Position numbers and translations under genes: made by a program. The notes beneath the pieces were generated by a model. It had not been told where the DNA came from. It did not search any database and saw only the letters and a list, made by a program, of their open reading frames with translations. Source: Sinorhizobium saheli (lineage in GTDB: Bacteria > Pseudomonadota > Alphaproteobacteria > Rhizobiales > Rhizobiaceae). From it: a DNA stretch of 64,000 nucleotides. The DNA lies in the NCBI RefSeq assembly GCF_001651875.1, contig NZ_LNQB01000063.1, forward strand, positions 1 to 64,000, written 5' to 3'. Positions 1 through 64,000 of this stretch are shown here, one piece after another (position 1 is the stretch's first letter; every line of letters begins with the position of its first letter).

Positions 1-107
1 TCCTGCCGAAATCCGTCAAAAAATCGCACCCACCGCGATGGCTTGCGGTAACGCAACACGATTTTCAGCAGCCTGTTAGGCTATTCGGTCAGCCACCGAG
101 CTTCGTA

Positions 108-122
108 CGCTCGCTACGAGCG
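108..122. other. Small hairpin past the pheC stop
   Basis: CGCTCG-CTA-CGAGCG is a perfect 6-bp inverted repeat located 26 bases beyond the pheC stop codon on the minus strand. No T tract follows, so it is only a possible terminator or processing stem. The rest of bases 1-147 shows no gene that I can support. Confidence 0.3.
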
Positions 123-147
123 CGGCGAGCACGTCGCCAGCGTTCCT

Positions 148-933
148 TTACTCGAACCACTTGGCGTGGATGGCCTTGTAGTCACCGTTCTCCATCGACT
201 GGTGCAGCCATTGATCAACGAAAGCCTTCAGATAGGGGTCGCGCTGGAGCCAGTAGGCCTTTTCGGCAAAATTGAACGGCTGGTCGGGGTGGACCGCACA
301 GAGAACTCCCGGATGCAGCTTCTGCTGGTAGCGGGTTTCCGAGGCGTCGGTCATCATCACGTCGGCCTTGCCGGCGGCGATCTGGTCGAAGATTTTGGTG
401 TTGTCCTCGAACACTTCGATCCTGGCCTGTTTCAAGTTGGCACGGGCGAACTTTTCGTTCGTACCGCCCGGATTGACGATCACCGTCACTTCCGGTTTGT
501 CGATGTCTGCCAGCGTCTCGAATTTGCCCTGGTCGGCGCAGCGGGCGATCGGCGTCTTGCCCTCCTTCATGTAGGGGATGGAAAACAGCCCCTTCTTCTG
601 CCGATCGAAGGTGACGGAAACGCCGCCCATGGCCACATCGAACTTTCCGGCCTCGAAATCCTGCATCAGGGTCGGCCATGAAGTGGACACGACCTCGAGC
701 TTTACGCCGAGAGCGCTTGCGAGGCTCTTGGCCTGGTCGAGGTCGAAGCCGGAGAACTCGCCCGTCGCTGGGTCCTTGAAGGTGAAAGGCTTGTAGTCGC
801 CGGCCGAGCCGACTTTCAGCACCCCGGCGGCCATGATGGCATCGAGCCGCGACTCGGGCTGCGCCTCGCCGGCAAACGAAGCCGGAAGGCAGCCGAAAAA
901 CAGGAGTACGAAGGCAAGTATCGGACGAAACAT
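148..933 (-). CDS. pheC: Cyclohexadienyl (arogenate/prephenate) dehydratase, periplasmic, PheC type
   Basis: 261 aa starting at the ATG at 933, preceded by GGAGAG. The N-terminus MFRPILAFVLLFFGCLPASFA is a clear signal peptide. The mature part has the solute-binding-protein fold, but it matches PheC rather than a transporter receptor: GDYKPF near residue 40, the SWP-LM segment, NPGGTNEKFARANLK, a VMMTDA motif and the FAEKAYW segment all follow the Pseudomonas PheC pattern as I remember it. PheC converts arogenate or prephenate to phenylalanine or phenylpyruvate in the periplasm. It stands alone, 457 bases from the liv genes on the same strand. An amino-acid ABC binding protein is the alternative call, but no permease is adjacent. 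Confidence 0.82.
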   Translation of the reverse strand: MFRPILAFVLLFFGCLPASFAGEAQPESRLDAIMAAGVLKVGSAGDYKPFTFKDPATGEFSGFDLDQAKSLASALGVKLEVVSTSWPTLMQDFEAGKFDVAMGGVSVTFDRQKKGLFSIPYMKEGKTPIARCADQGKFETLADIDKPEVTVIVNPGGTNEKFARANLKQARIEVFEDNTKIFDQIAAGKADVMMTDASETRYQQKLHPGVLCAVHPDQPFNFAEKAYWLQRDPYLKAFVDQWLHQSMENGDYKAIHAKWFE

Positions 934-1390
934 GAACCTCTCCTTTGCTGTACCGGCATATGTCAAAGCACGCCGGGGCAGCGAGCGCAACCACGTCTTG
1001 GAGTGGGTGGACCATGAGCCGGTACAATCGGCCGCTGTCGAGAGCCGGGCGGGTGTGCCGGGCCGGTAACCGAGCAAATGTAGCGCGGTCGATCGCCATC
1101 GGCTGCGAGATTGCCCCGGCCGATCTGCAACTGTTCGGCGAGTCGATCGATCTACGCGCTCGCCGAACTAGCTGCCATAGGCATAAACCCACGTCGAAGC
1201 GCATCCGGCGAAGTGAACAGGGAATTTCCGGCAAAGGCTTTGGCGCTCGTCAACCTTGGCCGGCGCTTTCACCGATCGCAAAGCGCAAGAACCGCGCTGT
1301 CGCACCTGTTCGGTCAGAATCTACCGCCGTTGGTATTAGGCTCAAGGTAATCCGTGCATTCGTTGTCAATCGTCCATGGGATACCCGATC
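934..1390. other. 457-base gap without a supported gene
   Basis: Between livF (ends 1391) and pheC (starts 933). Short open frames exist on both strands (for example 945-1418 plus) but none has a credible ribosome site, codon pattern or recognisable domain. It presumably carries the pheC promoter and the end of the liv transcript. No strong inverted repeat was seen. Confidence 0.4.
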
Positions 1391-2107
1391 TCACGGTTCC
1401 AAGGATTGCCCCATATAGATTTCGGCGACCCGCGGATTGCAGGCGATATCTCGTGCCGGGCCGGACAGGATGAACTGACCGTTCTCCATCACGTAGGCGG
1501 TGTCGGCCACGGCAAGCGCCGCCCTGGCGTTCTGTTCGACCAGCAGGATCGACACACCCGCCTCTTTCAGCCTGACCGTCGTGTCGAGGATGTCGCGGAC
1601 GATCAGCGGGGCAAGCCCGAGGCTGGGCTCGTCCAGCATCAGGACCCGCGGCCGGCTCATCATGGCGCGACCCATGGCCAGCATCTGCCTCTCGCCGCCC
1701 GACAGGGTCACCGCAATCTGGTTGCGGCGCTCCTTCAGGCGCGGGAAGAGATCATGAACCACGGCGAGCTGGTCGCCGTCCTCGCCGCGCCGGGTATAGC
1801 CTCCGAGGAGAAGGTTCTCCTCGACGGTCATGCTGGAGAACAATTCGCGTCGCTCGGGGATGAGGACGAGGCCCGAGCGGGCGCGACCCTCGATCTTCTC
1901 GTCCCCGATGTCCCGGCCGAAGAAGCTGATCCTGCCCTGCATCGGCAGGATTCCGGCTATGGCATTGAGCAGAGTGCTCTTGCCCGCGCCATTGGCACCG
2001 ATGATCGTTGCCGTCGTTCCCCGTTCCAGGTCGAGACCCACCGAATGCACTGCCGCAACCTGCCCATAGCTGACGGAAACACCGGCAATGCTGAGTGCGA
2101 GTGTCAT
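1391..2107 (-). CDS. livF: Branched-chain-type ABC transporter ATP-binding protein LivF
   Basis: 238 aa, the usual LivF length. Walker A GANGAGKST lies near residue 37, the signature LSGGERQMLAMGRAMM near 135 and Walker B VLMLDEPSLGLAP near 155. LivF is one of two cytoplasmic ATPases that power a HAAT-family importer. The start ATG overlaps the stop of the upstream livM-livG gene as ATGA (2104-2107), so translation is coupled. Given the adjacent aromatic pathway, the substrate is more likely an aromatic acid than leucine; this is inferred from context. Confidence 0.93.
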   Translation of the reverse strand: MTLALSIAGVSVSYGQVAAVHSVGLDLERGTTATIIGANGAGKSTLLNAIAGILPMQGRISFFGRDIGDEKIEGRARSGLVLIPERRELFSSMTVEENLLLGGYTRRGEDGDQLAVVHDLFPRLKERRNQIAVTLSGGERQMLAMGRAMMSRPRVLMLDEPSLGLAPLIVRDILDTTVRLKEAGVSILLVEQNARAALAVADTAYVMENGQFILSGPARDIACNPRVAEIYMGQSLEP

Positions 2108-3921
2108 TCGCCACCTCCCAGATACGCAGCCAGAACCGCGGGATTGCTGCGGACTTCCGCCGGCGTGCCGTCGGCGATCCGAACGCCGAAGTTCAGCACG
2201 ACGAGATGATCCGTCAGCTCCATCACGAAGCCCATGTCATGCTCGACGATCAGAATTGTCATGCCGCCGGCCGCGAGTTCCCGGAGCAGCGTCAGCAACG
2301 CCCGCTTCTCATGGTGGCGCAGCCCCGCAGCAGGCTCGTCCAGCAAAAGCAGCACGGGGTCCATGCAGAGCGCGCGTGCGATCTCGACGATGCGCATCTG
2401 GCCGAGCGCCAATGTGCCGGTCTCCACCCATGCCTTGTCCGCCAGCCCCACACGCTGAAGCGCGGCCATCGCTTCGGCACGGATGCGCGCCTCTTCGTGC
2501 CGGTCCAGGCGCAGCATGCCGGAACACACGCCCTTGCGGCTACGCAGATGCGCACCGACCGCGACATTGTCGAGCACGTTCATGTCAGGGACCAGCTTCA
2601 CATGCTGGAAGCTGCGGGCAACTCTCTTGCCGGCAACTTCTCGCGGCGTAATGCCGGTCACATCCCCGCCCAGGAAGAACACCTTTCCGGCTGTCGGCCG
2701 GACATGCCCGGTCGTCAGGTTGAAGGTCGTGCTCTTGCCTGCGCCGTTGGGGCCGATCAGTCCGGTGATGGCGCCGGCGCGGATCGTGAAATCCACGTTG
2801 TTTACCGCAATCAGACCACCATACCGGCGCTCCAGCCCCTTGACCCGCAGCAGATCGGCACCGGCCGGTGGCATCGGCTGACGCTCCAATCCGACATCGG
2901 CGATATCGGGGTGAGACTTGACCGTGCGGAACGGCATGCGGCGGACGACGGCCCCCCAGACCCCTTGCGGCATCTTCATGAGGAGCAGGACGAGGATCGC
3001 GCCGAAGACGATGATCGTCGCATTGCCTGCGGCAGGCGAGAGAAACGGCAGGAGATCCTGCAGGTAATTCCTCAGGACCACCACGAGCCCTGCTCCGAAG
3101 ATCGCACCGAAGACATTGCCCGCGCCGCCGATCACAGCCATCAGCAGATACTCGATCCCGGCGTTCAGGCCGAACGGCGACGCCGACACCGACCGCGTGA
3201 ACATTGCCATGAGCCAGCCTGCCGTGCCGGCCAGCACGCCGGCATAGACAAAGACGAACAGCTTGAGCTGCTGTGTATTGGCACCGAAGGATTCGACCGC
3301 CGTGCGTCCCGCGCGAAGGCTCCTGATTATTCTGCCGACACGGCTGTCGAACAGATTGAGCGTCAGCACGACCACCACCGCCACGATCAGCCAGATGACG
3401 GGATAGAACATTCGCGGGTCCTCGAGGCTGTAGCTCCCGATCCATGGGGCGGGAATTCCGCTGAGACCGCCATAGCCGCCCAGGAATTCGGACGCGCCGA
3501 ACAGATAATACAGGGAAAGCGCCCAGGCGATGGTGCCGAGGGGAAGGAAGTGACCCGACAGGCGGATCGTGAACAGGCCGATCGCTGCCGACGCCGCCCC
3601 CGTCGCGAGGATGGCGGCAGGCAGGCAAAGCCATGGACTCCAGCCGAATTTCAGACAGAGGACCGCCGTCGTGTAGGCGCCGATCCCCATCAGCGCCGCT
3701 TGCCCGAACGATGTCATTCCGCCGACGCCGGTCAGTACCACGAGGCCGATCGACACCAGAGAGGCGATCCCGATCGCGGAAGCCATCATGACCACCGTGC
3801 CGGAAGGCGATATCAACGGCACGATCAGGGCCAGAAGGGCAAATGCGATCAGTGACACGCGGAAGTGGATCGTGAGCCTTTGTGTGGCGGGGTGGGTGCT
3901 CTTGGTCGTGGCGATGGTCAT
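2104..3921 (-). CDS. livMG: Fused permease-ATPase LivM-LivG
   Basis: 605 aa. Residues 1 to about 330 form a LivM-type permease with about ten membrane segments and the motif GxxSFGQAALMGIGAY near residue 70. Residues from about 355 onward form a LivG ATPase: Walker A GPNGAGKSTTFN, signature-like LALGQMRIVEIARAL and Walker B LLLLDEPAAGL. Fusion of these two subunits is known in proteobacterial HAAT systems. The signature loop reads ALGQ instead of LSGGQ, which is common in LivG. Start at ATG 3921, overlapping the livH stop as ATGA. With LivF it makes the two-ATPase motor of the importer. Confidence 0.9.
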   Translation of the reverse strand: MTIATTKSTHPATQRLTIHFRVSLIAFALLALIVPLISPSGTVVMMASAIGIASLVSIGLVVLTGVGGMTSFGQAALMGIGAYTTAVLCLKFGWSPWLCLPAAILATGAASAAIGLFTIRLSGHFLPLGTIAWALSLYYLFGASEFLGGYGGLSGIPAPWIGSYSLEDPRMFYPVIWLIVAVVVVLTLNLFDSRVGRIIRSLRAGRTAVESFGANTQQLKLFVFVYAGVLAGTAGWLMAMFTRSVSASPFGLNAGIEYLLMAVIGGAGNVFGAIFGAGLVVVLRNYLQDLLPFLSPAAGNATIIVFGAILVLLLMKMPQGVWGAVVRRMPFRTVKSHPDIADVGLERQPMPPAGADLLRVKGLERRYGGLIAVNNVDFTIRAGAITGLIGPNGAGKSTTFNLTTGHVRPTAGKVFFLGGDVTGITPREVAGKRVARSFQHVKLVPDMNVLDNVAVGAHLRSRKGVCSGMLRLDRHEEARIRAEAMAALQRVGLADKAWVETGTLALGQMRIVEIARALCMDPVLLLLDEPAAGLRHHEKRALLTLLRELAAGGMTILIVEHDMGFVMELTDHLVVLNFGVRIADGTPAEVRSNPAVLAAYLGGGE

Positions 3922-4953
3922 TCTTCGTGCTCCTGATGCGCGGTAAACGACCGCAGGAGCAGCGCGGGCAAGATCAACGCGTAGGTGATCGCATCCTTGA
4001 ACTGGCTCCAGTGAAACGAGGTGGCGGCTTCGATCAGCCCGAGAAACAAGGCGGAAACCATCGCCAGCGGATAGCTGACGAGCCCACCCAGGACGGCAAC
4101 GACGAAGCCCTTGAGGGCAATGATGAAGCCGGTGTCGTAGAAGATGGTTGTCATCGACGCGATGAGCACGCCACAGACCGACGCGACCACACCCGAGATG
4201 CAGAATGCGGTCGTGCCGGAGACCTCTGTCGGAATGCCGACCAGCTTCGCCCCCAGCCGGTTGACGGCCGTTGCGCGCAGGACCATGCCGAGATAGCTGC
4301 GCCCGAAGAACACATGCATCGCGACGAGGACAACGATGCTGAAGGCGAGCACGCCGATCTGTTGTCCGGTGAAGGCCACGCCGGCAATACTGACCCGCCC
4401 AGAGAACAATGCCGCGCCACGCGCGCCTTCCGGACCGAAGGCAAGAAGCGCGACGCCCATCAGGACGAGATGCGTGCCGACCGCCGCAATCAGCAGCACG
4501 AGGATTGACGCATTTCCCAACGGCTCGAACACGAGCCGGTAGATCTGCCCGGCGAGCGGTATGACGAGCATCGCGGCAAGGACGGCATCGACCCAGGCCG
4601 GCAATACGACTGGCGACAGGAACCAGATCGCAGCACTCACCACCGCCGGAAAGCCCAGTCCGCCGAGCAGAAGCCGGTACTGCTCCTGCCGCCTCATGCG
4701 CCCGTGGGATCGGCGCCAGGCGAGCAAGGTGGTCGTCACCGCAAGGGCGAGAAACAAGCAGGCGATCGGTTGGCTCGCATATGCGCTGCAAGGCGATATA
4801 GGTCAGCGCAGCGAAAGCGATGAACTCGCCCATGAAGACCATGATGACGCGGGTCAGGGTGAAAACCATGACCATGGCCACGCCGATCAGGGCATAGATG
4901 GCACCGTTGATCAGGCCATCCTTGGCCAGAAGAAGCGCTATAGTTGCGTCCAT
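3918..4953 (-). pseudogene. livH: livH permease, frameshifted
   Basis: The N-terminal part (from ATG 4953, MDATIALLLAKDGLINGAIYALIG, ending near ALTYIALQ) reads in one frame. The remaining roughly 280 residues, including FLALAVTTTLLAW and GRSYLGMVLRATAVNRLGAKLVGI, read in another. The change falls at about 4780-4790, where dropping one base from CAGCGCATATGCG restores a continuous LivH of about 344 aa. Either the permease is inactive or the assembly has a one-base error. The rest of the operon is intact, so an error is plausible. No good Shine-Dalgarno precedes 4953. The 3' end overlaps livMG by ATGA. Confidence 0.8.
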
Positions 4954-5070
4954 AAGGAGTCCGTCCGGGCTGTTGTTGCTTCGCGGGAAGTGCGGGTGGC
5001 GTTCAGGGGAGCGACCGTGCATTCCGGGATCCCGCCCCGGCGTTTGCCCGGACGGGATATCGGATTGGAG

Positions 5071-6192
5071 CTAGTCGCGGATCGCCCAGGTTCCGTTGTC
5101 GACGACGGACATGATCCAGTTCTCCGGGCCATTGCTCATCTGCTGGCGGCCGTCATTGCGCAGCATGCCATGCAGGCCGGGAACCTCGACACGTTTCAGC
5201 GCATCGCGAAGCGCGGACCTAAATTCGGGCGAACCCGGCTCGGCGGTCGCGGGAACCTTCTCCGCGGCTGCCAGAACCAGCAAGGCAGCGTCGTAGAAGT
5301 AAGCGCCGAAGGGCGAGACGCTGCCCGGCCCGTGTTCGGCTTCGTAGCGCGCGATGTAATCGATGACGATGGGGCGGGATGGATTTCCGTCCGGAAGCAG
5401 CTCGCCCACCATGATCGGCCCGACCGGAAGGATGGTGCCATCGGCGGCGTCGCCGGCGATCTTGAGGAAGGCCCCATTGGCGGAGCCATGCGTGTGGTAG
5501 ATCTGACCCTGATAGCCGCGCTCGGCAAGCGCGAGATTCGGACCGGCCGAAGGCGCGCCGGAAGAGACCACGAGGATCGCCTCGGGATTTGCCGCCGACA
5601 GACGCAGCACCTGCGAGCTGACCGAGGTATCGGTCCGCGCGAAGCGCTCGACCGGCTCGAGGGTGATGCCCTTGTCCGTCAGCATCGGCCCGATGGCCTT
5701 GATCCAGAGATCGCCATAGGCATCATTGAAGCCGATGAGGCCGACCGTCTTGAAGCCTCGCTTGGCGATGTCCTCGGCGATGGCGCCGGCCATGAGTGAC
5801 ACGGGTTGCGGGACGACGAAGGTCCAGTCGCTCTGCTTGCCTTGCGGTACAAACGGCGACAGGGTCAGAAACGGTGTCTGCGTTTCCCCGATCGCGGCTG
5901 CGACGGGCGTGCCGCTGCCCCCGATCAGCACGTCGGCCGCCTGTTCGTTGACGCATTTGCGGGCGTTCTGCGTTGCCGCGCCCGGATCGGACGCATCGTC
6001 GAACACCGTGTAGCGCACGGTCTTGCCGGCCGCTTCCGTCGGCAGCAGCTTGACCGAATTCTGCTGAGGCGTGCCAAGCGCCGAGGTCGGCCCGGTCGCC
6101 GACAGGGAAATGCACACCGACACGTCCGCAAGAGCGGCAGGCGCAGCGGCCGCCAGGAATGTCGTTGCAAAAAGAATGGTCTTCAAGCTCAT
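5071..6192 (-). CDS. Branched-chain/aromatic-type ABC substrate-binding protein
   Basis: 373 aa. Start chosen at ATG 6192, preceded by GGGAGGATTTC; an upstream in-frame extension lacks such a site. MSLKTILFATTFLAAAAPAALA is a Sec signal peptide. The body is a LivK/HmgA-like type I periplasmic binding protein (Peripla_BP_6), with the usual GSGTPVAAAIGETQTPFLT and VGLIGFNDAYGD segments. First gene of the liv operon, 117 bases upstream of livH. The 17-bp operator candidate at 6317-6333 lies about 125 bases upstream, which ties its expression to the aromatic pathway. Confidence 0.88.
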   Translation of the reverse strand: MSLKTILFATTFLAAAAPAALADVSVCISLSATGPTSALGTPQQNSVKLLPTEAAGKTVRYTVFDDASDPGAATQNARKCVNEQAADVLIGGSGTPVAAAIGETQTPFLTLSPFVPQGKQSDWTFVVPQPVSLMAGAIAEDIAKRGFKTVGLIGFNDAYGDLWIKAIGPMLTDKGITLEPVERFARTDTSVSSQVLRLSAANPEAILVVSSGAPSAGPNLALAERGYQGQIYHTHGSANGAFLKIAGDAADGTILPVGPIMVGELLPDGNPSRPIVIDYIARYEAEHGPGSVSPFGAYFYDAALLVLAAAEKVPATAEPGSPEFRSALRDALKRVEVPGLHGMLRNDGRQQMSNGPENWIMSVVDNGTWAIRD

Positions 6193-6316
6193 GAAATCCT
6201 CCCGTTGAGCTGATACGTCCGCGAACGGCCGCGTGCGCATGCAATTCACAATTCACCCGGTTCTGCGGCGCTCCTCCCTCGCGCCATTGCCCAAACCCTC
6301 GTCGCCCTCGCCGTCA

Positions 6317-6333
6317 ATACGAATGAGTACTGT
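6317..6333. promoter_or_regulatory. Operator candidate, copy 1 (liv operon promoter)
   Basis: On the minus strand it reads ACAGTACT-CATTC-GTAT and is followed at once by TTGACG, a possible -35 element. The same ACAGTRCT-N5-GTAT pattern is found at 7626-7642 and 18687-18703. Confidence 0.6.
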
Positions 6334-6381
6334 CCGATCCGAAAAAATAGGGGCTTGCCCGTTTGCCTCGGCCCCCATGCA

Positions 6382-7599
6382 CTAGCCGACCGTCACCGCC
6401 TCGCGTTGGTCCACCGCGCAATGCGACAGCATCACGCCGGGATTTCCCACTCGCACCGGGTCCAGAGGACGATCGGCCGAAAGGACGCGGCGCGCTTCCG
6501 AAATCTCCCGCGGGTTGTTGATCGCGATGCAGCCGATCATCCGGTCGCCCTGCATGAAGATGCGGCTGGTCCGCCCACCCGGACCCGGCCGGTCGATCTG
6601 GACGGCATTGTCGGGGCACTGCCCGAGCATATGGATCTTGTCCTTGCCCTGCGTGGTCCAGAACCAGTCTGGTTCAGGCGGCATGTCCGGCAGGCGGAGC
6701 ACCGCGCGAACTGCCCTTTCCGCCGACCGGTTGGCATTCTGCCAGCTTTCCAGCCGGATGCATCTGCCGTCCGCGAGCACCGTCGTGGCGCAATCGCCGA
6801 TCGCAAAGACGTTCTCGTCATCGGTCCGCCCGAACCCGTCCACCAGCACGCCGCTGGCGCATCGCAGTCCGGCTGCCCGAGCCAGGTCGTCATTCGCATC
6901 CATGCCGATCGCTTCGATCAGCAGGTCCGGGCTTAGCTGGCGGTCGGCAATGGTGATCGTGCCGTCTTCATTGAAGGACGGCCTGGCATTCAGGTGTACG
7001 CGGACCCCGGCCGCCTGCTGCATTTCCTCAAGCCGGCGGGAGAGCCAATCCGGTGCAACCCGCCCGCACAGTCGCGGCCCCATCTCGACCAGGTCGACGG
7101 AAGCGCCAAGTCCACGGGTCGTCATCGCGGCTTCCGTGCCCAGCCAGCCGCCTCCGACGACCGCAACGGTCGCCGCCTCGCGGACGACCTCTCGCAACCG
7201 GTCGGCGTCGGCCTTGGTGCGGATCGACAATGACCGGCCGGCAAACGCCGCGGGTAACGGCAGTCGGCGCGCGCGCCCGCCTGTCGCCAGGATGAGCACG
7301 TCGAAGGAATAGCTTCCGGACTCGATTTCAACGCGGCGCGCGACACGATCGATGCGACGAACGGGGCTCGTCACGCGCAAGGTTATGTCCCTTGCTTCCG
7401 CCAGTTCGGGCGGCAGAAGCACGAGTTGCTCGAACGCCGTCAGCCCGAGCGCATAGGCCTTGGACAGTTCGGGCCGTTCATAGGGCGGCAGTCCTTCATC
7501 GCCGAAAAGAAAAACCTGGCCATCGAAGCCCAGCTCCCTCAATTTCAACGCCGAGGCAGCGCCTGCCTGCCCTGCACCGACGATCGCAATTTTCCGCAT
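6382..7599 (-). CDS. FAD-dependent ferredoxin reductase of a ring-hydroxylating dioxygenase
   Basis: 405 aa, typical for the HcaD/BphA4 family. FAD dinucleotide motif GAGQAG is at residues 8-13, NAD motif GGGWLG near 155, and the closing FAD motif NVFAIGDCA near 275. It passes electrons from NADH to the Rieske ferredoxin (14824-15144), which feeds the dioxygenase. It is separated from the main operon by the tetR gene and transcribed divergently from it. Ribosome site GAAGAGGG precedes ATG 7599. Operator copy 2 lies only 27-43 bases upstream of the start. Confidence 0.9.
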   Translation of the reverse strand: MRKIAIVGAGQAGAASALKLRELGFDGQVFLFGDEGLPPYERPELSKAYALGLTAFEQLVLLPPELAEARDITLRVTSPVRRIDRVARRVEIESGSYSFDVLILATGGRARRLPLPAAFAGRSLSIRTKADADRLREVVREAATVAVVGGGWLGTEAAMTTRGLGASVDLVEMGPRLCGRVAPDWLSRRLEEMQQAAGVRVHLNARPSFNEDGTITIADRQLSPDLLIEAIGMDANDDLARAAGLRCASGVLVDGFGRTDDENVFAIGDCATTVLADGRCIRLESWQNANRSAERAVRAVLRLPDMPPEPDWFWTTQGKDKIHMLGQCPDNAVQIDRPGPGGRTSRIFMQGDRMIGCIAINNPREISEARRVLSADRPLDPVRVGNPGVMLSHCAVDQREAVTVG

Positions 7600-7625
7600 G
7601 ACAAAGCCCTCTTCAACTCAGGCAC

Positions 7626-7642
7626 ACAGTGCTCTAGAGTAT
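7626..7642. promoter_or_regulatory. Operator candidate, copy 2 (tetR/reductase divergent promoter)
   Basis: Plus strand ACAGTGCT-CTAGA-GTAT, with the palindrome CTCTAGAG in its centre. It lies between the divergent reductase (start 7599) and tetR (start 7666), as expected for an autoregulated TetR family repressor. 14 of 17 bases match copy 3. Confidence 0.6.
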
Positions 7643-7665
7643 GGAAAACATATGCGGAGACCGAA

Positions 7666-8310
7666 TTGGCTGACACGAACGACGCCCCCACGAAGACCAC
7701 GCGCCGCCCGACGCAACGCTACAAAGACGACCCGCTGAACGAAAAGGACTGGGTCGAAGCCGCCCTGCAGGTCCTCGTCGACGAAAATGTGCGCGGCATC
7801 AAGATCGACACGCTGAGCGCCAAGCTCGGCGTGACGAAGGGCAGCTTCTACTGGCATTTCAAGACCCGCAGCCAGCTTCTCGGCGCCATGCTGGCGCACT
7901 GGCGAAAACAGATGACCCTGAATGTCATTCGCAGCATTTCCATTGCCGGCTCGGACCCCCGCGAAAGACTGTCCGCGCTCTTCGCGCTGCCGCGCCGCAG
8001 GAACTCGCCTGCCTTTGCGCGGATCGAGACCTCGATCCGGGACTGGGGCCGGCGTGTCGACATGCCGCGGGCCGCGGTCGGCGAGGTCGACGAGATCCGG
8101 TTCGACTACATTACCAAGCTCTTTCGCGACATGGGGTATCCGCAGGCCGAAGCCCGCCGGCGGGCCTATCTGGCCTATTGCCTGATCATGGGTGATTCCG
8201 TTCTGCACGGCTCGCTCGACGCCATGTCGCGCGAGGAGTTTCCTGCCTATGCCATCAGGCTGATCGCCTCCGACATGTGCAAAAAGGAACAGGAACCGAC
8301 GGAAGGGTGA
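7666..8310 (+). CDS. TetR-family regulator of the aromatic locus
   Basis: 214 aa from a TTG at 7666, chosen because GGAGA precedes it at 7656 and because the DNA-binding region starts shortly after. The HTH segment GIKIDTLSAKLGVTKGSFYWHFKTR is typical of TetR proteins; the C-terminal ligand domain is not diagnostic. It is divergent from the ferredoxin reductase and ends 15 bases before the convergent aldolase gene. The operator copies at 6317, 7626 and 18687 make it the best candidate controller of both operons, with a pathway substrate or CoA ester as inducer (inference). Confidence 0.85.
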   Translation: MADTNDAPTKTTRRPTQRYKDDPLNEKDWVEAALQVLVDENVRGIKIDTLSAKLGVTKGSFYWHFKTRSQLLGAMLAHWRKQMTLNVIRSISIAGSDPRERLSALFALPRRRNSPAFARIETSIRDWGRRVDMPRAAVGEVDEIRFDYITKLFRDMGYPQAEARRRAYLAYCLIMGDSVLHGSLDAMSREEFPAYAIRLIASDMCKKEQEPTEG

Positions 8311-8324
8311 TGGAAGCGTCACCA

Positions 8325-9341
8325 TTAGGCCCGGTCCCGTTCGCGCGCCATGTCGAGCGCCACGTCGACGATCATGTCTTCCTGCCCGCCGACCATGCCC
8401 CGGCGTCCGAGTTCCACCAGAATGGCACGCGTGTCGACGCCATAGAGATCCGAGGCCTTTTCCGCATGGCGCAGGAAGCTGGAATAGACGCCGGCATAGC
8501 CGAGCGTCAGCGTCTCGCGATCGACCCGGACCGGGCGGTCCTGCAGCGGGCGAATGAGTTCCTCGGCCGCATCCTGCAGCTTGAAGAGATCGCACCGGTG
8601 TTGCCAGCCATAGAGGTTGGCCACGGCGACGAAGGCCTCGATCGGGGTATTGCCCGCCCCCGCGCCCATTCCGGCGAGAGACGCATCAACGCGGAAGGCG
8701 CCGCGTTCGACCGCCGTCACCGAATTCGCAACCGACAGCGACAGGTTTTCATGCATGTGGGCGCCGATCTGAAATCCGGCGCCGAGGACCCCACGATAGG
8801 CGTCTATCCGGGCCGCGACATCGGTCATGACCAGTCGTCCGCCGGAATCGGTGCAGTACACGCAATCGGCGCCGTAGTCCGCCATGAGCCTCGCCTGTCT
8901 GGCCAGGGCCTCGGGCGCTGACATATGCGCCATCATCAGGAAGCCCGAGACGTCCAGCCCCATCTCCTTGGCCGCGGCGATATGCTGGGCGGCCACGTCC
9001 GCCTCGGTGCAATGGGTGGCAATGCGCACCGACTGAACGCCCAGATCGCGCGCGCGCCTGAGATCGTGGATCGTACCGATGCCCGGGAGCAGCAGCGTGG
9101 TCAGCTTCGCCCGCCGGCAGACCTTGGCCGCCTCGGAAATCCAGTCCCAGTCGGTATGCTTGCCGAAGCCGTAGTTGAAGGCCGAGCCGGCAATGCCGTC
9201 GCCATGAGCGACCTCGATCGCATCGACGCCCGCCTCGTCCAGCGCCTCGGCGATGGCACGGACATGGCCGAGGTCATATTGATGCCGCATGGCATGCATG
9301 CCGTCGCGCAGCGTCACGTCCTGAATGTAGATTTGCGTCAT
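8325..9341 (-). CDS. mhpE: 4-hydroxy-2-oxovalerate aldolase (MhpE/DmpG/BphI)
   Basis: 338 aa. A DRE-TIM metallolyase: [14 protein letters not shown] at residues 9-22 carries the conserved Arg-Asp and His, and [11 protein letters not shown] near 195 holds the metal-binding HxH. It cleaves 4-hydroxy-2-oxovalerate (or the hexanoate homologue) to pyruvate and an aldehyde that is channelled to the dehydrogenase encoded immediately upstream. Last gene of the leftward operon; its start lies 1 base past the stop of the dehydrogenase gene. Length matches the family. Confidence 0.95.
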
Positions 9342-9342
9342 C

Positions 9343-10287
9343 TCAGGCCGCCTTTCCGATCCAGTTGCGTTGCGTCACCAACTGCTCGGCGGTCTTCAAC
9401 GCTGCCGAGGTCATGATGTCGAGGTTGCCGGCATAGGCCGGCAGGTAATGGGCGGCGCCCTCGACCTCGAGGAAGACGGTGACCTTGAGGCCGGTAAAGC
9501 TGCCATTCATTTCCGGGATCGTGAGCGGCTGGTTGGAGCCGATATGCTCGAACTGGACCTGCTGCTTCAGGCGATAACCGGGCACGTAGGATTGGACTTC
9601 GGCCACCATGCTCTCGACCGAGGCACGGATAGCCTCCTGGTCCGCCGCCTCGCAGAGACAATAGACGGTGTCGCGCATGATCATCGGCGGCTCGGCCGGG
9701 TTCAGGATGATGATCGCCTTGCCACGCCGCGCACCGCCGACCCGTTCGATGGCGAGCGCCGTGGTCTCGGTGAATTCGTCGATATTCGCGCGCGTTCCCG
9801 GCCCTGCCGATTTCGAGGCGATCGAAGCGACGATCTCGCCATAGATCACCGGCGAGACCCGGTTGACGGCGGCGACAATCGGGATGGTCGCCTGCCCGCC
9901 GCAGGTTACCATGTTCACGTTCGTCGCAGCGAGGTCGCCGGTCAGATTCACTGCCGGCACGACGAAGGGGCCGATCGCGGCCGGGGTCAGGTCGATGACC
10001 TGCTTGCCGTCCCGCTGCAGGATCTCATTGTTCCGCTTGTGCGCGCCCGCCGACGTGGCGTCGAAAACAATGCGGATGTCGTCGTAGTCCGGCAGGCGCG
10101 TCAGGCCTTCGATGCCCTCATGCGTGACGGGCACGCCAAGACGCGCGGCGCGCGCAAGGCCGTCCGAAGCGGCATCGATGCCCACCATCGCGCCCATTTC
10201 CAGAACGTCCGACAGTCGCATGATCTTGATCATCAGGTCGGTTCCGATGTTGCCGGAGCCGATGATTGCTGCCTTGATCTTCGTCAT
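9343..10287 (-). CDS. mhpF: Acylating acetaldehyde dehydrogenase (MhpF/DmpF/BphJ)
   Basis: 314 aa from ATG 10287. NAD motif GSGNIGTD at residues 10-17; the catalytic Cys is in [13 protein letters not shown] near residue 130; the family signature [19 protein letters not shown] follows. It turns acetaldehyde (or propanal) plus CoA into the acyl-CoA, in complex with the aldolase. It closes the meta pathway into central metabolism. Located 4 bases after the hydratase gene. Confidence 0.94.
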
Positions 10288-10291
10288 CTCT

Positions 10292-11077
10292 TCAGCCCCC
10301 GAACCTGATGGCGGTTTCGCCGAAACCCTCGATCCGCGCGACGAATTCGGCGCCGGGTGTCGCCGCAACCATCGGGCCGAGCGCGCCCGACAGGATCACG
10401 TCGCCTTCGTCGAGCGGTCGCCCGGCTGCCGCCATCACTCTCGCAAGCCACAGAAGCGCATTGAGCGGAGAGCCCAGGCACAGCCGGCCCTTGCCTTGAG
10501 AGAGGAGTTCGTCACCGCGGTGCATTTCCATCCGGCAGTCCAGGAGGTCGGCCTCGGTCAGGCGCCGTGCCGAAGGACCGAGCGTGAAGAAGGCCGAGGA
10601 CCCGTTGTCGGCGACCGTGTCGACAAAGCGGATGTCCCAGTTTTCAATTCGCGAGCCGACGATCTCGATCGCCGGCACCACGTATTCGACGGCCCGCATG
10701 ACCTCGGCCATGGTGCAATCGGCATCCTGCAGCGGACGCGAGAGGACGAAGGCGAGTTCCGCCTCGGCCTTCCATTGCGCCGCGGCGTTCCATGGGAGCT
10801 CCGCGCCGTGCGGCAGGTCCATGTCCGCGAACAGCATGCCGTAGTCCGGCTGATCGACGCCCAGCTGCTTCTGCACCGCGGGATTGGTGAGGCCGATCTT
10901 CCGGCCGACCAGCCGCCCGCCGCCGGCGAGCCGCATGCGGGCATTCGCGTCCTGGATCGCATAGGCTTCGGCGGCCGTCGTCACCCGGTCCCGAACCGGT
11001 GCTATCACGATCGAGTTTGCCTCGGCCTCGCGCAGATCCTGCGCGATCTTTTCGATATCGGTGTTTGCGAGCGTCAT
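10292..11077 (-). CDS. mhpD: 2-keto-4-pentenoate hydratase (MhpD type)
   Basis: 261 aa. Contains [18 protein letters not shown] and the metal-binding EAELAFVL (ExE) found in the MhpD/XylJ family of the FAH-like fold. It hydrates 2-oxopent-4-enoate, produced by the C-C hydrolase, to 4-hydroxy-2-oxovalerate for the aldolase. ATG 11077 overlaps the stop of the flavoprotein gene as ATGA. A decarboxylase of the same superfamily is possible, but no hydratase/decarboxylase pair is present. Confidence 0.92.
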
Positions 11078-12045
11078 GCGATCTTCTCCAAATGCGGTGC
11101 CGGTCTCGCGGCCAATCTTGCCTTGGCCGCGTCATATTCGAGGGCCAGCCGGTCGACAATCGTCGCAACCGGCTCCACCTTGCGGATCTGACCGACGCCC
11201 TGCCCCGCGCTCCAGACGGTCTTCCACGCCTTGGCCCCCGAATGCATGTCGCCGGAAAAATCGATCCTGGCCTCAGCCTTGAGATCTGCCTCGGAGAAAC
11301 CCGAGGCCGTGAGCGAGGCGCGCATCCAGTTGCCCAGCGCTCCGGTGATCGCACGCGAGGGCACGATGTCCTCGAGCGTGCTCGCCACCGCCATCTGCCT
11401 GTACGCATCCGGGATCAACGTCTCGCTCGCACCGAGGAAACGGGTGCCGACATAGGCGATATCCGCGCCGAGGGCCTCGATCGCCAGGATGCCGGCGCCG
11501 GTCGAGATGCCCCCGCCGACCGCGACCGGTCCGTCGAAGAAGCTCCTGACCTCGTCAAGGAAGGGCGCCATGGCATAGGAGCCGGTATGCCCGCCGGCAC
11601 CCGCACAGACCAGCACCAGTCCGTCCGCCCCCTTGTCGATGGCCTTGCGGGCATAGGTGGGGCTGTTCACATCCGCCAGCACCTGCCCGCCATAGGCATG
11701 GACGGCATCGGTCACCCGGTGCGGCCCGCCAAGCGCGGTGATCACGATCTCGGGCTTGAATTCCTCGACCAGCGCGATCTCTTCCTCGAACCGGCCATAG
11801 CTGTTGTGGGTGATCATGTTGAAGGCGAACGGCAGCTTCTCCGGTCCGAGTGCGGCCTGGATTGTCTCGAACCATTGCCGCAGATCCGCGATGGTCCGGC
11901 CGTTCGGCCCCGGAAAGGCGCCGACGACACCCGCCTTCGCCGCGGCAATCACCAGGTCCGGCCCCGACACCAGGAACATGGGTGCGGCGATAACAGGCAG
12001 GCGCAGGCGCTGCTTCAGCGCGCCAATCTTTTCCCTCGGTGTCAT
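11074..12045 (-). CDS. Nitronate monooxygenase / 2-nitropropane dioxygenase-like FMN protein
   Basis: 323 aa TIM-barrel flavoprotein. IAAPMFLVSG near the N-terminus, GADGLVLVCAGAGGHTG (catalytic-type His in GGHTG), and the phosphate loop GGGISTG followed by ALGADIAYVGTRFL are all in family order. The family oxidises nitronates, but many members are enoyl reductases or have unknown roles. Here it is embedded between the dihydrodiol-type SDR and the hydratase, with ATGA overlaps on both sides, which implies a real pathway role. Its substrate in this locus is unknown. Confidence 0.85.
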   Translation of the reverse strand: MTPREKIGALKQRLRLPVIAAPMFLVSGPDLVIAAAKAGVVGAFPGPNGRTIADLRQWFETIQAALGPEKLPFAFNMITHNSYGRFEEEIALVEEFKPEIVITALGGPHRVTDAVHAYGGQVLADVNSPTYARKAIDKGADGLVLVCAGAGGHTGSYAMAPFLDEVRSFFDGPVAVGGGISTGAGILAIEALGADIAYVGTRFLGASETLIPDAYRQMAVASTLEDIVPSRAITGALGNWMRASLTASGFSEADLKAEARIDFSGDMHSGAKAWKTVWSAGQGVGQIRKVEPVATIVDRLALEYDAAKARLAARPAPHLEKIA

Positions 12046-12848
12046 GCTTGCTCCCTGTTTTTGCGGCGCCCGCCGCGCACTTCGATCCCGCCATCGGATC
12101 GGATGATCTCCGATGTGACGAAACCGCTTTCGCTGCGCAGCGCCAAGGTTACGTAGAGACCCGCATGGTCCCGTGGCTCCGACAGGAAGCCGAGGGGGAC
12201 ATTGCGCGCGACCATCGCGTCAAAACCCTCGATTTCTGCGAGCGAGCGCCCATCGCCATCCGCTCCGCGCAGTCCCGTCCGCGTGCCGCCCGGAGCGACC
12301 GCATTCACACGGATTTCCGGCGCGAGCTCATAGGCGAGTTGCCGCACGGTCCCGACAAGCGCGTGTTTCGAGCTGACATAAAGCGTGCCGCCGCCGCCGG
12401 CATAGAAGGATGACGAAGACAGCGTGAAGACGATCGAGCCCCTCGACGCGCGGAGCGGCTCCAGCCCGGCACGGGCAGCAAGAAGATAGCCCTGGACATT
12501 GACCTCGAAGATCTCGCGCCAGCGTTCTGCCAGCGTTTCGCCCGGGATCGACTCGAAGCGGTCAGAGAAATCGTAGACGCCGGCATTGGGAATCAAGGTG
12601 TCGAGCCTGCCCCAGCGCTCCGTCGTCGCCTCGACCGCTGCCAGATTGTCCGCCCAGTTCCGCACGTCGCCGATGATCGGGAGAACGTGGTCGCCATGCT
12701 GCGTGGTCAGTGAACGGACATCCGTTTCGCTTCGGACCAGCACACCGACCCGCGCCCCTTCCGCGACGAAGCGGTCGACCACCGCCCGGCCGATGCCTTT
12801 TCCGCCGCCTGTGACGATCGCGACATGTCCTTGTAGTCGACCCGTCAT
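12042..12848 (-). CDS. SDR, cis-dihydrodiol dehydrogenase (BphB/HcaB-like)
   Basis: 268 aa. NAD motif TGGGKGIG at residues 13-20, NAG at about 90, a Ser-rich active strand (FTLSSSSFYAG) and YVSSKHA giving the YxxxK pair near residue 158. NEVNVQGY-type helix and the VNAVAPGGTRT segment are typical of BphB-like dehydrogenases. Expected to re-aromatise the cis-dihydrodiol made by the Rieske dioxygenase to a catechol with NAD reduction. Starts 7 bases after the beta-subunit stop. Confidence 0.87.
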   Translation of the reverse strand: MTGRLQGHVAIVTGGGKGIGRAVVDRFVAEGARVGVLVRSETDVRSLTTQHGDHVLPIIGDVRNWADNLAAVEATTERWGRLDTLIPNAGVYDFSDRFESIPGETLAERWREIFEVNVQGYLLAARAGLEPLRASRGSIVFTLSSSSFYAGGGGTLYVSSKHALVGTVRQLAYELAPEIRVNAVAPGGTRTGLRGADGDGRSLAEIEGFDAMVARNVPLGFLSEPRDHAGLYVTLALRSESGFVTSEIIRSDGGIEVRGGRRKNREQA

Positions 12849-12855
12849 TTCAACC

Positions 12856-13413
12856 TCAGAAGAACGTATTGAGATTCTTGGAAAGGAGGATGTTCTGAAC
12901 GATGAAGATCCTCCGGCGCACCAGTTTCAGTCGGCCGTCGCTGCGCCTCAGCACATCTTCCCGGCGACCGTGGACAATGTCCTGATCGGCCTCATTGCGA
13001 TTTCGCACATTGGTGAAGGCGGAAAACACGGCGTAGACACCGTCGTCGTCGGTGGCATGAACCTCGATGTTCGAAATCAGATGTGCATGCCGCGTCGCCG
13101 GGTTGTCGGCCCAGGCAGACGGTTCGTTGTACCGCCGCACCCGCACCGACAGCTCGTGCCAGCTGTCATCGAAGTAGGCGGATTCGCCATGCCGGAAGGT
13201 TCCGCGCGGATCGTCCCGGCGGCGCGTATCCATGTCCGGCATCCAGTAGCGGATGTCCGGCGCAATCATGGTGTCGATCCACTCCTGATAGCGCTCGGCA
13301 TCCAGGAGCCGCGCCTCCAGATGAAGCCATCGCGTGACTTCCCGCTCGGTTTCGACGTCGACCGGACGATCGAGGTCCCCGAACGGCCTTGCAATGTTCA
13401 ACAGATCCGGCAT
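12856..13413 (-). CDS. Ring-hydroxylating dioxygenase, beta subunit
   Basis: 185 aa with the SnoaL/NTF2-like fold of dioxygenase small subunits: EARLLDAERYQEWIDTMIAPDIRYWMP near residues 32-58, and the C-terminal DGRLKLVRRRIFIVQ strand. It has no catalytic metal and stabilises the alpha3-beta3 enzyme. It begins 4 bases after the alpha gene ends, the usual alpha-beta order. Confidence 0.93.
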   Translation of the reverse strand: MPDLLNIARPFGDLDRPVDVETEREVTRWLHLEARLLDAERYQEWIDTMIAPDIRYWMPDMDTRRRDDPRGTFRHGESAYFDDSWHELSVRVRRYNEPSAWADNPATRHAHLISNIEVHATDDDGVYAVFSAFTNVRNRNEADQDIVHGRREDVLRRSDGRLKLVRRRIFIVQNILLSKNLNTFF

Positions 13414-13417
13414 CGTG

Positions 13418-14821
13418 CTATTCCGCGGCTTGCGCTCGACGGACGGGGGGTGCCGTCTCGCCGTTCTGCAGGTCCGTCCAGTTGTCGTATTTCATGAATT
13501 CGGCCCACCGCGTGTAGAACAGGCGCTGGTTGGCGTCGTTGAGCGATCCCCGGTGCACGTGGCCGGGCATCTCGCTTGCAGCGTCTTCCGTTCCGAGGCC
13601 GAGCGCGTAGTGCAGCGGCTGGTGCCGGGTCACGAAGCCCTCGTTGACCCGCGTCGCATATTCCCAGTTCTCGCCGTCATCCATTTCGAACACGCCGCCG
13701 GGCGAGAAGGTCATCATCGTGCCCTTGCGGTAGAGTTCCTTGATATGCTCCGGCGCGTTCTTGTTGACGAGCGTCCAGGCCACCAGCTCGATCTTGCCCG
13801 GTCCGCGCGGGTGCCAGACGCGGAAGGTGTTCTGGCCCGGCAGGAAGGAAAAATTCGGAAACACGGTGCAGGAAGAGATGGCGCCGATGGCGCGGGCGCG
13901 GATATCGCCGAGGCGGTCCCTCGCCTTTTCGGAAAGGTCGAAGACGTAATCGACCAGTTCCGGATAGCCGAGCGTCCGGGTATTGCCGACCTTGTCGAGG
14001 TTGGATTCGATGCCGTGGCCGTAGACCGATGCCTGGAATGCCAGCTCGTCGTAGCGCTTGCCGAGATCGACCGCGCCGCCGAGAATGGCCTGCGCGCCGG
14101 ACTGATGCGTCCAGAAGGCATGGAGAATGTCGCCGACGAAATTCTCGGCGGGGAATTTCCAGTTGCAATCGATGATCGACCGGATGGCGCCACCGACGAA
14201 TTCGGTGCCCCCCTCGTCATTGTCGAGCATGATGTCGAGATACCAGGTGAAGGGTCCGAAAAAGTCCTCGAGCGACGGCGCCTGCGGATCGAAAGTGGCG
14301 AAGATCAGCCCCTTGTAGCTGTCGATCTGGGCAACCGGCGTGAGCCCGATCTGTGCCTTTTCGAAGGTTTCATCGGTTTCATAGACCTTGCCGTCGGTGC
14401 CGCGCAGCGCGCCGTCGATGCCGAAGGACCAGCCGTGATAGTTGCAGATGAAACCGCGCGCCCTGGTTCCCGCGTCGACCATGCAGACCCTGTTGCCGCG
14501 ATGCGGACAGGAATTGAGGAAGGCCTTCACCGTCTTGTCCCGCTGCCGCACGACGATCACGTCATCCTCGCCCATCGAGGTGCGCAGGAAGTCGCCGGGA
14601 TTGGGAATCTGGCTCTCATGCGCCAGGAACAGCCAGGCGCGGGCAAAGATCTGCTGCAGTTCCGCCTGGTATATTGCCTTGTCGACGAAGACTCGGCGGT
14701 CGACCTGGGCCTTGTCGCGGTCGACGAGACGGGCAAAGTCCGGGTAGCTCGACGCCCGTGGATAGACCGGTCTCATGTCGGGGCGGCTCCTTGCAGCCCC
14801 GTTGCATCCGCCGTCACACAT
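13418..14821 (-). CDS. Ring-hydroxylating dioxygenase, Rieske alpha subunit
   Basis: 467 aa from ATG 14821, which follows GGAGG by 7 bases and sits 2 bases past the ferredoxin stop. ATG 14776 (452 aa, AAGGAG ten bases upstream) is the alternative and avoids an odd Cys-rich first 15 residues. The Rieske ligands are CPHRG and CNYHGW near residues 100-125. The mononuclear iron site is ENFVGDILHAFWTH (two His) with a later acidic ligand. It adds both atoms of O2 to an aromatic ring, drawing electrons from the ferredoxin and reductase. Substrate unknown; the CoA ligase in the operon points to an aromatic acid or its CoA ester. Confidence 0.93.
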   Translation of the reverse strand: MCDGGCNGAARSRPDMRPVYPRASSYPDFARLVDRDKAQVDRRVFVDKAIYQAELQQIFARAWLFLAHESQIPNPGDFLRTSMGEDDVIVVRQRDKTVKAFLNSCPHRGNRVCMVDAGTRARGFICNYHGWSFGIDGALRGTDGKVYETDETFEKAQIGLTPVAQIDSYKGLIFATFDPQAPSLEDFFGPFTWYLDIMLDNDEGGTEFVGGAIRSIIDCNWKFPAENFVGDILHAFWTHQSGAQAILGGAVDLGKRYDELAFQASVYGHGIESNLDKVGNTRTLGYPELVDYVFDLSEKARDRLGDIRARAIGAISSCTVFPNFSFLPGQNTFRVWHPRGPGKIELVAWTLVNKNAPEHIKELYRKGTMMTFSPGGVFEMDDGENWEYATRVNEGFVTRHQPLHYALGLGTEDAASEMPGHVHRGSLNDANQRLFYTRWAEFMKYDNWTDLQNGETAPPVRRAQAAE

Positions 14822-14823
14822 GT

Positions 14824-15144
14824 TCAGGCCTCCACTGCCAATGTTGCGAACACTTTTCCGTCTCGATCCTCGCAGCGGAAGAAAGAGAGGTTGGGACAAC
14901 CCACCGGCCTGTTGTGAACCTCGCCCGAGCCGAGTTCGAACTCTGCGAAATGAACGCCGCAGACGACGCGTCCGTCCTCGATCCAGCCCTCGGCAAGCGA
15001 CTCGTCGGCGTGAGGGCATCGATCCGGGAAGACATAGAGCGCGCCGTTATGGCGGGCGATTGCCACGGCGGGAAAGCCGGGTGCCGTCACCCGAGTGATC
15101 TCGCCGTCGCGAATGGCGCCGCTGTCGCACAGTTCGATCATCAT
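14824..15144 (-). CDS. Rieske-type ferredoxin of the dioxygenase
   Basis: 106 aa. The [2Fe-2S] ligands are CPHADESL and CGVHFAEF, a Cys-X-His and Cys-X2-His pair with the usual spacing. It carries electrons from the flavoprotein at 6382-7599 to the alpha subunit. Size and fold match BphA3/HcaC ferredoxins. Its ATG overlaps the stop of the LigB-type gene as ATGA. Confidence 0.94.
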   Translation of the reverse strand: MMIELCDSGAIRDGEITRVTAPGFPAVAIARHNGALYVFPDRCPHADESLAEGWIEDGRVVCGVHFAEFELGSGEVHNRPVGCPNLSFFRCEDRDGKVFATLAVEA

Positions 15145-15974
15145 GCGGCGACCTCCAGCTCGGCAAAGCCCATGCCGGTGACCCAGCCGGGTACCGGCTC
15201 GTATGCGATCAGGCGTCCGCCTGCGGCCCGGGTCGCGGCCATCGCGCAGGCATAGGTGCGGATTTCCATCGCGCCGTTGCCGCCATCGCGCAGGATTTCC
15301 TCATCGGTCAGCGCCAGCATGGCTGCCTTGTCGCCGCGGGTGACGATATCGAGCACCTTGCGGTCGAAATCCGGGTTCACCTCACCCATCCGCTCATCGC
15401 CGACATGGTGCGAGATGCCGCCGGACCCGATCACCACGATCCGTTCGTCCGACGGGAACGACGCAACCGCCGCAGCGATATGTTCACCGAGGTCCCAGGC
15501 GCGCTTCATCGGCAGGTAGGGTTCGACGCCGCAGGCCAGCATGACGGCAACGATCGGGAGATCGCCGCCCGCAGGCTCGACCATGAGATGGTGCGGGACG
15601 GCGACGGAATGATCGACACTCAGCGCGCGCCCGACCGTCCAGTCGAAGCCGGTCTCGGTCCCGACCTTGGCGATGTGGCTGCCGAGCGCGGCATGGCTCT
15701 TCAGCGGCCTTCGCTTCAGGCCGGGCAGCTGGTCCACCGGGCCGTCGATCTCGCCGGTCGAGATGACGTAGGGCGGCAGGCACTCAGTACCGAAGAGTAT
15801 GTAGTGGTCACAGCCGATGACGATTGCGGCGTCCGCCTCGAGCTCCGCGATGCGGCGCGCCGTTTGCGCATAGGCGTCGTAGCAGAGCTTCGACTGCTCT
15901 TCGGTTGCGCCCTTGGGATTGAAATACATGACCGGGTTATGCGGGGCGACGAAGCCCCCGACGATGCGGGCCAT
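15141..15974 (-). CDS. Class III extradiol ring-cleavage dioxygenase, LigB-type catalytic subunit
   Basis: 277 aa of the LigB superfamily. Candidate Fe(II) ligands and base are in FVAPHNPV (residue 12), the SVDHSVAVPHHLM segment near 155-167, and GSGGISHHVG near 195. This family cleaves catechols next to a hydroxyl (protocatechuate 4,5-, 2'-aminobiphenyl-2,3-diol 1,2-, gallate dioxygenases). Paired with the LigA-like subunit encoded next to it, in the order seen for two-subunit enzymes such as CarBa/CarBb. Class III cleavage combined with an MhpC-type hydrolase is less common than the class I (BphC) version. Confidence 0.88.
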   Translation of the reverse strand: MARIVGGFVAPHNPVMYFNPKGATEEQSKLCYDAYAQTARRIAELEADAAIVIGCDHYILFGTECLPPYVISTGEIDGPVDQLPGLKRRPLKSHAALGSHIAKVGTETGFDWTVGRALSVDHSVAVPHHLMVEPAGGDLPIVAVMLACGVEPYLPMKRAWDLGEHIAAAVASFPSDERIVVIGSGGISHHVGDERMGEVNPDFDRKVLDIVTRGDKAAMLALTDEEILRDGGNGAMEIRTYACAMAATRAAGGRLIAYEPVPGWVTGMGFAELEVAA

Positions 15975-15975
15975 A

Positions 15976-16233
15976 TCAAGCCTCCTCCCTTTTCATTATC
16001 TTCATGTAGTCGCGGTTCGACCTGCCGGCCTGAAGCCAGAAGCCCCAGGTCAGCATCGTGTTCACGCCGAGATCGGCGAGTTCGCGAACGCGGTATTCGC
16101 GGACCAGGGCCCGTTCGCGGTCATCAAGCTGATATCGTCTCAGAAAGGCCTCCGGGTCATCGGCGAATTTCTTCTTGTTCGCGCCCGAGGCCGACAGGTC
16201 GTACAGGACCTTTTCCAGCGTGTTGCGGCTCAT
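15976..16233 (-). CDS. LigA-like small subunit of the ring-cleavage dioxygenase
   Basis: 85 aa from ATG 16233 (MSRNTLEKVLYDLS). The all-helical LigA domain is recognised from FADDPEAFLRRYQLDDRERALV and the following LGVNTMLTWGF. It caps the LigB active site in class III dioxygenases. It overlaps the hydrolase stop as ATGA and ends 2 bases before the LigB-type start, so a stoichiometric complex is likely. Confidence 0.87.
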   Translation of the reverse strand: MSRNTLEKVLYDLSASGANKKKFADDPEAFLRRYQLDDRERALVREYRVRELADLGVNTMLTWGFWLQAGRSNRDYMKIMKREEA

Positions 16234-17090
16234 TCGTTTTCTCCCAGAAAGTCTGTCACCAGCTTGAGGAACTCGGCTTCCCGCTCGATCTGCACCCAGT
16301 GGCCGCATTTGCCGAAACTGTGCAGGTCCGAATTGACCAGCCATTGATGCATGTCGAGCGCGCGATCATAGGGAACCACGCGGTCCTCACGGCCGTGAAG
16401 GATCAGCGCCCGGTGTTCGACCTTGCGCAGCAGCTTTTCGGGGATACCGCGGACAATGGGGTTTTCACCCTGCGGCGGCGGCATCAGCCGGTGGAACGCC
16501 TCGAGCGCGCCATCGCGGGTCGCGGCCTCGAACCGGGCCTCAATCAGATCCTCGGTGATGAAGGATGGATCATAGGGGAAGTAGCTGACGGCGCGGCGCA
16601 TCGAGTCCAGCGTTCCGTCGAACTCTCCCTGGGCGCGCAGGCCTTCAGTCTGGGGAAAATGGCCGCAGGGCGTGCCGAGCAGCACCAGACGATCGATGCG
16701 CTCCGGGTGGTTGATGGCCGTCATCAGGCCCAGCGCGCCGCCGAAGGAGTTGCCGACGACCGAGACCTTCTCGATCCCGAGTCGATCGAGGATCGCGACG
16801 AAATGCTCGACCCAGAGCATGATGTTGTACTGGGTGTCGGGCTTCAGCTCGGTTGCGCCGAAGCCGGCGATATCGGGCGCTATCACGTCGAAATGACCGG
16901 CCAGGGGCGCAATGACCTTGCGCCAGTTGGCCCAGGCCGAAACGCCGGCGCCGGAGCCGTGAAGCAGGGCGACGGGCGAGCCGCGGCCGGCGCGGTGGAC
17001 GTTTGTCCAATGCTCGGCAGCGGTGATCGTCAGGGTCTGTATCCGGGTGTCGAGCACGCTGTTCTCCATTGAATGTTCGTCCGCACTCAT
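16230..17090 (-). CDS. Meta-cleavage C-C hydrolase (MhpC/BphD/CarC-type alpha/beta hydrolase)
   Basis: 286 aa. Oxyanion-hole motif LLHGSGAGVSAWANWR, nucleophile elbow GNSFGGALG (Ser near 117), Asp in GREDRVVPYDRA and the His in KCGHWVQIE complete the triad. HGSGxG and the lid sequence are those of meta-cleavage-product hydrolases. Splits the ring-opened product into 2-oxopentenoate and an acid. ATG 17090 overlaps the CoA-ligase stop by ATGA. Confidence 0.9.
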   Translation of the reverse strand: MSADEHSMENSVLDTRIQTLTITAAEHWTNVHRAGRGSPVALLHGSGAGVSAWANWRKVIAPLAGHFDVIAPDIAGFGATELKPDTQYNIMLWVEHFVAILDRLGIEKVSVVGNSFGGALGLMTAINHPERIDRLVLLGTPCGHFPQTEGLRAQGEFDGTLDSMRRAVSYFPYDPSFITEDLIEARFEAATRDGALEAFHRLMPPPQGENPIVRGIPEKLLRKVEHRALILHGREDRVVPYDRALDMHQWLVNSDLHSFGKCGHWVQIEREAEFLKLVTDFLGENE

Positions 17091-18610
17091 GCCGCCGCTC
17101 CGGCCGATGTCCGCCGGGACAAGGCCTTCAGCGCCATGCGGTCCACCTTGCCTGCCGGGGTGAGCGGAAAGGCTTCAAGGATCTCGATCCGGGCCGGGAT
17201 CTTATAGTTGACCAGATAGGAGGCGCAGGCCCGGGATATCTCTTCCGGTGTCGTGGCCTGGCCCGGCCGCAGGGTGACATAGGCGAGCACGATCTCGCCG
17301 GCGCGCTCGTCTGCCGCGCCGCACACGCAGGCGCAGGCCACGGAGGGATGCGACATGATCGCTTCCTCGACCTCGCGCGGAAACACGTTGAAACCCTTGT
17401 GGATGATCACATCCTTCTTGCGGTCGGTGATGGTCAGGAAGCCCTGCTCATCCATCACGCCGACATCGCCGGTCAGCACCCAGCCGTCGCGAAGGACCAT
17501 CGCCGTCTCTTCGGGATCGTTGCAGTAGCCGAGCATCGTATGGGGCCCGCGCACCTTGATCTCTCCGGCCTCACCGGCGCGCAGAACGCGCGATCCGGTC
17601 TCCATGTCGACGATGCTGATTTCGGTGTCCGGCACGGCCTTGCCGACACTGCCCGCCTTGATCCCGGTCTCGACCGTGTTCACCGCAAGCGGCGCACCCT
17701 CGGTCATGCCGTAGCCTTCATAGATCGTCAGGCCGGTCACGTCCTTCCAGCGACGATGGATCTCGAGCGGAAAGGAAGCGCCGCCTCCGGGGCAGACCCG
17801 CAACGAAGACAGATCGCGGCGGCCGAGGTCCGGATCGGACATGAGCGCCTGGTAGACGGCCGGCGGCCCGCCGCCGAGGACAGTGACCCGCTCGCGCTCG
17901 ATGAGGTCCAGCACTTCTGCGGGATGAAACCGCAAAGGGATGATCGAGGAGCCGCCACACTGGATAGGCAGACAGATACCGGCAAGGAACCCGTAGATAT
18001 GACTGAAGGGCGCGATCGGCAGGAAGACTTCGCCCTCCTGGAGCGGCCAGCCCCACTGCATCCGCGCACCCGCGGCCAGCAGCCTGTCGTGCGTGTAGCG
18101 AATGCGCTTGGGCGTTCCCGTCGTGCCGCCTGAATAGAAATAGCAGGCCGTTTCGTCCCCGGCCGTGGCGCTCGAGGACATTCCGGCATCGAGCGAAATC
18201 CAGTGCCTTATCCTGTCGCCATCGACCACGACGGCCGCGTCGTCGAACTCCAGCACCTGCCCGGCGAAGACAAGTTCCGGGGCCAGCTCCTCCACGAGCT
18301 TCCGCCCCGCTTTTTCGGGCATCGCCGCATTCAGCACCGCCGGGCGCCCACCCGAGAACAGTACTGCAAGGTATGTTATGAAGAAGCCGGGGCCGTTGCC
18401 CATGAACATGGCCACATCGCGGCCCTCGAGCCGTTCCCGGTGCAGCTCGCCAAAGCCGCGAACCGCCGAAAGCGCTTCACCCCAGCTCAGAGCAAAGGTC
18501 GAACTTTTAACGAAAAGCCTGTCAGCGTGCGCGGTGGCGCGCCTTTCGAACGCAGAAACCAGGCTGGCCTCAGCCTCGACGTTGCGCCAATCGAGGAAAT
18601 TCCTGGACAT
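17087..18610 (-). CDS. Acyl/aryl-CoA synthetase (AMP-forming)
   Basis: 507 aa from ATG 18610, preceded by GGGGAGGGG. ANL-family motifs in order: YFYSGGTTGTPKRIRYTH (P-loop) near 180, GYGMTEGA near 315, TGDVGVMDEQGFLTITDRKKD near 400, and the C-terminal PAGKVDRMAL with the catalytic Lys. It activates a carboxylic acid as the CoA thioester. As the first gene of the operon it either activates an aromatic substrate before hydroxylation (an epoxidation-free CoA route) or activates the acid released by the hydrolase. The sequence cannot separate these. Confidence 0.88.
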   Translation of the reverse strand: MSRNFLDWRNVEAEASLVSAFERRATAHADRLFVKSSTFALSWGEALSAVRGFGELHRERLEGRDVAMFMGNGPGFFITYLAVLFSGGRPAVLNAAMPEKAGRKLVEELAPELVFAGQVLEFDDAAVVVDGDRIRHWISLDAGMSSSATAGDETACYFYSGGTTGTPKRIRYTHDRLLAAGARMQWGWPLQEGEVFLPIAPFSHIYGFLAGICLPIQCGGSSIIPLRFHPAEVLDLIERERVTVLGGGPPAVYQALMSDPDLGRRDLSSLRVCPGGGASFPLEIHRRWKDVTGLTIYEGYGMTEGAPLAVNTVETGIKAGSVGKAVPDTEISIVDMETGSRVLRAGEAGEIKVRGPHTMLGYCNDPEETAMVLRDGWVLTGDVGVMDEQGFLTITDRKKDVIIHKGFNVFPREVEEAIMSHPSVACACVCGAADERAGEIVLAYVTLRPGQATTPEEISRACASYLVNYKIPARIEILEAFPLTPAGKVDRMALKALSRRTSAGAAA

Positions 18611-18686
18611 CGGCGGCCCCTCCCCGGCCTGGATCTCGCTCCTCACCCCATGCCCGGATCGTGTCATAGCTCGGGTTTTGATGTCA

Positions 18687-18703
18687 ATACTCTTTAGTAC
18701 TGT
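18687..18703. promoter_or_regulatory. Operator candidate, copy 3 (catabolic operon promoter)
   Basis: Minus-strand ACAGTACT-AAAGA-GTAT followed directly by TTGACA, a good -35 hexamer, about 80 bases before the CoA-ligase start. Shares the GTATTGAC junction with copy 1 at 6317-6333. No convincing -10 at 17 bases was found. Confidence 0.6.
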
Positions 18704-18810
18704 TTTTGATGTCGGCGCACGAATGCGGTTTCGAGCGCCCGTTCGGTGCAGGAGCGTCTCGCCGTTGAATTTGCTTCGCTAGGAATGCGGTCTGGAGGCG
18801 CGGCCCCGCC

Positions 18811-19452
18811 CTACCGGCTCTTCAGATAGCTCACCACCGCATCGGCGATCATCGTGCGATGCCGCTCGATCGTCTGGGGCTCCGACAGGTCTCGCCGGAA
18901 GATCGTGCCGAATGTGTAGCGGTTCGAGACGCGGAAGAAGCAGAAGGCGCTGATCATCATGTGAATGTCGATCGGGTCGGCGCGGCGGCGGAAGGTGCCG
19001 TCGGCAAGCCCGCGGTCGATGATCGCCTCGATCGTCTGGATCACCGAGACGTTGAGGTCGCGGATCGCCTCCGACCTCAGCATGTGGGCGGCGTGATGGA
19101 TGTTCTCGATGCTGACGAGGCGAACGAAGTCGGGATTGGCCTCGTCGTGGTCGAAGGTGGTGGCGATCAGCGTCCGCAGCGCCTGCTCCGGCGGCAGGTT
19201 GGCGAGTTCGAGATCGGCCTCGAGCGTGCGGATCTTGCGATAGGAACGCTCGAGAACGGCAAGGTAGAGCGCTTCCTTGCTGCCGAAGTAATAGTAGATC
19301 ATCCGCTTCGACGTGCGGGTGCGTTCGGCGATCTGGTCGACGCGCGCGCCGGCGAGACCATGGGTGGAGAACTCCTCCGTCGCCACGTCGAGAATGTCCT
19401 CCTGCGTCCTTTGCGGATCGTTCTTCCTGCCGTTTATCTGCCGCTCCGCCAT
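18811..19452 (-). CDS. TetR-family regulator, divergent from the TRAP/AroE operon
   Basis: 213 aa. N-terminal HTH (GARVDQIAERTRTSKRMIYYYFGSKEALY) with the invariant YYYFGSK segment; the C-terminal domain has TetR_C features (HHAAHMLRSEA, the Phe-rich FCFFRVSNRYTFGTIF). Transcribed away from dctQ, 399 bases apart, so it probably controls TRAP uptake. The overlapping repeat at 19706-19718 near dctQ is a candidate site. It lies upstream of the CoA-ligase operon on the same strand, but 200 bases and a separate promoter intervene. Confidence 0.87.
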   Translation of the reverse strand: MAERQINGRKNDPQRTQEDILDVATEEFSTHGLAGARVDQIAERTRTSKRMIYYYFGSKEALYLAVLERSYRKIRTLEADLELANLPPEQALRTLIATTFDHDEANPDFVRLVSIENIHHAAHMLRSEAIRDLNVSVIQTIEAIIDRGLADGTFRRRADPIDIHMMISAFCFFRVSNRYTFGTIFRRDLSEPQTIERHRTMIADAVVSYLKSR

Positions 19453-19851
19453 TTCCCGCGCTGCCCCGTCCTTCCATAACCCTCTGATCCGCCGGCCTTA
19501 TTGTCCATAGAGCGGGATGCGCTCACGTGCGTTCGCGCCGCCGCTCTATCTGTCTGTATTTGCCGCATTTGTGCGACGTCAGGTGATTCCACCTGACTGC
19601 AAAATGCTCTGGCGGCAGCGCCGAACGAGGGATCCTCCACAGGCGATGCATCAAGACATATTCACCTTGCCGTTTCGATTCAACCGGCAGCCGTCTTGAC
19701 TTCCGAACTAGTTAGTACATTTTTGGAGAAGCAAGCCGGACGCGCGGAGGAGCGCGGGTCGCGGCCCCGGGCGACCCGCCCGGTGTTGGGAGGGAGCAGC
19801 CTGCCGCGGCCTTCGTCGCGTCCGGCGCGCCGTGTCGCTTGGGAGGAGCGA
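19453..19851. promoter_or_regulatory. Divergent tetR-dctQ control region
   Basis: 399 bases with no gene. It contains TTGACT at 19696-19701 (possible -35), the palindrome AACTAGTT at 19706-19713 running into AGTAC (a TetR-operator-like AACTAGTTAGTAC), and a perfect 9-bp stem at 19754-19779 in the presumed 5' leader. GGGAGGAG precedes the dctQ ATG. Confidence 0.55.
19754..19779 (+). other. Leader hairpin of the TRAP operon
   Basis: GCGGGTCGC and GCGACCCGC form a perfect 9-bp GC-rich stem around an 8-base loop, 73 bases before the dctQ start. No U tract follows. It may stabilise the mRNA or act as an attenuator-like element; that role is inferred. Confidence 0.5.
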
Positions 19852-20415
19852 ATGACGCGCATCATCGATTTCTGTTTCCTGGCGCTGAAGGCGGCGATTG
19901 CGCTGCTGCTGGCCGGCATGGTCGTGCTCGTGTTCGGCAATGTTGTCTTGCGCTATGCCTTCAACCAGGGGATCACGGTGTCCGAGGAGCTGTCGCGGAT
20001 GTTCTTCGTCTGGCTCACCTTCCTCGGCGCCGTCGTCGCCCTGCGCGAGCACGGCCATCTCGGCGTCGATTCGCTGATCAAGCGACTGCCGCCGCTCGGC
20101 GCCAAGGTCGCCGTCCTTGGCGGGCACGGGCTGATGCTCTATGCGACGTGGCTGATGATCAGCGGCAGCTGGAGCCAGACGCTGATCAATCTCCATGTCG
20201 GCGCGCCGGCGACCGGCATCTCCATGGCCTTCTTCTACGGCGCCGGCCTCGCCTTCGGCATTCCGGCCTTCCTGATCCTGCTTTCCGACGCCTTCGCCGT
20301 CGCGACCGGCCGCATCGACGTGACCACGGCCGAGCTCGTGCGCGACAGCGAGGACGAGGCCGCACTGAACGAGCTTCCCGAGCCGACGCTCGGCCAGCTT
20401 TCGCCGAAGCATTGA
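19852..20415 (+). CDS. dctQ: TRAP transporter small permease DctQ
   Basis: 187 aa with four predicted membrane helices; VVLRYAFNQGITVSEELSRMFFVWLTFLGA near residues 28-58 is the DctQ hallmark. ATG 19852 follows GGGAGGAGCGA. The C-terminal 25 residues are acidic and cytoplasmic. Works with DctM and DctP in sodium-dependent uptake of a carboxylate. Ten bases separate it from dctM. Confidence 0.93.
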   Translation: MTRIIDFCFLALKAAIALLLAGMVVLVFGNVVLRYAFNQGITVSEELSRMFFVWLTFLGAVVALREHGHLGVDSLIKRLPPLGAKVAVLGGHGLMLYATWLMISGSWSQTLINLHVGAPATGISMAFFYGAGLAFGIPAFLILLSDAFAVATGRIDVTTAELVRDSEDEAALNELPEPTLGQLSPKH

Positions 20416-20425
20416 GGAGCCGATC

Positions 20426-21706
20426 ATGACCGTGTCCATCTTCCTTGGCGCCCTTCTCGGACCGATGGCGCTCGGCGTGCCGATCGCCTTCGCCCTCGTC
20501 TTGAGCGGCGTCGCGCTGATGCTCTATCTCGGCCTCTTCGACGCCCAGATCGTGGCGCAGAACGTGCTCAACGGCGCCGACAGCTTTCCGCTGATGGCTG
20601 TTCCCTTCTTCCTGCTCGCCGGCGAAGTCATGAACACCGGCGGCCTTTCGCGCCGGATCGTCGCGCTCGCCATGGCGATGGTCGGCCATATCCGCGGCGG
20701 CCTCGGTTTCGTCGCGATCTTCGCCGCCTGCATTCTCTCAAGCCTCTCGGGCTCGGCGGTCGCCGATGCGGCCGCACTCGGCGCGCTGCTGCTGCCGATG
20801 ATGCTGAAGAGCGGCCATGATGCGGCGCGCGCCGGCGGGCTGCTCGCCTCCGCCTCGATCATCGGCCCGATCATCCCGCCGTCGATCGGCTTCATCCTCT
20901 ACGGCGTCGTCGGCGGTGTTTCGATCACCAAGCTGTTCCTCGCCGGCATCTTCCCCGGGCTGATGATCGCCGTGGCGCTCTCCGTTACCTGGCTGATCGT
21001 CGCCCGCAAGGAGCAGTTCGCGCTGCCGCCGAAGGCGAGCGGCGCGGTGAGGCTCAAGGCCTTCGCCGACAGCATCTGGGCGCTCATGCTGCCGGTGATC
21101 ATCATCGTCGGGCTGAAATTCGGCGTCTTCACGCCGACGGAAGCCGGGGTGGTGGCGGCCGTCTATTCGCTCTTCGTCTCGATGGTCGTCTATCGCGAAT
21201 TGCCGCCGGCGCAGCTTTTCCACGTCTTCGTCGCCGCCGCCAGGATCACCGCCGTCGTGATGTTCCTGGTCGCCTGCGCGGCTGTCTCGGCCTGGCTGAT
21301 CACGGTTGCCGACGTACCGGGCGAGCTTGCCGAACTCGTCGAGCCGCTGATGGGCAACCAGACGGCCCTCCTTATCGCGATCATGGCTCTGATCGTGGTC
21401 GTCGGCACCGCCATGGACATGACGCCGACGATCCTGGTGATGACCCCGGTGCTGATGCCGATCATCAAGCAGGCCGGCATCGATCCGGTCTATTTCGGCG
21501 TGCTCTTCATCATCAACAATTCGATCGGCCTCATCACCCCGCCGGTCGGCACGGTTTTGAACGTTATCTGCGGCGTGTCGAAACTGTCGATGGAAGAGCT
21601 GATGAAGGGCGTCATGCCCTTTCTCGTCGCCGAACTCGTCGTTCTCATCCTGCTCGTCCTGTTCCCGCAGCTGGTGATCGTGCCGGCGGGCTGGTTCGGG
21701 CGGTGA
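20426..21706 (+). CDS. dctM: TRAP transporter large permease DctM
   Basis: 426 aa, about twelve membrane helices, standard length. PLMAVPFFLLAGEVMNTGG near residue 55, SGSAVADAAALGALLLP near 110 and the C-terminal NSIGLITPPVGTVLNVICG motif are characteristic. This is the transport channel of the tripartite carrier. Probably imports shikimate, quinate or a related hydroxy acid, judged from the aroE-type gene in the same operon. Confidence 0.95.
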   Translation: MTVSIFLGALLGPMALGVPIAFALVLSGVALMLYLGLFDAQIVAQNVLNGADSFPLMAVPFFLLAGEVMNTGGLSRRIVALAMAMVGHIRGGLGFVAIFAACILSSLSGSAVADAAALGALLLPMMLKSGHDAARAGGLLASASIIGPIIPPSIGFILYGVVGGVSITKLFLAGIFPGLMIAVALSVTWLIVARKEQFALPPKASGAVRLKAFADSIWALMLPVIIIVGLKFGVFTPTEAGVVAAVYSLFVSMVVYRELPPAQLFHVFVAAARITAVVMFLVACAAVSAWLITVADVPGELAELVEPLMGNQTALLIAIMALIVVVGTAMDMTPTILVMTPVLMPIIKQAGIDPVYFGVLFIINNSIGLITPPVGTVLNVICGVSKLSMEELMKGVMPFLVAELVVLILLVLFPQLVIVPAGWFGR

Positions 21707-21714
21707 GCGAAATG

Positions 21715-21760
21715 CCCGCGCGGGGAGCGCGGGAGATCAACCGGCCGAGAAAGTTCGGCC
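21715..21760 (+). other. Two hairpins between dctM and dctP
   Basis: CCCGCGC-GGGGA-GCGCGGG (21715-21733) and GGCCGA-GAAAGT-TCGGCC (21743-21760), one after the other in the 70-base gap, ending just before the dctP ribosome site GGGAGGAAA. They could mark an RNA processing point that lets dctP be expressed above the permeases. Confidence 0.55.
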
Positions 21761-21776
21761 CATATGGGAGGAAAGC

Positions 21777-22793
21777 ATGTTGAAGAAACTTGGCACACTG
21801 GCGCTCGGCATCGCCCTGCCGCTGGCGCTTGCGATCGCCGGACCGGCCGCAGCCGAAGTCCGCGACCAGACGATCAAGTTCGCCTCGGCGAACAACAAGG
21901 GCCACCCGCAGGTGACCGGCATGGAGAAATTCGCCGAGCTGGTCAAGGAGAAGAGCGGCGGCAAGATCGAGGTGAAGCTCTTCCCGGGCGGCACACTCGG
22001 CGGCGACGTCCAGACGATTGCGGCGCTGCAGGGCGGCGTGATCGAGATGACCGTGCTCAACGCCGGCATTCTGGCAAGCAACGCCAAGCAGTTCGGCGCC
22101 GTCGACCTTCCCTTCCTCTTCAACAGCGGCGAGGAAGCCGACAAGGTGATGGACGGCCCCTTCGGCGCGAGCCTGATGGAACTTCTGCCCGATACCGGGC
22201 TCGTCGGGCTGGCCTATTGGGAACTCGGCTTCCGCAATCTCACAAACAACCGCCATCCGGTGACCAAGCTCGACGACATCAAGGGCTTGAAGATCCGTAC
22301 GATCCAGTCGCCGATCCCGGTCGAGCTCTTCAACGCGCTCGGCGCCAATGCCGTGCCGCTTCCCTACACCGAGCTCTATACGGCGCTCGAAACCGGAACG
22401 GTCGACGGGCAGGAGAATCCGGCCGCCAACATCCTGAACGCCAAGTTCTACGAGGTGCAGAGATACATGACGCTCACCCGTCACCAGTACAACCCGCAGA
22501 TCGTGCTGATCTCGAAGAAATTCTGGGACGACCTCAATGACGAGGAAAAGGCGGTCCTGCAACAGGCGGCGGTCGAAGCACGCGACTTCCAGCGCAAGGT
22601 CTCGCGCGAGGCCGATGCCGCCGCCCTCGATGAAATCCGCCAGACCGGCATGGAGATCAGCGAACTCAGCCCGGAAGAGACGCAGAAGCTGCGCGACGCG
22701 GTCAAGCCGCTGATCGAAAAGTTCAGCGCCGATATCGGTCAGGAGACCGTGCAGACGCTGTTCAAGGAAATCGGCGCCGCACGCGGGCAGTGA
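21777..22793 (+). CDS. dctP: TRAP transporter substrate-binding protein DctP
   Basis: 338 aa. Signal peptide LGTLALGIALPLALAIAGPAAA. The DctP signature is clear: GGDVQTIAALQGGVIEMTVLNAG near 70, LKIRTIQSPIPVELFNALGANAVPLPYTELYTALETGTVDGQENP split around the conserved Arg (near 175) that binds the carboxylate. Gene order dctQ-dctM-dctP is less usual than dctP first. A strong hairpin follows at 22807-22835. Confidence 0.94.
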   Translation: MLKKLGTLALGIALPLALAIAGPAAAEVRDQTIKFASANNKGHPQVTGMEKFAELVKEKSGGKIEVKLFPGGTLGGDVQTIAALQGGVIEMTVLNAGILASNAKQFGAVDLPFLFNSGEEADKVMDGPFGASLMELLPDTGLVGLAYWELGFRNLTNNRHPVTKLDDIKGLKIRTIQSPIPVELFNALGANAVPLPYTELYTALETGTVDGQENPAANILNAKFYEVQRYMTLTRHQYNPQIVLISKKFWDDLNDEEKAVLQQAAVEARDFQRKVSREADAAALDEIRQTGMEISELSPEETQKLRDAVKPLIEKFSADIGQETVQTLFKEIGAARGQ

Positions 22794-22806
22794 CAGACGG
22801 GGCAAG

Positions 22807-22835
22807 CCGGCCCGCCTGACGACCTGGCGGGCCGG
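22807..22835 (+). terminator. Strong GC hairpin after dctP
   Basis: CCGGCCCGCC and GGCGGGCCGG form a perfect 10-bp stem with a 9-base loop starting 13 bases after the dctP stop. There is no U tract, so it is either a weak terminator or a 3' stabiliser separating dctP from the aroE-type gene. Confidence 0.5.
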
Positions 22836-22888
22836 ACCAACGCGACGTGACGAACGCGACGGGATGGACGGGAGTGGAACCGGAAAAC

Positions 22889-23749
22889 ATGACCGAAACA
22901 CTTGTGAGACCCCTGAGGGCCGGCCTGATCGGCGCGGGCATCCAGGCCTCGCTGACGCCTCGGATGCACATGGTCGAGGGCGCGGCCCACGGGCGCAGCT
23001 ACGACTACGAGCTGATCGACCTTCTCGCCCTCGGCGCAACGGAAGCCGACCTGCCGCGCCTCATCGCCGATGCGGAGAGCCGCGGGCTGGCCGGGCTCAA
23101 CATCACCCATCCCTGCAAGCAGGCGGTCATCCCCTATCTGGACGAACTCGCGCCCGACGCCCGGCGGCTCGGCGCCGTCAACACGGTGGTGCTCAAAGGC
23201 GGCCGCCGCCATGGCCACAACACCGACTGGTGGGGCTTTGCCGAGAGCTTCCGGCGCGGCCTGCCGGCGGCCGATCTCTCCTCAGCCGTGCAGCTCGGCG
23301 CCGGCGGCGCGGGCGTCGCCACCGCCTATGCGGGCCTCTCGCTCGGGCTGCGGCAGCTTGCCGTCTTCGACCGCGAGCCGGAGCGGGCCGAAGCGCTCGC
23401 CGCGATGCTGTCGCCGCTCTTTCCCGACGCCGAGATCACGGCCGGCAGCGACCTCGCCGCGGCGATGCGGAGCGCAGCCGGCCTCATCCATGCCACCCCG
23501 ACCGGCATGGCCAAATATCCGGGGCTTCCGCTCGACCCCGAACTGCTTGCACCCCGCCACTGGGTCGCCGAGATCGTCTATTTCCCGCTCGAAACGGCGC
23601 TGCTCGAGGAGGCGAGGCGGCGCGGCTGCCGCACCCTCGACGGCGGCGGCATGGCGGTGTTCCAGGCGGTCGGCGCCTTTCGGCTGTTCACCGGCCTCGA
23701 ACCCGATGCGGCGCGGATGCTCGACCACTTCAAGGCGATGACGGGGTGA
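22889..23749 (+). CDS. aroE: Shikimate/quinate dehydrogenase family protein (AroE-like)
   Basis: 286 aa from ATG 22889 (an in-frame GTG at 22847 is less likely). Shikimate-binding ASLTPRMH at the N-terminus, catalytic Lys in NITHPCKQAV, Asp in NTDWWGF, nucleotide-binding GAGGAGVA, and C-terminal DGGGMAVFQAVGAFRLFTG. Oxidises shikimate or quinate, or reduces dehydroshikimate. Position behind a TRAP carrier suggests a catabolic paralogue rather than the biosynthetic enzyme. Confidence 0.88.
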   Translation: MTETLVRPLRAGLIGAGIQASLTPRMHMVEGAAHGRSYDYELIDLLALGATEADLPRLIADAESRGLAGLNITHPCKQAVIPYLDELAPDARRLGAVNTVVLKGGRRHGHNTDWWGFAESFRRGLPAADLSSAVQLGAGGAGVATAYAGLSLGLRQLAVFDREPERAEALAAMLSPLFPDAEITAGSDLAAAMRSAAGLIHATPTGMAKYPGLPLDPELLAPRHWVAEIVYFPLETALLEEARRRGCRTLDGGGMAVFQAVGAFRLFTGLEPDAARMLDHFKAMTG

Positions 23750-23909
23750 GGAACTGGTCGGCGGGCCTGGCGCACCCCCCTCTGCCCTGCCGGGCATCTC
23801 TCGCACGAGGAGGGTTGCCCGTTGAGGACCTTGTTCCAAGCCAGCGCTGGCGGGAATCCATGTGAGCGCATCACAGCCGGGCGACAGCGTAAATTTCGGG
23901 GTTGCCCAA

Positions 23910-24179
23910 CTACGCCGCGCGATCGCGAATATGGTCTCGCAGGATAGCCTTCAGCTCGGCGAACGTGCGCAGGCCGAGGTGCGGCGCCAGCCGCTGGACC
24001 GTGGTCACCGAAACATTGCATCGCTTCGCGATCGTTGCGGCGCTTTCGAAGACTGCCGTTTCGGGGCGATCGATGATTTCTCGCGCCACGCGCTCCAGAG
24101 TGTCCGGAAAGGTGATCTGCCGCTTGGCGATATCGCGCTTCAGTTCCTGAAGGGTTTTCACACTGTTGCTTTCTTCCAT
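23910..24179 (-). CDS. RpiR-type HTH domain only (no SIS domain)
   Basis: 89 aa from ATG 24179. The whole protein is an HTH_6 domain: KTLQELKRDIAKRQITFPDTLERVAREIIDRPE, then ESAATIAKRCNVSVTTVQRLAPHLGLRTFAELKA. RpiR/HexR regulators normally continue with a sugar-phosphate-binding SIS domain of about 200 aa. Here the frame stops at RDRAA and no SIS sequence is visible in any frame of the 160 bases before aroE. It is either a truncated regulator or a stand-alone DNA-binding protein. The ribosome site is weak. Located downstream of the sugar operon. Confidence 0.7.
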   Translation of the reverse strand: MEESNSVKTLQELKRDIAKRQITFPDTLERVAREIIDRPETAVFESAATIAKRCNVSVTTVQRLAPHLGLRTFAELKAILRDHIRDRAA

Positions 24180-24263
24180 CGCCCGTATCTCGCATGGTGC
24201 ATCGATTTGACTGACAGTCCTGCGGGTGCCGCGAGTGTTTGTTGGCGGCACCCGCAGGTTTTC

Positions 24264-25205
24264 TCAACGGCTGATCGTCGCCTGGAGTGCGTCGATCGAG
24301 GACTGGATCCCTGCCTCGGTGGACATGGTGAAGTCCTCCATCTCAAGGCTGACCCAGCCGTTGTAGCCGCACATCCTGACGACCGAGAAGAACTCCTTCC
24401 ACCACTGCAGGTCACGACCGGCGCCGACGGCAACGTAGTTCCAGCTCCGGTTGGCGACGTCGGTGACCTCCTTCAGTTCGAGCAGCCCGTTGACGTCGGC
24501 GAGACCCCGCTCGATGCGCGTATCCTTGCCGTGGCAATGATGAATGGCCGAACCCAGCGCGCGGGCGGAGGCGATCGGATCGGCGCCTATCCACATCAGA
24601 TGCGAGGGGTCGAGGTTCATGCCGACCGTCGGGCCGACCTCGTTGCGCAGACGGAACAGGGTCTCGGGATTCCAGACGAGCATCGCCGAGAAGTTTTCGA
24701 GCGCGTATCTCTCGACGCCGACCTCCCTGGCGAGCTTCACCAGGTCGTGCCAGAGCGGGAAGGCGCGATCCTCCCACTGGTAGCGGTCGCGCTCCGGCAT
24801 CTCGTCGGGCCAGCTCTTGGTGTACACGAGCCAGTTCGGCACCATGTCGCCGGGTGCCGCCTCCGGCAGGCCGGACATGGTCACGATGGTCTTGACGCCG
24901 ATCTCGCCGGCGAGGCGGATCGTCTGCTCCATCTCCTTGCGGTGACGCTTGCCCATGTCGCCCGGATCGAGCGGGTTGGCCGAGCAGTTGAGCGCCGCGA
25001 TCTTCAGGCCGCGCGCCTCGATCTCCTTGAGCTTGGTTCTCAGGAGCTGCTTGTCGGCCAGCAATTCGTCGGCCCGGAAATGCGGCGCGCGCGACCAGCC
25101 GCCGCCGGTCATCTCGATACCTTCAACGCCGAGCTTGACGCATTTGTCGAGCATGTCGGTAAAAGACAGGTCGCCCATTACGTCGGTGCAAATGGAAAGT
25201 TTCAT
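24264..25205 (-). CDS. TIM-barrel sugar phosphate isomerase/epimerase
   Basis: 313 aa from ATG 25205 (MKLSICTDVMGD). AP-endonuclease 2 / xylose-isomerase-like fold with metal-ligand positions visible as ALENF, NLDPSHL, IHHCHGKD and SLEMED. Such proteins isomerise or epimerise keto sugars, inososes or cleave 3-keto-glycosides. Last enzyme of the leftward sugar operon, 80 bases after the Gfo/Idh gene. Substrate not determinable from sequence. Confidence 0.85.
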   Translation of the reverse strand: MKLSICTDVMGDLSFTDMLDKCVKLGVEGIEMTGGGWSRAPHFRADELLADKQLLRTKLKEIEARGLKIAALNCSANPLDPGDMGKRHRKEMEQTIRLAGEIGVKTIVTMSGLPEAAPGDMVPNWLVYTKSWPDEMPERDRYQWEDRAFPLWHDLVKLAREVGVERYALENFSAMLVWNPETLFRLRNEVGPTVGMNLDPSHLMWIGADPIASARALGSAIHHCHGKDTRIERGLADVNGLLELKEVTDVANRSWNYVAVGAGRDLQWWKEFFSVVRMCGYNGWVSLEMEDFTMSTEAGIQSSIDALQATISR

Positions 25206-25285
25206 GGGTAGATCTTTCTCTGTCGAAAAGGGGGGCGCGCGCTCGGGAGATGGACGGCGAAAGTCCAGCGCGCCCCCAGGTTGAA

Positions 25286-26458
25286 CTATCTGAAGTCGAT
25301 CCAAGCCGAACCCGCATCCGCCGAACGGACGCAGTTTTCCAGCCACCGGACGCCTTCGGTGCCGGCCTTGATGCCCGGGTAGTGGTGCGCCTTCAGGAAG
25401 GCTTCGTCGCCGCGCTGCTTCGCGTCGATCGCCTGGGCGATCCACAGGTAGATGTTCGACCAGCTATCGCCGAGACCCTCGGTATGGAGCGCGCCCATGC
25501 GATCGACGGCGAGACTTTCTTCCTCGAGATAGGGCATGCCGTGATGCAGGGTGCGGTTCGGCTCGCCCTGAACTTCATAGATCAGCTGGTCCGGGCGGCT
25601 GTCGGACCATTCGACGGAGGCCTTGGAGCCGACGAAGCGATAGCGCTGGCTGCCCATGTTCCCCGCGTCCACCGACGAAACCCAGAGACGACCGCGGGCG
25701 CCATTGTCGTAGTGCATGAGCACCGTGGCATGGTCTTCGAGCGGGGCGCGGGTCGGGATGAACGCCTTGCGGTCGCAGAGCAGCTTCTCGATCTTCAGAT
25801 GCGGCAGGACGATTTCGGAGAGATAATAGAGATGCGTGCCGATATCGCCGAGAACGAAGGTCGGGCCGGCGGTCTTGGGGTTGGTGCGCCATTTCACGGC
25901 CTCGCCTGCGCCGACATCGTCGCCGGAGTTGAAGCCGTGGGTATATTGCATGTCGACGATGCGGATATCGCCGAGCATGCCCTTCCTGACCATGGCCGCC
26001 ATCTGGTGGACGAGCGGATGGCCGGTGAAGCCGTAGGTGACGCCGACGATCAGGCCCTTCTCGTTGGCGAGCTTCTCGATCTCCTCGCATTCGGCGACGG
26101 TGAAGAAGAGCGGCTTTTCGCAGATGACGTGCAGCCCGGCTTCCAGGCAGGCCCTGGTGATCTCGTAATGGGTGAAGTTCGGCGTGGCGATCGAGACGAC
26201 CTCGACGCCGTCCTCACGCCGCGCTTCGCCTGCGATCAGTTCCTGATAAGTGGCATAGCAGCGGTCCGCCTCGACGCCGAGCTTCACGCCGAAATCACGG
26301 CCTCGCTCGGCGTCGAGGTCGAAGGCGCCGGCGACCAGCCGATAGGTGCCGTCCCTGAGCGCACCGGTGCGGTGCTTGTAGCCCACCTGGCCGGTGCGGC
26401 CGCCGCCGACCATGCCCCAGCGCAAGGGGCGGGAAATCGTTCTTTCTCCGTTGGTCAT
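25286..26458 (-). CDS. Gfo/Idh/MocA-family oxidoreductase
   Basis: 390 aa. Nucleotide motif GMVGGGRTGQVG near residue 16 and the catalytic EKP in GLHVICEKPLFF near 113. The C-terminal GFO_IDH_MocA_C domain carries the TFVLGDIGTH His pair. Expected to oxidise or reduce a sugar or cyclitol with NAD(P). Close in size and type to inosose/3-keto-sugar dehydrogenases. Thirty bases downstream of a second member of the family. Confidence 0.9.
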   Translation of the reverse strand: MTNGERTISRPLRWGMVGGGRTGQVGYKHRTGALRDGTYRLVAGAFDLDAERGRDFGVKLGVEADRCYATYQELIAGEARREDGVEVVSIATPNFTHYEITRACLEAGLHVICEKPLFFTVAECEEIEKLANEKGLIVGVTYGFTGHPLVHQMAAMVRKGMLGDIRIVDMQYTHGFNSGDDVGAGEAVKWRTNPKTAGPTFVLGDIGTHLYYLSEIVLPHLKIEKLLCDRKAFIPTRAPLEDHATVLMHYDNGARGRLWVSSVDAGNMGSQRYRFVGSKASVEWSDSRPDQLIYEVQGEPNRTLHHGMPYLEEESLAVDRMGALHTEGLGDSWSNIYLWIAQAIDAKQRGDEAFLKAHHYPGIKAGTEGVRWLENCVRSADAGSAWIDFR

Positions 26459-26488
26459 CCAATCATCTTTCCTGGAGTGGCCGACCGG

Positions 26489-27514
26489 TCATTCTGCCGC
26501 CATTGCGGTCAGAGGTCCGTAAAGGCCGGGTTTCGCTATCATGCTGATTGGTTCGAGCCCGCGGCTCGCCACCGCACACAGGGCGGCATCGGCGACCAGC
26601 GTGGCCGCGTATCCATCCCAGGTGGAAGGACCGGTCGCGGTGCCTTCCGACGCCGCCTCGATCCATTCCCGGAACTCCTGGTCGTAGGCTTCGATGAAGC
26701 GCTCGCGCCAATCCGCGGGGATCGCCTGGCGGATGCCGTTCGAGTCGGAGATCACGGTTGCCGGGCGGTTCGGCAGCGCGGCAACACCCGCCTCGCAGCT
26801 CACCTCGCCGCGGATGTCGTACCCATAGGCGATGTTCACCGAGATCTCGACGTCGACGAGCGCGCCGGAAGCCATGTGCAGAAGCACGAAGACCGGGTCG
26901 CGCAACTCGCCACCGCGCGAGGAGCGGCGCGGCACGCGCACCTCGACCCCGGTGACCTCGTCCGACAGCAGCCAGCGGGAAATGTCCGCATCATGCACCA
27001 GCGTGTCGTTCAGCGGCATCTCGGACGTGTAGAGACCCTCGGGCACCGAGGCATTGCGATGCACGGAATGGAACATGAGCGGAGCGCCGAGTTTTCCTCC
27101 GTCGATCACGGCCTTGAGGCGGCGATAGTCGGCATCGAAGCGGCGCATGAAGCCCACCTGCACGAGCCGCCGGCCGAAGGCCACTTCGGCCTCCATCACG
27201 CGCAGTGCTGCGGCTTCCGAGGTCACCAGCGGCTTTTCGCAGAACACCGGCTTGCCGGCGGCGATTGCCGCGAGCAGTTGCTCCTCATGTGCCGGCCCCC
27301 AGGAGCAGATGACCACCGCCTGCACTTTCTCCGAGGAGATCAAAGCCGCGGGGGTTGCGAACACTTCCGCCCCTTCGGGGGCGGCGGCAGCGGCGCGGGC
27401 CTGGTCGATATCGGTGACACCCACGACCTCGACGCCGGACAGGACTTTCGTAAGGCGGCGAATATGATCCTGGCCGATCATACCCGTGCCGATGATGCCA
27501 ACCTCGAGGGTCAT
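26489..27514 (-). CDS. Gfo/Idh/MocA-family oxidoreductase, inositol 2-dehydrogenase-like
   Basis: 341 aa from ATG 27514, which overlaps the stop of the upstream isomerase gene as [19 protein letters not shown] near residue 7, EKPLVTS near 95, [11 protein letters not shown] near 120 and the active-site [18 protein letters not shown] (Asp/His) follow IolG order closely. Probably converts a cyclitol or pyranose to its ketone. Two non-identical dehydrogenases in one operon would fit oxidation and later reduction of the same ring. Confidence 0.9.
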
Positions 27515-28416
27515 TTTGCCCCCCAGTACTTGTCGATGTAGCGTTGCATCTCGCTGCGCATGAACGTGCCGGAATGGTCCGCCTTGTCTTCCCAGGCGAA
27601 CACGCAAGCCGTCATGATGCCGTCGAAGCCCACCTCGGCGAGCGTGCCGAAGAAGTCGTCCCAGGGCACCTCCCCCTGGCCGATGTTGAGGTGCTGGTGT
27701 ACCCGGGCGTTGGTGCCCGGCGGGTTGAGGATGTAGCGCAGGCCCGAAGAGGCCTTGTGGTTGAACGTGTCGCCGACATGGACATGGGCGAGCACGTCGG
27801 CGCATTCCTTAAGCATCGCCTTGGTGTCGTCGCCGAAATAGAAGGTGTGCGGCGCGCAGTAGAGGAACTTGACGTTCTTCGAATTCACCGTGCGGATGAT
27901 GTCCACCGCCGGCTGCAGCGTCTCGCACCAGTCTTCCGGATGCGGCTCGACATGGAGGTTGATGCCTTCCCTCTCGAAGAGCGGCACCAGTTCCTCCATC
28001 GAGCGCCACCAGGCATCCTCGCAGGCCTCGATCATCGAGCCGGTGTGGCAGCAGTAGCACGAGCCCTTGTCGGGATGCGGGCCGCGGCCGAACTCGGAAT
28101 TCATCGTGTCGACTTCCATCTCCACGCAGATCTCGATGGCGCGCTTCCAGTGCTTCACCGCCGCCTGGCGCTCGGCTTCGTCGTTCGAGGCCCAGCGGTA
28201 CATCGGTAGCAGCGAGGCGATGCCGACACCGTTCTCCTTCAGCGCCTTCTTGAAGCTCTTGATGCGGTTCGGGAAGACACGCGGCGCCTTGAACCATTCG
28301 AGGAAGTCGCCGCGGGGCGACAGCTCGATCCAGTCGTAGCCGAGTTCCTTGACCTTCCGGGGCAACGCCTCGAGCGAGAGATGCCGATGCATGAACGGGT
28401 CGAGTGCAATCTTCAT
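27511..28416 (-). CDS. TIM-barrel sugar isomerase/epimerase family protein
   Basis: 301 aa; GGAGGTCAAA precedes ATG 28416. AP_endonuc_2-like barrel with HVEPHPEDW near 150 and [13 protein letters not shown] near 215. Two of the usual metal ligands look changed: the strand normally carrying an Asp reads [10 protein letters not shown] and the last strand reads TACVFAWED. It may use a different ligand set, or act as a lyase/hydrolase on keto-glycosides. First catabolic gene behind the ABC transporter. Confidence 0.82.
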
Positions 28417-28524
28417 TTTGACCTCCTGATTCCGGACGCAATTCTCCCTCCTTCGGCGGCGGCCCTTTCAGGTGCGGTCGAAGCCGAGCGCCTTGCGCAA
28501 TTCGCTTGTGAATGCCGTCAGCGA

Positions 28525-29349
28525 TTACTGGGCCGGCGGCGGCGGTTGCCCCTCGTGGCTTTGCATATAGGTCTCGATCTGCGCCTCGAGGTCCGCCATG
28601 GTTTCGCCGCCAGCCATCAGGTCGGTGATCTCCTCGCGGGTCTTCTCGCCCCTGCGGAAGTCCGCGGCGATCGCGCCGCGGATGAGCACGGCGAAGTGAT
28701 CGCCCACCGCCATCGCATGCATGACCTGGTGGGTGATGAAGATCACCGCCAGGCCCCGCCGCTTCGCCTCGTTGACGATCCTGAGCACGTGTGCGGCCTG
28801 TTTCACGCCGAGCGCGGCGGTCGGTTCGTCGAGGATCAGCACGCGGGCGCCGAAATGCACGGCCCGGGCAATCGCAAGCGACTGGCGTTCGCCGCCCGAA
28901 AGCCCGCCGACCAGGCGATCGCCGTCATCGATGCGGGTGATGCCGAAGTCCTGCACGGCCTTGACGGCAATCTCGTTGGCGGTCTTGCGGTCATAGACCT
29001 TAAACGGGCCCCAGCCCCTGGTCGGTTCGACGCCGACGAAGAAGGAGCGGCCGATCGACATCAGCGGAAAGGTGCCGCCGAATTGATGCACCGTCGAGAT
29101 CCCCTTTTCCTGGGCATCGCGGGGACCGCTGAACTCGACCGGCTCGCCGTCCATCAGGATGGTGCCGCGCGTCGGCTTGTGCACCCCGGCAAGCGTCTTG
29201 ATGAGCGTCGACTTGCCGGCGCCATTGTCCCCGAGCAGGCATAGCACCTCGCCCGCACGGACCTTGAGCGAGATGTCGTGCAGCACGTCGATCGGACCAA
29301 AGCTCTTGTCGACATTTTTGAGTTCAAGGATCGGAGTATTGTCGGACAT
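28525..29349 (-). CDS. Sugar ABC transporter ATP-binding protein (CUT2, single domain)
   Basis: 274 aa from ATG 29349 (a GTG at 29358 is also in frame). Walker A GDNGAGKSTLIKTLAG near 40, signature LSGGERQSLAIARAV near 145 and Walker B VLILDEPTAALG near 165. Only one nucleotide-binding domain, as in FrcA, not the duplicated RbsA form. The C-terminus ends in PPPPAQ. It must serve both permeases encoded just upstream. Confidence 0.92.
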   Translation of the reverse strand: MSDNTPILELKNVDKSFGPIDVLHDISLKVRAGEVLCLLGDNGAGKSTLIKTLAGVHKPTRGTILMDGEPVEFSGPRDAQEKGISTVHQFGGTFPLMSIGRSFFVGVEPTRGWGPFKVYDRKTANEIAVKAVQDFGITRIDDGDRLVGGLSGGERQSLAIARAVHFGARVLILDEPTAALGVKQAAHVLRIVNEAKRRGLAVIFITHQVMHAMAVGDHFAVLIRGAIAADFRRGEKTREEITDLMAGGETMADLEAQIETYMQSHEGQPPPPAQ

Positions 29350-29358
29350 GGTGAACAC

Positions 29359-30357
29359 TCACCTCTTTCTCTTCGGCACGAAGCTCAGGGCCATCTGCCG
29401 GAAGGTATTGTTCATCAGCACGGCGGACATGAGCATCACGCCGATAATGAGGTTGGACCAGTTGCGGTCGATGTCGGTGAAATAGATGCCCTGGTTGACG
29501 ACCGCGAAGGTCAGCGCGCCGAGGAAGATCCCGACGATCGACCCGAAGCCGCCGGTGAGCAGCACACCGCCCACCACAATCGAGACGATCGTATTGAAGA
29601 TGTAGTTCATGCCGCCCGAGACCTGCGCGGAGTTGAACAGGATCGCGCCGCACATCCCGACGAAGGAAGCGGCCGTGCTCGATAGGACGAAGAGAGCGAT
29701 CTTGAGCCTTCTGGTCGGGATGCCGGCGTTGCGGGCGCTGACCTCGTCTCCGCCCATCGCGAAGATCCAGTTGCCGTAGCGCGTCGCGTGAAGAACGAAG
29801 CCGAAGACCACCGTCAGCGCGAACCACCACAGGATGATCACCTGGAATTTGCCGAGGATGAGTTGGCCGAAGATCGCCTTGGCCCAGGCGGGCGCCTCGA
29901 GCGGAACCGAGGCGCCCCCGGTCAGGATCACGGATCCTGCCAGCACGAGACCCTGGACCGCAACCAGTGTGCCGAGCGTGATGATCAGCGAGGGCACGCT
30001 CGTTCGCACCGTCAGGAACCCGTTGACGAGACCCACCAGAACGCCAAGGGCGAGTGCGCCGAGCATGCCGACCGCGATCGGCAACTCGTAATAGCCGGAC
30101 AGAATGGCGATCGACATCGAACCCGCCGGGATCATCGCGCCGATCGAGATGTCGAGCTCGCCGGCGATCATCAGGAGGCCGACGGGCAAGGCGACGATAC
30201 CGAGATTGGCCGCGAAGTTGATCCAGCTTGCCGCGCCGAAGAGCGCACCGAGGCTCACGCCGCCGAAGACCACATAGAAGGCAATCACCGCAACGAAGCT
30301 CAACGCGGCGCCAAACTCCGGACGACGTAGAAACAATCCGATGGAAAAGCCGTTCAT
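29359..30357 (-). CDS. Sugar ABC transporter permease (CUT2), second copy
   Basis: 332 aa, about ten membrane helices of the BPD_transp_2 family. Motifs GIVALPVGLLMIAGELDISIGAMIPAG and DEVSARNAGIPTRRLKIALF (the EAA-like loop) are shared nearly residue for residue with the upstream permease. Ten bases follow the first permease gene. Probably forms a heterodimeric channel with it. Confidence 0.92.
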   Translation of the reverse strand: MNGFSIGLFLRRPEFGAALSFVAVIAFYVVFGGVSLGALFGAASWINFAANLGIVALPVGLLMIAGELDISIGAMIPAGSMSIAILSGYYELPIAVGMLGALALGVLVGLVNGFLTVRTSVPSLIITLGTLVAVQGLVLAGSVILTGGASVPLEAPAWAKAIFGQLILGKFQVIILWWFALTVVFGFVLHATRYGNWIFAMGGDEVSARNAGIPTRRLKIALFVLSSTAASFVGMCGAILFNSAQVSGGMNYIFNTIVSIVVGGVLLTGGFGSIVGIFLGALTFAVVNQGIYFTDIDRNWSNLIIGVMLMSAVLMNNTFRQMALSFVPKRKR

Positions 30358-30367
30358 CGCCCCGCCC

Positions 30368-31417
30368 TCACTTCTTCTTTTTCGTTGCGTAGGACATCGC
30401 CATCAGCCGGAACTTGTCGTTCATCATCACCGCGACGAGCAGCAGCGCCCCGATGATGACACTGCCGAGGTTCGGGTCGATGCCGGTGAAATAGATGCCC
30501 TGGTTGACGATCGCGAAGGTGAGCGTACCGAGGACGATGCCCACCACCGACCCGGCGCCTCCGGTCAGAAGCACGCCGCCGATGACCACGCACATGATCG
30601 AATTGAAGATGAAGGATTGCCCCGCGAGCACCTGCGCGCTCTGGTAGACGAGCACCTGGCTGACGCCGACGAAGGCAGCACAGAAGCCCGACAGCATGTA
30701 GAGCGCGACGGTCAGTCTTTCCGTCGGAATGCCGGCGTTGCGGGCCGAGACCTTGTCGCCGCCGAGCGCGAAGATCCAGTTGCCCACGGGCGAGACGTGG
30801 AGCAGTTGGAAGAACGCCGCGACGAACAGGAGCCACCAGAAGATCGTCACCTGGAACATGCCGCCGACGAAATCGCCGAGGATCGCCTTGATGGTCGGAC
30901 CTGGCACGAGCGACACGCCGGTGCTGCCGGCGATGAGCACGGTGAGGCCGAGCGTCAGGCCCATGACGCCGAACATCGACCCGATGGTGACGATCAAGGA
31001 CGGCACCCCGGTGCGGTTCACCAGGTAGCCGTTGAAGAAACCGACGAGGAGCCCGATGCCCAAGCCCGCGGAGATGCCGACAATCTCCGGGAGGCCGTAG
31101 TGGCCGGAGATGATCGCAACCGTCAGGGAAGCCGCCGGAATCACCGCGCCGATCGAGAGGTCCATGTCGCCCGCGATCATCAGCAGCCCGACCGGCAGCG
31201 CGACGATGCCGATCTCGGCCGCGACGTTGAGCCAGCTCGCGTAGCCGGCGGGGGACAGGAAGACCTTGCCGCCGACCAGCGCGAAGAAGACGAACACCGC
31301 GATCAAGCCGAGGAGCGACCCCGCTTCGGGGCGGCGTGAGAACTGACCTATGGTCACTTTGATGCTTTCGCCACCTGAAGGGACCGAAGAGGCAAGGACA
31401 CTATTTCTCGTGTTCAT
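30368..31417 (-). CDS. Sugar ABC transporter permease (CUT2), first copy
   Basis: 349 aa from ATG 31417. Same fold as its neighbour: GIVALPVGLLMIAGDMDLSIGAVIPAA, DKVSARNAGIPTERLTVAL and VVNQGIYFTGIDPN-type C-terminal segments. A 35-residue polar N-terminus precedes the first helix. The pair probably arose by duplication. Ribosome site is only a weak GGTGGTG. Confidence 0.91.
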   Translation of the reverse strand: MNTRNSVLASSVPSGGESIKVTIGQFSRRPEAGSLLGLIAVFVFFALVGGKVFLSPAGYASWLNVAAEIGIVALPVGLLMIAGDMDLSIGAVIPAASLTVAIISGHYGLPEIVGISAGLGIGLLVGFFNGYLVNRTGVPSLIVTIGSMFGVMGLTLGLTVLIAGSTGVSLVPGPTIKAILGDFVGGMFQVTIFWWLLFVAAFFQLLHVSPVGNWIFALGGDKVSARNAGIPTERLTVALYMLSGFCAAFVGVSQVLVYQSAQVLAGQSFIFNSIMCVVIGGVLLTGGAGSVVGIVLGTLTFAIVNQGIYFTGIDPNLGSVIIGALLLVAVMMNDKFRLMAMSYATKKKK

Positions 31418-31521
31418 TTGACACCACCAATGAGGCCCGCGACCGGTATCGGTCGGCACTATTGGAAGACTGAAGCCGCCCGCCTTATGCGGCAGGCAGC
31501 TTCACGACGTTCAGCCGAAGC

Positions 31522-32496
31522 TCAGCGGGCGCCCGCCTGCACACCCGCCAGGGTGGCCTCGACGTTCTCCTTGTCGATCACGCCGGGACCGGTCAGGATT
31601 TCCCGGGTCGGTACGGTGAGGCCATAGTTGACGTTGGCGTTCAGGATCGAGACCGCAAGATAGCCCTGCAGGTAGCCCTGCTGATCGATCGCGCAAAGCT
31701 GGGTGCCGGTCTTGATGTTGTTCAGGATGGTCTCGTCCATGTTCATGCCACAGACCTGCACCTGCCCCTGCTTGCCGGCCTGCGTCACACCGTTGACGGC
31801 CGAGTTCGTGTCGACATTGCCGATCGCGAACACCGCATTGATCTCCGGGTGCTGCAGCAGGTGCGCCTTCAGGGCCTGCGCCACGGCGGTCGCCGAACCG
31901 AAGGAGGTCGCCGGCAGCGGCAGCGACGAACCCGTGCCGCCGCCTTCCGTGACGCCGTCGATCATGCCCTTGCAGAAGGCTTCGATGTTCGCCGCGCCGG
32001 GCAGCGTGTTGAGGCAGACGGCATTCTTCAGCTCATGCTTGGCGAAGTAGGTGCCGGCTGCCTTGCCGGAGAGGTAGTCGTTGGAGCCGACATAGTTCAT
32101 CGCGCCGAGGCGGTCGGCGGCTTCGATGCCGCCGGCATTGTAGATGACCAGCGGGATTTTCGCCTCGACCACCGCCTTGAACGCCGGGTCCATCGCCCCC
32201 GGCACCCAGTCCGGGCCGACGATCGCATCGGCGCCCTGGTCGATGGCCTGACGGATGAGTTCGGCCGCGTCGACGCCAAGATTGTCGTAGTTCTGCGGGC
32301 CGAGCCAGGTCACCTTGCCGCCCTGCGCCTCCACCACCTTGCCGGCATCCTCGGCGCCGCGCTTCACGATCGACCAGAACGGATCATCCGGCTTGCCGCC
32401 GACGACGAAGATGTTGGCGGCCATGACGGCCGTTGCCGTGCAGGTAATGATGGCGGCAGCCGACAGGGTTGCCGCGAGACGGCGATATTTAGTCAT
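31522..32496 (-). CDS. Sugar ABC transporter periplasmic binding protein (CUT2)
   Basis: 324 aa. Signal peptide RRLAATLSAAAIITCTATAVMAA. Type I binding-protein fold (Peripla_BP_4): GGKPDDPFWSIVKRGAEDAG near 33, AIDQGADAIVGPDWVPGAMD near 85, and INAVFAIGNVDTNSAVNG near 210. Four Cys residues in the mature part are unusual for this family. First gene of the operon, divergent from the LacI-type regulator. Ligand probably a sugar or cyclitol. Confidence 0.91.
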   Translation of the reverse strand: MTKYRRLAATLSAAAIITCTATAVMAANIFVVGGKPDDPFWSIVKRGAEDAGKVVEAQGGKVTWLGPQNYDNLGVDAAELIRQAIDQGADAIVGPDWVPGAMDPAFKAVVEAKIPLVIYNAGGIEAADRLGAMNYVGSNDYLSGKAAGTYFAKHELKNAVCLNTLPGAANIEAFCKGMIDGVTEGGGTGSSLPLPATSFGSATAVAQALKAHLLQHPEINAVFAIGNVDTNSAVNGVTQAGKQGQVQVCGMNMDETILNNIKTGTQLCAIDQQGYLQGYLAVSILNANVNYGLTVPTREILTGPGVIDKENVEATLAGVQAGAR

Positions 32497-32609
32497 TCCT
32501 CAATCTCCTCCCTTGGCCCGCCCCTTGGCGTGACCGTGAGAGAAACATATCGCCTGCTTGAAATATCAGAAACGACAAATCATACTGAACATTCATAAAG
32601 TATCAGAGC

Positions 32610-32628
32610 GTGTCATTCACAATGACAC
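32610..32628. promoter_or_regulatory. Perfect 19-bp palindrome, probable LacI-family operator
   Basis: GTGTCATT-CAC-AATGACAC: 8-bp arms around a 3-base centre, located between the divergent binding-protein gene (start 32496) and the lacI-type gene (start 32658). Odd-centred palindromes of this size suit LacI dimers. Confidence 0.7.
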
Positions 32629-32657
32629 AAACAGCGCGGACGAGAAGGCGAACCATC

Positions 32658-33692
32658 ATGCGTCGGCCCACCATTGCGGATCTCGCCAAGGAGGCGGGCG
32701 TCTCCATCTCGACGGTCAACAGGATCCTTGCAGGCACCGCTTCGGTCAAAGGCACGACTGTACAGCTCGTCCAGTCTGCCGCGGAGCGCATTGGCTTTTA
32801 CGGTGTCGGCGCGATCGAGGACCGGTTGCGCAAGTCCGTGCCGAAGTATCGACTTGGCTTTCTGCTCCAGCAATCGAGCCGTGAGCTTTACCAGCTCTTC
32901 GGCAGGAAGATCGCCGAGGCGTGTCATGCGAGGCGTGACGAGGTCGTCGATCCGGTCATCGATTTCGTCGATCTGCTCACGCCGGAGAATATCGCAGGCC
33001 GGCTCAAGGCCCTTGGTGAAGCCTGCGACGCCGTCGCCGTCATCGCCGCAGATCATCCGGTAATCGCCCAGGCCATCCGCGAGCTGCATGACAGGCGCAA
33101 ACCGGTCACCGCATATATTACCGATCAATCTGCCCGCGAAAGAGCCGCTTACGTCGGAGCCGACAATTGGAAGATGGGGCGAACAGCAGCATGGCTTATT
33201 GGGCACATGACCCCCGAGCCGGGGCGCATTGCCGTCTTCATCGGCAATCACCGCTACCAATGTCAGGACGTCGCCGACGCGAGCTTCCGCTCCTACATGC
33301 GGGAACACGCGCCGCATCTGAGCATCGAGGACAGTCGCCCCACCCATGAGGAAGCGAGCGAGGCATACCGGATGGTCAAGGAATTGCTGGCGACGACGGA
33401 TGACCTCGTCGGCATCCTGATCGTCGGGGGCGGTATCTCCGGCGTCTTACGCGCGCTGAGGGAAGCCCCTGAGGACCGGCGCAGGAACGTCCGCGTGGTA
33501 TGCCGTGACATCGGCCCGGAGACACGAAAGGGCCTCTCCGAAGGGCTGATTACGGCAGCCCTCTGCCACCCGCTGGAGAAGACTTCCGCAACCTTGGTGC
33601 AGACGATGGTCGAGACGATGAATCAGGGCGCGCCGGGCAGCACGATCCACCGCACCGTCCCGTTTGATATCGTGACGCCGGAGAATATGTGA
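32658..33692 (+). CDS. LacI-family transcriptional regulator
   Basis: 344 aa from ATG 32658; an ATG at 32622 would lie inside the operator palindrome. HTH MRRPTIADLAKEAGVSISTVNRILAG at the N-terminus, then a hinge and a type I binding-protein-like effector domain (GFLLQQSSRELYQLF, VGADNWKMGRTAAWLIGHM, GILIVGGGISGVLRAL). Similar in style to rhizobial regulators of cyclitol/sugar operons. Likely represses the divergent ABC/catabolic operon until its sugar or keto-sugar binds. Confidence 0.9.
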   Translation: MRRPTIADLAKEAGVSISTVNRILAGTASVKGTTVQLVQSAAERIGFYGVGAIEDRLRKSVPKYRLGFLLQQSSRELYQLFGRKIAEACHARRDEVVDPVIDFVDLLTPENIAGRLKALGEACDAVAVIAADHPVIAQAIRELHDRRKPVTAYITDQSARERAAYVGADNWKMGRTAAWLIGHMTPEPGRIAVFIGNHRYQCQDVADASFRSYMREHAPHLSIEDSRPTHEEASEAYRMVKELLATTDDLVGILIVGGGISGVLRALREAPEDRRRNVRVVCRDIGPETRKGLSEGLITAALCHPLEKTSATLVQTMVETMNQGAPGSTIHRTVPFDIVTPENM

Positions 33693-33746
33693 AATGTGCC
33701 GCCGCAGCGACCTTTGCGCGGCGCTGCAGATCGAAATTTCTGCCCT

Positions 33747-33983
33747 TCAAACGACTGCGGGCTCGGGACCGCCTTGATGACGGCCTTGCTGCGCGTGGTC
33801 TGGTGCGGCTCGATCGCGCGCGGCCGCGTTTCTGATCTCAGCCGGCGTTCGGCCGTAGCTCCGGCGAAACTCGTTGGTGAAATGCGACGTGTTGACAAAG
33901 CCGACGTCGAGCGCGACCTCGATGATGGGCTTCTTGCTCGTCAATAGGATCTGCCGCGCCCGGTCCAGGCGCAACCCCGCCAC
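33747..33983 (-). pseudogene. AraC-family regulator remnant (C-terminal HTH)
   Basis: The segment AGLRLDRARQILLTSKKPIIEVALDVGFVNTSHFTNEFRRSYGRTP is the second helix-turn-helix of an AraC/GlxA-type regulator. Just upstream, GLMPAR appears in another frame and a little further up LARLVEALDA in a third, with the expected first HTH missing between them. So the gene has a deletion plus frameshifts and no N-terminal domain. The 525 bases from 33693 to 34217 contain only this debris and the promoter of the next gene. Confidence 0.75.
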
Positions 33984-34217
33984 GGCGCGCGGGCATCAAC
34001 CCAGGATGCATTTTGGAGGAGATCGCTGCGCATCGAGCGCTTCAACCAAGCGGGCGAGGGGTCTATATTGACCATGATCAATGGCAGCCCGGCCTGGTTT
34101 CGCTATCATTATTCTTTGAAAACGCACGGTGATCGGTACGGACCTCTTCGATTTACTAAAGACCTTCCGTAGCGGCGATTGCGTCCATGATTGGCTATCA
34201 GCAAGAGGAATGCAGAG

Positions 34218-34730
34218 ATGGAACAATCGTTGCATCCGGCCGCAGTCGATCATTTGCCGCCCTTCATAACCGCGCCGGGTCAGACGGACGTCCTCTTCAA
34301 CGTGATGCTCGTCTTCGTCCTGTTGATGATCTTCCTAGTCGGCATCCTGTATCTGCGGCTGCACGCACTGCCCGAGCACATGGCGCACGGCGCCAGCAAG
34401 GTGCAGTTGCAGATCGTCGGCGCCTTGGGGCTGATCGCGCTCTTCACCCATAATCATCTCTTCTGGATCGCCGCGCTGCTGCTCGCCATGGTCGAGTTCC
34501 CGGACTTTTCGTCGCCGGTCCGATCCATGGCTCGTTCGCTGGCAAAGATCGCCGGCCGCGACGAGGAGACCGACGGGGACGTATCGGAGGCGCTCGAACC
34601 GGAGGCGAGGCCGCCGGATCCGGAACACAAGGCACCGCAACCCGACGCGCCGCAACCCACCGCTCCTCAATGGGTGCCGATCGAGATGACGCCCGCCAGT
34701 GCGGACGAGAAGGTGGAGCGGAGGGGCTGA
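34218..34730 (+). CDS. Small inner-membrane protein paired with HlyD-type protein
   Basis: 170 aa from ATG 34218, preceded by AGAGGAATGCAG. Two hydrophobic helices (about residues 26-47 and 63-90) precede a Pro-rich, acidic cytoplasmic tail (PDPEHKAPQPDAPQPTAPQW). Overall layout resembles small partners encoded beside YibH-like membrane fusion proteins, but I do not recognise the family with certainty. Ends 3 bases before the next gene. Confidence 0.7.
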   Translation: MEQSLHPAAVDHLPPFITAPGQTDVLFNVMLVFVLLMIFLVGILYLRLHALPEHMAHGASKVQLQIVGALGLIALFTHNHLFWIAALLLAMVEFPDFSSPVRSMARSLAKIAGRDEETDGDVSEALEPEARPPDPEHKAPQPDAPQPTAPQWVPIEMTPASADEKVERRG

Positions 34731-34733
34731 GCC

Positions 34734-35963
34734 ATGCTGGAGTTTCTGATCTGCTCGCTGCTCACCATTTTCCCTGACTACCTGTTCCGCCGGTATGGCC
34801 AGGGAAAGCGCATCGGTCGCGAGATCAATCTCTATTCAATGTGGTTCGAGCTCCGCTACGGCATCACCGCCTGCGTGATCCTCACCGTCTCGCTGATCAC
34901 GATGATCTTCTATTTCCATCCGTCGACGAGCAATGTGACGGCCGTGTTCCGCACGGTCACGATCCTGCCTGAATCGACCGGCCGGGTGGCGGAGGTGTTT
35001 GTCGGCGCCAACGAGAAGGTCGCGGCGGGCGCCCCGCTCTTCCGCCTCGACAGCAGCGAGCAGCAGGCGGCGCTCGAGACGGCACGCCGCCGCGTGGCGG
35101 AAATCGACGCGGAAACAACCGTGGCGCAGAGCGAACTCGCCTCCGCCGACGGGCTGATCGCCCAGGCCCAGGGTGCCTATCTCCAGGCACAGAACGAACT
35201 CGATACGCAGGTCGAACTGAACGAGCGCAACCCCAACATTGTCGCCCGGCGGGAAATCGAGCGTCTGCAGGTCGCCGCCGATGGCCGCAAGGGCGCGCTG
35301 GCCGCGGCGGTCTCGAACAAGCAGACGCTGGAGACCAAGCTCGCATCGCTCTTGCCGGCCCAGAAGGCCAGCGCCGAGGCGGCGCTCGCCCAGGCCCAGG
35401 TGGAGCTGGACAAGACGACCGTTCGCGCCGGCGTGGCTGGCACCGTGCAGCAATTCACGCTGCGGCCCGGCGATATCGTCAATCCGATGATCCGCTCGGC
35501 CGGGATCCTGGTGCCTGATGACCGGCGCATCGGCTTGATCGCCGGCTTCGGCCAGATCGAGGCCCAGGTGATGAAGCCAGGCATGATCGCCGAGGCGACC
35601 TGCATCGGCAAGCCGTTCACGATCATTCCGTTGGTCGTGACCGAGGTGCAGGACGTCATCGCGGCCGGTCAGTTTCGTCCGACCGACGTGCTCGTCGACG
35701 TGCAGCAGATGGCTCGCCCCGGGACGCTCACGACCTACCTGGAGCCGCTCTACCAAGGCCAGCTTGCCGACATCCCGCCGGGAAGCAGTTGCATCGCCAA
35801 CGCCTACACCAGCAATCACGACGCGCTGCATGCGCCGGACATCGGCACCATGCGCTGGCTCTACCTGCATGTGGTGGACGCGACGGGGCTGGTGCACGCG
35901 ATGATCCTGAGGTTGCAGGCCCTACTTTTGCCTGTGCAGACGCTGGTCCTGACGGGGCATTGA
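34734..35963 (+). CDS. HlyD-family membrane fusion (periplasmic adaptor) protein
   Basis: 409 aa. A transmembrane helix at about 43-62 follows a 40-residue cytoplasmic start, then a lipoyl half-motif (ESTGRVAEVFVGANEKVAAGAPLF), a coiled-coil hairpin rich in Ala/Glu/Gln (about 105-225) and a second half (LDKTTVRAGVAGTVQQFTLRPGD). Such adaptors link an inner-membrane pump to an outer-membrane channel. No pump is encoded next door, so the partner must be elsewhere or be the small protein upstream. Confidence 0.88.
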   Translation: MLEFLICSLLTIFPDYLFRRYGQGKRIGREINLYSMWFELRYGITACVILTVSLITMIFYFHPSTSNVTAVFRTVTILPESTGRVAEVFVGANEKVAAGAPLFRLDSSEQQAALETARRRVAEIDAETTVAQSELASADGLIAQAQGAYLQAQNELDTQVELNERNPNIVARREIERLQVAADGRKGALAAAVSNKQTLETKLASLLPAQKASAEAALAQAQVELDKTTVRAGVAGTVQQFTLRPGDIVNPMIRSAGILVPDDRRIGLIAGFGQIEAQVMKPGMIAEATCIGKPFTIIPLVVTEVQDVIAAGQFRPTDVLVDVQQMARPGTLTTYLEPLYQGQLADIPPGSSCIANAYTSNHDALHAPDIGTMRWLYLHVVDATGLVHAMILRLQALLLPVQTLVLTGH

Positions 35964-36026
35964 TGCGGAGGACGCCCCGGATGCCGCTGTCCCTCCCCGG
36001 GCCCGCTCTCGCTGCGTACGAGGTTT

Positions 36027-36075
36027 GCGCGTCTGATTAGACGCGCGGCGCTGTAGTGCGCCGCTCGCCGGCGAG
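36027..36075. terminator. Three adjoining inverted repeats between convergent genes
   Basis: GCGCGTCT-GATT-AGACGCGC (36027-36046), CGGCGC-TGTAGT-GCGCCG (36046-36063) and CTCGCC-GGCGAG (36064-36075) follow one another without gaps in the 138-base space between the convergent hlyD-type and GH3 genes. Together they should act as a two-way transcript end, although no long T run is present. Confidence 0.65.
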
Positions 36076-36101
36076 GGTCGCCGACGAAGCGGAATTGCCC
36101 A

Positions 36102-37094
36102 TTACATGGCATGAGAACGGACGCGGTCGGCGGCGCTGGCAAGGCGTTCCGGGGACAGCTTGCCACACTTCACGGCCTCGACGAGGCCGTCGCACAGTGC
36201 TTGAAGGTGCGGTCCTCCGCTGACCAGCAGCAAGTCCGCACCGGCGTTCAGCGATGCAAGTGCCGTCTCCAGCAACGTCCGCCGACGCATCGTCGCTGGT
36301 GCGTCGAGATCGTCGGTAACGATCAGACCATCAAATCCGAGATCGCGACGCAGCATGCTGATGACCGGCTCGGATGTGCATGCCGCATTTTCAGGATCGA
36401 ACGCGGTCACCGGTGCCGGCCCGAGCATGATCGCCTTTGTGCCGGCCTTGATCGCCGCACGGAAAGGCTCGGCGTTACGAAGGATTTCTTCGCGCCCCGT
36501 GCCGAGTGACACATCGACGAGTGCCGGATCCGCCTCCAGGTCGTTGTATCCGGGGAAGTGCTTCGTGGTTGCGACGACCCCCGCCCGCTGCACGCCGATG
36601 ATGTAGGCGGAAACCAGGCGGCTGACCTCCTCCCTGTCGCTACCAAGCGTGCGGCCCGCAAGCCAAGGATTGCGACCATCGACGACATCGGCAATCGGAG
36701 CAAGGTACATCGTCACGCCCAATGACCTGGCGGCCTTGGCATTCTCAAAACACATGCGCTCCACTTCACCAGGGGAAAGCGATCTCGCTTCCTCGAGGCT
36801 AGGCAGCGGAGGCGCAAACCCCTCGAGCCGCCGAATACCTGACATCTCCTCATCGACCGCAACGATGAGGCGCGGGTTCGCAAGCTTCAACCTCGCTATC
36901 GTCTCGCGAAAGGCGGACGCGGTTTCGTTCAGCAGGCGTTCCCTGGACATCCTCCTGGCGACATACTCGCCTCGCGATTCTCCAATCAGGATCGACGAGC
37001 CGCCGTTGCGTAAGAACGGTTCAATGATGTCGTGGAAATCCGGCGTATCGAACGCCGGAAGGAAAACGGCCCTTGCATCCCGCTCAATCGTCAT
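36102..37094 (-). CDS. Glycoside hydrolase family 3, NagZ-like
   Basis: 330 aa from ATG 37094 (AAGGAGCAGGAA upstream). GH3 N-terminal barrel only: VAVDEEMSGIRRL, NPWLAGRTLGSD, TTKHFPGYND near 185 and the nucleophile Asp in LIVTDDLDAPA near 255. No signal peptide, so cytoplasmic. NagZ enzymes release N-acetylglucosamine, but the NagZ catalytic loop (KHFPGHGD-DSH) is altered to KHFPGYNDLEADP, so the sugar may differ. Last gene of the nine-gene leftward operon, which suggests an oligosaccharide substrate. Confidence 0.82.
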   Translation of the reverse strand: MTIERDARAVFLPAFDTPDFHDIIEPFLRNGGSSILIGESRGEYVARRMSRERLLNETASAFRETIARLKLANPRLIVAVDEEMSGIRRLEGFAPPLPSLEEARSLSPGEVERMCFENAKAARSLGVTMYLAPIADVVDGRNPWLAGRTLGSDREEVSRLVSAYIIGVQRAGVVATTKHFPGYNDLEADPALVDVSLGTGREEILRNAEPFRAAIKAGTKAIMLGPAPVTAFDPENAACTSEPVISMLRRDLGFDGLIVTDDLDAPATMRRRTLLETALASLNAGADLLLVSGGPHLQALCDGLVEAVKCGKLSPERLASAADRVRSHAM

Positions 37095-37171
37095 TTCCTG
37101 CTCCTTGGGAGATGTTGCCGGCACCAACGACTTCGTGCCGTCGGTGGTGCCGATGCCTGTGTGTTATTTCT

Positions 37172-38755
37172 CTACATCGACTGCTTGAGGTGATCCGCAG
37201 CCTTCTCGCCGATCATGATGCACACCGCGTTGGGATTCCCGGAGATGAGCGTCGGCATGATCGAGGCATCCGCCACACGAAGCCCGCTGACCCCGCGAAC
37301 CCGAAGCTGCGGGTCGACGACAGCCATGTCGTCCTCACCTGCCCGGCAGGTGCCGGCCGGGTGCAACGCGGCATGGGCCTCGCGTCGACAGAAATCTCTG
37401 ATCTCCTGGCGGGAAGACAGGGCGGCGGGAACATGCCGGCGAGCGAGATAGCGACGGATCGCCGGCTGCTCCATGATCTCCATCGCAAACATCGTGCCCT
37501 CCGTCAAAGCCTCCAGGTCTTGCGGCTCCGCGAAATAGTTGGGGACGATCCGCGGCGGCTCGACCGGATTGGCGCTGTCGAGGCTTATCCGTCCTCGCGA
37601 CCGGGGTCGTATCTGTCCGAGATTGATCGTGCAGCCGTTCCCTCCCGGCACGGCATCCACCCCTTCCTCGATGCCGGCGCCCACGACCATGAAGTACTGG
37701 ATATCCGGAACAGGCTCGTCCTTGTCGCCCCACCAGAAGGCGCCGCCTTCGATCAGATTCGACGATGCCGGCCCTCCCCTGAACAGAAGATAGTTCAAGC
37801 CTGCGAGCGCCTTCCAGTGCAGCTTCTTGTACTTGTCGTAGCTGTGGGGCCCGGTCAGCTGGTAGATGAGCGATATCTCGATGTGATCCTGGAGGTTCTG
37901 CCCGACACCGGGCAGATCGGCATTGACCTTGATGCCTTGCTTCTGGAGATGTTCGGCCGGTCCGATGCCGGACAACATCAGCAGCTTCGGCGAATTGATC
38001 GCTCCGGCAGACAGGACGACCTCCCGCTCGGCGCGCAGGATCTGAGTTCGCCCGCCCTTCGCGAATTCGACGCCGACCGCTCTTCCTTTTTCGATGATTA
38101 TTCGCGTTACTCGCGCCCCGGTCTCAATCCGCAAATTGCGTCGCTTTCGCGCCGGGCGGATATAGGCGGCAGCGGCGCTGCTGCGCCGGCCGTTTCGCGC
38201 GGTAATCTGATAAAGACCGCACCCCGCCTGGTCGCCCCCGTTGAAGTCCGCATTGTAGGGCAGGCCTGCCTGCTGGCAGGCGAGCAGCCATGCCCGCGTC
38301 AGGGGATGGATGTAGTCGATGTCCGAAACCCCCAGTGGACCGCCAGTCGCATGGCTCTCGTTGCAGAAGCGGTTGTTGTCCTCCGCCTTTAGGAAGTAGG
38401 GCAGGACATCGCGATAGCCCCAACCCGTCGCGCCGAGCTCCACCCAGCGCTCGTAGTCGGAAGGAACGCCCCGGATGTAGATCATCGCATTGACGGAGCT
38501 CCCTCCCCCGAGGACGCTCGCCTGCACCATGGTCGGGGCCTCGGAGCGATCCTGCTCCGGTCTCGGGATCCAGGGCATGCGCTTCAGCAAGGAACCCTGC
38601 GCCGTCTTGTAGTAGGCGCCCGGGATGTGGATGTACGGATTGACGTCTCTCGGTCCTTCTTCCAGAAGGACGACCGAGCAGTCCGGATCCTCGGACAGGC
38701 GAGAGGCGACCACGCAGCCGGTGGAGCCGCCGCCAACGACGATGTAGTCAACCAT
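37172..38755 (-). CDS. GMC oxidoreductase, choline-dehydrogenase-like
   Basis: 527 aa. FAD motif VVGGGSTGCVVASRL near residue 6, GMC signature 1 around VLGGGSSVNAMIYIRG near 85, signature 2 GAINSPKLLMLSGIGP near 255 and catalytic His in HPAGTCRAG near 465. GGAGGACCTGA precedes ATG 38755. Oxidises an alcohol with FAD and passes electrons to the respiratory chain or O2. Within this operon the substrate is probably a polyol or sugar alcohol. Confidence 0.9.
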   Translation of the reverse strand: MVDYIVVGGGSTGCVVASRLSEDPDCSVVLLEEGPRDVNPYIHIPGAYYKTAQGSLLKRMPWIPRPEQDRSEAPTMVQASVLGGGSSVNAMIYIRGVPSDYERWVELGATGWGYRDVLPYFLKAEDNNRFCNESHATGGPLGVSDIDYIHPLTRAWLLACQQAGLPYNADFNGGDQAGCGLYQITARNGRRSSAAAAYIRPARKRRNLRIETGARVTRIIIEKGRAVGVEFAKGGRTQILRAEREVVLSAGAINSPKLLMLSGIGPAEHLQKQGIKVNADLPGVGQNLQDHIEISLIYQLTGPHSYDKYKKLHWKALAGLNYLLFRGGPASSNLIEGGAFWWGDKDEPVPDIQYFMVVGAGIEEGVDAVPGGNGCTINLGQIRPRSRGRISLDSANPVEPPRIVPNYFAEPQDLEALTEGTMFAMEIMEQPAIRRYLARRHVPAALSSRQEIRDFCRREAHAALHPAGTCRAGEDDMAVVDPQLRVRGVSGLRVADASIMPTLISGNPNAVCIMIGEKAADHLKQSM

Positions 38756-38776
38756 TCAGGTCCTCCCCCGCTCGAT

Positions 38777-40276
38777 TTACAACCGTGCCTTGATCGCATG
38801 CCCGGCCTTGATCGCCAGCGCCGCGACCGTCAGGGCGGGGTTGACCGCTGCCGATGTCGGCAGCACCGAAGCATCGGTGATGTAGAGATTGTCGAGGTCG
38901 TGTGACCGGCAGTCGAGCGACACGACCGACGTCTTCGGGTCATTGCCCAGCCTTGCCGTTCCGCACTGGTGCGAGGTCGTCTTGCGGCCGAAGGTGCGCG
39001 TGAGCACGATCGGAAAGCCCGCCTTGCGCATGACCTGCCGGGTTCTCTTGATCAGCGTTTCGTGGGCACGCATGTTGGAGCGCACCCAATGCATGACTAT
39101 CCTGCCGTCCCGCACCATGACGCGGCTTTCGGGGTTCGGCAGGTCCTCGCTCGTCAGGAACCATCCGTAGGCATAGCGCGCCATCAGCCTTGCGATCCAT
39201 GCGGGCACCGTCGGCGTCTGTGCCTTGAGGATATTGCCGGTGATATGGCCGAGCAGCTGGACATTGCCCAGCGGCAGACCGGTGTCCGGGTCCCTGTTGT
39301 AGAAATCGTTGAAGGCCAGGGTCTTCTGGTAGACGGCGGTGTTCGGAGACCTTGGATCGATCGTCAGCATCGCCGTCGTATTGTGGTTCATGAAGTTGCG
39401 GCCGAGCTGATCGGAGCTGTTGCCGAGGCCGCTGGGATGCGCGCCATTGGCGGATCGCAGCAGCAGGGCGGCGGACTGGACCGCGCCGGCGGCGACCGCG
39501 AAGATATCGGCGCCGATCCGCTGCTCCACACCGTCTTTGATGAACGCGGCGGCCGTCACCTTCGTGCCGGAGGGGTCCGTTTCCAGCCGCACCACATTGG
39601 CGCCGGTGATGACGCTGACATTCGGGTGCGTGAGGGCACTGGCCAGCGGGCCGACCTCCGCGTCGATCTTGCCGCGGCCGGTGTTCGGGAAGGCGTCCCA
39701 CCCCGTCTTCGCCCGTCTAAGCCACTCCTCGATGTCGATCGCCAGCGGCAGGCTTGCCGGATGAACGCCGGCCTTGCGCAGCCTTTGGCGCACCGCGGCG
39801 ATCGCCGGCTCGTCCGGGACGGCCGGGAAGCGGAAGGGATGCGACCGGGGCGGGTCGGTCGGATCCTCGCCCGCCGCGCCGCGAACGCCATAGATTTCCT
39901 CCGCCCGCTCATACCAGGGCTCCATGTCGGCATAGCCGAGCGGCCAGCCGGGCGATCTGCCTTCCATGTGCGGCCGGGGCAAAAAATCTTCGGCCCGGTA
40001 GCGGTACATCACCGCGCCGAAGAATTTCGAATTGCCGCCGACATAGTAGTAGTTGCCGGGCAGGAACGACTCGCCATCCGTCCCCACCCATTCTTCGGTC
40101 GACCTGTAGAAACCCTTCTGGAAGATCGCGATGTCGTCGCGAGCCTCGGGCGTGTCCTCGAGATACTCTCCGCGCTCGAGAATGACGATCCGCTTGCCGG
40201 TGTCGGCGAGGCTATAGGCGAGCGAGCTGCCGCCGACCCCCGAGCCGATAATGACGATGTCCACTGCCTGCCGCAT
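38777..40276 (-). CDS. GMC oxidoreductase, sugar-oxidase/3-dehydrogenase-like
   Basis: 499 aa and only distantly like its neighbour. FAD motif IIGSGVGGSSLAYSLA near residue 8; the C-terminus has SHQCGTARLGNDPKTSV and NLYITDASVLPTSAAVNPALTVAALA, typical of the bacterial glucose/pyranose GMC branch. No signal peptide. Two different GMC enzymes in one transcript point to two oxidation steps or two alcohol positions. Confidence 0.88.
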   Translation of the reverse strand: MRQAVDIVIIGSGVGGSSLAYSLADTGKRIVILERGEYLEDTPEARDDIAIFQKGFYRSTEEWVGTDGESFLPGNYYYVGGNSKFFGAVMYRYRAEDFLPRPHMEGRSPGWPLGYADMEPWYERAEEIYGVRGAAGEDPTDPPRSHPFRFPAVPDEPAIAAVRQRLRKAGVHPASLPLAIDIEEWLRRAKTGWDAFPNTGRGKIDAEVGPLASALTHPNVSVITGANVVRLETDPSGTKVTAAAFIKDGVEQRIGADIFAVAAGAVQSAALLLRSANGAHPSGLGNSSDQLGRNFMNHNTTAMLTIDPRSPNTAVYQKTLAFNDFYNRDPDTGLPLGNVQLLGHITGNILKAQTPTVPAWIARLMARYAYGWFLTSEDLPNPESRVMVRDGRIVMHWVRSNMRAHETLIKRTRQVMRKAGFPIVLTRTFGRKTTSHQCGTARLGNDPKTSVVSLDCRSHDLDNLYITDASVLPTSAAVNPALTVAALAIKAGHAIKARL

Positions 40277-40287
40277 GGAATACCCCG

Positions 40288-41388
40288 TCAGTTGATCAGT
40301 TCCTCGCTGTCGGGATCGAAGAGCACGACCTTCGATCTATCGACGGCGAGTATTGCCGAGGCGCGTGCATTCACTTGCTTCGGCGGCAACCGGGCCGTGA
40401 CCTCGACGCCGCCGAGTTGGAATACGGCGAGCGTGTCGGGGCCCGTCGGCTCCACCACATCGACGTCGACCGAGATTGCGCCCTGCGCCTGCCCGTTTCC
40501 GACGCTGAACATTTCGGGCCGAATGCCGAAGAGCACCTTGCGGCCGGCATATCTGGAGGCCGCCCGGCTGGACAGTTGGATCCCTGGAATGCGCACCGCC
40601 GGCCTCATCGCCATGTCGATGACGGCGGTTGCGCTACCGCCCTCGATCTCGACCTTTCCTGGAATGATGTTCATCGCAGGCGAGCCGACGAACTTTGCGA
40701 CATAGACGTTCGCCGGCCGGTCGTAGACGGTTTGCGGGTCGTCGAGCTGCTGCACGACACCGCCCTTCATCACCGCCACGCGGGTCGCCAGCGTCATCGC
40801 TTCGATCTGGTCGTGGGTGACATAGACGATCGTCGTGCCGAGCCGCGCGTGCAGGCGCTTGATCTCGGTGCGCATGTCGACACGAAGCTTTGCGTCGAGG
40901 TTCGACAGCGGCTCATCGAACAGGAACAGCTTGGGCTGGCGCACGATGGCCCGACCCATCGCAACGCGCTGGCGCTGACCGCCGGAGAGTTGCGAGGGTT
41001 TGCGATCCAGGAGGTGCGTGATCTGCAGCAGGTCGGCGGCAGCTCGAACGGCCTTGTCGCGCTGGGCTGCCGGGACCCCGCGGATCTTCATGCCGAACTC
41101 GATGTTCCGGCGAACCGTCATCGTCGGATAGAGCGCATAGGACTGGAACACCATGGCGATGTCCCGATCCTTCGGCGACAGCTCGTTCACGACCTTTCCG
41201 GCAATCCGGACCTCGCCGCCGGAAATGTTCTCCAGGCCGGCAATCATGTTCAGGAGCGTCGACTTTCCGCATCCGGACGGGCCGAGAAGCACGAGGAAGT
41301 CGCCCGTGCCGATCGAGATGCTCACCTCCTTGAGGACTTCGAGAGAGCCGTAGGTTTTGCGAACGCGGTCGATTTCAAGAGTGGACAT
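40288..41388 (-). CDS. Carbohydrate ABC transporter ATPase (UgpC/MsmK type)
   Basis: 366 aa. Walker [19 protein letters not shown] near 37, signature [16 protein letters not shown] near 135, Walker [17 protein letters not shown] near 155, then a C-terminal TOBE/regulatory domain ([10 protein letters not shown]). Powers the CUT1 importer encoded directly upstream. Ends just before the second GMC gene start region. Confidence 0.95.
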
Positions 41389-41392
41389 GGGA

Positions 41393-42298
41393 TCAGCCTT
41401 TCACTGCGCCGGCCGTCAGTCCGCGGACGAAGTAGCGTCCTGCGATGATGTAGACCAAAAGGGTGGGAATGGCGGCGATCATGGCTGCGGCCATGTCGAC
41501 GTTGTACTGTTTGCGCCCGGTGGTGACGTTGACGATGTTGTTGAGCGCAACCGTCATCGGGCTGTTGCCGCCGGACGTGAACGAGACACCGAACAGGAAG
41601 TCGTTCCAGATCTGCGTGAACTGCCAGATGCAGGAGACCACGATGATCGGGATCGACGTAGGCAGGATGACGCTCCAGAAGATCCTGAAGAAGCCGGCCC
41701 CGTCGACCATCGCGGCCTTGGTAAGCTCGTCGGGCAGCGAGACGAAAAAGTTCCGGAAGAACAGCGTCGTGAAGCAGATGCCGTAGGCGACATGGACGAA
41801 CACGAGACCGGGAATGCTGCCCGCAAGCCCGAGGAGTCCCAGCGTCCGGGCCATCGGGATGAGGATCGCCTGATAGGGCAGGAAGCATCCGAAGAGCAGC
41901 AAGCCGAAGACGAAGTTTGCACCCGGAAATCGCCACTTCGTCAGAATGTAGCCGTTGATGGCGCCGATGCCGGTCGAAAGGACGACGGCCGGAATGACCA
42001 TGAGCAGCGAATTGGTGAAATAGGGCTTCAGACCCGTGCACTCGGTGCCGATGCAGGCCTCGGACCAGGCGGCACGCCAGGCCTCGAGCGTGACCGTTTG
42101 CGGCAGTCCGATGAAGGAGCCGCCATAGATTTCATCGAGCGGCTTGAGCGAGGTCACCACCATCACCCACAGGGGCATCAGGTAGAGAGCCGCCATGACA
42201 CAGAGCGGACCATAGATGAGCAGGCGACCGAGACGCATGCGAGTTTTCCGCGGGAGTGCTTCGTCGATCGGTTTGTGCTGCGCGAGGGCGTTAGCCAT
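41393..42298 (-). CDS. Carbohydrate ABC transporter permease (UgpE/MalG type)
   Basis: 301 aa, six membrane helices. The EAA loop [30 protein letters not shown] near 205 contacts the ATPase. [10 protein letters not shown] before it is typical of MalG-type partners. Overlaps the other permease gene by 8 bases. Confidence 0.94.
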
Positions 42299-43184
42299 TG
42301 TTGCGCTCCCGAAGTTCGGAATAGAGGTAGGGGACGATAATCGCCGCGACGGTCATGAGCATCATGATGGCGCTCGCTGCCCCGACGCCCATCTGGTTCC
42401 TGCGGAAGGTCGCGGAGAACATGAAGGTCGACGGAAGTTCCGTGGCCGATCCCGGACCGCCATTCGTCAGCGCCAGCACGAGGTCGAAGCTCTTGATGGC
42501 GATATAGCTCAAAAGAACGATGACGCTCAGCATCGCCGGGCGCAGCATCGGGATGATGATCTGCCGATAGATGAGCGGCAGGCCCGCGCCCTCGATCTGC
42601 GCCGCCTTGATGACCGAGTTGTCGATGCCTCTGAGGCCCGCCAGGAAGATCGCCATGGCGAAGCCCGAGGATTGCCAGACGCCAGCGATGACGACGGTGT
42701 AGATCGCCATGTTCGGATCGGTGATCCAGTCGAAGGTAAAGCTCGTCCAGCCGAGTTCGTTGACGACCTTCTGGATGCCGAGGCCGGGGTTCATGATCCA
42801 TTTCCATGCCGTGCCGGTAACGATGAACGACAGGGCCATCGGATAGAGATAGACCGCCCTCAGGAACCCCTCCGCCCGGATATTCTGGTCGAGCAGGATC
42901 GCCATCAACAGCCCGATCCCGGTCGAGAGCGACAGGAAGAGCGCAGAGAAGATCAACAGGTTCGCGACGGCAGTGTGCCAGCGCGGCGTCGCCCACAGCC
43001 GGACGAATTGCTCCAGGCCCACGAAGTCGTAGACCGGCACGAACTTCGAGGAGGTGAAAGAGATCACGCCCGTCCAGAGGATGAACAGGTAGACCGTGAC
43101 GATGACGACGAGCAGGCTGGGAGCGACGACAATGCGTGGAAGCCAGCCTGCCAATCGCGATGAAAAGCTTTTGGCGGCGTTCAT
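42291..43184 (-). CDS. Carbohydrate ABC transporter permease (UgpA/MalF type)
   Basis: 297 aa, six membrane helices. EAA loop VIKAAQIEGAGLPLIYRQIIIPMLRP near 190. Forms the channel together with the UgpE-type subunit. Located 62 bases after the binding-protein gene. Confidence 0.94.
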   Translation of the reverse strand: MNAAKSFSSRLAGWLPRIVVAPSLLVVIVTVYLFILWTGVISFTSSKFVPVYDFVGLEQFVRLWATPRWHTAVANLLIFSALFLSLSTGIGLLMAILLDQNIRAEGFLRAVYLYPMALSFIVTGTAWKWIMNPGLGIQKVVNELGWTSFTFDWITDPNMAIYTVVIAGVWQSSGFAMAIFLAGLRGIDNSVIKAAQIEGAGLPLIYRQIIIPMLRPAMLSVIVLLSYIAIKSFDLVLALTNGGPGSATELPSTFMFSATFRRNQMGVGAASAIMMLMTVAAIIVPYLYSELRERNNG

Positions 43185-43246
43185 GAGCTAGCTCCGATGA
43201 CCGGGTCCAATGAGGGGGCCGGGTGCCGGGGCACCCGGCCGGTATG

Positions 43247-44494
43247 TCAGCGGGCGTTGTCGATGCCTTCGACGAGCATCTTGACCGCGTCTTCGGAAGA
43301 CATGCTGCCGACGAAGAACTGGGCGGCGACATCGCCGAAGACGGCTGCGAATTCCGGCTTGGCGGCGAAGCCGTGCGTCATCGCGCCCAGCATGCTGCCA
43401 GCCTTGATGGCTTCGGCACGCTCGTTGAAGCCGAGTTTCGCGCAGTCGTCGAACTCATCCACGGAGACATCCGTTCGCGCCGGGATGGAACCCTTGATCA
43501 GGTTGAATTCCTTCTGCACCTTGGGGTCCATGATCGTTTCGGCGAGCGCCACCTGGGCCTTCTGGACAGTCTCGTCCTTCACGGTGAACATGCCGAAGCT
43601 GTCGATGACGTATTGGAACGTCGGCACCTTGGCCGGCGTCGCGAAGCAGTAGAAATCGGTGTTCGGCTTCAGCCCCTTGGCCAGGAATTCGCCCTTCGCC
43701 CAGTCTCCCATGAACTGCATCGCGGCTTCGCCATTGATGACCATGCCGGTGGCGACGGCCCAGTCCCGGCCGACGAAGTTGTCGTCGACGAGGCCGCGAA
43801 CCTCGCGCAGGGCGTCGAATACCTTGACCATTTCCGGACTGTTCAGGGTCGCCGGATCGAGGTCGATCGCCGCCTTCTTGTAGAATTCCGGCCCGTGCAG
43901 GTCCGACAGCAGCGCATCGAAGATGATGCCGATCTGCCAGGGCTCGTCGCCCATCGCGACCGGGGTGACGCCTTTCTCCTCGAGCTTCTTGCCGGCTGCG
44001 ATCAGCTCTGCCCATGTCTTCGGAACGGCGATGCCGGCCGCGTCGAAGATTTTCTTGTTGGCCCATACCCAGTTCTGCCGATGCATGTTGATCGGTGCCG
44101 CGATGAAGGCGTCTCCGGCGGTGACGAAAGTGAGCAATTGCGGGGGCAGCGCCTCGCGCCAGCCGCCGGCACTCGCAAGGTCGTTCAGATCGCGAACGAC
44201 CCCTTGCTCCGCCCATTGCGGACCTTCCCAGCCGAGAAACTGCATTGCGCCGGGCGGGTCGCCCGAAGTCAGGCGCGACCTCAGGGCCTGCTGCGCGTTC
44301 GCACCGCTCATCCCTCCGACGGCCGAATCCTTCCACTGGAAACCCTTGGTCTCCAGGTCCTTGCGGATGACGTTGAGCGCGTTGACTTCGCTTTGCGAAA
44401 CCCAGTGGTGGAGAACCTCGATCGTGCCTTCCGCACGCGCGGCCGCCGGCACCAGCATCGTGGCGGCGACGAGACTTGCAAGAAACTTCGACAT
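43247..44494 (-). CDS. Carbohydrate ABC transporter substrate-binding protein (CUT1)
   Basis: 415 aa with signal peptide MSKFLASLVAATMLVPAAARA; GAGGAATGAATAG precedes ATG 44494. Family 1 extracellular solute-binding protein: LHHWVSQSEVNALNVIRKDLE near 28, GGMSGANAQQALRSRLTSGDPPGAMQFLGWEG near 55, with Trp-rich sugar-site segments (EPWQIG, MQFMGDWAKGEF). Looks like glucose/oligosaccharide-type receptors. Ligand not assignable. Confidence 0.92.
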   Translation of the reverse strand: MSKFLASLVAATMLVPAAARAEGTIEVLHHWVSQSEVNALNVIRKDLETKGFQWKDSAVGGMSGANAQQALRSRLTSGDPPGAMQFLGWEGPQWAEQGVVRDLNDLASAGGWREALPPQLLTFVTAGDAFIAAPINMHRQNWVWANKKIFDAAGIAVPKTWAELIAAGKKLEEKGVTPVAMGDEPWQIGIIFDALLSDLHGPEFYKKAAIDLDPATLNSPEMVKVFDALREVRGLVDDNFVGRDWAVATGMVINGEAAMQFMGDWAKGEFLAKGLKPNTDFYCFATPAKVPTFQYVIDSFGMFTVKDETVQKAQVALAETIMDPKVQKEFNLIKGSIPARTDVSVDEFDDCAKLGFNERAEAIKAGSMLGAMTHGFAAKPEFAAVFGDVAAQFFVGSMSSEDAVKMLVEGIDNAR

Positions 44495-44556
44495 CTATTC
44501 ATTCCTCTCTGGTTACGGTTGATCGCTGGCCCTTGGCAGGCTCTCTCTGCGCGAAA

Positions 44557-45873
44557 TTATTGGTTGGGGTCTGCCGGCATGGCGTAGCCGACGTTCTTGC
44601 GGCCGTAGCGGCGAACGCGGATGTTCGACTGCTCCGCGTGGCCGGCAAATCCTTCCATGAGGCAAAGTCGCGAGCCGTATTGCCCGATCAAAGCGGATGC
44701 CTCGTCCGTCTCGATACGCTGGTAGGTGCAGGTCTTGAGAAACTTCCCGACCCAGAGGCCGCCGGTGTAGCGGGCAGCCCGGTTCGTCGGCAGCGTGTGG
44801 TTGGTACCGATGACCTTGTCCCCGAAGGAGACGTTGGTGCGGGCACCAAGGAAGAGCGCGCCGTAATTGCGCATATTGTCGAGGAAGTAATCGGGATCGC
44901 GGGTGAGGACCTGGACGTGCTCGGAGGCAATCCGGTCACCCTCGGCGACCATCTCGTCGATCGTGTCGCATAGGATGATCTCGCCGAAGTCTCCCCAGGC
45001 CTTTGCGGCAATCGCCGCCGTCGGCAGGATCTTCAGGAGGCGATCGATTTCACTGAGGGTATCGCGGGCGAGCCTTTCCGAGTTCGTGATCAGAACCGCG
45101 GGCGAGTTGACGCCGTGCTCGGCCTGTCCGAGGAGGTCGGTCGCGACCAGCTCGCCATCGACGCTGTCGTCGGCGATGACAAGCGTTTCGGTCGGGCCGG
45201 CGAAGAGATCGATGCCGACCCTCCCGAAGAGCAGCCGCTTGGCCTCGGCGACATAGGCGTTGCCGGGGCCGGCCAGCATGTCGACGGGTGCGATCGTTTC
45301 CGTCCCGTAAGCCATGGCCGCGATCGCCTGGACACCGCCGAGGCAATAGATCTCGTCGGCGCCGGCGAGCGCCTGGGCAGCGACGATCTTCTCGGAGATC
45401 CTGCCCTGGAAAGGCGGGGCGCAGGTGATGACGCGCTCGCAGCCGGCAACCCGCGCGGTCAGCACCGTCATATGCGCCGAAGCCAGCAGCGGATATCTGC
45501 CACCGGGAACATAGCAGCCGACATTCTGGATCGGCACGTTGCGATGACCGAGGATCACGCCTGGAAGCGTCTCGACCTCGAGATCGGTCAGTGCTGCCTT
45601 CTGGGCCTCCGCAAACTTGCGAACCTGGTCCTGGGCGAAATCGAGGTCTTCGCGTTGCTGCTTCGTGAGGGCGTTGATGGATCGTTCGATTTCCAGCTTC
45701 GAAAGGCGATAGGATTCGCGATCGAGCTTGTCGAACCGGATCGACAGTTCGCGAACTGCCCTGTCCCCACCCTGCCTGACTTCTGCGAGAAGCGCTTCGA
45801 CTGCTTTCGTCACCGCGCCGTCGGTACCGCTTTCTTCTACGGAGGCCCGGGCTGATTTGATGTGCCGTATCAT
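44557..45873 (-). CDS. Histidinol-dehydrogenase-family alcohol dehydrogenase, not biosynthetic HisD
   Basis: 438 aa. Zinc ligands of HisD are kept: QAEH near 250, SEHVQVL, the Asp in [15 protein letters not shown] and GFAGHAEQ near the C-terminus. Yet [29 protein letters not shown] and [19 protein letters not shown] are variants seen in catabolic paralogues such as sulfopropanediol 3-dehydrogenase (HpsN). It would oxidise a primary alcohol to the acid in two NAD-linked steps. Its location, between a TPP enzyme and a sugar importer, supports a catabolic role. Confidence 0.87.
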
Positions 45874-45976
45874 GACAAAGACTCTTCGTTTACGGTCGCC
45901 GCAAGCGCCGCACTCTCAAGGTTAGGGATGGTGGGGTGCGAGGGCGGCGCGATCGCCCCCTCGCCTGCTGCATGTC

Positions 45977-47779
45977 TCAGAGATGCTGCTCGCGGGCGCG
46001 CATCTCGGCGTAAGCAGCCTGTTCCTTCTCGTAGTAGGCCGGCGACGGGAAGTCCCACCAGCCGGTGGCGAACGGACCTGCAGCATCGCGCGATACGATG
46101 ACTTCGACGAGCGCCGGACCGCCGCATTCGAGCGCCGCCTTCACGCTGCTTTCGAGATCCTCGTCCTTCTCGACCTTCCAGGCCTCCAGGCCGAAGGCGC
46201 GGGCGGAAGCCGCTATATCGGCCGAATAGGGCTCGCCATTGCCGGCGTGACGGTTGAACTCGGATGCGATGTGGCGCCCCATGAACTTGCGCTGACCGCC
46301 GCGGATCGACATGTAGCCCTGGTTGTTCAGCACCAGGAACACCACGTTGATGCCGTTCATCGCTGCCGTGCCCATTTCCGGCAGTGACATCATGAAGTCG
46401 CCGTCGCCGACGATCGCGGCCACCTGGCGGTCGGGGCAGGCGAGCTTCGCCCCGAGTGCGGCCGGGACCGCCCAGCCCATCGGGGAATAGGAACCCGAAG
46501 TCAGATGTGTGCGCGGCTCATAGACAGGGAAGCTCTGCTTGACCGATCCCTGCGTATTGCCGGAACCGACGACGACGATGCCGTTGCGGTCCAGCACCTT
46601 GCGCAGCGCCATCAGCGGACGCTGCGAGGTGAAGGGCGTTTCCCGGCTGTTCTCGCGAGGCTCAACCTGGGCGCGCCAGTCGGCCTTTGCCTTTTGAACG
46701 TCGGCAAGGAACGTCTCGCGGCGCGACAGCATCTTCCTGGAGTCTGCGTCCGAGATCATCGCCAGCAGCGCTTCCAGAGCGACCTTCGCATCCGAAACGA
46801 TGCCGACTTCGGTTTCGTAGTTCTTGCCGATCTCACGCGGGTCGAGATCGATATGGATGAGCTTTGCCGATGGGATCGAGAACGACACGCCCTTAGCGTA
46901 GGACGAGGCCGACCAATCGGTGAAGCGGCATCCGACCGAGACGACGACGTCGGCGGAAGCGGTGATCTTGTTGCCGCAGGTCGTGCCGGTCTGGCCGACG
47001 GCGCCGATGAAGAGCGCGTGATCTTCCGAGATCGCTCCCTTACCGTTCCAGGTGATCGACACGGCCGCGCCGAGCTTTTCGGCAAGGCGGGTCAGTTCGG
47101 CCGAGGCGTTCGCGGTGATCGCACCGCCACCTGCGACGATGACCGGACGCTCGGCGTTGAGCAGCACCTTGATGGCCGCCTCGATCGCCTTCGGGTCCGG
47201 ATAGGCGACCCCGATCGGCAAGCGCTTGTCGAGCGGGTGAATGGTGACGTCCGCCGCCTCGACCTGCACGTCCATCGGCACTTCGACGTGCACGGGACCC
47301 GGACGGCCCGTCATCATGGCGCTGAAGGCGCGGTGCATGATGCTCGGCAGGACCTCGACCGAGTTCGCTTGCCAGGCGCGCTTCGTCACCTGCTCGGTGA
47401 TGCGGGGGAAGGCGTTATCCTGCTGGCGCTCCAGCTCCTGCATGGTGCCGTGGCCATGCATGTAGGTCTGCGGCGAACCGGAAACGTAGAAAAGCGAGGT
47501 GGAGTCGCAATAGGCCGTTGCGAGACCAATGATCGTGTTCGCGGCACCCGGACCCACCGAGGTCGAGCAGGCCATGGGACGACCCGACGCACGAAAATAG
47601 CCATCCGCCATGTGCACGGCGCTCTGCTCGTGCATGACCTGGATGAATGGAATCTGCGACCCTTCTTCCAGAAAGGCGTCGAAAAGCGACCAGATGCCGT
47701 GCCCCGGAACACCGGCCACATACTCCACTCCATATTCCTTCAGCGCTTTCGCGACGACTTGACCGCCCGTGAGCTTCAT
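45977..47779 (-). CDS. Thiamine-diphosphate enzyme, acetolactate-synthase-like
   Basis: 600 aa from ATG 47779, preceded by GAGGAGGGTTGATCAG. Three-domain ThDP enzyme: catalytic Glu in VMHEQSAVHMADGY near 50, central domain RPVIVAGGGAI near 210, and ThDP motif GDGDFMMSLPEMG ending in NNQGY near 490. It decarboxylates or ligates a 2-keto acid. Not clearly IlvB (no regulatory subunit gene nearby). First gene of the nine-gene operon, so its product presumably belongs to the same sugar/polyol route. Confidence 0.88.
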   Translation of the reverse strand: MKLTGGQVVAKALKEYGVEYVAGVPGHGIWSLFDAFLEEGSQIPFIQVMHEQSAVHMADGYFRASGRPMACSTSVGPGAANTIIGLATAYCDSTSLFYVSGSPQTYMHGHGTMQELERQQDNAFPRITEQVTKRAWQANSVEVLPSIMHRAFSAMMTGRPGPVHVEVPMDVQVEAADVTIHPLDKRLPIGVAYPDPKAIEAAIKVLLNAERPVIVAGGGAITANASAELTRLAEKLGAAVSITWNGKGAISEDHALFIGAVGQTGTTCGNKITASADVVVSVGCRFTDWSASSYAKGVSFSIPSAKLIHIDLDPREIGKNYETEVGIVSDAKVALEALLAMISDADSRKMLSRRETFLADVQKAKADWRAQVEPRENSRETPFTSQRPLMALRKVLDRNGIVVVGSGNTQGSVKQSFPVYEPRTHLTSGSYSPMGWAVPAALGAKLACPDRQVAAIVGDGDFMMSLPEMGTAAMNGINVVFLVLNNQGYMSIRGGQRKFMGRHIASEFNRHAGNGEPYSADIAASARAFGLEAWKVEKDEDLESSVKAALECGGPALVEVIVSRDAAGPFATGWWDFPSPAYYEKEQAAYAEMRAREQHL

Positions 47780-48142
47780 CTGATCAACCCTCCTCGGTTT
47801 GTTCTTGCGTTCGAGCCTTTGTGAGCGTGGCTCTCTCGACCATGGGGGAAACAGTCCGCGTTTCGGGTGACGCTTACAAGTTCGCAGCACACGAATAGCT
47901 GACGCAAACAGACGCAAACTCTGCGGAGGTCTGCATCGCTTTCTTGGCGCGGATCCCGACGCGGCACCAGGTCCGTATCTGACGGCCGTCGCTGGCCGCT
48001 TGAACGGCGTCTCAAAAAGAGTTCGCAACTAGACGCACCGCGCGCGTATACTTGCGTGGCAAATCAGAGTCCCGCGCAATAGGCATTTCGTTCCTGCCGT
48101 GGCTTCCTTTGAGGAAAGTGGCCTTTGCAGGAGGAGTTCGCC
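47780..48142. promoter_or_regulatory. Divergent control region with direct repeats
   Basis: 363 bases between the divergent TPP-enzyme and cupin-like genes, with no coding sequence I can support. At 47901-47919 GACGCAAACA is followed by GACGCAAAC, a 10-bp-period tandem repeat, with related half-sites around it (GACGCTTAC at 47869, GACGCAC near 48033, TTGCGTGG near 48053). These could be sites for the XRE-type regulator or another regulator. Confidence 0.5.
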
Positions 48143-48832
48143 GTGGAGAACAAAATCAGAGATCTCGCCTTCGCCGACGAGTTCATTTACGCGAAACTCA
48201 TCGAGAATGTCGTCGACCATGACGTCGCGGACGCGATTGTCGTCAACCTCAGCCCACGACCGCTCGTAACCGGCGACGAACATCCGGCGATCGTTCCCGC
48301 CTGGAAATCCACCTGGCTGCGTGGCGGGCGCATCAAGAGCGCCGAGCGGGTTGCGCTGCTGAAGGTCAAGCGTGCGACCAATCTTGGTGGAGCCATGTTC
48401 CGCGGCTGGGACTGGCTCGGCAACCGGATCCGCAGTTTTCCGCGGGACACTCCCCTTTTCATCTCGAAGCAGGACGAGGTCGGCTCGGTCACGACGGACC
48501 CCCGGGTGTTCACGAACGAGCGCACCGCCCATGAGGCGCCACAGTCCTTCACGCTCAAGCTCAATCTCTGGTGGTCACCGGGTGATACGGACTGCTTCAT
48601 TCATCATGAGCACCCGTTTCTGGAGACACATACGCAGATCCACGGCTCGGGCAGGATGCAGAAATTCAAGCAACGCGACCCGTCGACCTTGTATGAGGAC
48701 GTGGTGATGCCCGTCGGCTATTCGCATGATCCGTTCTGCAGGGTGACGGGGAAAAACGAGTGGACCTACCCCTGGCATCGCTACTACGCCGACACCGACT
48801 CCGTCTGGCTGGCGGTGGAACTGCATCCCTGA
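48143..48832 (+). CDS. Uncharacterised cupin-like protein
   Basis: 229 aa from GTG 48143, chosen because GCAGGAGGAG lies 6 bases before it. The centre, TDCFIHHEHPFLETHTQIHG followed by TLYEDVVMPVGYSHDPF and a YPWHRYYADTDSVWLAVE end, has the His/Glu spacing of a cupin metal site, so a cupin barrel is likely. I do not recognise a characterised member. Divergent from the TPP enzyme and convergent with the XRE-type gene; it may be a sugar isomerase or lyase of the same pathway. Confidence 0.72.
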   Translation: MENKIRDLAFADEFIYAKLIENVVDHDVADAIVVNLSPRPLVTGDEHPAIVPAWKSTWLRGGRIKSAERVALLKVKRATNLGGAMFRGWDWLGNRIRSFPRDTPLFISKQDEVGSVTTDPRVFTNERTAHEAPQSFTLKLNLWWSPGDTDCFIHHEHPFLETHTQIHGSGRMQKFKQRDPSTLYEDVVMPVGYSHDPFCRVTGKNEWTYPWHRYYADTDSVWLAVELHP

Positions 48833-48840
48833 CGAACAGG

Positions 48841-48864
48841 AGCCCGGCCATTTGCGGTCGGGCT
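48841..48864. terminator. Bidirectional terminator hairpin
   Basis: AGCCCGGCC-ATTTGC-GGTCGGGCT (6-bp perfect outer stem with an imperfect inner part) fills the 32-base space between the convergent cupin-like and XRE-type genes. Confidence 0.6.
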
Positions 48865-49701
48865 TCAGCCCATCTGGATCATGTCGGACCCGTCGCCCAG
48901 ATATTGCAGGGCTTCGCGGGGGATGGACGGATCATTCCGGTCCATCACGGTCAGGTTGTTGAGGTGCTCGCGCTTCAAAAGGCCCGGTCCGCGGTAGTGA
49001 AGCGCCACTTTCGTGGAATAGGGCGACCTGAACATGTTCGCGGCGATTCCGCTCGCGATGCCGAACATGAAGTTCTTGGAATTCCGCTTTACCTGGGCAT
49101 AAACCCCGAAGGTCAGCTCGTTGCGTTGGATGCCCTCGAAATCGGCGGTGAAGACACGATCCGCGACGGGAAAACAAAAGCCGTAATATTTAAAAACGTA
49201 TTCCGTTTTCTTGGGATCATCGAAGCTCGGGAATCGCTCGACATAATAGTGCTGCAGGAACTCCTTGTTGCGATAGATGCAGAAGGCGGACCTCAGGACG
49301 AATCCCTTGTAGATGGAGGAAAACTGGTACCTGTCATAAACGCCCAGAATGTCGCTATCGAGGGAGTTGTTCTCGACGATCATATTCGACACGAAGCGCG
49401 AGAACTCCGGTAGCTGGCGAGCGGTGGACATGGCATGGAAGAAATTGCCGTCGACCAGCGTACGAAATTCGTCCGGATCCGAAAACAAGATCGGAACGCT
49501 GAGGCCGAAATAGTTCGCGATCATCCTTAGATTCGAGGCCGACGGGACGTGAGTGCCCGAAAGATACTTATTGAACTGCTGCCGATTGACGTTGATCTTC
49601 CGGCAAACGGCGGCAATCGACCCCTGCCCCTCGCACAAGGTCCTAAGATTGGCCGCGAGCGCCGCGGCATTCCCCCCGAACTGGTCCATTCTTCCAAGCA
49701 T
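48865..49701 (-). CDS. XRE-type HTH regulator
   Basis: 278 aa (or 274 from ATG 49689). The N-terminal 70 residues are an HTH of the lambda-repressor type: SIAAVCRKINVNRQQFNKYLSGTHVPSASNLRMIANYFGLSV. The remaining 200 residues have no domain I can name; they contain many aromatic residues (EFLQHYYVERFPSFDD, FKYYGFCFPVADRV). Divergent from the rightward Gfo/Idh gene with a 121-base gap that includes the palindrome TTCGCGAA at 49738-49745. Probably controls the polyol operons. Confidence 0.78.
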   Translation of the reverse strand: MLGRMDQFGGNAAALAANLRTLCEGQGSIAAVCRKINVNRQQFNKYLSGTHVPSASNLRMIANYFGLSVPILFSDPDEFRTLVDGNFFHAMSTARQLPEFSRFVSNMIVENNSLDSDILGVYDRYQFSSIYKGFVLRSAFCIYRNKEFLQHYYVERFPSFDDPKKTEYVFKYYGFCFPVADRVFTADFEGIQRNELTFGVYAQVKRNSKNFMFGIASGIAANMFRSPYSTKVALHYRGPGLLKREHLNNLTVMDRNDPSIPREALQYLGDGSDMIQMG

Positions 49702-49822
49702 CCAGGCTGAAGCAACGAGAAGCAGAGTCTACTTCCTTTCGCGAAGGACATCAATGGGATGCGAAATTGCTCCTCGAGCGACCTTGCCGCACTCTGCCCG
49801 AAAGCCGACACGCGAGGCGACC

Positions 49823-50824
49823 ATGGGATTGCGACAGAAGGCCGACGAAGGGTGGTCCGTCATGGGCACGGGAACGATCGCAACCGAGCACATGGTTGCG
49901 GCCGTCCGCGCGATGGGCCATTCGCCGCTTTGGGTGGTGAGCAGGGACCAGGCCGACGCCCTCCACTTCGCCAACGACTTGAGTATTCCGCAGGCTACGA
50001 CGGACATGGAGCGGGTCTGGTCCGACCCGGCCGTCAAGTTCGTCTACATCAGCGCCTCGCTCGAGCGCCGGCAACATTACCTCGTGGCAGCCGCTGATGC
50101 CGGGAAACACATCCTTTGCGATGGGCCGCTCGCGGAAGACAGCAAAACCGCAAGACTGCTCGTCAGACACTGCTTTGACCGCGACGTCGTGCTCGCAGTC
50201 AACCAGCCTCTTCGTGCCTCGGCCGTTCATCAGGCGATGCGGCGGCTCATTCTCGAAGGGGAGATCGGTGCGATACAGTCCCTGTCGATCCTGCGCGGCG
50301 GTCCGTTCCAGCCGCCTCCAAACCGCAGGGGCGAGATACCCGGGAACGGCAGCGTCTTTCTTGACATCTCGACGGAGGACATCGATCTCGCGCGCTTCCT
50401 GACCGGCCGCGAGCCGACCGAGGCGATTGCCTTCGCCAGGGAATCGAACGGCGCGCCCTACCATCTCGCCTACACGATTCGCATGGAGGACGGCAGCCTC
50501 CTGCAGGCGCATGAAAGCTTTGGCACAGCCGACATGGAGAGCATGGTGGTGGCAGCCGGCAGCGATGGCGTGCTGATCGCCAGCGGCACCCTGGGCGCGC
50601 GCGGTTCCGGCATTCTGATGCGCAGGGTCGCAGGCCGCAATGAACTCGTTCCCGTGCGTGATCGCGACCTGCACACGGCGACGCTGGAGGATTTCGTGGC
50701 GGCGGCGAAGCACCAGGCCTCCCCGCTCGCGACAGGCATGGACAGCCTCGCGGCGCTCGTCGCCACCGAAGCGGTGGCTTCCGCGGCAAGAAGAGGCCGG
50801 GCGACAGCGATCCGGACAGGATGA
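49823..50824 (+). CDS. Gfo/Idh/MocA-like protein lacking the EKP lysine
   Basis: 333 aa from ATG 49823. The Rossmann motif reads VMGTGTIATEHM, and the next hallmark, normally EKPL, reads ILCDGPLAED, so the catalytic Lys is Gly. The C-terminal domain (GSVFLDISTEDIDLARFL, HESFGTADMESMVVAAGSDG) is normal. Either the protein uses another residue or it is a non-catalytic or regulatory member. Followed 22 bases later by an isomerase gene. Confidence 0.82.
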   Translation: MGLRQKADEGWSVMGTGTIATEHMVAAVRAMGHSPLWVVSRDQADALHFANDLSIPQATTDMERVWSDPAVKFVYISASLERRQHYLVAAADAGKHILCDGPLAEDSKTARLLVRHCFDRDVVLAVNQPLRASAVHQAMRRLILEGEIGAIQSLSILRGGPFQPPPNRRGEIPGNGSVFLDISTEDIDLARFLTGREPTEAIAFARESNGAPYHLAYTIRMEDGSLLQAHESFGTADMESMVVAAGSDGVLIASGTLGARGSGILMRRVAGRNELVPVRDRDLHTATLEDFVAAAKHQASPLATGMDSLAALVATEAVASAARRGRATAIRTG

Positions 50825-50846
50825 GAGCAGAAAAGGGTGACGATCA

Positions 50847-51725
50847 ATGACCAAGCCGAACCAGCTCCTGCTGCACTCGCTTGTGGCAAGAAACGCGACT
50901 CTCGCGATCGATCTCGACATCGCGGAAGAGGTCGGCTTCGACGGGATTGAAGCCTCGGCGACCAAGCTCAGGGCCTTTCTGGATGCAGGCTTTTCCGAGG
51001 CGGAGCTGGCTCGCCTGCTTGAGGGTGTGAACGTCCCCGGCATGGGCTTCCTGATCGACATAGAGCGCCAGGGCGAGGCGAGGAAGCAGCTCATGCGAGA
51101 AGCGGACGAGCTTTTCCGTCTCGCGTCCGTCGCCGGGGCGAGAGGGGTTCAGGTGCTGACCGGCCCGGTCGATGTGGAGGCCGTGCGTGCCCACCGACAG
51201 GGCAGCCCTCTCGATCTTTACAGAGGCTTGCTGGGCCGAACGCTGGAGGACCAAATTTCCCTCACCGCCAGGAACCTCGCCGAAATCGCCGACCTCGCCC
51301 GCAACCATGGGCTTCTCCTGTATCTCGAGGCGCTTTCCTGGACGCCGCTCAACACTATTGAAAAGCAGTTGCAGGTCATCAATCGCGCCGGGCGCGATAA
51401 CGTTCGGATGGTGATCGATTTCTGGCACTGCTACACGTCCGGAGACAGCCCCGATGACGTCGCGCGTCTCGACAAGGACATCATCTATGGCGTCCACGTG
51501 TGCGACTCGTTGCCTTTTTCCGGCGGCATTCCAAACGAGGTGGTGTTGAGGGATGTCCCGACCGGCGCAGGCGTGATCGACCTGAAGCTCTGGGCTGATG
51601 CGGTCAAGGCGACCGGTTACGACGGCTGGTGGAGTTGCGAGCTCTTCTGCCGAAAACAACAGCAGCAGAACAGCTACGACGTGGCGCGCGAACTCTACGC
51701 ACGGATGTCGATGCTCGTTGGATGA
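50847..51725 (+). CDS. TIM-barrel sugar phosphate isomerase/epimerase
   Basis: 292 aa. Xylose-isomerase-like barrel with metal-ligand strands LYLEALSW, MVIDFWHCY, YGVHVCDS and WSCELFCRK, all four ligands kept. Probably acts on the keto product of the polyol dehydrogenases. ATG 50847 follows AGAAAAGGGTGACGATCA. Last intact gene of the short rightward operon before the IS element. Confidence 0.86.
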   Translation: MTKPNQLLLHSLVARNATLAIDLDIAEEVGFDGIEASATKLRAFLDAGFSEAELARLLEGVNVPGMGFLIDIERQGEARKQLMREADELFRLASVAGARGVQVLTGPVDVEAVRAHRQGSPLDLYRGLLGRTLEDQISLTARNLAEIADLARNHGLLLYLEALSWTPLNTIEKQLQVINRAGRDNVRMVIDFWHCYTSGDSPDDVARLDKDIIYGVHVCDSLPFSGGIPNEVVLRDVPTGAGVIDLKLWADAVKATGYDGWWSCELFCRKQQQQNSYDVARELYARMSMLVG

Positions 51726-51761
51726 ATCCCGGGATTTCGACAGCGTGTTCGCGCACCAGGA

Positions 51762-51965
51762 GTGCTTTCGATTGCAAGACCGATTGCCGTCGTCACGCGG
51801 CTGGATAGTGACGCCGAGAACGAATGGCTCGCCCGGATAGCAGCGCTCTTGCCAGAGGAGTCTCTTATCCCCTTCCGGACGATGAGCGCGGCCGAGAAGC
51901 AGGCGGCTGAGATCGCGATTGTCGCGAATCCGGACCCCACGGAGGTCGCTGCGTTGCCGCAACTA
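51762..51965 (+). pseudogene. 2-hydroxyacid dehydrogenase (GhrA-like), 5' fragment cut by IS630
   Basis: About 68 residues (IARPIAVVTRLDSDAENEW ... EIAIVANPDPTEVAALPQL) match the N-terminus of glyoxylate/hydroxypyruvate reductase A. The frame then runs into the IS end at the TA of CTAG (51964-51965). The rest of the gene is not found downstream of the element. AGGAG at 51758 is 8 bases before an ATT where an ATG would be expected, so the start codon may also be lost; a GTG at 51762 is the only in-frame alternative. Confidence 0.75.
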
Positions 51966-52860
51966 GTGTCCTGATCGATAAATTTGTGCGATCATTTTCC
52001 TTGTTTGCGAAGGGGGTGATCGATGGGCAAAGCGGCGGTTGCGATCGACTTGACGGCTGAGGAGCGCGGTGCTCTGGAGACATTGGTTCGCCGCCGCGGC
52101 ACGGCGCAGGGCTTGGCGCGGCGGGCCCAGATCGTGCTCATGGCCGCGGACGGCGTTGAGAACAAGGAGATTGCCGCGCGGCTTGGCACGATGCCGAACA
52201 CGGTGGCCAAATGGCGACGGCGCTTCGCGCAGCAGCGGCTCGATGGGCTTTACGACGAGCCGCGTCCCGGCGCGCCGCGCCAGATCGGCGATGACGAGAT
52301 CGCCGAGACGATCCGGTTGACGCTGGAGACGACGCCGCCGGACGCCACCCACTGGAGCCTGCGTTCGATGGCACGGGCCGTCGGGCATGCGCCCTCGACG
52401 ATCCATCGCATCTGGACGGCCTTCGGTCTGCAGCCGCATCGCGCCGAGAGTTTCAAGCTGTCTTCGGATGCGCTGTTCGTCGAGAAGGTGCGCGATATTG
52501 TCGGCCTTTATCTCAACCCGCCCGAGCGGGCGCTGGTGCTTTGCGTCGATGAGAAGAGCCAGATCCAGGCGCTCGATCGCAGCCAGCCGGTGCTGCCGAT
52601 GCGGCCCGGCCAGATCGAGCGGCGCAGCCACGATTACGTGCGGCATGGGACGCTTTCGCTCTTTGCCGCGCTCGATGCCGCCACCGGCAAGATCATCGGT
52701 CGCTGCTTCAAGCGTCACCGCGCGCAGGAATTCCTGAAGTTCCTGCGCGAAATCGAAGCCAACGTGCCGCCAGACCTCGATAGCCACATCGTCATGGCCA
52801 ACTACGCCACCCACAAGACCAGCGCCATCCGCAACTTCTTTGTCAAGCGAGCAGCCACCG
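51966..52860 (+). mobile_element. IS630-family element, left end and body, right end missing
   Basis: The left end begins GTGTCCTGATCGATAAATTT just after a TA, the target used by IS630 elements, and the transposase gene starts 57 bases inside. The mirror copy of this end, GATCGCACAAATTTATCGAT, is not found up to 53048. Similarity to the family fades near 52850, so the right part is deleted or replaced. Confidence 0.75.
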
Positions 52861-52961
52861 CGTTGCTGGACGCGCAGAGCTGTCTGAAGGCTCGACCAAA
52901 TCGGTACCAGCCGGTCAGACCGGGGCTGGTCGGCGTGCCGTTTGCAAACGGGACTGACTAA
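52023..52961 (+). pseudogene. IS630-family transposase, 3'-truncated and active-site mutated
   Basis: 312 aa. HTH domain EIAARLGTMPNTVAKWRRRF near 50, first catalytic Asp in LCVDEKSQIQALDRS near 175. The second DDE position, usually MDNYATHK, reads HIVMANYATHKTSAIRNFF, so Asp became Ala. After VKRAAT (about residue 280) the sequence no longer resembles the family, and the third acidic residue region (SWLNQVE) is absent. The protein cannot be an active transposase. Confidence 0.85.
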
Positions 52962-53048
52962 CCTCCCACGGGGAAATATAACTCTCGCGTACTTGAAGAG
53001 TGCGAAAGTTGGAGTCTTTTGCTGGACGCCGCCCGAGGCGCGCTCTCG

Positions 53049-53432
53049 TTAGCGAACCCCTCGATGCCTTCGACTGATTCTCCCGCCAAGACTATTTATA
53101 TTTAGCCCCGCATCAACCGCTTCTATGTACGGCGATCGATCGGCTGGATGCCAGGCGAATTCCTTCGGCGCCAACGCCGCCACTTCAAGAATGCTGCCCT
53201 CCAACGCCGTTCTTATCCCATAGTAAGATAGGACGTCTGTCCCGACGATCCGCATCAGAATCCCCTCGTCGACGGCTCTCACCACAGCCTCGCCATCGGC
53301 GAACTGGAAGGTCTTTTCCATCCCGTTGTCAACGATCGACACGCACAACTTCGCGACCCGAATGGAAACGTTGTGGATGAGGTTTCTTGAACTTGGGTGG
53401 GAAACACAGCACTCCGATAGGTACTCGTACAT
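53049..53432 (-). CDS. Orphan 127-aa protein downstream of the alpha-oxoamine synthase
   Basis: 127 aa from ATG 53432 (TTAGGAACGACC upstream). No recognised domain. Central part KTFQFADGEAVVRAVDEGILMRIVGTDVLSYYGIRTALEGSILEV reads like a small beta-rich soluble domain; no signal peptide or membrane helix. It follows the PLP enzyme by 53 bases on the same strand and is probably co-transcribed. Function unknown. Confidence 0.6.
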   Translation of the reverse strand: MYEYLSECCVSHPSSRNLIHNVSIRVAKLCVSIVDNGMEKTFQFADGEAVVRAVDEGILMRIVGTDVLSYYGIRTALEGSILEVAALAPKEFAWHPADRSPYIEAVDAGLNINSLGGRISRRHRGVR

Positions 53433-53485
53433 GGTCGTTCCTAATAAGAGATCGGGCTTGCAGGTCTTGGCGTGTCGCCGGGCCC

Positions 53486-54748
53486 TTATCGCAGCGGACT
53501 GTCCGAGATTTGTGTCAGCACGTCCTGGATCGCGCTGCCCACCGCATGGATGTCACTTTCCGAGTGACCCGCCGTTGGGCAAAGCCGCAACCCTGCCCTT
53601 CCTCGCGCAACCGTAGGAAAGAAGATAGCCGACGTGTAAAAGCCGCGGTCCAGCAAGGCTCTCGCGGCCCCGATAGCGGTCATCTCATCGCCTATCTCCA
53701 CCGTCCGTATCGGCAAAGGCGAGCCTTGCTGCTCTGTCGGAACGAGGCTGTCGAACAAGGCGGTTCGGCTGCGGAGCGTCATCTGCAGCTCCGCGAGCTC
53801 ATCCGTCCGATGCAACTGCTGCGATGCAAGCGCCGCGCCGATTGCCGCGACGTTCAGCGACGCCGAAAACGCGTGCGCCACCGCAAACCTTCGAAACAGT
53901 TCCTCCTGCCGCGCCGTGCCGAGCATCAGGAGGCCACCCGAGGCACCGAAGCCTTTTCCGAGAGAGGCCGCGATTATGGTTCGCTCGCCCAAGGCGCCGT
54001 CGATCTGCGATCTGGCAAAGCCTTCGCCGTGGCTGCCGAAGATCGATATGCCATGGGCGTCATCGATATAGAGAAAGAGGCCGTAGCGGTCCTGCAGGCG
54101 CCGCAGGCGCTCGATATCGGCGCTCCCTCCCATCGAATACACGCCATCACAAACGAAGGCGACGGACTTGTTGGCGCGGCAGAGTTTCTCGAGGGCATCG
54201 AGATCATTGTGCCCGATGGTCTCGACCCGGGTTTCAGCGGCGATGGTCCCCTTGTGATAGGCGAGCGTCGCGTGGGCAAGGCGATCAAACACCATCACCG
54301 GCTTGACGCCGCCTGTAAGGTGTCCCGAAGCGACCAGCGGCAACGCGCTCATATTTGCCGCGAGGACCGTCGTATAGGTGATCACGCGCGCGGCGAACAA
54401 TTCCGACAGCGCCGCCTCCAGATCGCCAAGGATTGAGAAATTGAGACGCGTTCTCGCGCAAGACCAATGTACCGTCCCGTTTTTGTGGAGCGCCTCGACG
54501 GCACCTGCAACGATCTTCGGATGGTTGTCCAAGCCGAGATAGGAGCACCGCACGAAGTCGACGACCTGGCGCCCTCTGTCATGGGGAAGCGCCACGGCAC
54601 GGCCCTCGAGGGGACGTCCATAAACCGCCATCAGCCCTTCGAAATGCGCGGCATCGAAATGGCTTTGGGCGTACTCAATCAAGCTGCTGGTGTTCCTTTG
54701 AGCACCCCTTCCCGCAATACTCCCCTGCCCTGGCGCTTTGCCTTCCAT
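53486..54748 (-). CDS. Alpha-oxoamine synthase (BioF/CqsA/ALAS family PLP enzyme)
   Basis: 420 aa from ATG 54748, preceded by GGGAGATATTTCGG. PLP motifs: VVDFVRCSYLGLDNHP near 70, CDGVYSMGGSADIERL near 215, IDDAHGISIFG near 245 and the Schiff-base Lys in AASLGKGFGASGG near 275. The family condenses an amino acid with an acyl-CoA or acyl-ACP and loses CO2. No other biotin or heme genes are nearby, so a secondary metabolite or signalling amino-ketone is more likely. Its partner gene encodes an unknown 127-aa protein. Confidence 0.85.
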   Translation of the reverse strand: MEGKAPGQGSIAGRGAQRNTSSLIEYAQSHFDAAHFEGLMAVYGRPLEGRAVALPHDRGRQVVDFVRCSYLGLDNHPKIVAGAVEALHKNGTVHWSCARTRLNFSILGDLEAALSELFAARVITYTTVLAANMSALPLVASGHLTGGVKPVMVFDRLAHATLAYHKGTIAAETRVETIGHNDLDALEKLCRANKSVAFVCDGVYSMGGSADIERLRRLQDRYGLFLYIDDAHGISIFGSHGEGFARSQIDGALGERTIIAASLGKGFGASGGLLMLGTARQEELFRRFAVAHAFSASLNVAAIGAALASQQLHRTDELAELQMTLRSRTALFDSLVPTEQQGSPLPIRTVEIGDEMTAIGAARALLDRGFYTSAIFFPTVARGRAGLRLCPTAGHSESDIHAVGSAIQDVLTQISDSPLR

Positions 54749-54933
54749 CCGAAATATCTCCCGATGCTTGAACACGAATTTCCGGGAGGTTTATTTCGTT
54801 TACCGCTGAAATCAACAAAGTATATGCAAATTTTTCAAGCAAGAATTTGCAATTCGGCAGATTAATCTTCACAATTTAAACTTCATTGTTATGCATTGCC
54901 AAACATACATGCGTATTGTGAACGAACGCCAGG

Positions 54934-55662
54934 TCAATCCGAACCTCCGCCCACTTCGATGGCATAGCCCGTGGCCCGGACCGTGCGAATTAAGGTGCGG
55001 CCAGTCAGGCGCTCGAGCGACCGGCGCAAGCGCCCGACATGCACATCCACGGTGCGCGGCTGCACGTAGCGATCGGGCGGCCACGCCGCCGCGATCAGTT
55101 CCGAGCGGCTGCGCACCCGGCCTGGTGCCTCCAGAAAGCACCGTAGCAGATTGAATTCGATGGGGCCGAATTGAGCTTCTTCATCGCCATATTCGACGAT
55201 GCGGCGCCCGGGCTCTATTCTCAGTTGGCCGAAGGTTCTTGTCTCTTCCATATCCGCATCGGGCAGCCGGGCATCATTCGCGTGGGCCCTTGGCAGAGAA
55301 CCAAGATAGGCCAGCAGCCGCGCGGGCGAGATCGGGCGGACGAAGTTTTCGTCCGCTCCGGCCTTGAGCAATGCCAGATAGTATCGCTCGTCCCCCGACG
55401 AAACGACTGCGATCGTCGGGATATGCGCGGTGGTGTCGGAGGCCTTGATCGCCGCACACGCTCTCAAGGTCGGACCAGAATCCTCTCCCGTAACCAGGAT
55501 GATTGCAGTGACAGGTCTCGTCGCGGCCTGGTCCGCCACCTCGTCTTCGCTGACCAGGGCCGCCTGGAAGCCTTCCCGTGCGAGGATATAGGCGAGCAAC
55601 ACATAGAAATTGGCATCGTCCGAGCAAATCAGGACCAAGGGTTTGGTATGCTGAGCCTTCAT
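54934..55662 (-). CDS. OmpR/PhoB-like regulator with degenerate receiver (copy 1)
   Basis: 242 aa. C-terminal winged helix is normal (GPIEFNLLRCFLEAPGRVRSR, RTVDVHVGRLRRSLE, IRTVRATGYAIE). The receiver has PhoB layout but the phosphorylated Asp position reads IILVTGED (Asp to Val), the acidic pocket is CSDD, and the TKPF Lys is VRPI. No kinase gene is adjacent. It probably works without phosphorylation. Related to the regulator at 58239-58952. Confidence 0.82.
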   Translation of the reverse strand: MKAQHTKPLVLICSDDANFYVLLAYILAREGFQAALVSEDEVADQAATRPVTAIILVTGEDSGPTLRACAAIKASDTTAHIPTIAVVSSGDERYYLALLKAGADENFVRPISPARLLAYLGSLPRAHANDARLPDADMEETRTFGQLRIEPGRRIVEYGDEEAQFGPIEFNLLRCFLEAPGRVRSRSELIAAAWPPDRYVQPRTVDVHVGRLRRSLERLTGRTLIRTVRATGYAIEVGGGSD

Positions 55663-55796
55663 GCAGTCAAGTCGTCCTCGCAGTTGTTCTCGTCCCGAGA
55701 TTTGATGTCACAAAAAATCGGGATTAATACGTGCGCCGTTGGCATGTAACCCCCAAATTTTTATTGCATTTGCCTTTAACGGCGGAGACAGCTCGA

Positions 55797-55839
55797 AAAA
55801 TTTAAATTTTCCCCCTATTTTTGTTGCAACATTTTGTTG
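55797..55839. promoter_or_regulatory. AT-rich palindrome and GTTGCAAC box
   Basis: AAAATTTAAATTTT (55797-55810) is a perfect 14-bp palindrome. Next to it TTTTTGTTGCAAC (55818-55830) and ATTTTGTTG (55831-55839) resemble the boxes around the gntR gene 7 kb away. They sit in the AT-rich 238-base space between the divergent regulator and the nucleotidyltransferase gene. Confidence 0.45.
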
Positions 55840-55900
55840 AATTTTGGCGCGAGATGGGCACTCTGTAGATTCAGCGAACCGGGTTCGCTATTCATGCACC

Positions 55901-56848
55901 ATGACTGCAGAGAGCACCTCAGAATCGATGAAGACCAACCTCGACCACCTTCCGCATCGAAAGCAGCGCGAGCTCGCGCGCATCGTCGAGGTGTTGCACG
56001 AAGAGTTCGAGGACGCCCTCAAGGAGGGAACGGCAGATTTCAAGAAGCGTGGCCGGATTCTGAAGATCATCCTCTTCGGATCCTACGCGCGAGGAACATG
56101 GGTCGACGAGCCGCACACGAAGAAGGGATACAAGTCTGACTACGACCTGCTGATCATCGTCAACAACCGGAAGCTGACGGATTTCGCGGCCTACTGGCAC
56201 AAGGCACAGGACAGGCTCTTGCATCTGCCGGAAATCCGGACGCCGGTGAGCCTCATCGTCCATTCAAGACGTGAAGTGAACACGGCGCTCTACGATGGCC
56301 AGTATTTCTTTGTCGAAATCCGCCGCGATGGCATCATACTTTACGAGCTGGACGACGAACCGCTCGCCGAACCGAGACCGCGTACGACGGCCGCTGCCCT
56401 GCGAATAGCGGAGGAGTATTTCGAAGACCGTATGCCGCATGCATGGAAATTCGCGAAGGGCGCCGCATTCTATCTGAAGGAGCGCGATCCGAAAGAGGCT
56501 GCGTTCTTGCTGCATCAGTCGATCGAGCAAGCCTATTCAGCACTCTTGCTTGTCCAGACGAGTTATAGCCCCGCATCTCATAATCTGAGGCACCTGCGCG
56601 GCCTCGCCGAGGAGCGAGATCAGCGACTCGCTGAAGTTTGGCCTCGCGATCAGCATCAATATGTGGCGTGGTTCAACATCTTGAATGAGGCTTACGTCAA
56701 ATCTCGATATTCGAAGCACTATGAGATCAGCGAGGAAGCCCTTGCCTGGCTCGTCGAACGAGCCCATCGCCTCATCGCCGAGGTGGAAGCTATTTGCGTC
56801 GAACGCCTGGAGCGGCTACGAAAACAGGCAAAAGACGAGCCTGACTGA
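55901..56848 (+). CDS. Nucleotidyltransferase-HEPN fusion protein
   Basis: 315 aa from ATG 55901; ATG 55928 is possible and neither has a clear ribosome site. N-terminal MNT-type fold: ILFGSYARGTW followed by SDYDLLIIV gives the GS...DxD catalytic core (about residues 60-90). The C-terminal half is a HEPN domain (AEEYFEDRMPHAWKFAKGAAFYLK, LLHQSIEQAYSALLL, VKSRYSKHYEISEEA). HEPN/MNT pairs usually form toxin-antitoxin systems on two genes; here both lie in one chain. Could modify a nucleic acid or protein by nucleotide transfer. Confidence 0.82.
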   Translation: MTAESTSESMKTNLDHLPHRKQRELARIVEVLHEEFEDALKEGTADFKKRGRILKIILFGSYARGTWVDEPHTKKGYKSDYDLLIIVNNRKLTDFAAYWHKAQDRLLHLPEIRTPVSLIVHSRREVNTALYDGQYFFVEIRRDGIILYELDDEPLAEPRPRTTAAALRIAEEYFEDRMPHAWKFAKGAAFYLKERDPKEAAFLLHQSIEQAYSALLLVQTSYSPASHNLRHLRGLAEERDQRLAEVWPRDQHQYVAWFNILNEAYVKSRYSKHYEISEEALAWLVERAHRLIAEVEAICVERLERLRKQAKDEPD

Positions 56849-56982
56849 CCTAACAGTCGCTCACGAAGGACACGTTTGCCAGGGACGGCACGATGAGAAC
56901 CGATTGGTTCTGTGGCTCGCACAAGCTGAGTTCCAACGTCCGGCAACCTATTTACCCCTGCGCCGGACAGCAGGAGGTCAGC

Positions 56983-57213
56983 GTGTCCAAAATTCCTTGC
57001 AATCCCGCCCCTGGGCAACAAAGCCCCCGGAAAGATGGCTTCTGGCAGAAACACCAACAGGAGGAAATGGTGGAGGCGGCGATCCATCTCTACGGCAGCG
57101 AAGCCGCAACTGCTGCAGCCTATTGCGCGCTCGAGGCCTGGACCGAACGCCGACACAGCGACTACGGCTTCTGGTTCGAGGTGTTCCTACGGCTCAGAGA
57201 CCGTGTGATCTAG
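56983..57213 (+). CDS. Small conserved-type hypothetical protein
   Basis: 76 aa from GTG 56983, chosen for GGAGG 5 bases upstream. The C-terminal half, EEMVEAAIHLYGSEAATAAAYCALEAWTERRHSDYGFWFEVFLRL when read in two parts, is helical and aromatic-rich and looks like a small soluble protein common in rhizobial replicons (from memory of style, not a match). Function unknown. Confidence 0.55.
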   Translation: MSKIPCNPAPGQQSPRKDGFWQKHQQEEMVEAAIHLYGSEAATAAAYCALEAWTERRHSDYGFWFEVFLRLRDRVI

Positions 57214-57336
57214 CGGTGTTCATCTGCTCAGATGATCGCCTTGAGCTCCATGTCGGGAGACACGGGCGGCATTGTTCGTCGAGTCGGCCAGAATCACTCT
57301 TCGGGCCGACCGGGCGATATAGCGGACCACATGAGC

Positions 57337-57764
57337 CGGTGATTTCACCTCGATCCCGAAAGGACGAAAAGGTTTCAGGTTCGCCGTGATGACCGTCAGA
57401 CGGTGAAAGCTGGCGGTTCACGCAATCATGGCATCGGACGCGCCGGGATTGTGGCCGGCCGCAATGGCCTTGGCTTCCAGTTTGCCGCCTTCGCGTGCAA
57501 CGCCGGCATCCACAGGCAAGATCCTGTCGCCGTAGCCGGCGATCACGCCTTTCAAGAAAAGCTCTATTCCTGCCGCTTTGACCATCGCGCCTCTGGCATC
57601 CAGTAACCGCACGCCCTTTTCGATCTCGTGGACGGTAATGGCTGAAAGGTAGACCGCGCTAACCTGCTCCTGCCCTTCCAGCCAGTCCGCAAATTCAGGC
57701 GTGGCCGTGGCCCTGGAAGGCGAGAACATGGAATTGCGTTCGTGTCGAGAAGATCGCCGGTCAC
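57337..57764 (-). pseudogene. vapC: vapC toxin gene (PIN domain), decayed
   Basis: GTG 57764 begins MTGDLLDTNAI (PIN Asp in LLDTN) then shifts frame: restoring one T in GCAATTCCATG gives LDTNAISMFSPSRATATPEFADW. The body has the Glu of VHEIEKGV, the Asp of PVDAGVA and GASDAMIA. There an in-frame TGA (57418-57420) interrupts what should read MIAATASFHRLTVITANLKPF, which continues past it to about 57337. Two lesions make a functional toxin unlikely. Overlaps the antitoxin stop by GTGA. Confidence 0.8.
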
Positions 57765-58027
57765 AGATCGACCTCACGCGAGGGAGCCGGATTTCGGGCG
57801 AACACATCGTCGTCGAGATCGAGGTCGGCGGGGAAGGACTTCAGATACTGGATGAGGCTGGGGCGCTCTTTACGAAGCGCCTTCTTAGCCGCTTCTGGGG
57901 CTCCCACGGAGACGAGCACCGCAGCAGCCCGGCCGTGGCGAGTGATCGTGACGAACTCACTAGCGGCAGCTTGATCTACAATATTCGAGAAACCAGCTTT
58001 GGCGTCCTTCAAGCTGATTGTTGACAC
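57761..58027 (-). CDS. Phd/YefM-family antitoxin
   Basis: 88 aa from GTG 58027. STISLKDAKAGFSNIVDQAAASEFVTITRHGRAAAVLVS is the standard Phd/YefM DNA-binding N-terminus, and the C-terminal PSLIQYLKSFPADLDLDDDVF is the toxin-binding tail. It is intact although its toxin gene is broken. It may still repress its own promoter or act on another toxin. Confidence 0.85.
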   Translation of the reverse strand: MSTISLKDAKAGFSNIVDQAAASEFVTITRHGRAAAVLVSVGAPEAAKKALRKERPSLIQYLKSFPADLDLDDDVFARNPAPSREVDL

Positions 58028-58238
58028 TCTGGTCGCCCAGGAGTGGTCATTTCCTGCACACCATCGAACGTGGTCCAAAGGTAGTCGGCGCGATCATCGT
58101 GGCGATATGATCGGCGTCGCCGTGCACATGCGCCGCCTCGGCAAAACGGTCAGGACGATCTCTGTCTCCGTCGCCCAAGGCGCTCCACCGGCTTCTCCGC
58201 CATCGACGACCGAGCAGCCGACCCTCCTTGGAAAACGC

Positions 58239-58952
58239 TCAATTTTGCAATGACTGATTGAGATCGTCGAGAGCGTAGCCCACGGACCGCACGGTGCGAA
58301 TTACGTCGGGCCCAAATCGGTTGAGCGCACGCCTGATGTGGCCGATGTGGATGTCGACCGTGCGCGGCTCGACTTCGGTTTCGCGCGGCCAGCATGCCGC
58401 GATCAGGTCATCGCGACTGTGCACGATACCCGGCATCTTCATGAGATGCAGAAGCAGCCTGAACTGGAGCGCGGAGAGGTACACGGCGTGACCGTTCCGC
58501 GTGACCCGGACGCCCGGCACGTTCATCTCAATGTCCGCGTGCCTGTAGATCTGCTCGGGTGCGGCCCCTGCGCGACAATCATCTGATGAGTTGGTTCGAA
58601 TACCCTTCAGGAAGGCGAGCAGCCGACGTGGGTCGTAGGGACTGCATATGACGGCGTCGATTCCGGGAACATCGATATCACGGCTGAATTCTGCTCTGGA
58701 CGCGTTTGTAAGCACGGCGACAGGGACGCGATCACCACTAACCTCCCTGATGCGACGGCAAAGGTTGACCGCGTCGCCGCGACAGTCGGAGCAATCGACC
58801 AGAACAGCCAGCGGCTCTTCGGTCCGTATCGCAGCAAGCAGCTCGCTTTCGTGAATGGACAGCCGGACGGGGAACCCTTCGGCCGCGAGAATATACGCGA
58901 TGAGACGAAAGAGCTCCGCATCGCCCGTATAGATCAACACACCCGCACGCAT
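58239..58952 (-). CDS. OmpR/PhoB-like regulator with degenerate receiver (copy 2)
   Basis: 237 aa from ATG 58952. Winged-helix C-terminus LSALQFRLLLHLMKMPGIVHSR, RTVDIHIGHIRRALNRFG, IRTVRSVGYALDDL parallels the regulator at 54934. The receiver keeps the Asp (LVDCSD) but has lost the paired acids (VLIYTGD) and the conserved Lys (ICSPYD). No kinase gene next to it. Ends 211 bases from the antitoxin gene; that gap shows no gene. Confidence 0.82.
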   Translation of the reverse strand: MRAGVLIYTGDAELFRLIAYILAAEGFPVRLSIHESELLAAIRTEEPLAVLVDCSDCRGDAVNLCRRIREVSGDRVPVAVLTNASRAEFSRDIDVPGIDAVICSPYDPRRLLAFLKGIRTNSSDDCRAGAAPEQIYRHADIEMNVPGVRVTRNGHAVYLSALQFRLLLHLMKMPGIVHSRDDLIAACWPRETEVEPRTVDIHIGHIRRALNRFGPDVIRTVRSVGYALDDLNQSLQN

Positions 58953-58972
58953 GCCGTACCTGGTCTCCAACT

Positions 58973-59749
58973 TCAAAGTGGCGCGTATTCTCCGCCGTTG
59001 ACGTCGATGACCGCACCGTTGATGAACGCCGCTTCGTCGGAAGTCAGGAAGCCTATGGCGGCCGCGACCTCTTCAGGTTCCCCCATGCGACCCGCGGGAA
59101 TGCGGGCAACAGCGGCGCGGTTTACGGCGCTCTCGCGCGGCCCGGCCATCTCGGTAGCGATTCTGCCCGGTGCGACTACGTTCACGCTGATCCCTTGGGC
59201 GGCGTGGCGTGCCACAAGCGAACGGGCAAGGCCTGAGAGTGCGGCTTTCGAAGCGACATAGGCCGTTCCGGCAATCCTGGGCATGGCGCGCCCGGCGATG
59301 GAGCCGACGAACACGATCCGGCCAAAGCCAGCTTCGATCATGCCCGGCAAGGCCGCCTGGCAGCACAGCATTGCCCCGGTCAGGTTGACGGAAAGAACCG
59401 CGTTCCATTCCTCGAGTGTGATCTCCTGGAATGGGGTGGGACCGTCTGGTCCCTTCGGCGAAACTCCGGCGTTGCAAATCAGGATCTCGGCCTTGCCCCA
59501 GCACTCATCCAGTTCCCGAAAGAAGGACGTTATCTGGGTTGGCTCAGCCAGATCGACAGCGCGCGCGAACACCCGCTCGGAGCCAAAGTCCTGTGAAAGC
59601 GCCTCCGCGGCGCTTTCAACATTGATGAGCTTCTGCCCGAAAACGGCGACCCGGCATCCACGAGCGAGCAGGTGTCGGGCCGTTGCCAACCCGATTCCCG
59701 AAGTGCCGCCGGTGACGACGGCAATCCTTTGTGTGGTGCAGTTCCTCAT
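58973..59749 (-). CDS. SDR-family oxidoreductase (FabG-like)
   Basis: 258 aa from ATG 59749, overlapping the TPP-enzyme stop as ATGA. TGGTSGIGLATARHLL near residue 14, NAGVSPKG near 95, catalytic Ser in FVGSIAG and YVASKAA (YxxxK) near 160, then NVVAPGRIATEM. An NAD(P)-dependent alcohol/ketone reductase. The acyloin or aldehyde made by the TPP enzyme is a plausible substrate. Confidence 0.9.
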   Translation of the reverse strand: MRNCTTQRIAVVTGGTSGIGLATARHLLARGCRVAVFGQKLINVESAAEALSQDFGSERVFARAVDLAEPTQITSFFRELDECWGKAEILICNAGVSPKGPDGPTPFQEITLEEWNAVLSVNLTGAMLCCQAALPGMIEAGFGRIVFVGSIAGRAMPRIAGTAYVASKAALSGLARSLVARHAAQGISVNVVAPGRIATEMAGPRESAVNRAAVARIPAGRMGEPEEVAAAIGFLTSDEAAFINGAVIDVNGGEYAPL

Positions 59750-61458
59750 GCGGCTTCGTCCATCTTGGCGAAGAGCGAGAGCGGGGGATGCGCCGCCGGG
59801 TCGGTCATCACTTCTATCAGGAGCGGCCCTTGCTCCAAGCCGCGCTGCAAATGATAGGCAAGTTCGCTCGGATCCTCGACACGAACGGCCGGGCAGCCGC
59901 AGGCCTCCGCCAGTTTCGCGTGGTCGACCTCGGCGAAATGGCACGCCGTGGTGTAGTTGCCGAACTTCACCGTCTCCGCATCCCGCTGGAAACCGAGAAT
60001 GCCGTTGTTGAGGACGACGATTGTGACAGGAAGCTTCATGCGCACCATGGTCTCGAGCTCCGCCCAACTGTGCGCGAAACCGCCGTCGCCGACGATGGCG
60101 ACAACCGGCTTGTCCGGGTGGGCGACCTTGGCACCGATAGCGAGCGGCACGCCCCAACCGAGCCCCGCCAGCCCGCGAGGCGTGATAAATCGGGCCCCGC
60201 TCGCTGGCGCCCGCAGTTGGCCGAGGACCCACATGGAGGAATAGCTGGCGTCGGCAACGACGGTTACGTCGTCGGTCAGCAGGTCCTGGAGTTCCGCCAT
60301 CACCCGCTCCGGGCGGATCGGACGGGAGCGCGATGTCGCGACCTCATGCCGGTCAAGCTCGAACTGTTTCCAGTATGTGGCGATGCACTCCTCCAGCCGC
60401 GCGCGATCCGCATGCCGCCGCGTGAGGTCGACGCTGGTGAGCGCTGCTCGCAGCGCCCCAAGCGTTTCCCGTGCATCGCCCACCAGCCGAATGGCTTCGT
60501 AGTTCCGCCCGATCTCCACGGGATCGAGGTCGATGTGCACGACCGTTGCGCCGGAGGGAATTTGGCGCCAATTGTCGGTGCCGTTCTGGTTGGTCCGCGT
60601 TCCGATCAGAAGCACCAGATCCGCGCTCTCGACCAAGGCGGACGAGTATCGACCGAGCGAACGCGGCCCGACCATCGAGCCTAGCACGCCGGCGGACAGC
60701 GGATGGAACTCGTCGACTGCCCCCTTCCCCATATTCGTGGTGAAGACCGGCAGGTTTGCTTCTTGCTGCAGGGCTGCAAGTTCCGGCGCGGCGCCGCCAC
60801 AATGAACGCCGCCGCCGGCGATAACGATCGGGGCCTTGGCAGCGGCGATAAGGGAGGCGACCTCGGCCAATGCGTTATCCGACGGGCGGACGCGATCCAG
60901 CGGCCAATGGCCCAGGTTCCTTGACCTCGTGACCGTTGGAGATTTCGCCTCCACGCGCAGGAGATCGGCCGGAAGCAGCAGAGCGGCCGGGCCGGCACGA
61001 CCCGACGTCGCGGCCGTGAACGCCGCGTCCACATAGTCGTCGATCCGTTCCGGAACCGTGACACGCCGCACCCATTTGGTGCAGGACTGCAAAAGCGCGA
61101 TCTGATCCAGGTCCTGAAAGGCATTCCGGTCCGTCTGATCGCGCTCGACATCCTGTACGAGCGCCACGATCGGCACACTGGCCTTCAAGGCCTCGGCCAA
61201 CGGCGGCACGAGCAAAGTTGCCGCGGGGCCGTTTTGGGCGGCAACGACACCGACCTTGCCGGAGACGCGGGCATATCCGTCGGCCATCGCGCCCCCCATG
61301 TTCTCCTGCCGGTACGCGATCTGGCGAATGCCGATCGCTTCCGCCGCGAGGATGACCGCCGATGGCAGGCTTTGGCCGAAGATGAATTCGACGTCGTGGC
61401 GGCGAAGAATCTTGGCGATACGCTGCGCAACGGTTTCGACTGGAATCTGCTGTGTCAT
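59746..61458 (-). CDS. Thiamine-diphosphate enzyme, acetolactate-synthase-like
   Basis: 570 aa from ATG 61458 (AAGGAGTGCACGCA upstream). Catalytic Glu in AYRQENMGGAMADGYARV near 50, FAD/central domain PIVIAGGGVHCGG near 205 and ThDP motif GDGGFAHSWAELETM ending NNGILG near 450. 2-Keto acid decarboxylase or carboligase. Distinct from the enzyme at 45977. Stop of the aminotransferase overlaps its start, so the 2-oxo acid made by transamination could be its substrate. Confidence 0.88.
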   Translation of the reverse strand: MTQQIPVETVAQRIAKILRRHDVEFIFGQSLPSAVILAAEAIGIRQIAYRQENMGGAMADGYARVSGKVGVVAAQNGPAATLLVPPLAEALKASVPIVALVQDVERDQTDRNAFQDLDQIALLQSCTKWVRRVTVPERIDDYVDAAFTAATSGRAGPAALLLPADLLRVEAKSPTVTRSRNLGHWPLDRVRPSDNALAEVASLIAAAKAPIVIAGGGVHCGGAAPELAALQQEANLPVFTTNMGKGAVDEFHPLSAGVLGSMVGPRSLGRYSSALVESADLVLLIGTRTNQNGTDNWRQIPSGATVVHIDLDPVEIGRNYEAIRLVGDARETLGALRAALTSVDLTRRHADRARLEECIATYWKQFELDRHEVATSRSRPIRPERVMAELQDLLTDDVTVVADASYSSMWVLGQLRAPASGARFITPRGLAGLGWGVPLAIGAKVAHPDKPVVAIVGDGGFAHSWAELETMVRMKLPVTIVVLNNGILGFQRDAETVKFGNYTTACHFAEVDHAKLAEACGCPAVRVEDPSELAYHLQRGLEQGPLLIEVMTDPAAHPPLSLFAKMDEAA

Positions 61459-62816
61459 TGCGTGCACTCCTTTCCGGATTGGATTTCGGCCGCAAGGAAT
61501 TCGTCAAAGGCGCTGAGGACAAGGTCGATGTCGCTGTCGACCATTGGCGTCGAAAGGCATGCGGCGGCGCCGTACGGAAGAAGAATGCCCGCTTCCAGGA
61601 AGGAGCGACTCATTCTACGCATGAGCCAGGCCTCTTCCACGCTCAGATAGGCATCGCGATATTCGACCGGCGCGACGCGCTTCGGGTGGATGCGGAAGAG
61701 TGAGGCAGCGCCCGTCACCGAGAACGACGCGCCGCACCTGGCAATGCTCGCACTCAAGCCCGCGCGCAATCTCTCGCCCATCGCTTCGAGGCGATCGAAC
61801 GCATCGGGCGTCATCGCCTCCATGGCCGCCCGGCCAGCGACCATGGAAACCGGATTTGCGGAAAAAGTGCCACCCTGCGGCAGCAACGGTTTTGCGTCTT
61901 CGGTGCCGAAAACCCGCATCACTTCCTCGCGGCCGCCTATGGCGCCGATCGGGAAGCCGCCTCCGATGATTTTGCCGGCCGTGACCAGGTCGGGGTTCAA
62001 ACCATACCGTGCTGAAGCCCCGGCATAGGCTTGCCGAAGATTGAGCACCTCGTCGGCGATGATCAGGATTCCGTGCTTGCGCGCCGTTTGCGACAACGCC
62101 TCGATGAAAGCGGGCTCCGGATGCATCAAGCCCGCCCGGCTGGGCATGGGATCGATCAACACACAGGCGATGCGGTCGCTCACCGCCCTCAGACGCGCCT
62201 CGATATCCTCGACGTCGTTGAAGCGCAGAAGGTGGACCTCGTCGGCGACGCTCGCGGGAGTGCCGCGATAGGCCGGAGTGGCAACGGACATCGGCGTCCA
62301 GCCGTCCTTGCCGGGCGATACACCCTGCCCCGCCTCTGCCCAGTCATAGGCGCCGTGATATGCGCCTTCGATGCGCGCGATTGCGGGCCTGCCGGTGAAG
62401 GCGCGCGCCGCCTTGATCGCGAACATCACCGCTTCCGTGCCGCTGTTGACGAAGCGGACCCGCTCCATCGCGGGAATGCGGGCCGTCAGCAGTTCCGCAA
62501 GCGCGATTTCATGTTCCGTCGGGTTCGCAAAACAGGTCCCCGAGCGCAGCAGATCGGCGACGGCCTGCGAGACCGGCGCGAAGCCATGCCCGTGAATGAG
62601 CGTGGTGAAGTTGTTGTTCAGATCGAGGAACTGATTTCCATCGACGTCGATGAGATAGGCCCCCTCTCCGCGCTGGACATAGATCGGAGACGGGTCCTTC
62701 TCCACCGTAGCGCGGGTGGTTCCATCCGGGAACACGGCCTTGGCGCGGTTGAATAAATGCTTGGACCTACTGCGGACAGACGCCTGCCGCAGCCTGTTTG
62801 TTGATTGAACGAGCAT
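61455..62816 (-). CDS. Class III aminotransferase (HemL-like)
   Basis: 453 aa from ATG 62816 (AGGAAGCCGG upstream). PLP motifs: FVNSGTEAVMFAIKAARAFTGR near 120, DEVLNLRQAYAGASARYGLNPDLVTAGK with the Schiff-base Lys in TAGKIIGGGFPIGAIGG near 270, and GGTFSANPVSMVAG near 310. Resembles glutamate-1-semialdehyde aminomutase but with catabolic context, so a transaminase of an omega- or beta-amino acid is likely. First gene of the coupled trio; GntR boxes lie just upstream. Confidence 0.9.
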   Translation of the reverse strand: MLVQSTNRLRQASVRSRSKHLFNRAKAVFPDGTTRATVEKDPSPIYVQRGEGAYLIDVDGNQFLDLNNNFTTLIHGHGFAPVSQAVADLLRSGTCFANPTEHEIALAELLTARIPAMERVRFVNSGTEAVMFAIKAARAFTGRPAIARIEGAYHGAYDWAEAGQGVSPGKDGWTPMSVATPAYRGTPASVADEVHLLRFNDVEDIEARLRAVSDRIACVLIDPMPSRAGLMHPEPAFIEALSQTARKHGILIIADEVLNLRQAYAGASARYGLNPDLVTAGKIIGGGFPIGAIGGREEVMRVFGTEDAKPLLPQGGTFSANPVSMVAGRAAMEAMTPDAFDRLEAMGERLRAGLSASIARCGASFSVTGAASLFRIHPKRVAPVEYRDAYLSVEEAWLMRRMSRSFLEAGILLPYGAAACLSTPMVDSDIDLVLSAFDEFLAAEIQSGKECTQ

Positions 62817-62871
62817 AGTTCCGGCTTCCTGTGGTGAGAAATCGACCGCTCGCTTTGCACGAGCTTCACAA

Positions 62872-62918
62872 TTTTGTTGCAACAAAACTGCAGCCCGTCA
62901 AGTCCATGCAACAAAATC
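62872..62918. promoter_or_regulatory. GntR operator candidates upstream of the aminotransferase
   Basis: TTTTGTTG-CAACAAAA (62872-62887) is a perfect 16-bp palindrome of the FadR-type TTGT-ACAA form. ATGCAACAAAATC follows at 62906-62918, directly at the gntR stop codon. Both lie 56 to 102 bases before the aminotransferase ATG. Confidence 0.65.
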
Positions 62919-63617
62919 TTAGGCCGATTGACCGGCTTCCCTCTCAAGACTGGCGCGCTTCAGCCGGCGATATCCATCACGAATATCATTCTCCATCGCC
63001 GCCCTGAGGCTTGCCCCGTCCCGCTCCGCAAGAGCCTCCACGGCGATCTCGTGGTTGCGAACACCGTATTTCTCCTCGGCAAACTCTGGGTAGAGATTGT
63101 GCAAGGACGGCCCGATCCTCAGCCACAGGCTTTCGATCATCGAGACGAGCTGCGGAAGACCCGAGAGACGATAGATCGCAAAGTGGAACTCCTTGTTGTG
63201 CCAGAGAGCTTCCGCGTAGCGCCTTTCGTCGAGGGCGGAATTGATAAGTCTTTGCAAAGACTTTAATTCTTCCACGTTATCTGGCGTGCCATGCTGAGCG
63301 GCCTGTTCGCAAGCCAGCCCCTCGAGCGCCAGGCGCGTGAGCGTTATTTCTCTCAGGGCGGCGGCGTCGAGAACCGGAACTACAACCGTCTTTGGGCCAG
63401 CGTAGACGAGCGCGCCTTCGCTCGCCAGACGGTTGATCGCATCGCGCGCGGGCGTTGTGCTGACGTCGAGATCCTGGGCGATCGCGCGCACCGTCAACTT
63501 GTGGCCCGGCCTGTAGACGCCACGGATGATACGCTCCTTCATTTCCCGATAGGCGGCATCGCCCAGCTTTTCCGGCGCTCTCTCCAGGTCTGACGATTCG
63601 TTCGGATTTTCCGCCAT
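62919..63617 (-). CDS. GntR-family (FadR subfamily) regulator
   Basis: 232 aa from ATG 63617, preceded by GAGAGAGTG. Winged helix AYREMKERIIRGVYRPGHKLTVRAIAQDLDVSTTPARDAINRLASEGA near 22-65, then an FCD effector domain with metal-binding His residues (WHNKEFHFAIYRLSGLP, VRNHEIAVEAL). Same strand as the aminotransferase operon and 102 bases upstream of it. Boxes at 62872-62918 and 63653-63701 suggest autoregulation and control of the operon, with an amino or keto acid as ligand. Confidence 0.88.
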   Translation of the reverse strand: MAENPNESSDLERAPEKLGDAAYREMKERIIRGVYRPGHKLTVRAIAQDLDVSTTPARDAINRLASEGALVYAGPKTVVVPVLDAAALREITLTRLALEGLACEQAAQHGTPDNVEELKSLQRLINSALDERRYAEALWHNKEFHFAIYRLSGLPQLVSMIESLWLRIGPSLHNLYPEFAEEKYGVRNHEIAVEALAERDGASLRAAMENDIRDGYRRLKRASLEREAGQSA

Positions 63618-63652
63618 TTCACTCTCTCGATCGGTTGACACTGTGAATTTTT

Positions 63653-63701
63653 GATGCAACAAAATCAAAGTGTGAAGGTTTTGCAAAGTTTTTGTCGCAT
63701 C
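63653..63701. promoter_or_regulatory. GntR operator candidates upstream of gntR
   Basis: GATGCAACAAAATC (63653-63666) and, inverted, TTTTTGTCGCATC (63689-63701) flank AT-rich DNA just upstream of the gntR start. They match the boxes at 62872-62918 and together form an inverted pair. Confidence 0.6.
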
Positions 63702-63733
63702 AACGGCATTAGCAGCTTTCCCACGCGCCGTCA

Positions 63734-63756
63734 CGCGGGCCGAAGGGCGGCCCGCG
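63734..63756 (+). other. Perfect hairpin in the leader of the edge gene
   Basis: CGCGGGCCG-AAGGG-CGGCCCGCG, 9-bp stem and 5-base loop, about 140 bases before the partial ABC gene. It lies in the 279-base divergent space between gntR and that gene. It may be a leader stem; no U tract follows. Confidence 0.45.
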
Positions 63757-63896
63757 AGACACCAGAGCCCAGCAATAAGCGCATCATCCTGACTCGTCCC
63801 CGGGTCGGAAGAAGGCTTTTCATTGCGGCAGCAAAGCGGCCGTATCCAAGGGGAAGGACGCCGAAGAGCGTCCAGCAGCTGAAAGGAAAGGCGGAA

Positions 63897-64000
63897 TTGA
63901 TCGGTCAATCTCTATCCCTTGCGGGACTTCAAAAGCGATACGGCGAGGCCATTGCAGTTCGCGAGCTCTCCCTCGACATGACAGCCGGTGAATTTGTTTC
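63897..64000 (+). CDS. ABC transporter ATPase, N-terminal part, cut by the window edge
   Basis: 34 codons from TTG 63897, preceded by AAAGGAAAGGCGGAA. SLSLAGLQKRYGEAIAVRELSLDMTAGEFV is the first strand-and-loop of a PotA/UgpC-type ATPase, just before the Walker A motif that must follow beyond the window. Divergent from gntR, so the transporter probably belongs to the same regulon. The rest is outside. Confidence 0.7.
   Translation, partial: MIGQSLSLAGLQKRYGEAIAVRELSLDMTAGEFV

Follow-up and report, generated by a model that had tools for sequence, protein, structure and literature searches.

A palindrome at promoters and within genes of a Sinorhizobium saheli aromatic-acid locus as the predicted operator of one TetR regulator

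Are the aromatic-acid breakdown genes of Sinorhizobium saheli controlled by one regulator through one DNA motif? We analysed a 64-kb stretch of the genome, here called the window. An earlier note had described a 17-bp motif at three promoters in this DNA and read it as a single TetR-controlled regulon. Our analysis indicates that a single repressor very probably keeps the breakdown genes off, and it is predicted to act at the same palindrome in five places. The genes of the locus are listed below.

1391..2107, minus strand: LivF-like ATPase
2104..5022, minus strand: liv permease/ATPase, a single 972-aa frame
5071..6249, minus strand: periplasmic substrate-binding protein of the liv-type transporter
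6382..7599, minus strand: ferredoxin reductase (HcaD-like)
7666..8310, plus strand: TetR-family regulator, the proposed cognate repressor (214 aa, TTG start assumed; assigned by TetR_N Pfam match, fold and operon linkage in relatives)
8325..9341, minus strand: 4-hydroxy-2-oxovalerate aldolase
9343..10368, minus strand: acetaldehyde dehydrogenase (acylating)
10292..11077, minus strand: MhpD-like hydratase
11074..12045, minus strand: nitronate-monooxygenase/FabK-like flavoprotein
12042..12848, minus strand: HcaB-like dihydrodiol dehydrogenase
12856..13413, minus strand: HcaF-like beta subunit
13418..14806, minus strand: HcaE-like ring-hydroxylating dioxygenase alpha subunit (start at 14806 inferred; the open reading frame reaches 15019)
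14824..15144, minus strand: Rieske ferredoxin, with one annotated at the corresponding position in Tistrella
15141..15974, minus strand: LigB-like extradiol dioxygenase, holding site O3
15976..16344, minus strand: LigA-like subunit, its upstream part overlapping the hydrolase gene
16230..17090, minus strand: MhpC/HsaD-like hydrolase
17087..18667, minus strand: AMP-dependent CoA ligase, the first gene of the operon, holding site O2

Because of the overlap with the hydrolase gene, the real start of LigA is probably further downstream than in the frame listed. HcaE scored 374.9 bits, below the curated equivalog cut-off of 830 for the hca phenylpropionate pathway, too low a score to establish the substrate.

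A palindrome at five places

The three copies described earlier stand where they were placed, at 6317-6333 (minus strand), 7626-7642 (plus) and 18687-18703 (minus), each with no mismatch to ACAGTRCTNNNNNGTAT. In the first and third, the GTAT half-site does run on into TTGAC. The second matches at 12/12 positions with R as written; the 11/12 given for it holds only against ACAGTACT. A tally of three was too low. The window contains four exact copies, the fourth at 18358-18374 within the CoA-ligase gene, plus a degenerate fifth with two mismatches at 15784-15800 within ligB. With up to two mismatches allowed, 6 matches were observed in the 64 kb against 1.28 expected, and none of 100 shuffles reached 6.

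The 17-bp pattern proved to be a near-palindrome, CARTACT-N4-AGTAYTG, seen off-centre. Once re-centred, all copies are an 18-bp palindrome of the approximate form CAATAC[C/T]-N4-[A/G]GTATTG. The five predicted operators are as follows.

18685..18702, minus strand: O1, predicted main operator of the catabolic operon, CAGTACTAAAGAGTATTG, running into TTGACA (18682-18687)
18359..18376, minus strand: O2, predicted intragenic operator in the CoA-ligase gene, at codons 98-103 (ACA TAC CTT GCA GTA CTG)
15785..15802, minus strand: O3, predicted intragenic operator in ligB, within codons 58-64 (TAC ATA CTC TTC GGT ACT GAG)
7627..7644, plus strand: O4, predicted operator in the gap that separates the divergent genes for the reductase and TetR, CAGTGCTCTAGAGTATGG
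6315..6332, minus strand: O5, predicted operator of the operon for the liv-type ABC transporter, CAGTACTCATTCGTATTG, which continues into TTGACG (6312-6317)

A scan of the whole replicon had been proposed as a check; we scanned the 6-Mb genome. Exact matches to CAGTACTNNNNNGTAT number three, all inside the aromatic locus, and the same is true of MATACYN4RGTAYTG. With one mismatch allowed, CAGTACTNNNNNGTAT gave 14 matches (10+4) against 34 (18+16) for the reversed control; the corresponding numbers for MATACYN4RGTAYTG were 19 and 25. Since they are rarer than the reversed-control matches (14 versus 34), degenerate matches outside the locus are taken as background. One such near match, at C31:9420, lies within a frame that looks, on inspection of its translation, like a sugar epimerase, and was judged to be chance.

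We also scored the DNA with a matrix built from the promoters of other genera, leaving out the window's own site. In the first 30 kb of the window it returned exactly O1 to O5 and nothing else. Across all 64 kb, four of the five sites rank 1 to 4. O4 is the weakest by this measure, tying at 12.8 with a stray match at 55369; it is a degenerate form, with one mismatch to MATACYN4RGTAYTG. Its place upstream of tetR makes O4 a probable autoregulation site.

The palindrome recurs in relatives beside orthologues of the 7666-8310 TetR and of the catabolic operon, to which this TetR is linked there. Among 14 orthologous loci with the CoA-ligase gene, 12 have a palindrome just upstream of it, reading GTATTGAC in nine; a 27% CoA-ligase match in G1116 was left out of the 14. 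Counterparts of O5 in L163 lie upstream of an SBP/CoA-ligase unit. In two Stappia-type loci, the cross-genus matrix called no site between tetR and the reductase gene. Three loci are distant. In G1125 there is a match upstream of the CoA ligase, in G829 a weak one upstream of mhpC, and in G1116 there are two upstream of tetR.

Leave-one-genus-out lists include stray matches at unexpected positions, such as Rhodovulum 17916 and 29607, and G848 23444. In other genomes, exact palindrome matches outside the locus occur once each in G1075 C2 and G848 C2, both inside a long frame, and in G422 C1, at a frame edge. The surrounding stretches contain no pathway genes beyond a 32% HcaB match, and we judged all three to be chance.

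The regulator and its recognition helix

The protein encoded at 7666-8310 has an N-terminal TetR_N helix-turn-helix (PF00440, 33.1 bits, cut-off 24). Its AlphaFold model (pLDDT 89.8) is an all-helical, two-domain, TetR-like fold, and matches TetR regulators in the PDB with TM scores, normalised by query, of up to 0.69. The recognition-helix peptide GVTKGSFY is shared by all 73 distant TetRs checked. In 66 of these 73 loci the core MATACN6GTATK lies upstream of tetR, compared with 29 of 13,148 random windows (0.2%), a 453-fold enrichment; the exact core is missing in the other seven. The upstream core is missing from all 27 same-genus TetRs whose helix is a different one (LSRTSFYWFF). Overall, it was found for 1 of 29 same-genus TetRs, and that protein has KGSFYWHF. 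Hence, helix GVTKGSFY and upstream operator core MATAC-N6-GTATK occur together.

The motif is thus very likely the operator of the 7666-8310 TetR, with promoter sites O1, O4 and O5 and intragenic sites O2 and O3. This reading draws on the sequence and symmetry of the sites, their conservation, their association with this TetR and with its recognition helix, and a codon signature described below. That the copies resemble each other by chance, or as a repeated element with no regulatory role, is scarcely credible. Own-genome matches with one mismatch are no more frequent than in the reversed control, as such a reading would have it; against it stand the confinement of exact own-genome matches to the locus, the recovery of the sites by the cross-genus matrix and the enrichment upstream of the TetR subfamily. 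It is also very improbable that the motif belongs to a second TetR-type regulator, RutR-like, encoded at 18811-19452. This gene does adjoin O1, ending about 110 bp upstream and being transcribed towards it. However, tblastn found no match to it in 13 other regions, 12 of which have the 7666-8310 TetR and most of which have the motif. Its helix, TSKRMIYYYF, differs from the one that accompanies the motif, and its own upstream region has another palindrome, GTCAGGTG-N4-CACCTGAC, at 19578-19597. We therefore rejected it as the owner. Against RutR it scored 65.1 bits (cut-off 368), and the conservation of the regulator with the motif that a RutR regulon would need was not found in those 13 regions. 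For this second regulator, the frame 18779-19477 was discarded, having no family or structure match; 18811-19452 is the right frame.

The single regulon proposed earlier is supported by conservation next to orthologues of the TetR and operon, by the lack of exact own-genome copies off the locus and by the link between helix and core; it was incomplete, with two more copies in coding sequence. One regulon under the 7666-8310 TetR is the best reading, and computationally well supported.

Sites within coding sequence

The unusual codon choices ATA, GGT and ACT, which spell O3, are kept in ligB of six loci, which have TAC ATA CT[CT] .. GGT ACT in common. Variation is confined to the N4 spacer and the half-sites are unchanged. 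In five relatives, identical or almost identical LigB residues are encoded with ATC or ATT and other codons. We shuffled synonymous codons 400 times per genome. For the window, Salipiger, Rhodovulum, Stappia and G1208, the best coding match was reached by 1, 0, 0, 0 and 0 shuffles, respectively, and the second by 1, 0, 0, 4 and 0. The Tistrella O2 is weak, being reached by 43 of 400 shuffles in G848.

A codon scan took in 14 genes from four loci. By plain codon identity the two sites are not extreme, ranking 94 and 129 of 4074. When windows are ordered by rare-codon excess, the best ones for these sites come 2 and 6, and LigA codons 2-31 account for the remaining four of the top six. This stretch overlaps mhpC in another frame and was set aside for that reason; the two sites then rank first and second, an exclusion decided after seeing the result.

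O2 lies 326 bp downstream of O1. The spacing is 305-327 bp in six lineages, with no significant helical phasing: for four helical periods the clustering p was 0.07-0.13, and the in-phase p was 0.07 with a period of 10.5 bp and 0.15-0.96 with the others. Tistrella is without O3; its sites include one or more in the interval from the CoA-ligase to the TRAP genes and immediately before mhpC. Mid-operon sites are thus coding in some lineages and intergenic in others, which suggests selection for a repressor-bound site in mid-operon rather than at one exact place.

Could only the three intergenic copies be operators, the other two being accidents of conserved protein sequence or a translation-slowing cluster of rare codons? 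Both do lie in conserved protein segments, rare codons may have other roles and plain codon identity is unexceptional. Yet relatives use common codons for the same LigB segment, the ligB site varies only in its spacer, scores this high almost never arose from synonymous shuffles in five of the six genomes used, and both sites fit the matrix trained on promoters of other genera. We consider this account unlikely. There is a slightly less slender chance that O3 belongs to an internal promoter from which the lower half of the operon is transcribed, rather than to a roadblock or loop. The Tistrella sites fall where internal promoters would be needed, but in none of the six loci does a TTGAC adjoin O3, whichever strand is read. 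Most likely, O2 and O3 are auxiliary operators that tighten repression.

Proposed mechanism and known systems

In the mechanism that we propose, a TetR dimer would occupy the 18-bp palindrome at O1 and at O5, two sites whose downstream half is fused with the -35 hexamer TTGAC. It would also bind O4, between tetR and the reductase gene. The catabolic and transporter operons would be shut off, and probably tetR itself. At their fixed codons, O2 and O3 could support looping with O1 or block elongating polymerase. The pathway substrate, or its CoA thioester, would probably lift repression. Binding, the dimer, repression, looping or roadblock, and effector are inferred parts of this model.

In E. 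coli, lac has an auxiliary operator, O2, inside lacZ, and gal an internal operator. The arrangement predicted here is similar: a main promoter operator and, a few hundred bp downstream, an auxiliary one in coding sequence for the same repressor. In contrast to lac and gal, the regulator is of the TetR rather than LacI/GalR family, a dimer is expected rather than a tetramer, a second intragenic site lies far downstream in ligB, and codon-level conservation is seen across several genera. Fold matches of the regulator include FasR, FadR, KstR2 and AibR. It resembles TetR-type acyl-CoA and catabolic repressors in fold and in the expected dimer and palindromic operator overlapping the -35, though sequence identity is low (12-21% among the 50 fold matches listed). 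The E. coli hca/mhp regulators HcaR and MhpR are of LysR and IclR types. With that phenylpropionate-cinnamate pathway the locus shares an HcaE, HcaF, HcaB and HcaD-like set, MhpC, MhpD, aldolase and aldehyde dehydrogenase. It differs in LigAB-type ring cleavage, an added CoA ligase, the NMO/FabK-like flavoprotein and predicted TetR control. The new part is the predicted intragenic operator sites.

We lean towards a wider view, in which a single TetR branch with members in several phyla has retained an ancient core, CATAC-N6-GTATG. Its alphaproteobacterial aromatic-acid branch would also have an operator written into genes at fixed codons, with the repressor dictating which codons are used in ligB and the CoA-ligase gene, and with a mid-operon site under selection. 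The locus would be a clear example from nature of regulatory DNA embedded in codons. The residues are identical or almost so in relatives that have the operator and in those that lack it, so synonymous changes offer a direct test between loop, roadblock and internal promoter. Our analysis predicts a regulator and its operator for a conserved hca-like aromatic locus and, via the recognition helix, the prediction extends to a TetR subfamily in several phyla.

Genes and motif copies of the aromatic locus

The locus encodes an HcaE/HcaF/HcaB/HcaD-like ring-hydroxylating system with a Rieske ferredoxin. LigA/LigB-like ring cleavage, MhpC- and MhpD-like enzymes, an aldolase and an acylating aldehyde dehydrogenase are also encoded, as are a CoA ligase, an NMO/FabK-like flavoprotein and a liv-type ABC transporter. 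Because the HcaE-like protein scores under the curated equivalog cut-off, we can only infer the pathway substrate. Predicted operators (O1-O5) and regulators are as follows.

18685-18702, O1
18359-18376, O2, in the CoA-ligase gene
15785-15802, O3, in ligB
7627-7644, O4, between the reductase gene and tetR
6315-6332, O5, liv-type transporter operon
7666-8310, TetR1, TetR-type regulator and proposed cognate repressor
18811-19452, TetR2, RutR-like TetR-type regulator with TetR_C_29

Several other features were observed. The liv frame at 2104-5022 is a single frame of 972 amino acids with a permease domain at 412-681 plus an ATPase domain; its N-terminal 400 residues lack any Pfam match. The ligA frame (15976-16344) overlaps mhpC (16230-17090) by about 110 bp in a different reading frame, and tblastn matches in Salipiger, Rhodovulum, Stappia and genome G1208 overlap similarly. 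TRAP transporter genes adjoin the locus at 20426-22793. In relatives, a TRAP transporter lies inside the operon, and its large subunit is only about 30% identical to that of the window. A tRNA-Cys gene is present at 62838-62929. G+C per 2 kb is 0.57-0.58 at 48001-50000 and 54001-58000, compared with 0.60-0.67 in the remaining window.

An earlier note proposed one TetR regulon from three copies of the 17-bp motif ACAGTRCT-N5-GTAT. All three are exact, but the window holds four exact copies of ACAGTRCTNNNNNGTAT: 6317-6333 (-), 7626-7642 (+), 18358-18374 (+) and 18687-18703 (-). Copies with two mismatches occur at 15784-15800 and 36194-36210. Hence, six copies with up to two mismatches were observed against 1.28 expected, a number reached in 0 of 100 shuffles. 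A genome-wide scan found exact CAGTACTNNNNNGTAT three times in 5.99 Mb (102 contigs), on every occasion inside the aromatic locus. With up to one mismatch, CAGTACTNNNNNGTAT did not outnumber its reversed control (14 versus 34). Re-centring the five copies of the locus gives an 18-bp near-palindrome, CARTACT-N4-AGTAYTG, from which they differ at 0 to 3 positions. As the note had stated, the 3' half-site runs into TTGAC at 6315-6332 and 18685-18702.

Conservation of the palindrome in relatives

Related loci were found in the following genomes (L, locus or contig; G, genome). The operon is also annotated on Tistrella mobilis plasmid pTM2.

Salipiger pentaromativorans (L045, G419), orthologous
Rhodovulum MAG (L046, G420), orthologous
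Stappia indica (L047, G421), orthologous
G1285, member of the Stappia indica family group, orthologous
G1208, orthologous
G848, G977 and G1075, three genomes of one genus, orthologous, Tistrella-type
Hyphomicrobiaceae MAG (L048, G422), orthologous
G1386, partial locus at a contig end
G584, G519 and G1125, reduced TetR1-NMO-CoA-ligase loci
G829 and G1116, more distant loci

A palindrome matrix was built from nine promoter sites; whenever a locus was scored, sites from its genus group were left out of the matrix. Over its first 30 kb, the window gave exactly five hits (18685, 18359, 15785, 7627 and 6315), where chance would give fewer than 0.6. Across all 64 kb, four of the five rank 1-4, and 7627 scores 12.8, as does a stray hit (55369). 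Stray hits also occur in other loci; Rhodovulum 17916 and 29607 are examples.

Among 14 loci with an orthologous CoA ligase, 12 have a hit directly upstream of its gene, and nine of these hits have the sequence GTATTGAC. In the remaining two, the CoA ligase is not the first gene. One, Hyphomicrobiaceae contig L163, has two sites before the SBP gene, with the CoA ligase next; one site is GTATTGAC, and the arrangement corresponds to O5. The other, G829, has a weaker hit ahead of mhpC. The tetR/reductase gap contains a hit in the window, Salipiger, G1208, the three Tistrella-type loci, G1386 and the Hyphomicrobiaceae locus (9927 in L048); neither of two Stappia-type loci has one there. Hits lie upstream of tetR in G584 and, weakly, in Rhodovulum.

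The pattern MATACYN4RGTAYTG was scanned for in 11 genomes. Exact copies are restricted to the locus in the window's own genome, G419, G420, G421, G519 and G584, as are all three among the matches listed for G977. We judged the single exact copy outside the locus in each of G848, G1075 and G422 to be chance. The scan of G829 found no exact copy.

Sites within coding sequence

Predicted O2 spans codons 98-103 of the CoA-ligase gene and predicted O3 falls within codons 58-64 of ligB. At O3, six loci (window, Salipiger, Rhodovulum, Stappia, G1285 and G1208) read TAC ATA CT(C/T) (TTC, TTT or TAT) GGT ACT, differing only in the spacer. The YIL(F/Y)G(T/P) segment of five other loci is spelled with ATC or ATT, CTG, GGC or GGT, and ACG/ACC/CCC. 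At O2, the same six loci have ACA TAC CTT and the three Tistrella-type loci GCA TAC TTT; O2 is absent from G584, G519 and G1125. Where used at O2/O3, codons ATA, ACT, GTA and ACA make up 1-8% of their own families in the operon's own genes (window, Salipiger, Rhodovulum and Stappia).

Synonymous shuffles (400 per genome) were scored for the best and second-best coding site. The best score was reached once for the window and never for Salipiger, Rhodovulum, Stappia or G1208. The second-best was reached once for the window, four times for Stappia and never for Salipiger, Rhodovulum or G1208. The single weak coding site of G848 was equalled in 43 of 400. Among 4074 six-codon windows, O2/O3 rank first and second for rare-codon excess with the LigA/mhpC overlap set aside (second and sixth before). 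For codon identity they rank only 94th and 129th.

Proposed cognate regulator, mechanism and origin

TetR1 has the recognition helix GVTKGSFYWHF and TetR2 has TSKRMIYYYF. We examined 76 distant TetR loci from several phyla, of which 73 were scorable; three had too short an upstream sequence. GVTKGSFY is present in all 73 proteins. Exact MATAC-N6-GTATK, sought from 300 bp upstream of the matched tetR stretch to 30 bp into it, occurs in 66 of the 73, compared with 29 of 13,148 random windows. Its density at tetR is 453 times that in the remainder of those loci. Among 29 same-genus TetR homologues, none of the 27 with an LSRTSFYWFF helix has the motif upstream; one with VSKGSFYWHF has two sites and one with VSKGPFYWRF has none. 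TetR2 has a candidate operator of its own, a perfect 8-bp inverted repeat, GTCAGGTG-N4-CACCTGAC, at 19578-19597, about 130 bp upstream; this is likely a different operator. Together, the co-occurrence of helix and motif and the separate TetR2 palindrome argue that the motif goes with TetR1.

Genes of the GVTKGSFY subfamily (L049-L124, several phyla) carry CATAC-N6-GTATG upstream, often paired about 21-24 or 42-53 bp apart. At one such locus, in Lysobacter (L113), a fadE-like gene adjoins. TetR2 had no match in 13 other regions compared and none above 100 bits in four further regions.

The repressor-operator model is a prediction from sequence. Briefly, the repressor would sit over the -35 element at O1 and O5, and O4 would provide autoregulation. 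O2 and O3 would be auxiliary operators, acting via a loop or roadblock. The O1-O2 distance is 305-327 bp and helical phasing is not significant. Tistrella-type loci (L150-L155: G848, G1075 and G977) lack the ligB site but have extra predicted sites in the CoA-ligase/TRAP gap and in the TRAP/mhpC gap, just upstream of mhpC. Hence, selection may act on having a mid-operon site.

TetR1 has no close relative among 32 other genomes of the genus (best 37% identity) and none at E 1e-35 among 393 other genomes of the family. For this reason, the locus looks acquired.
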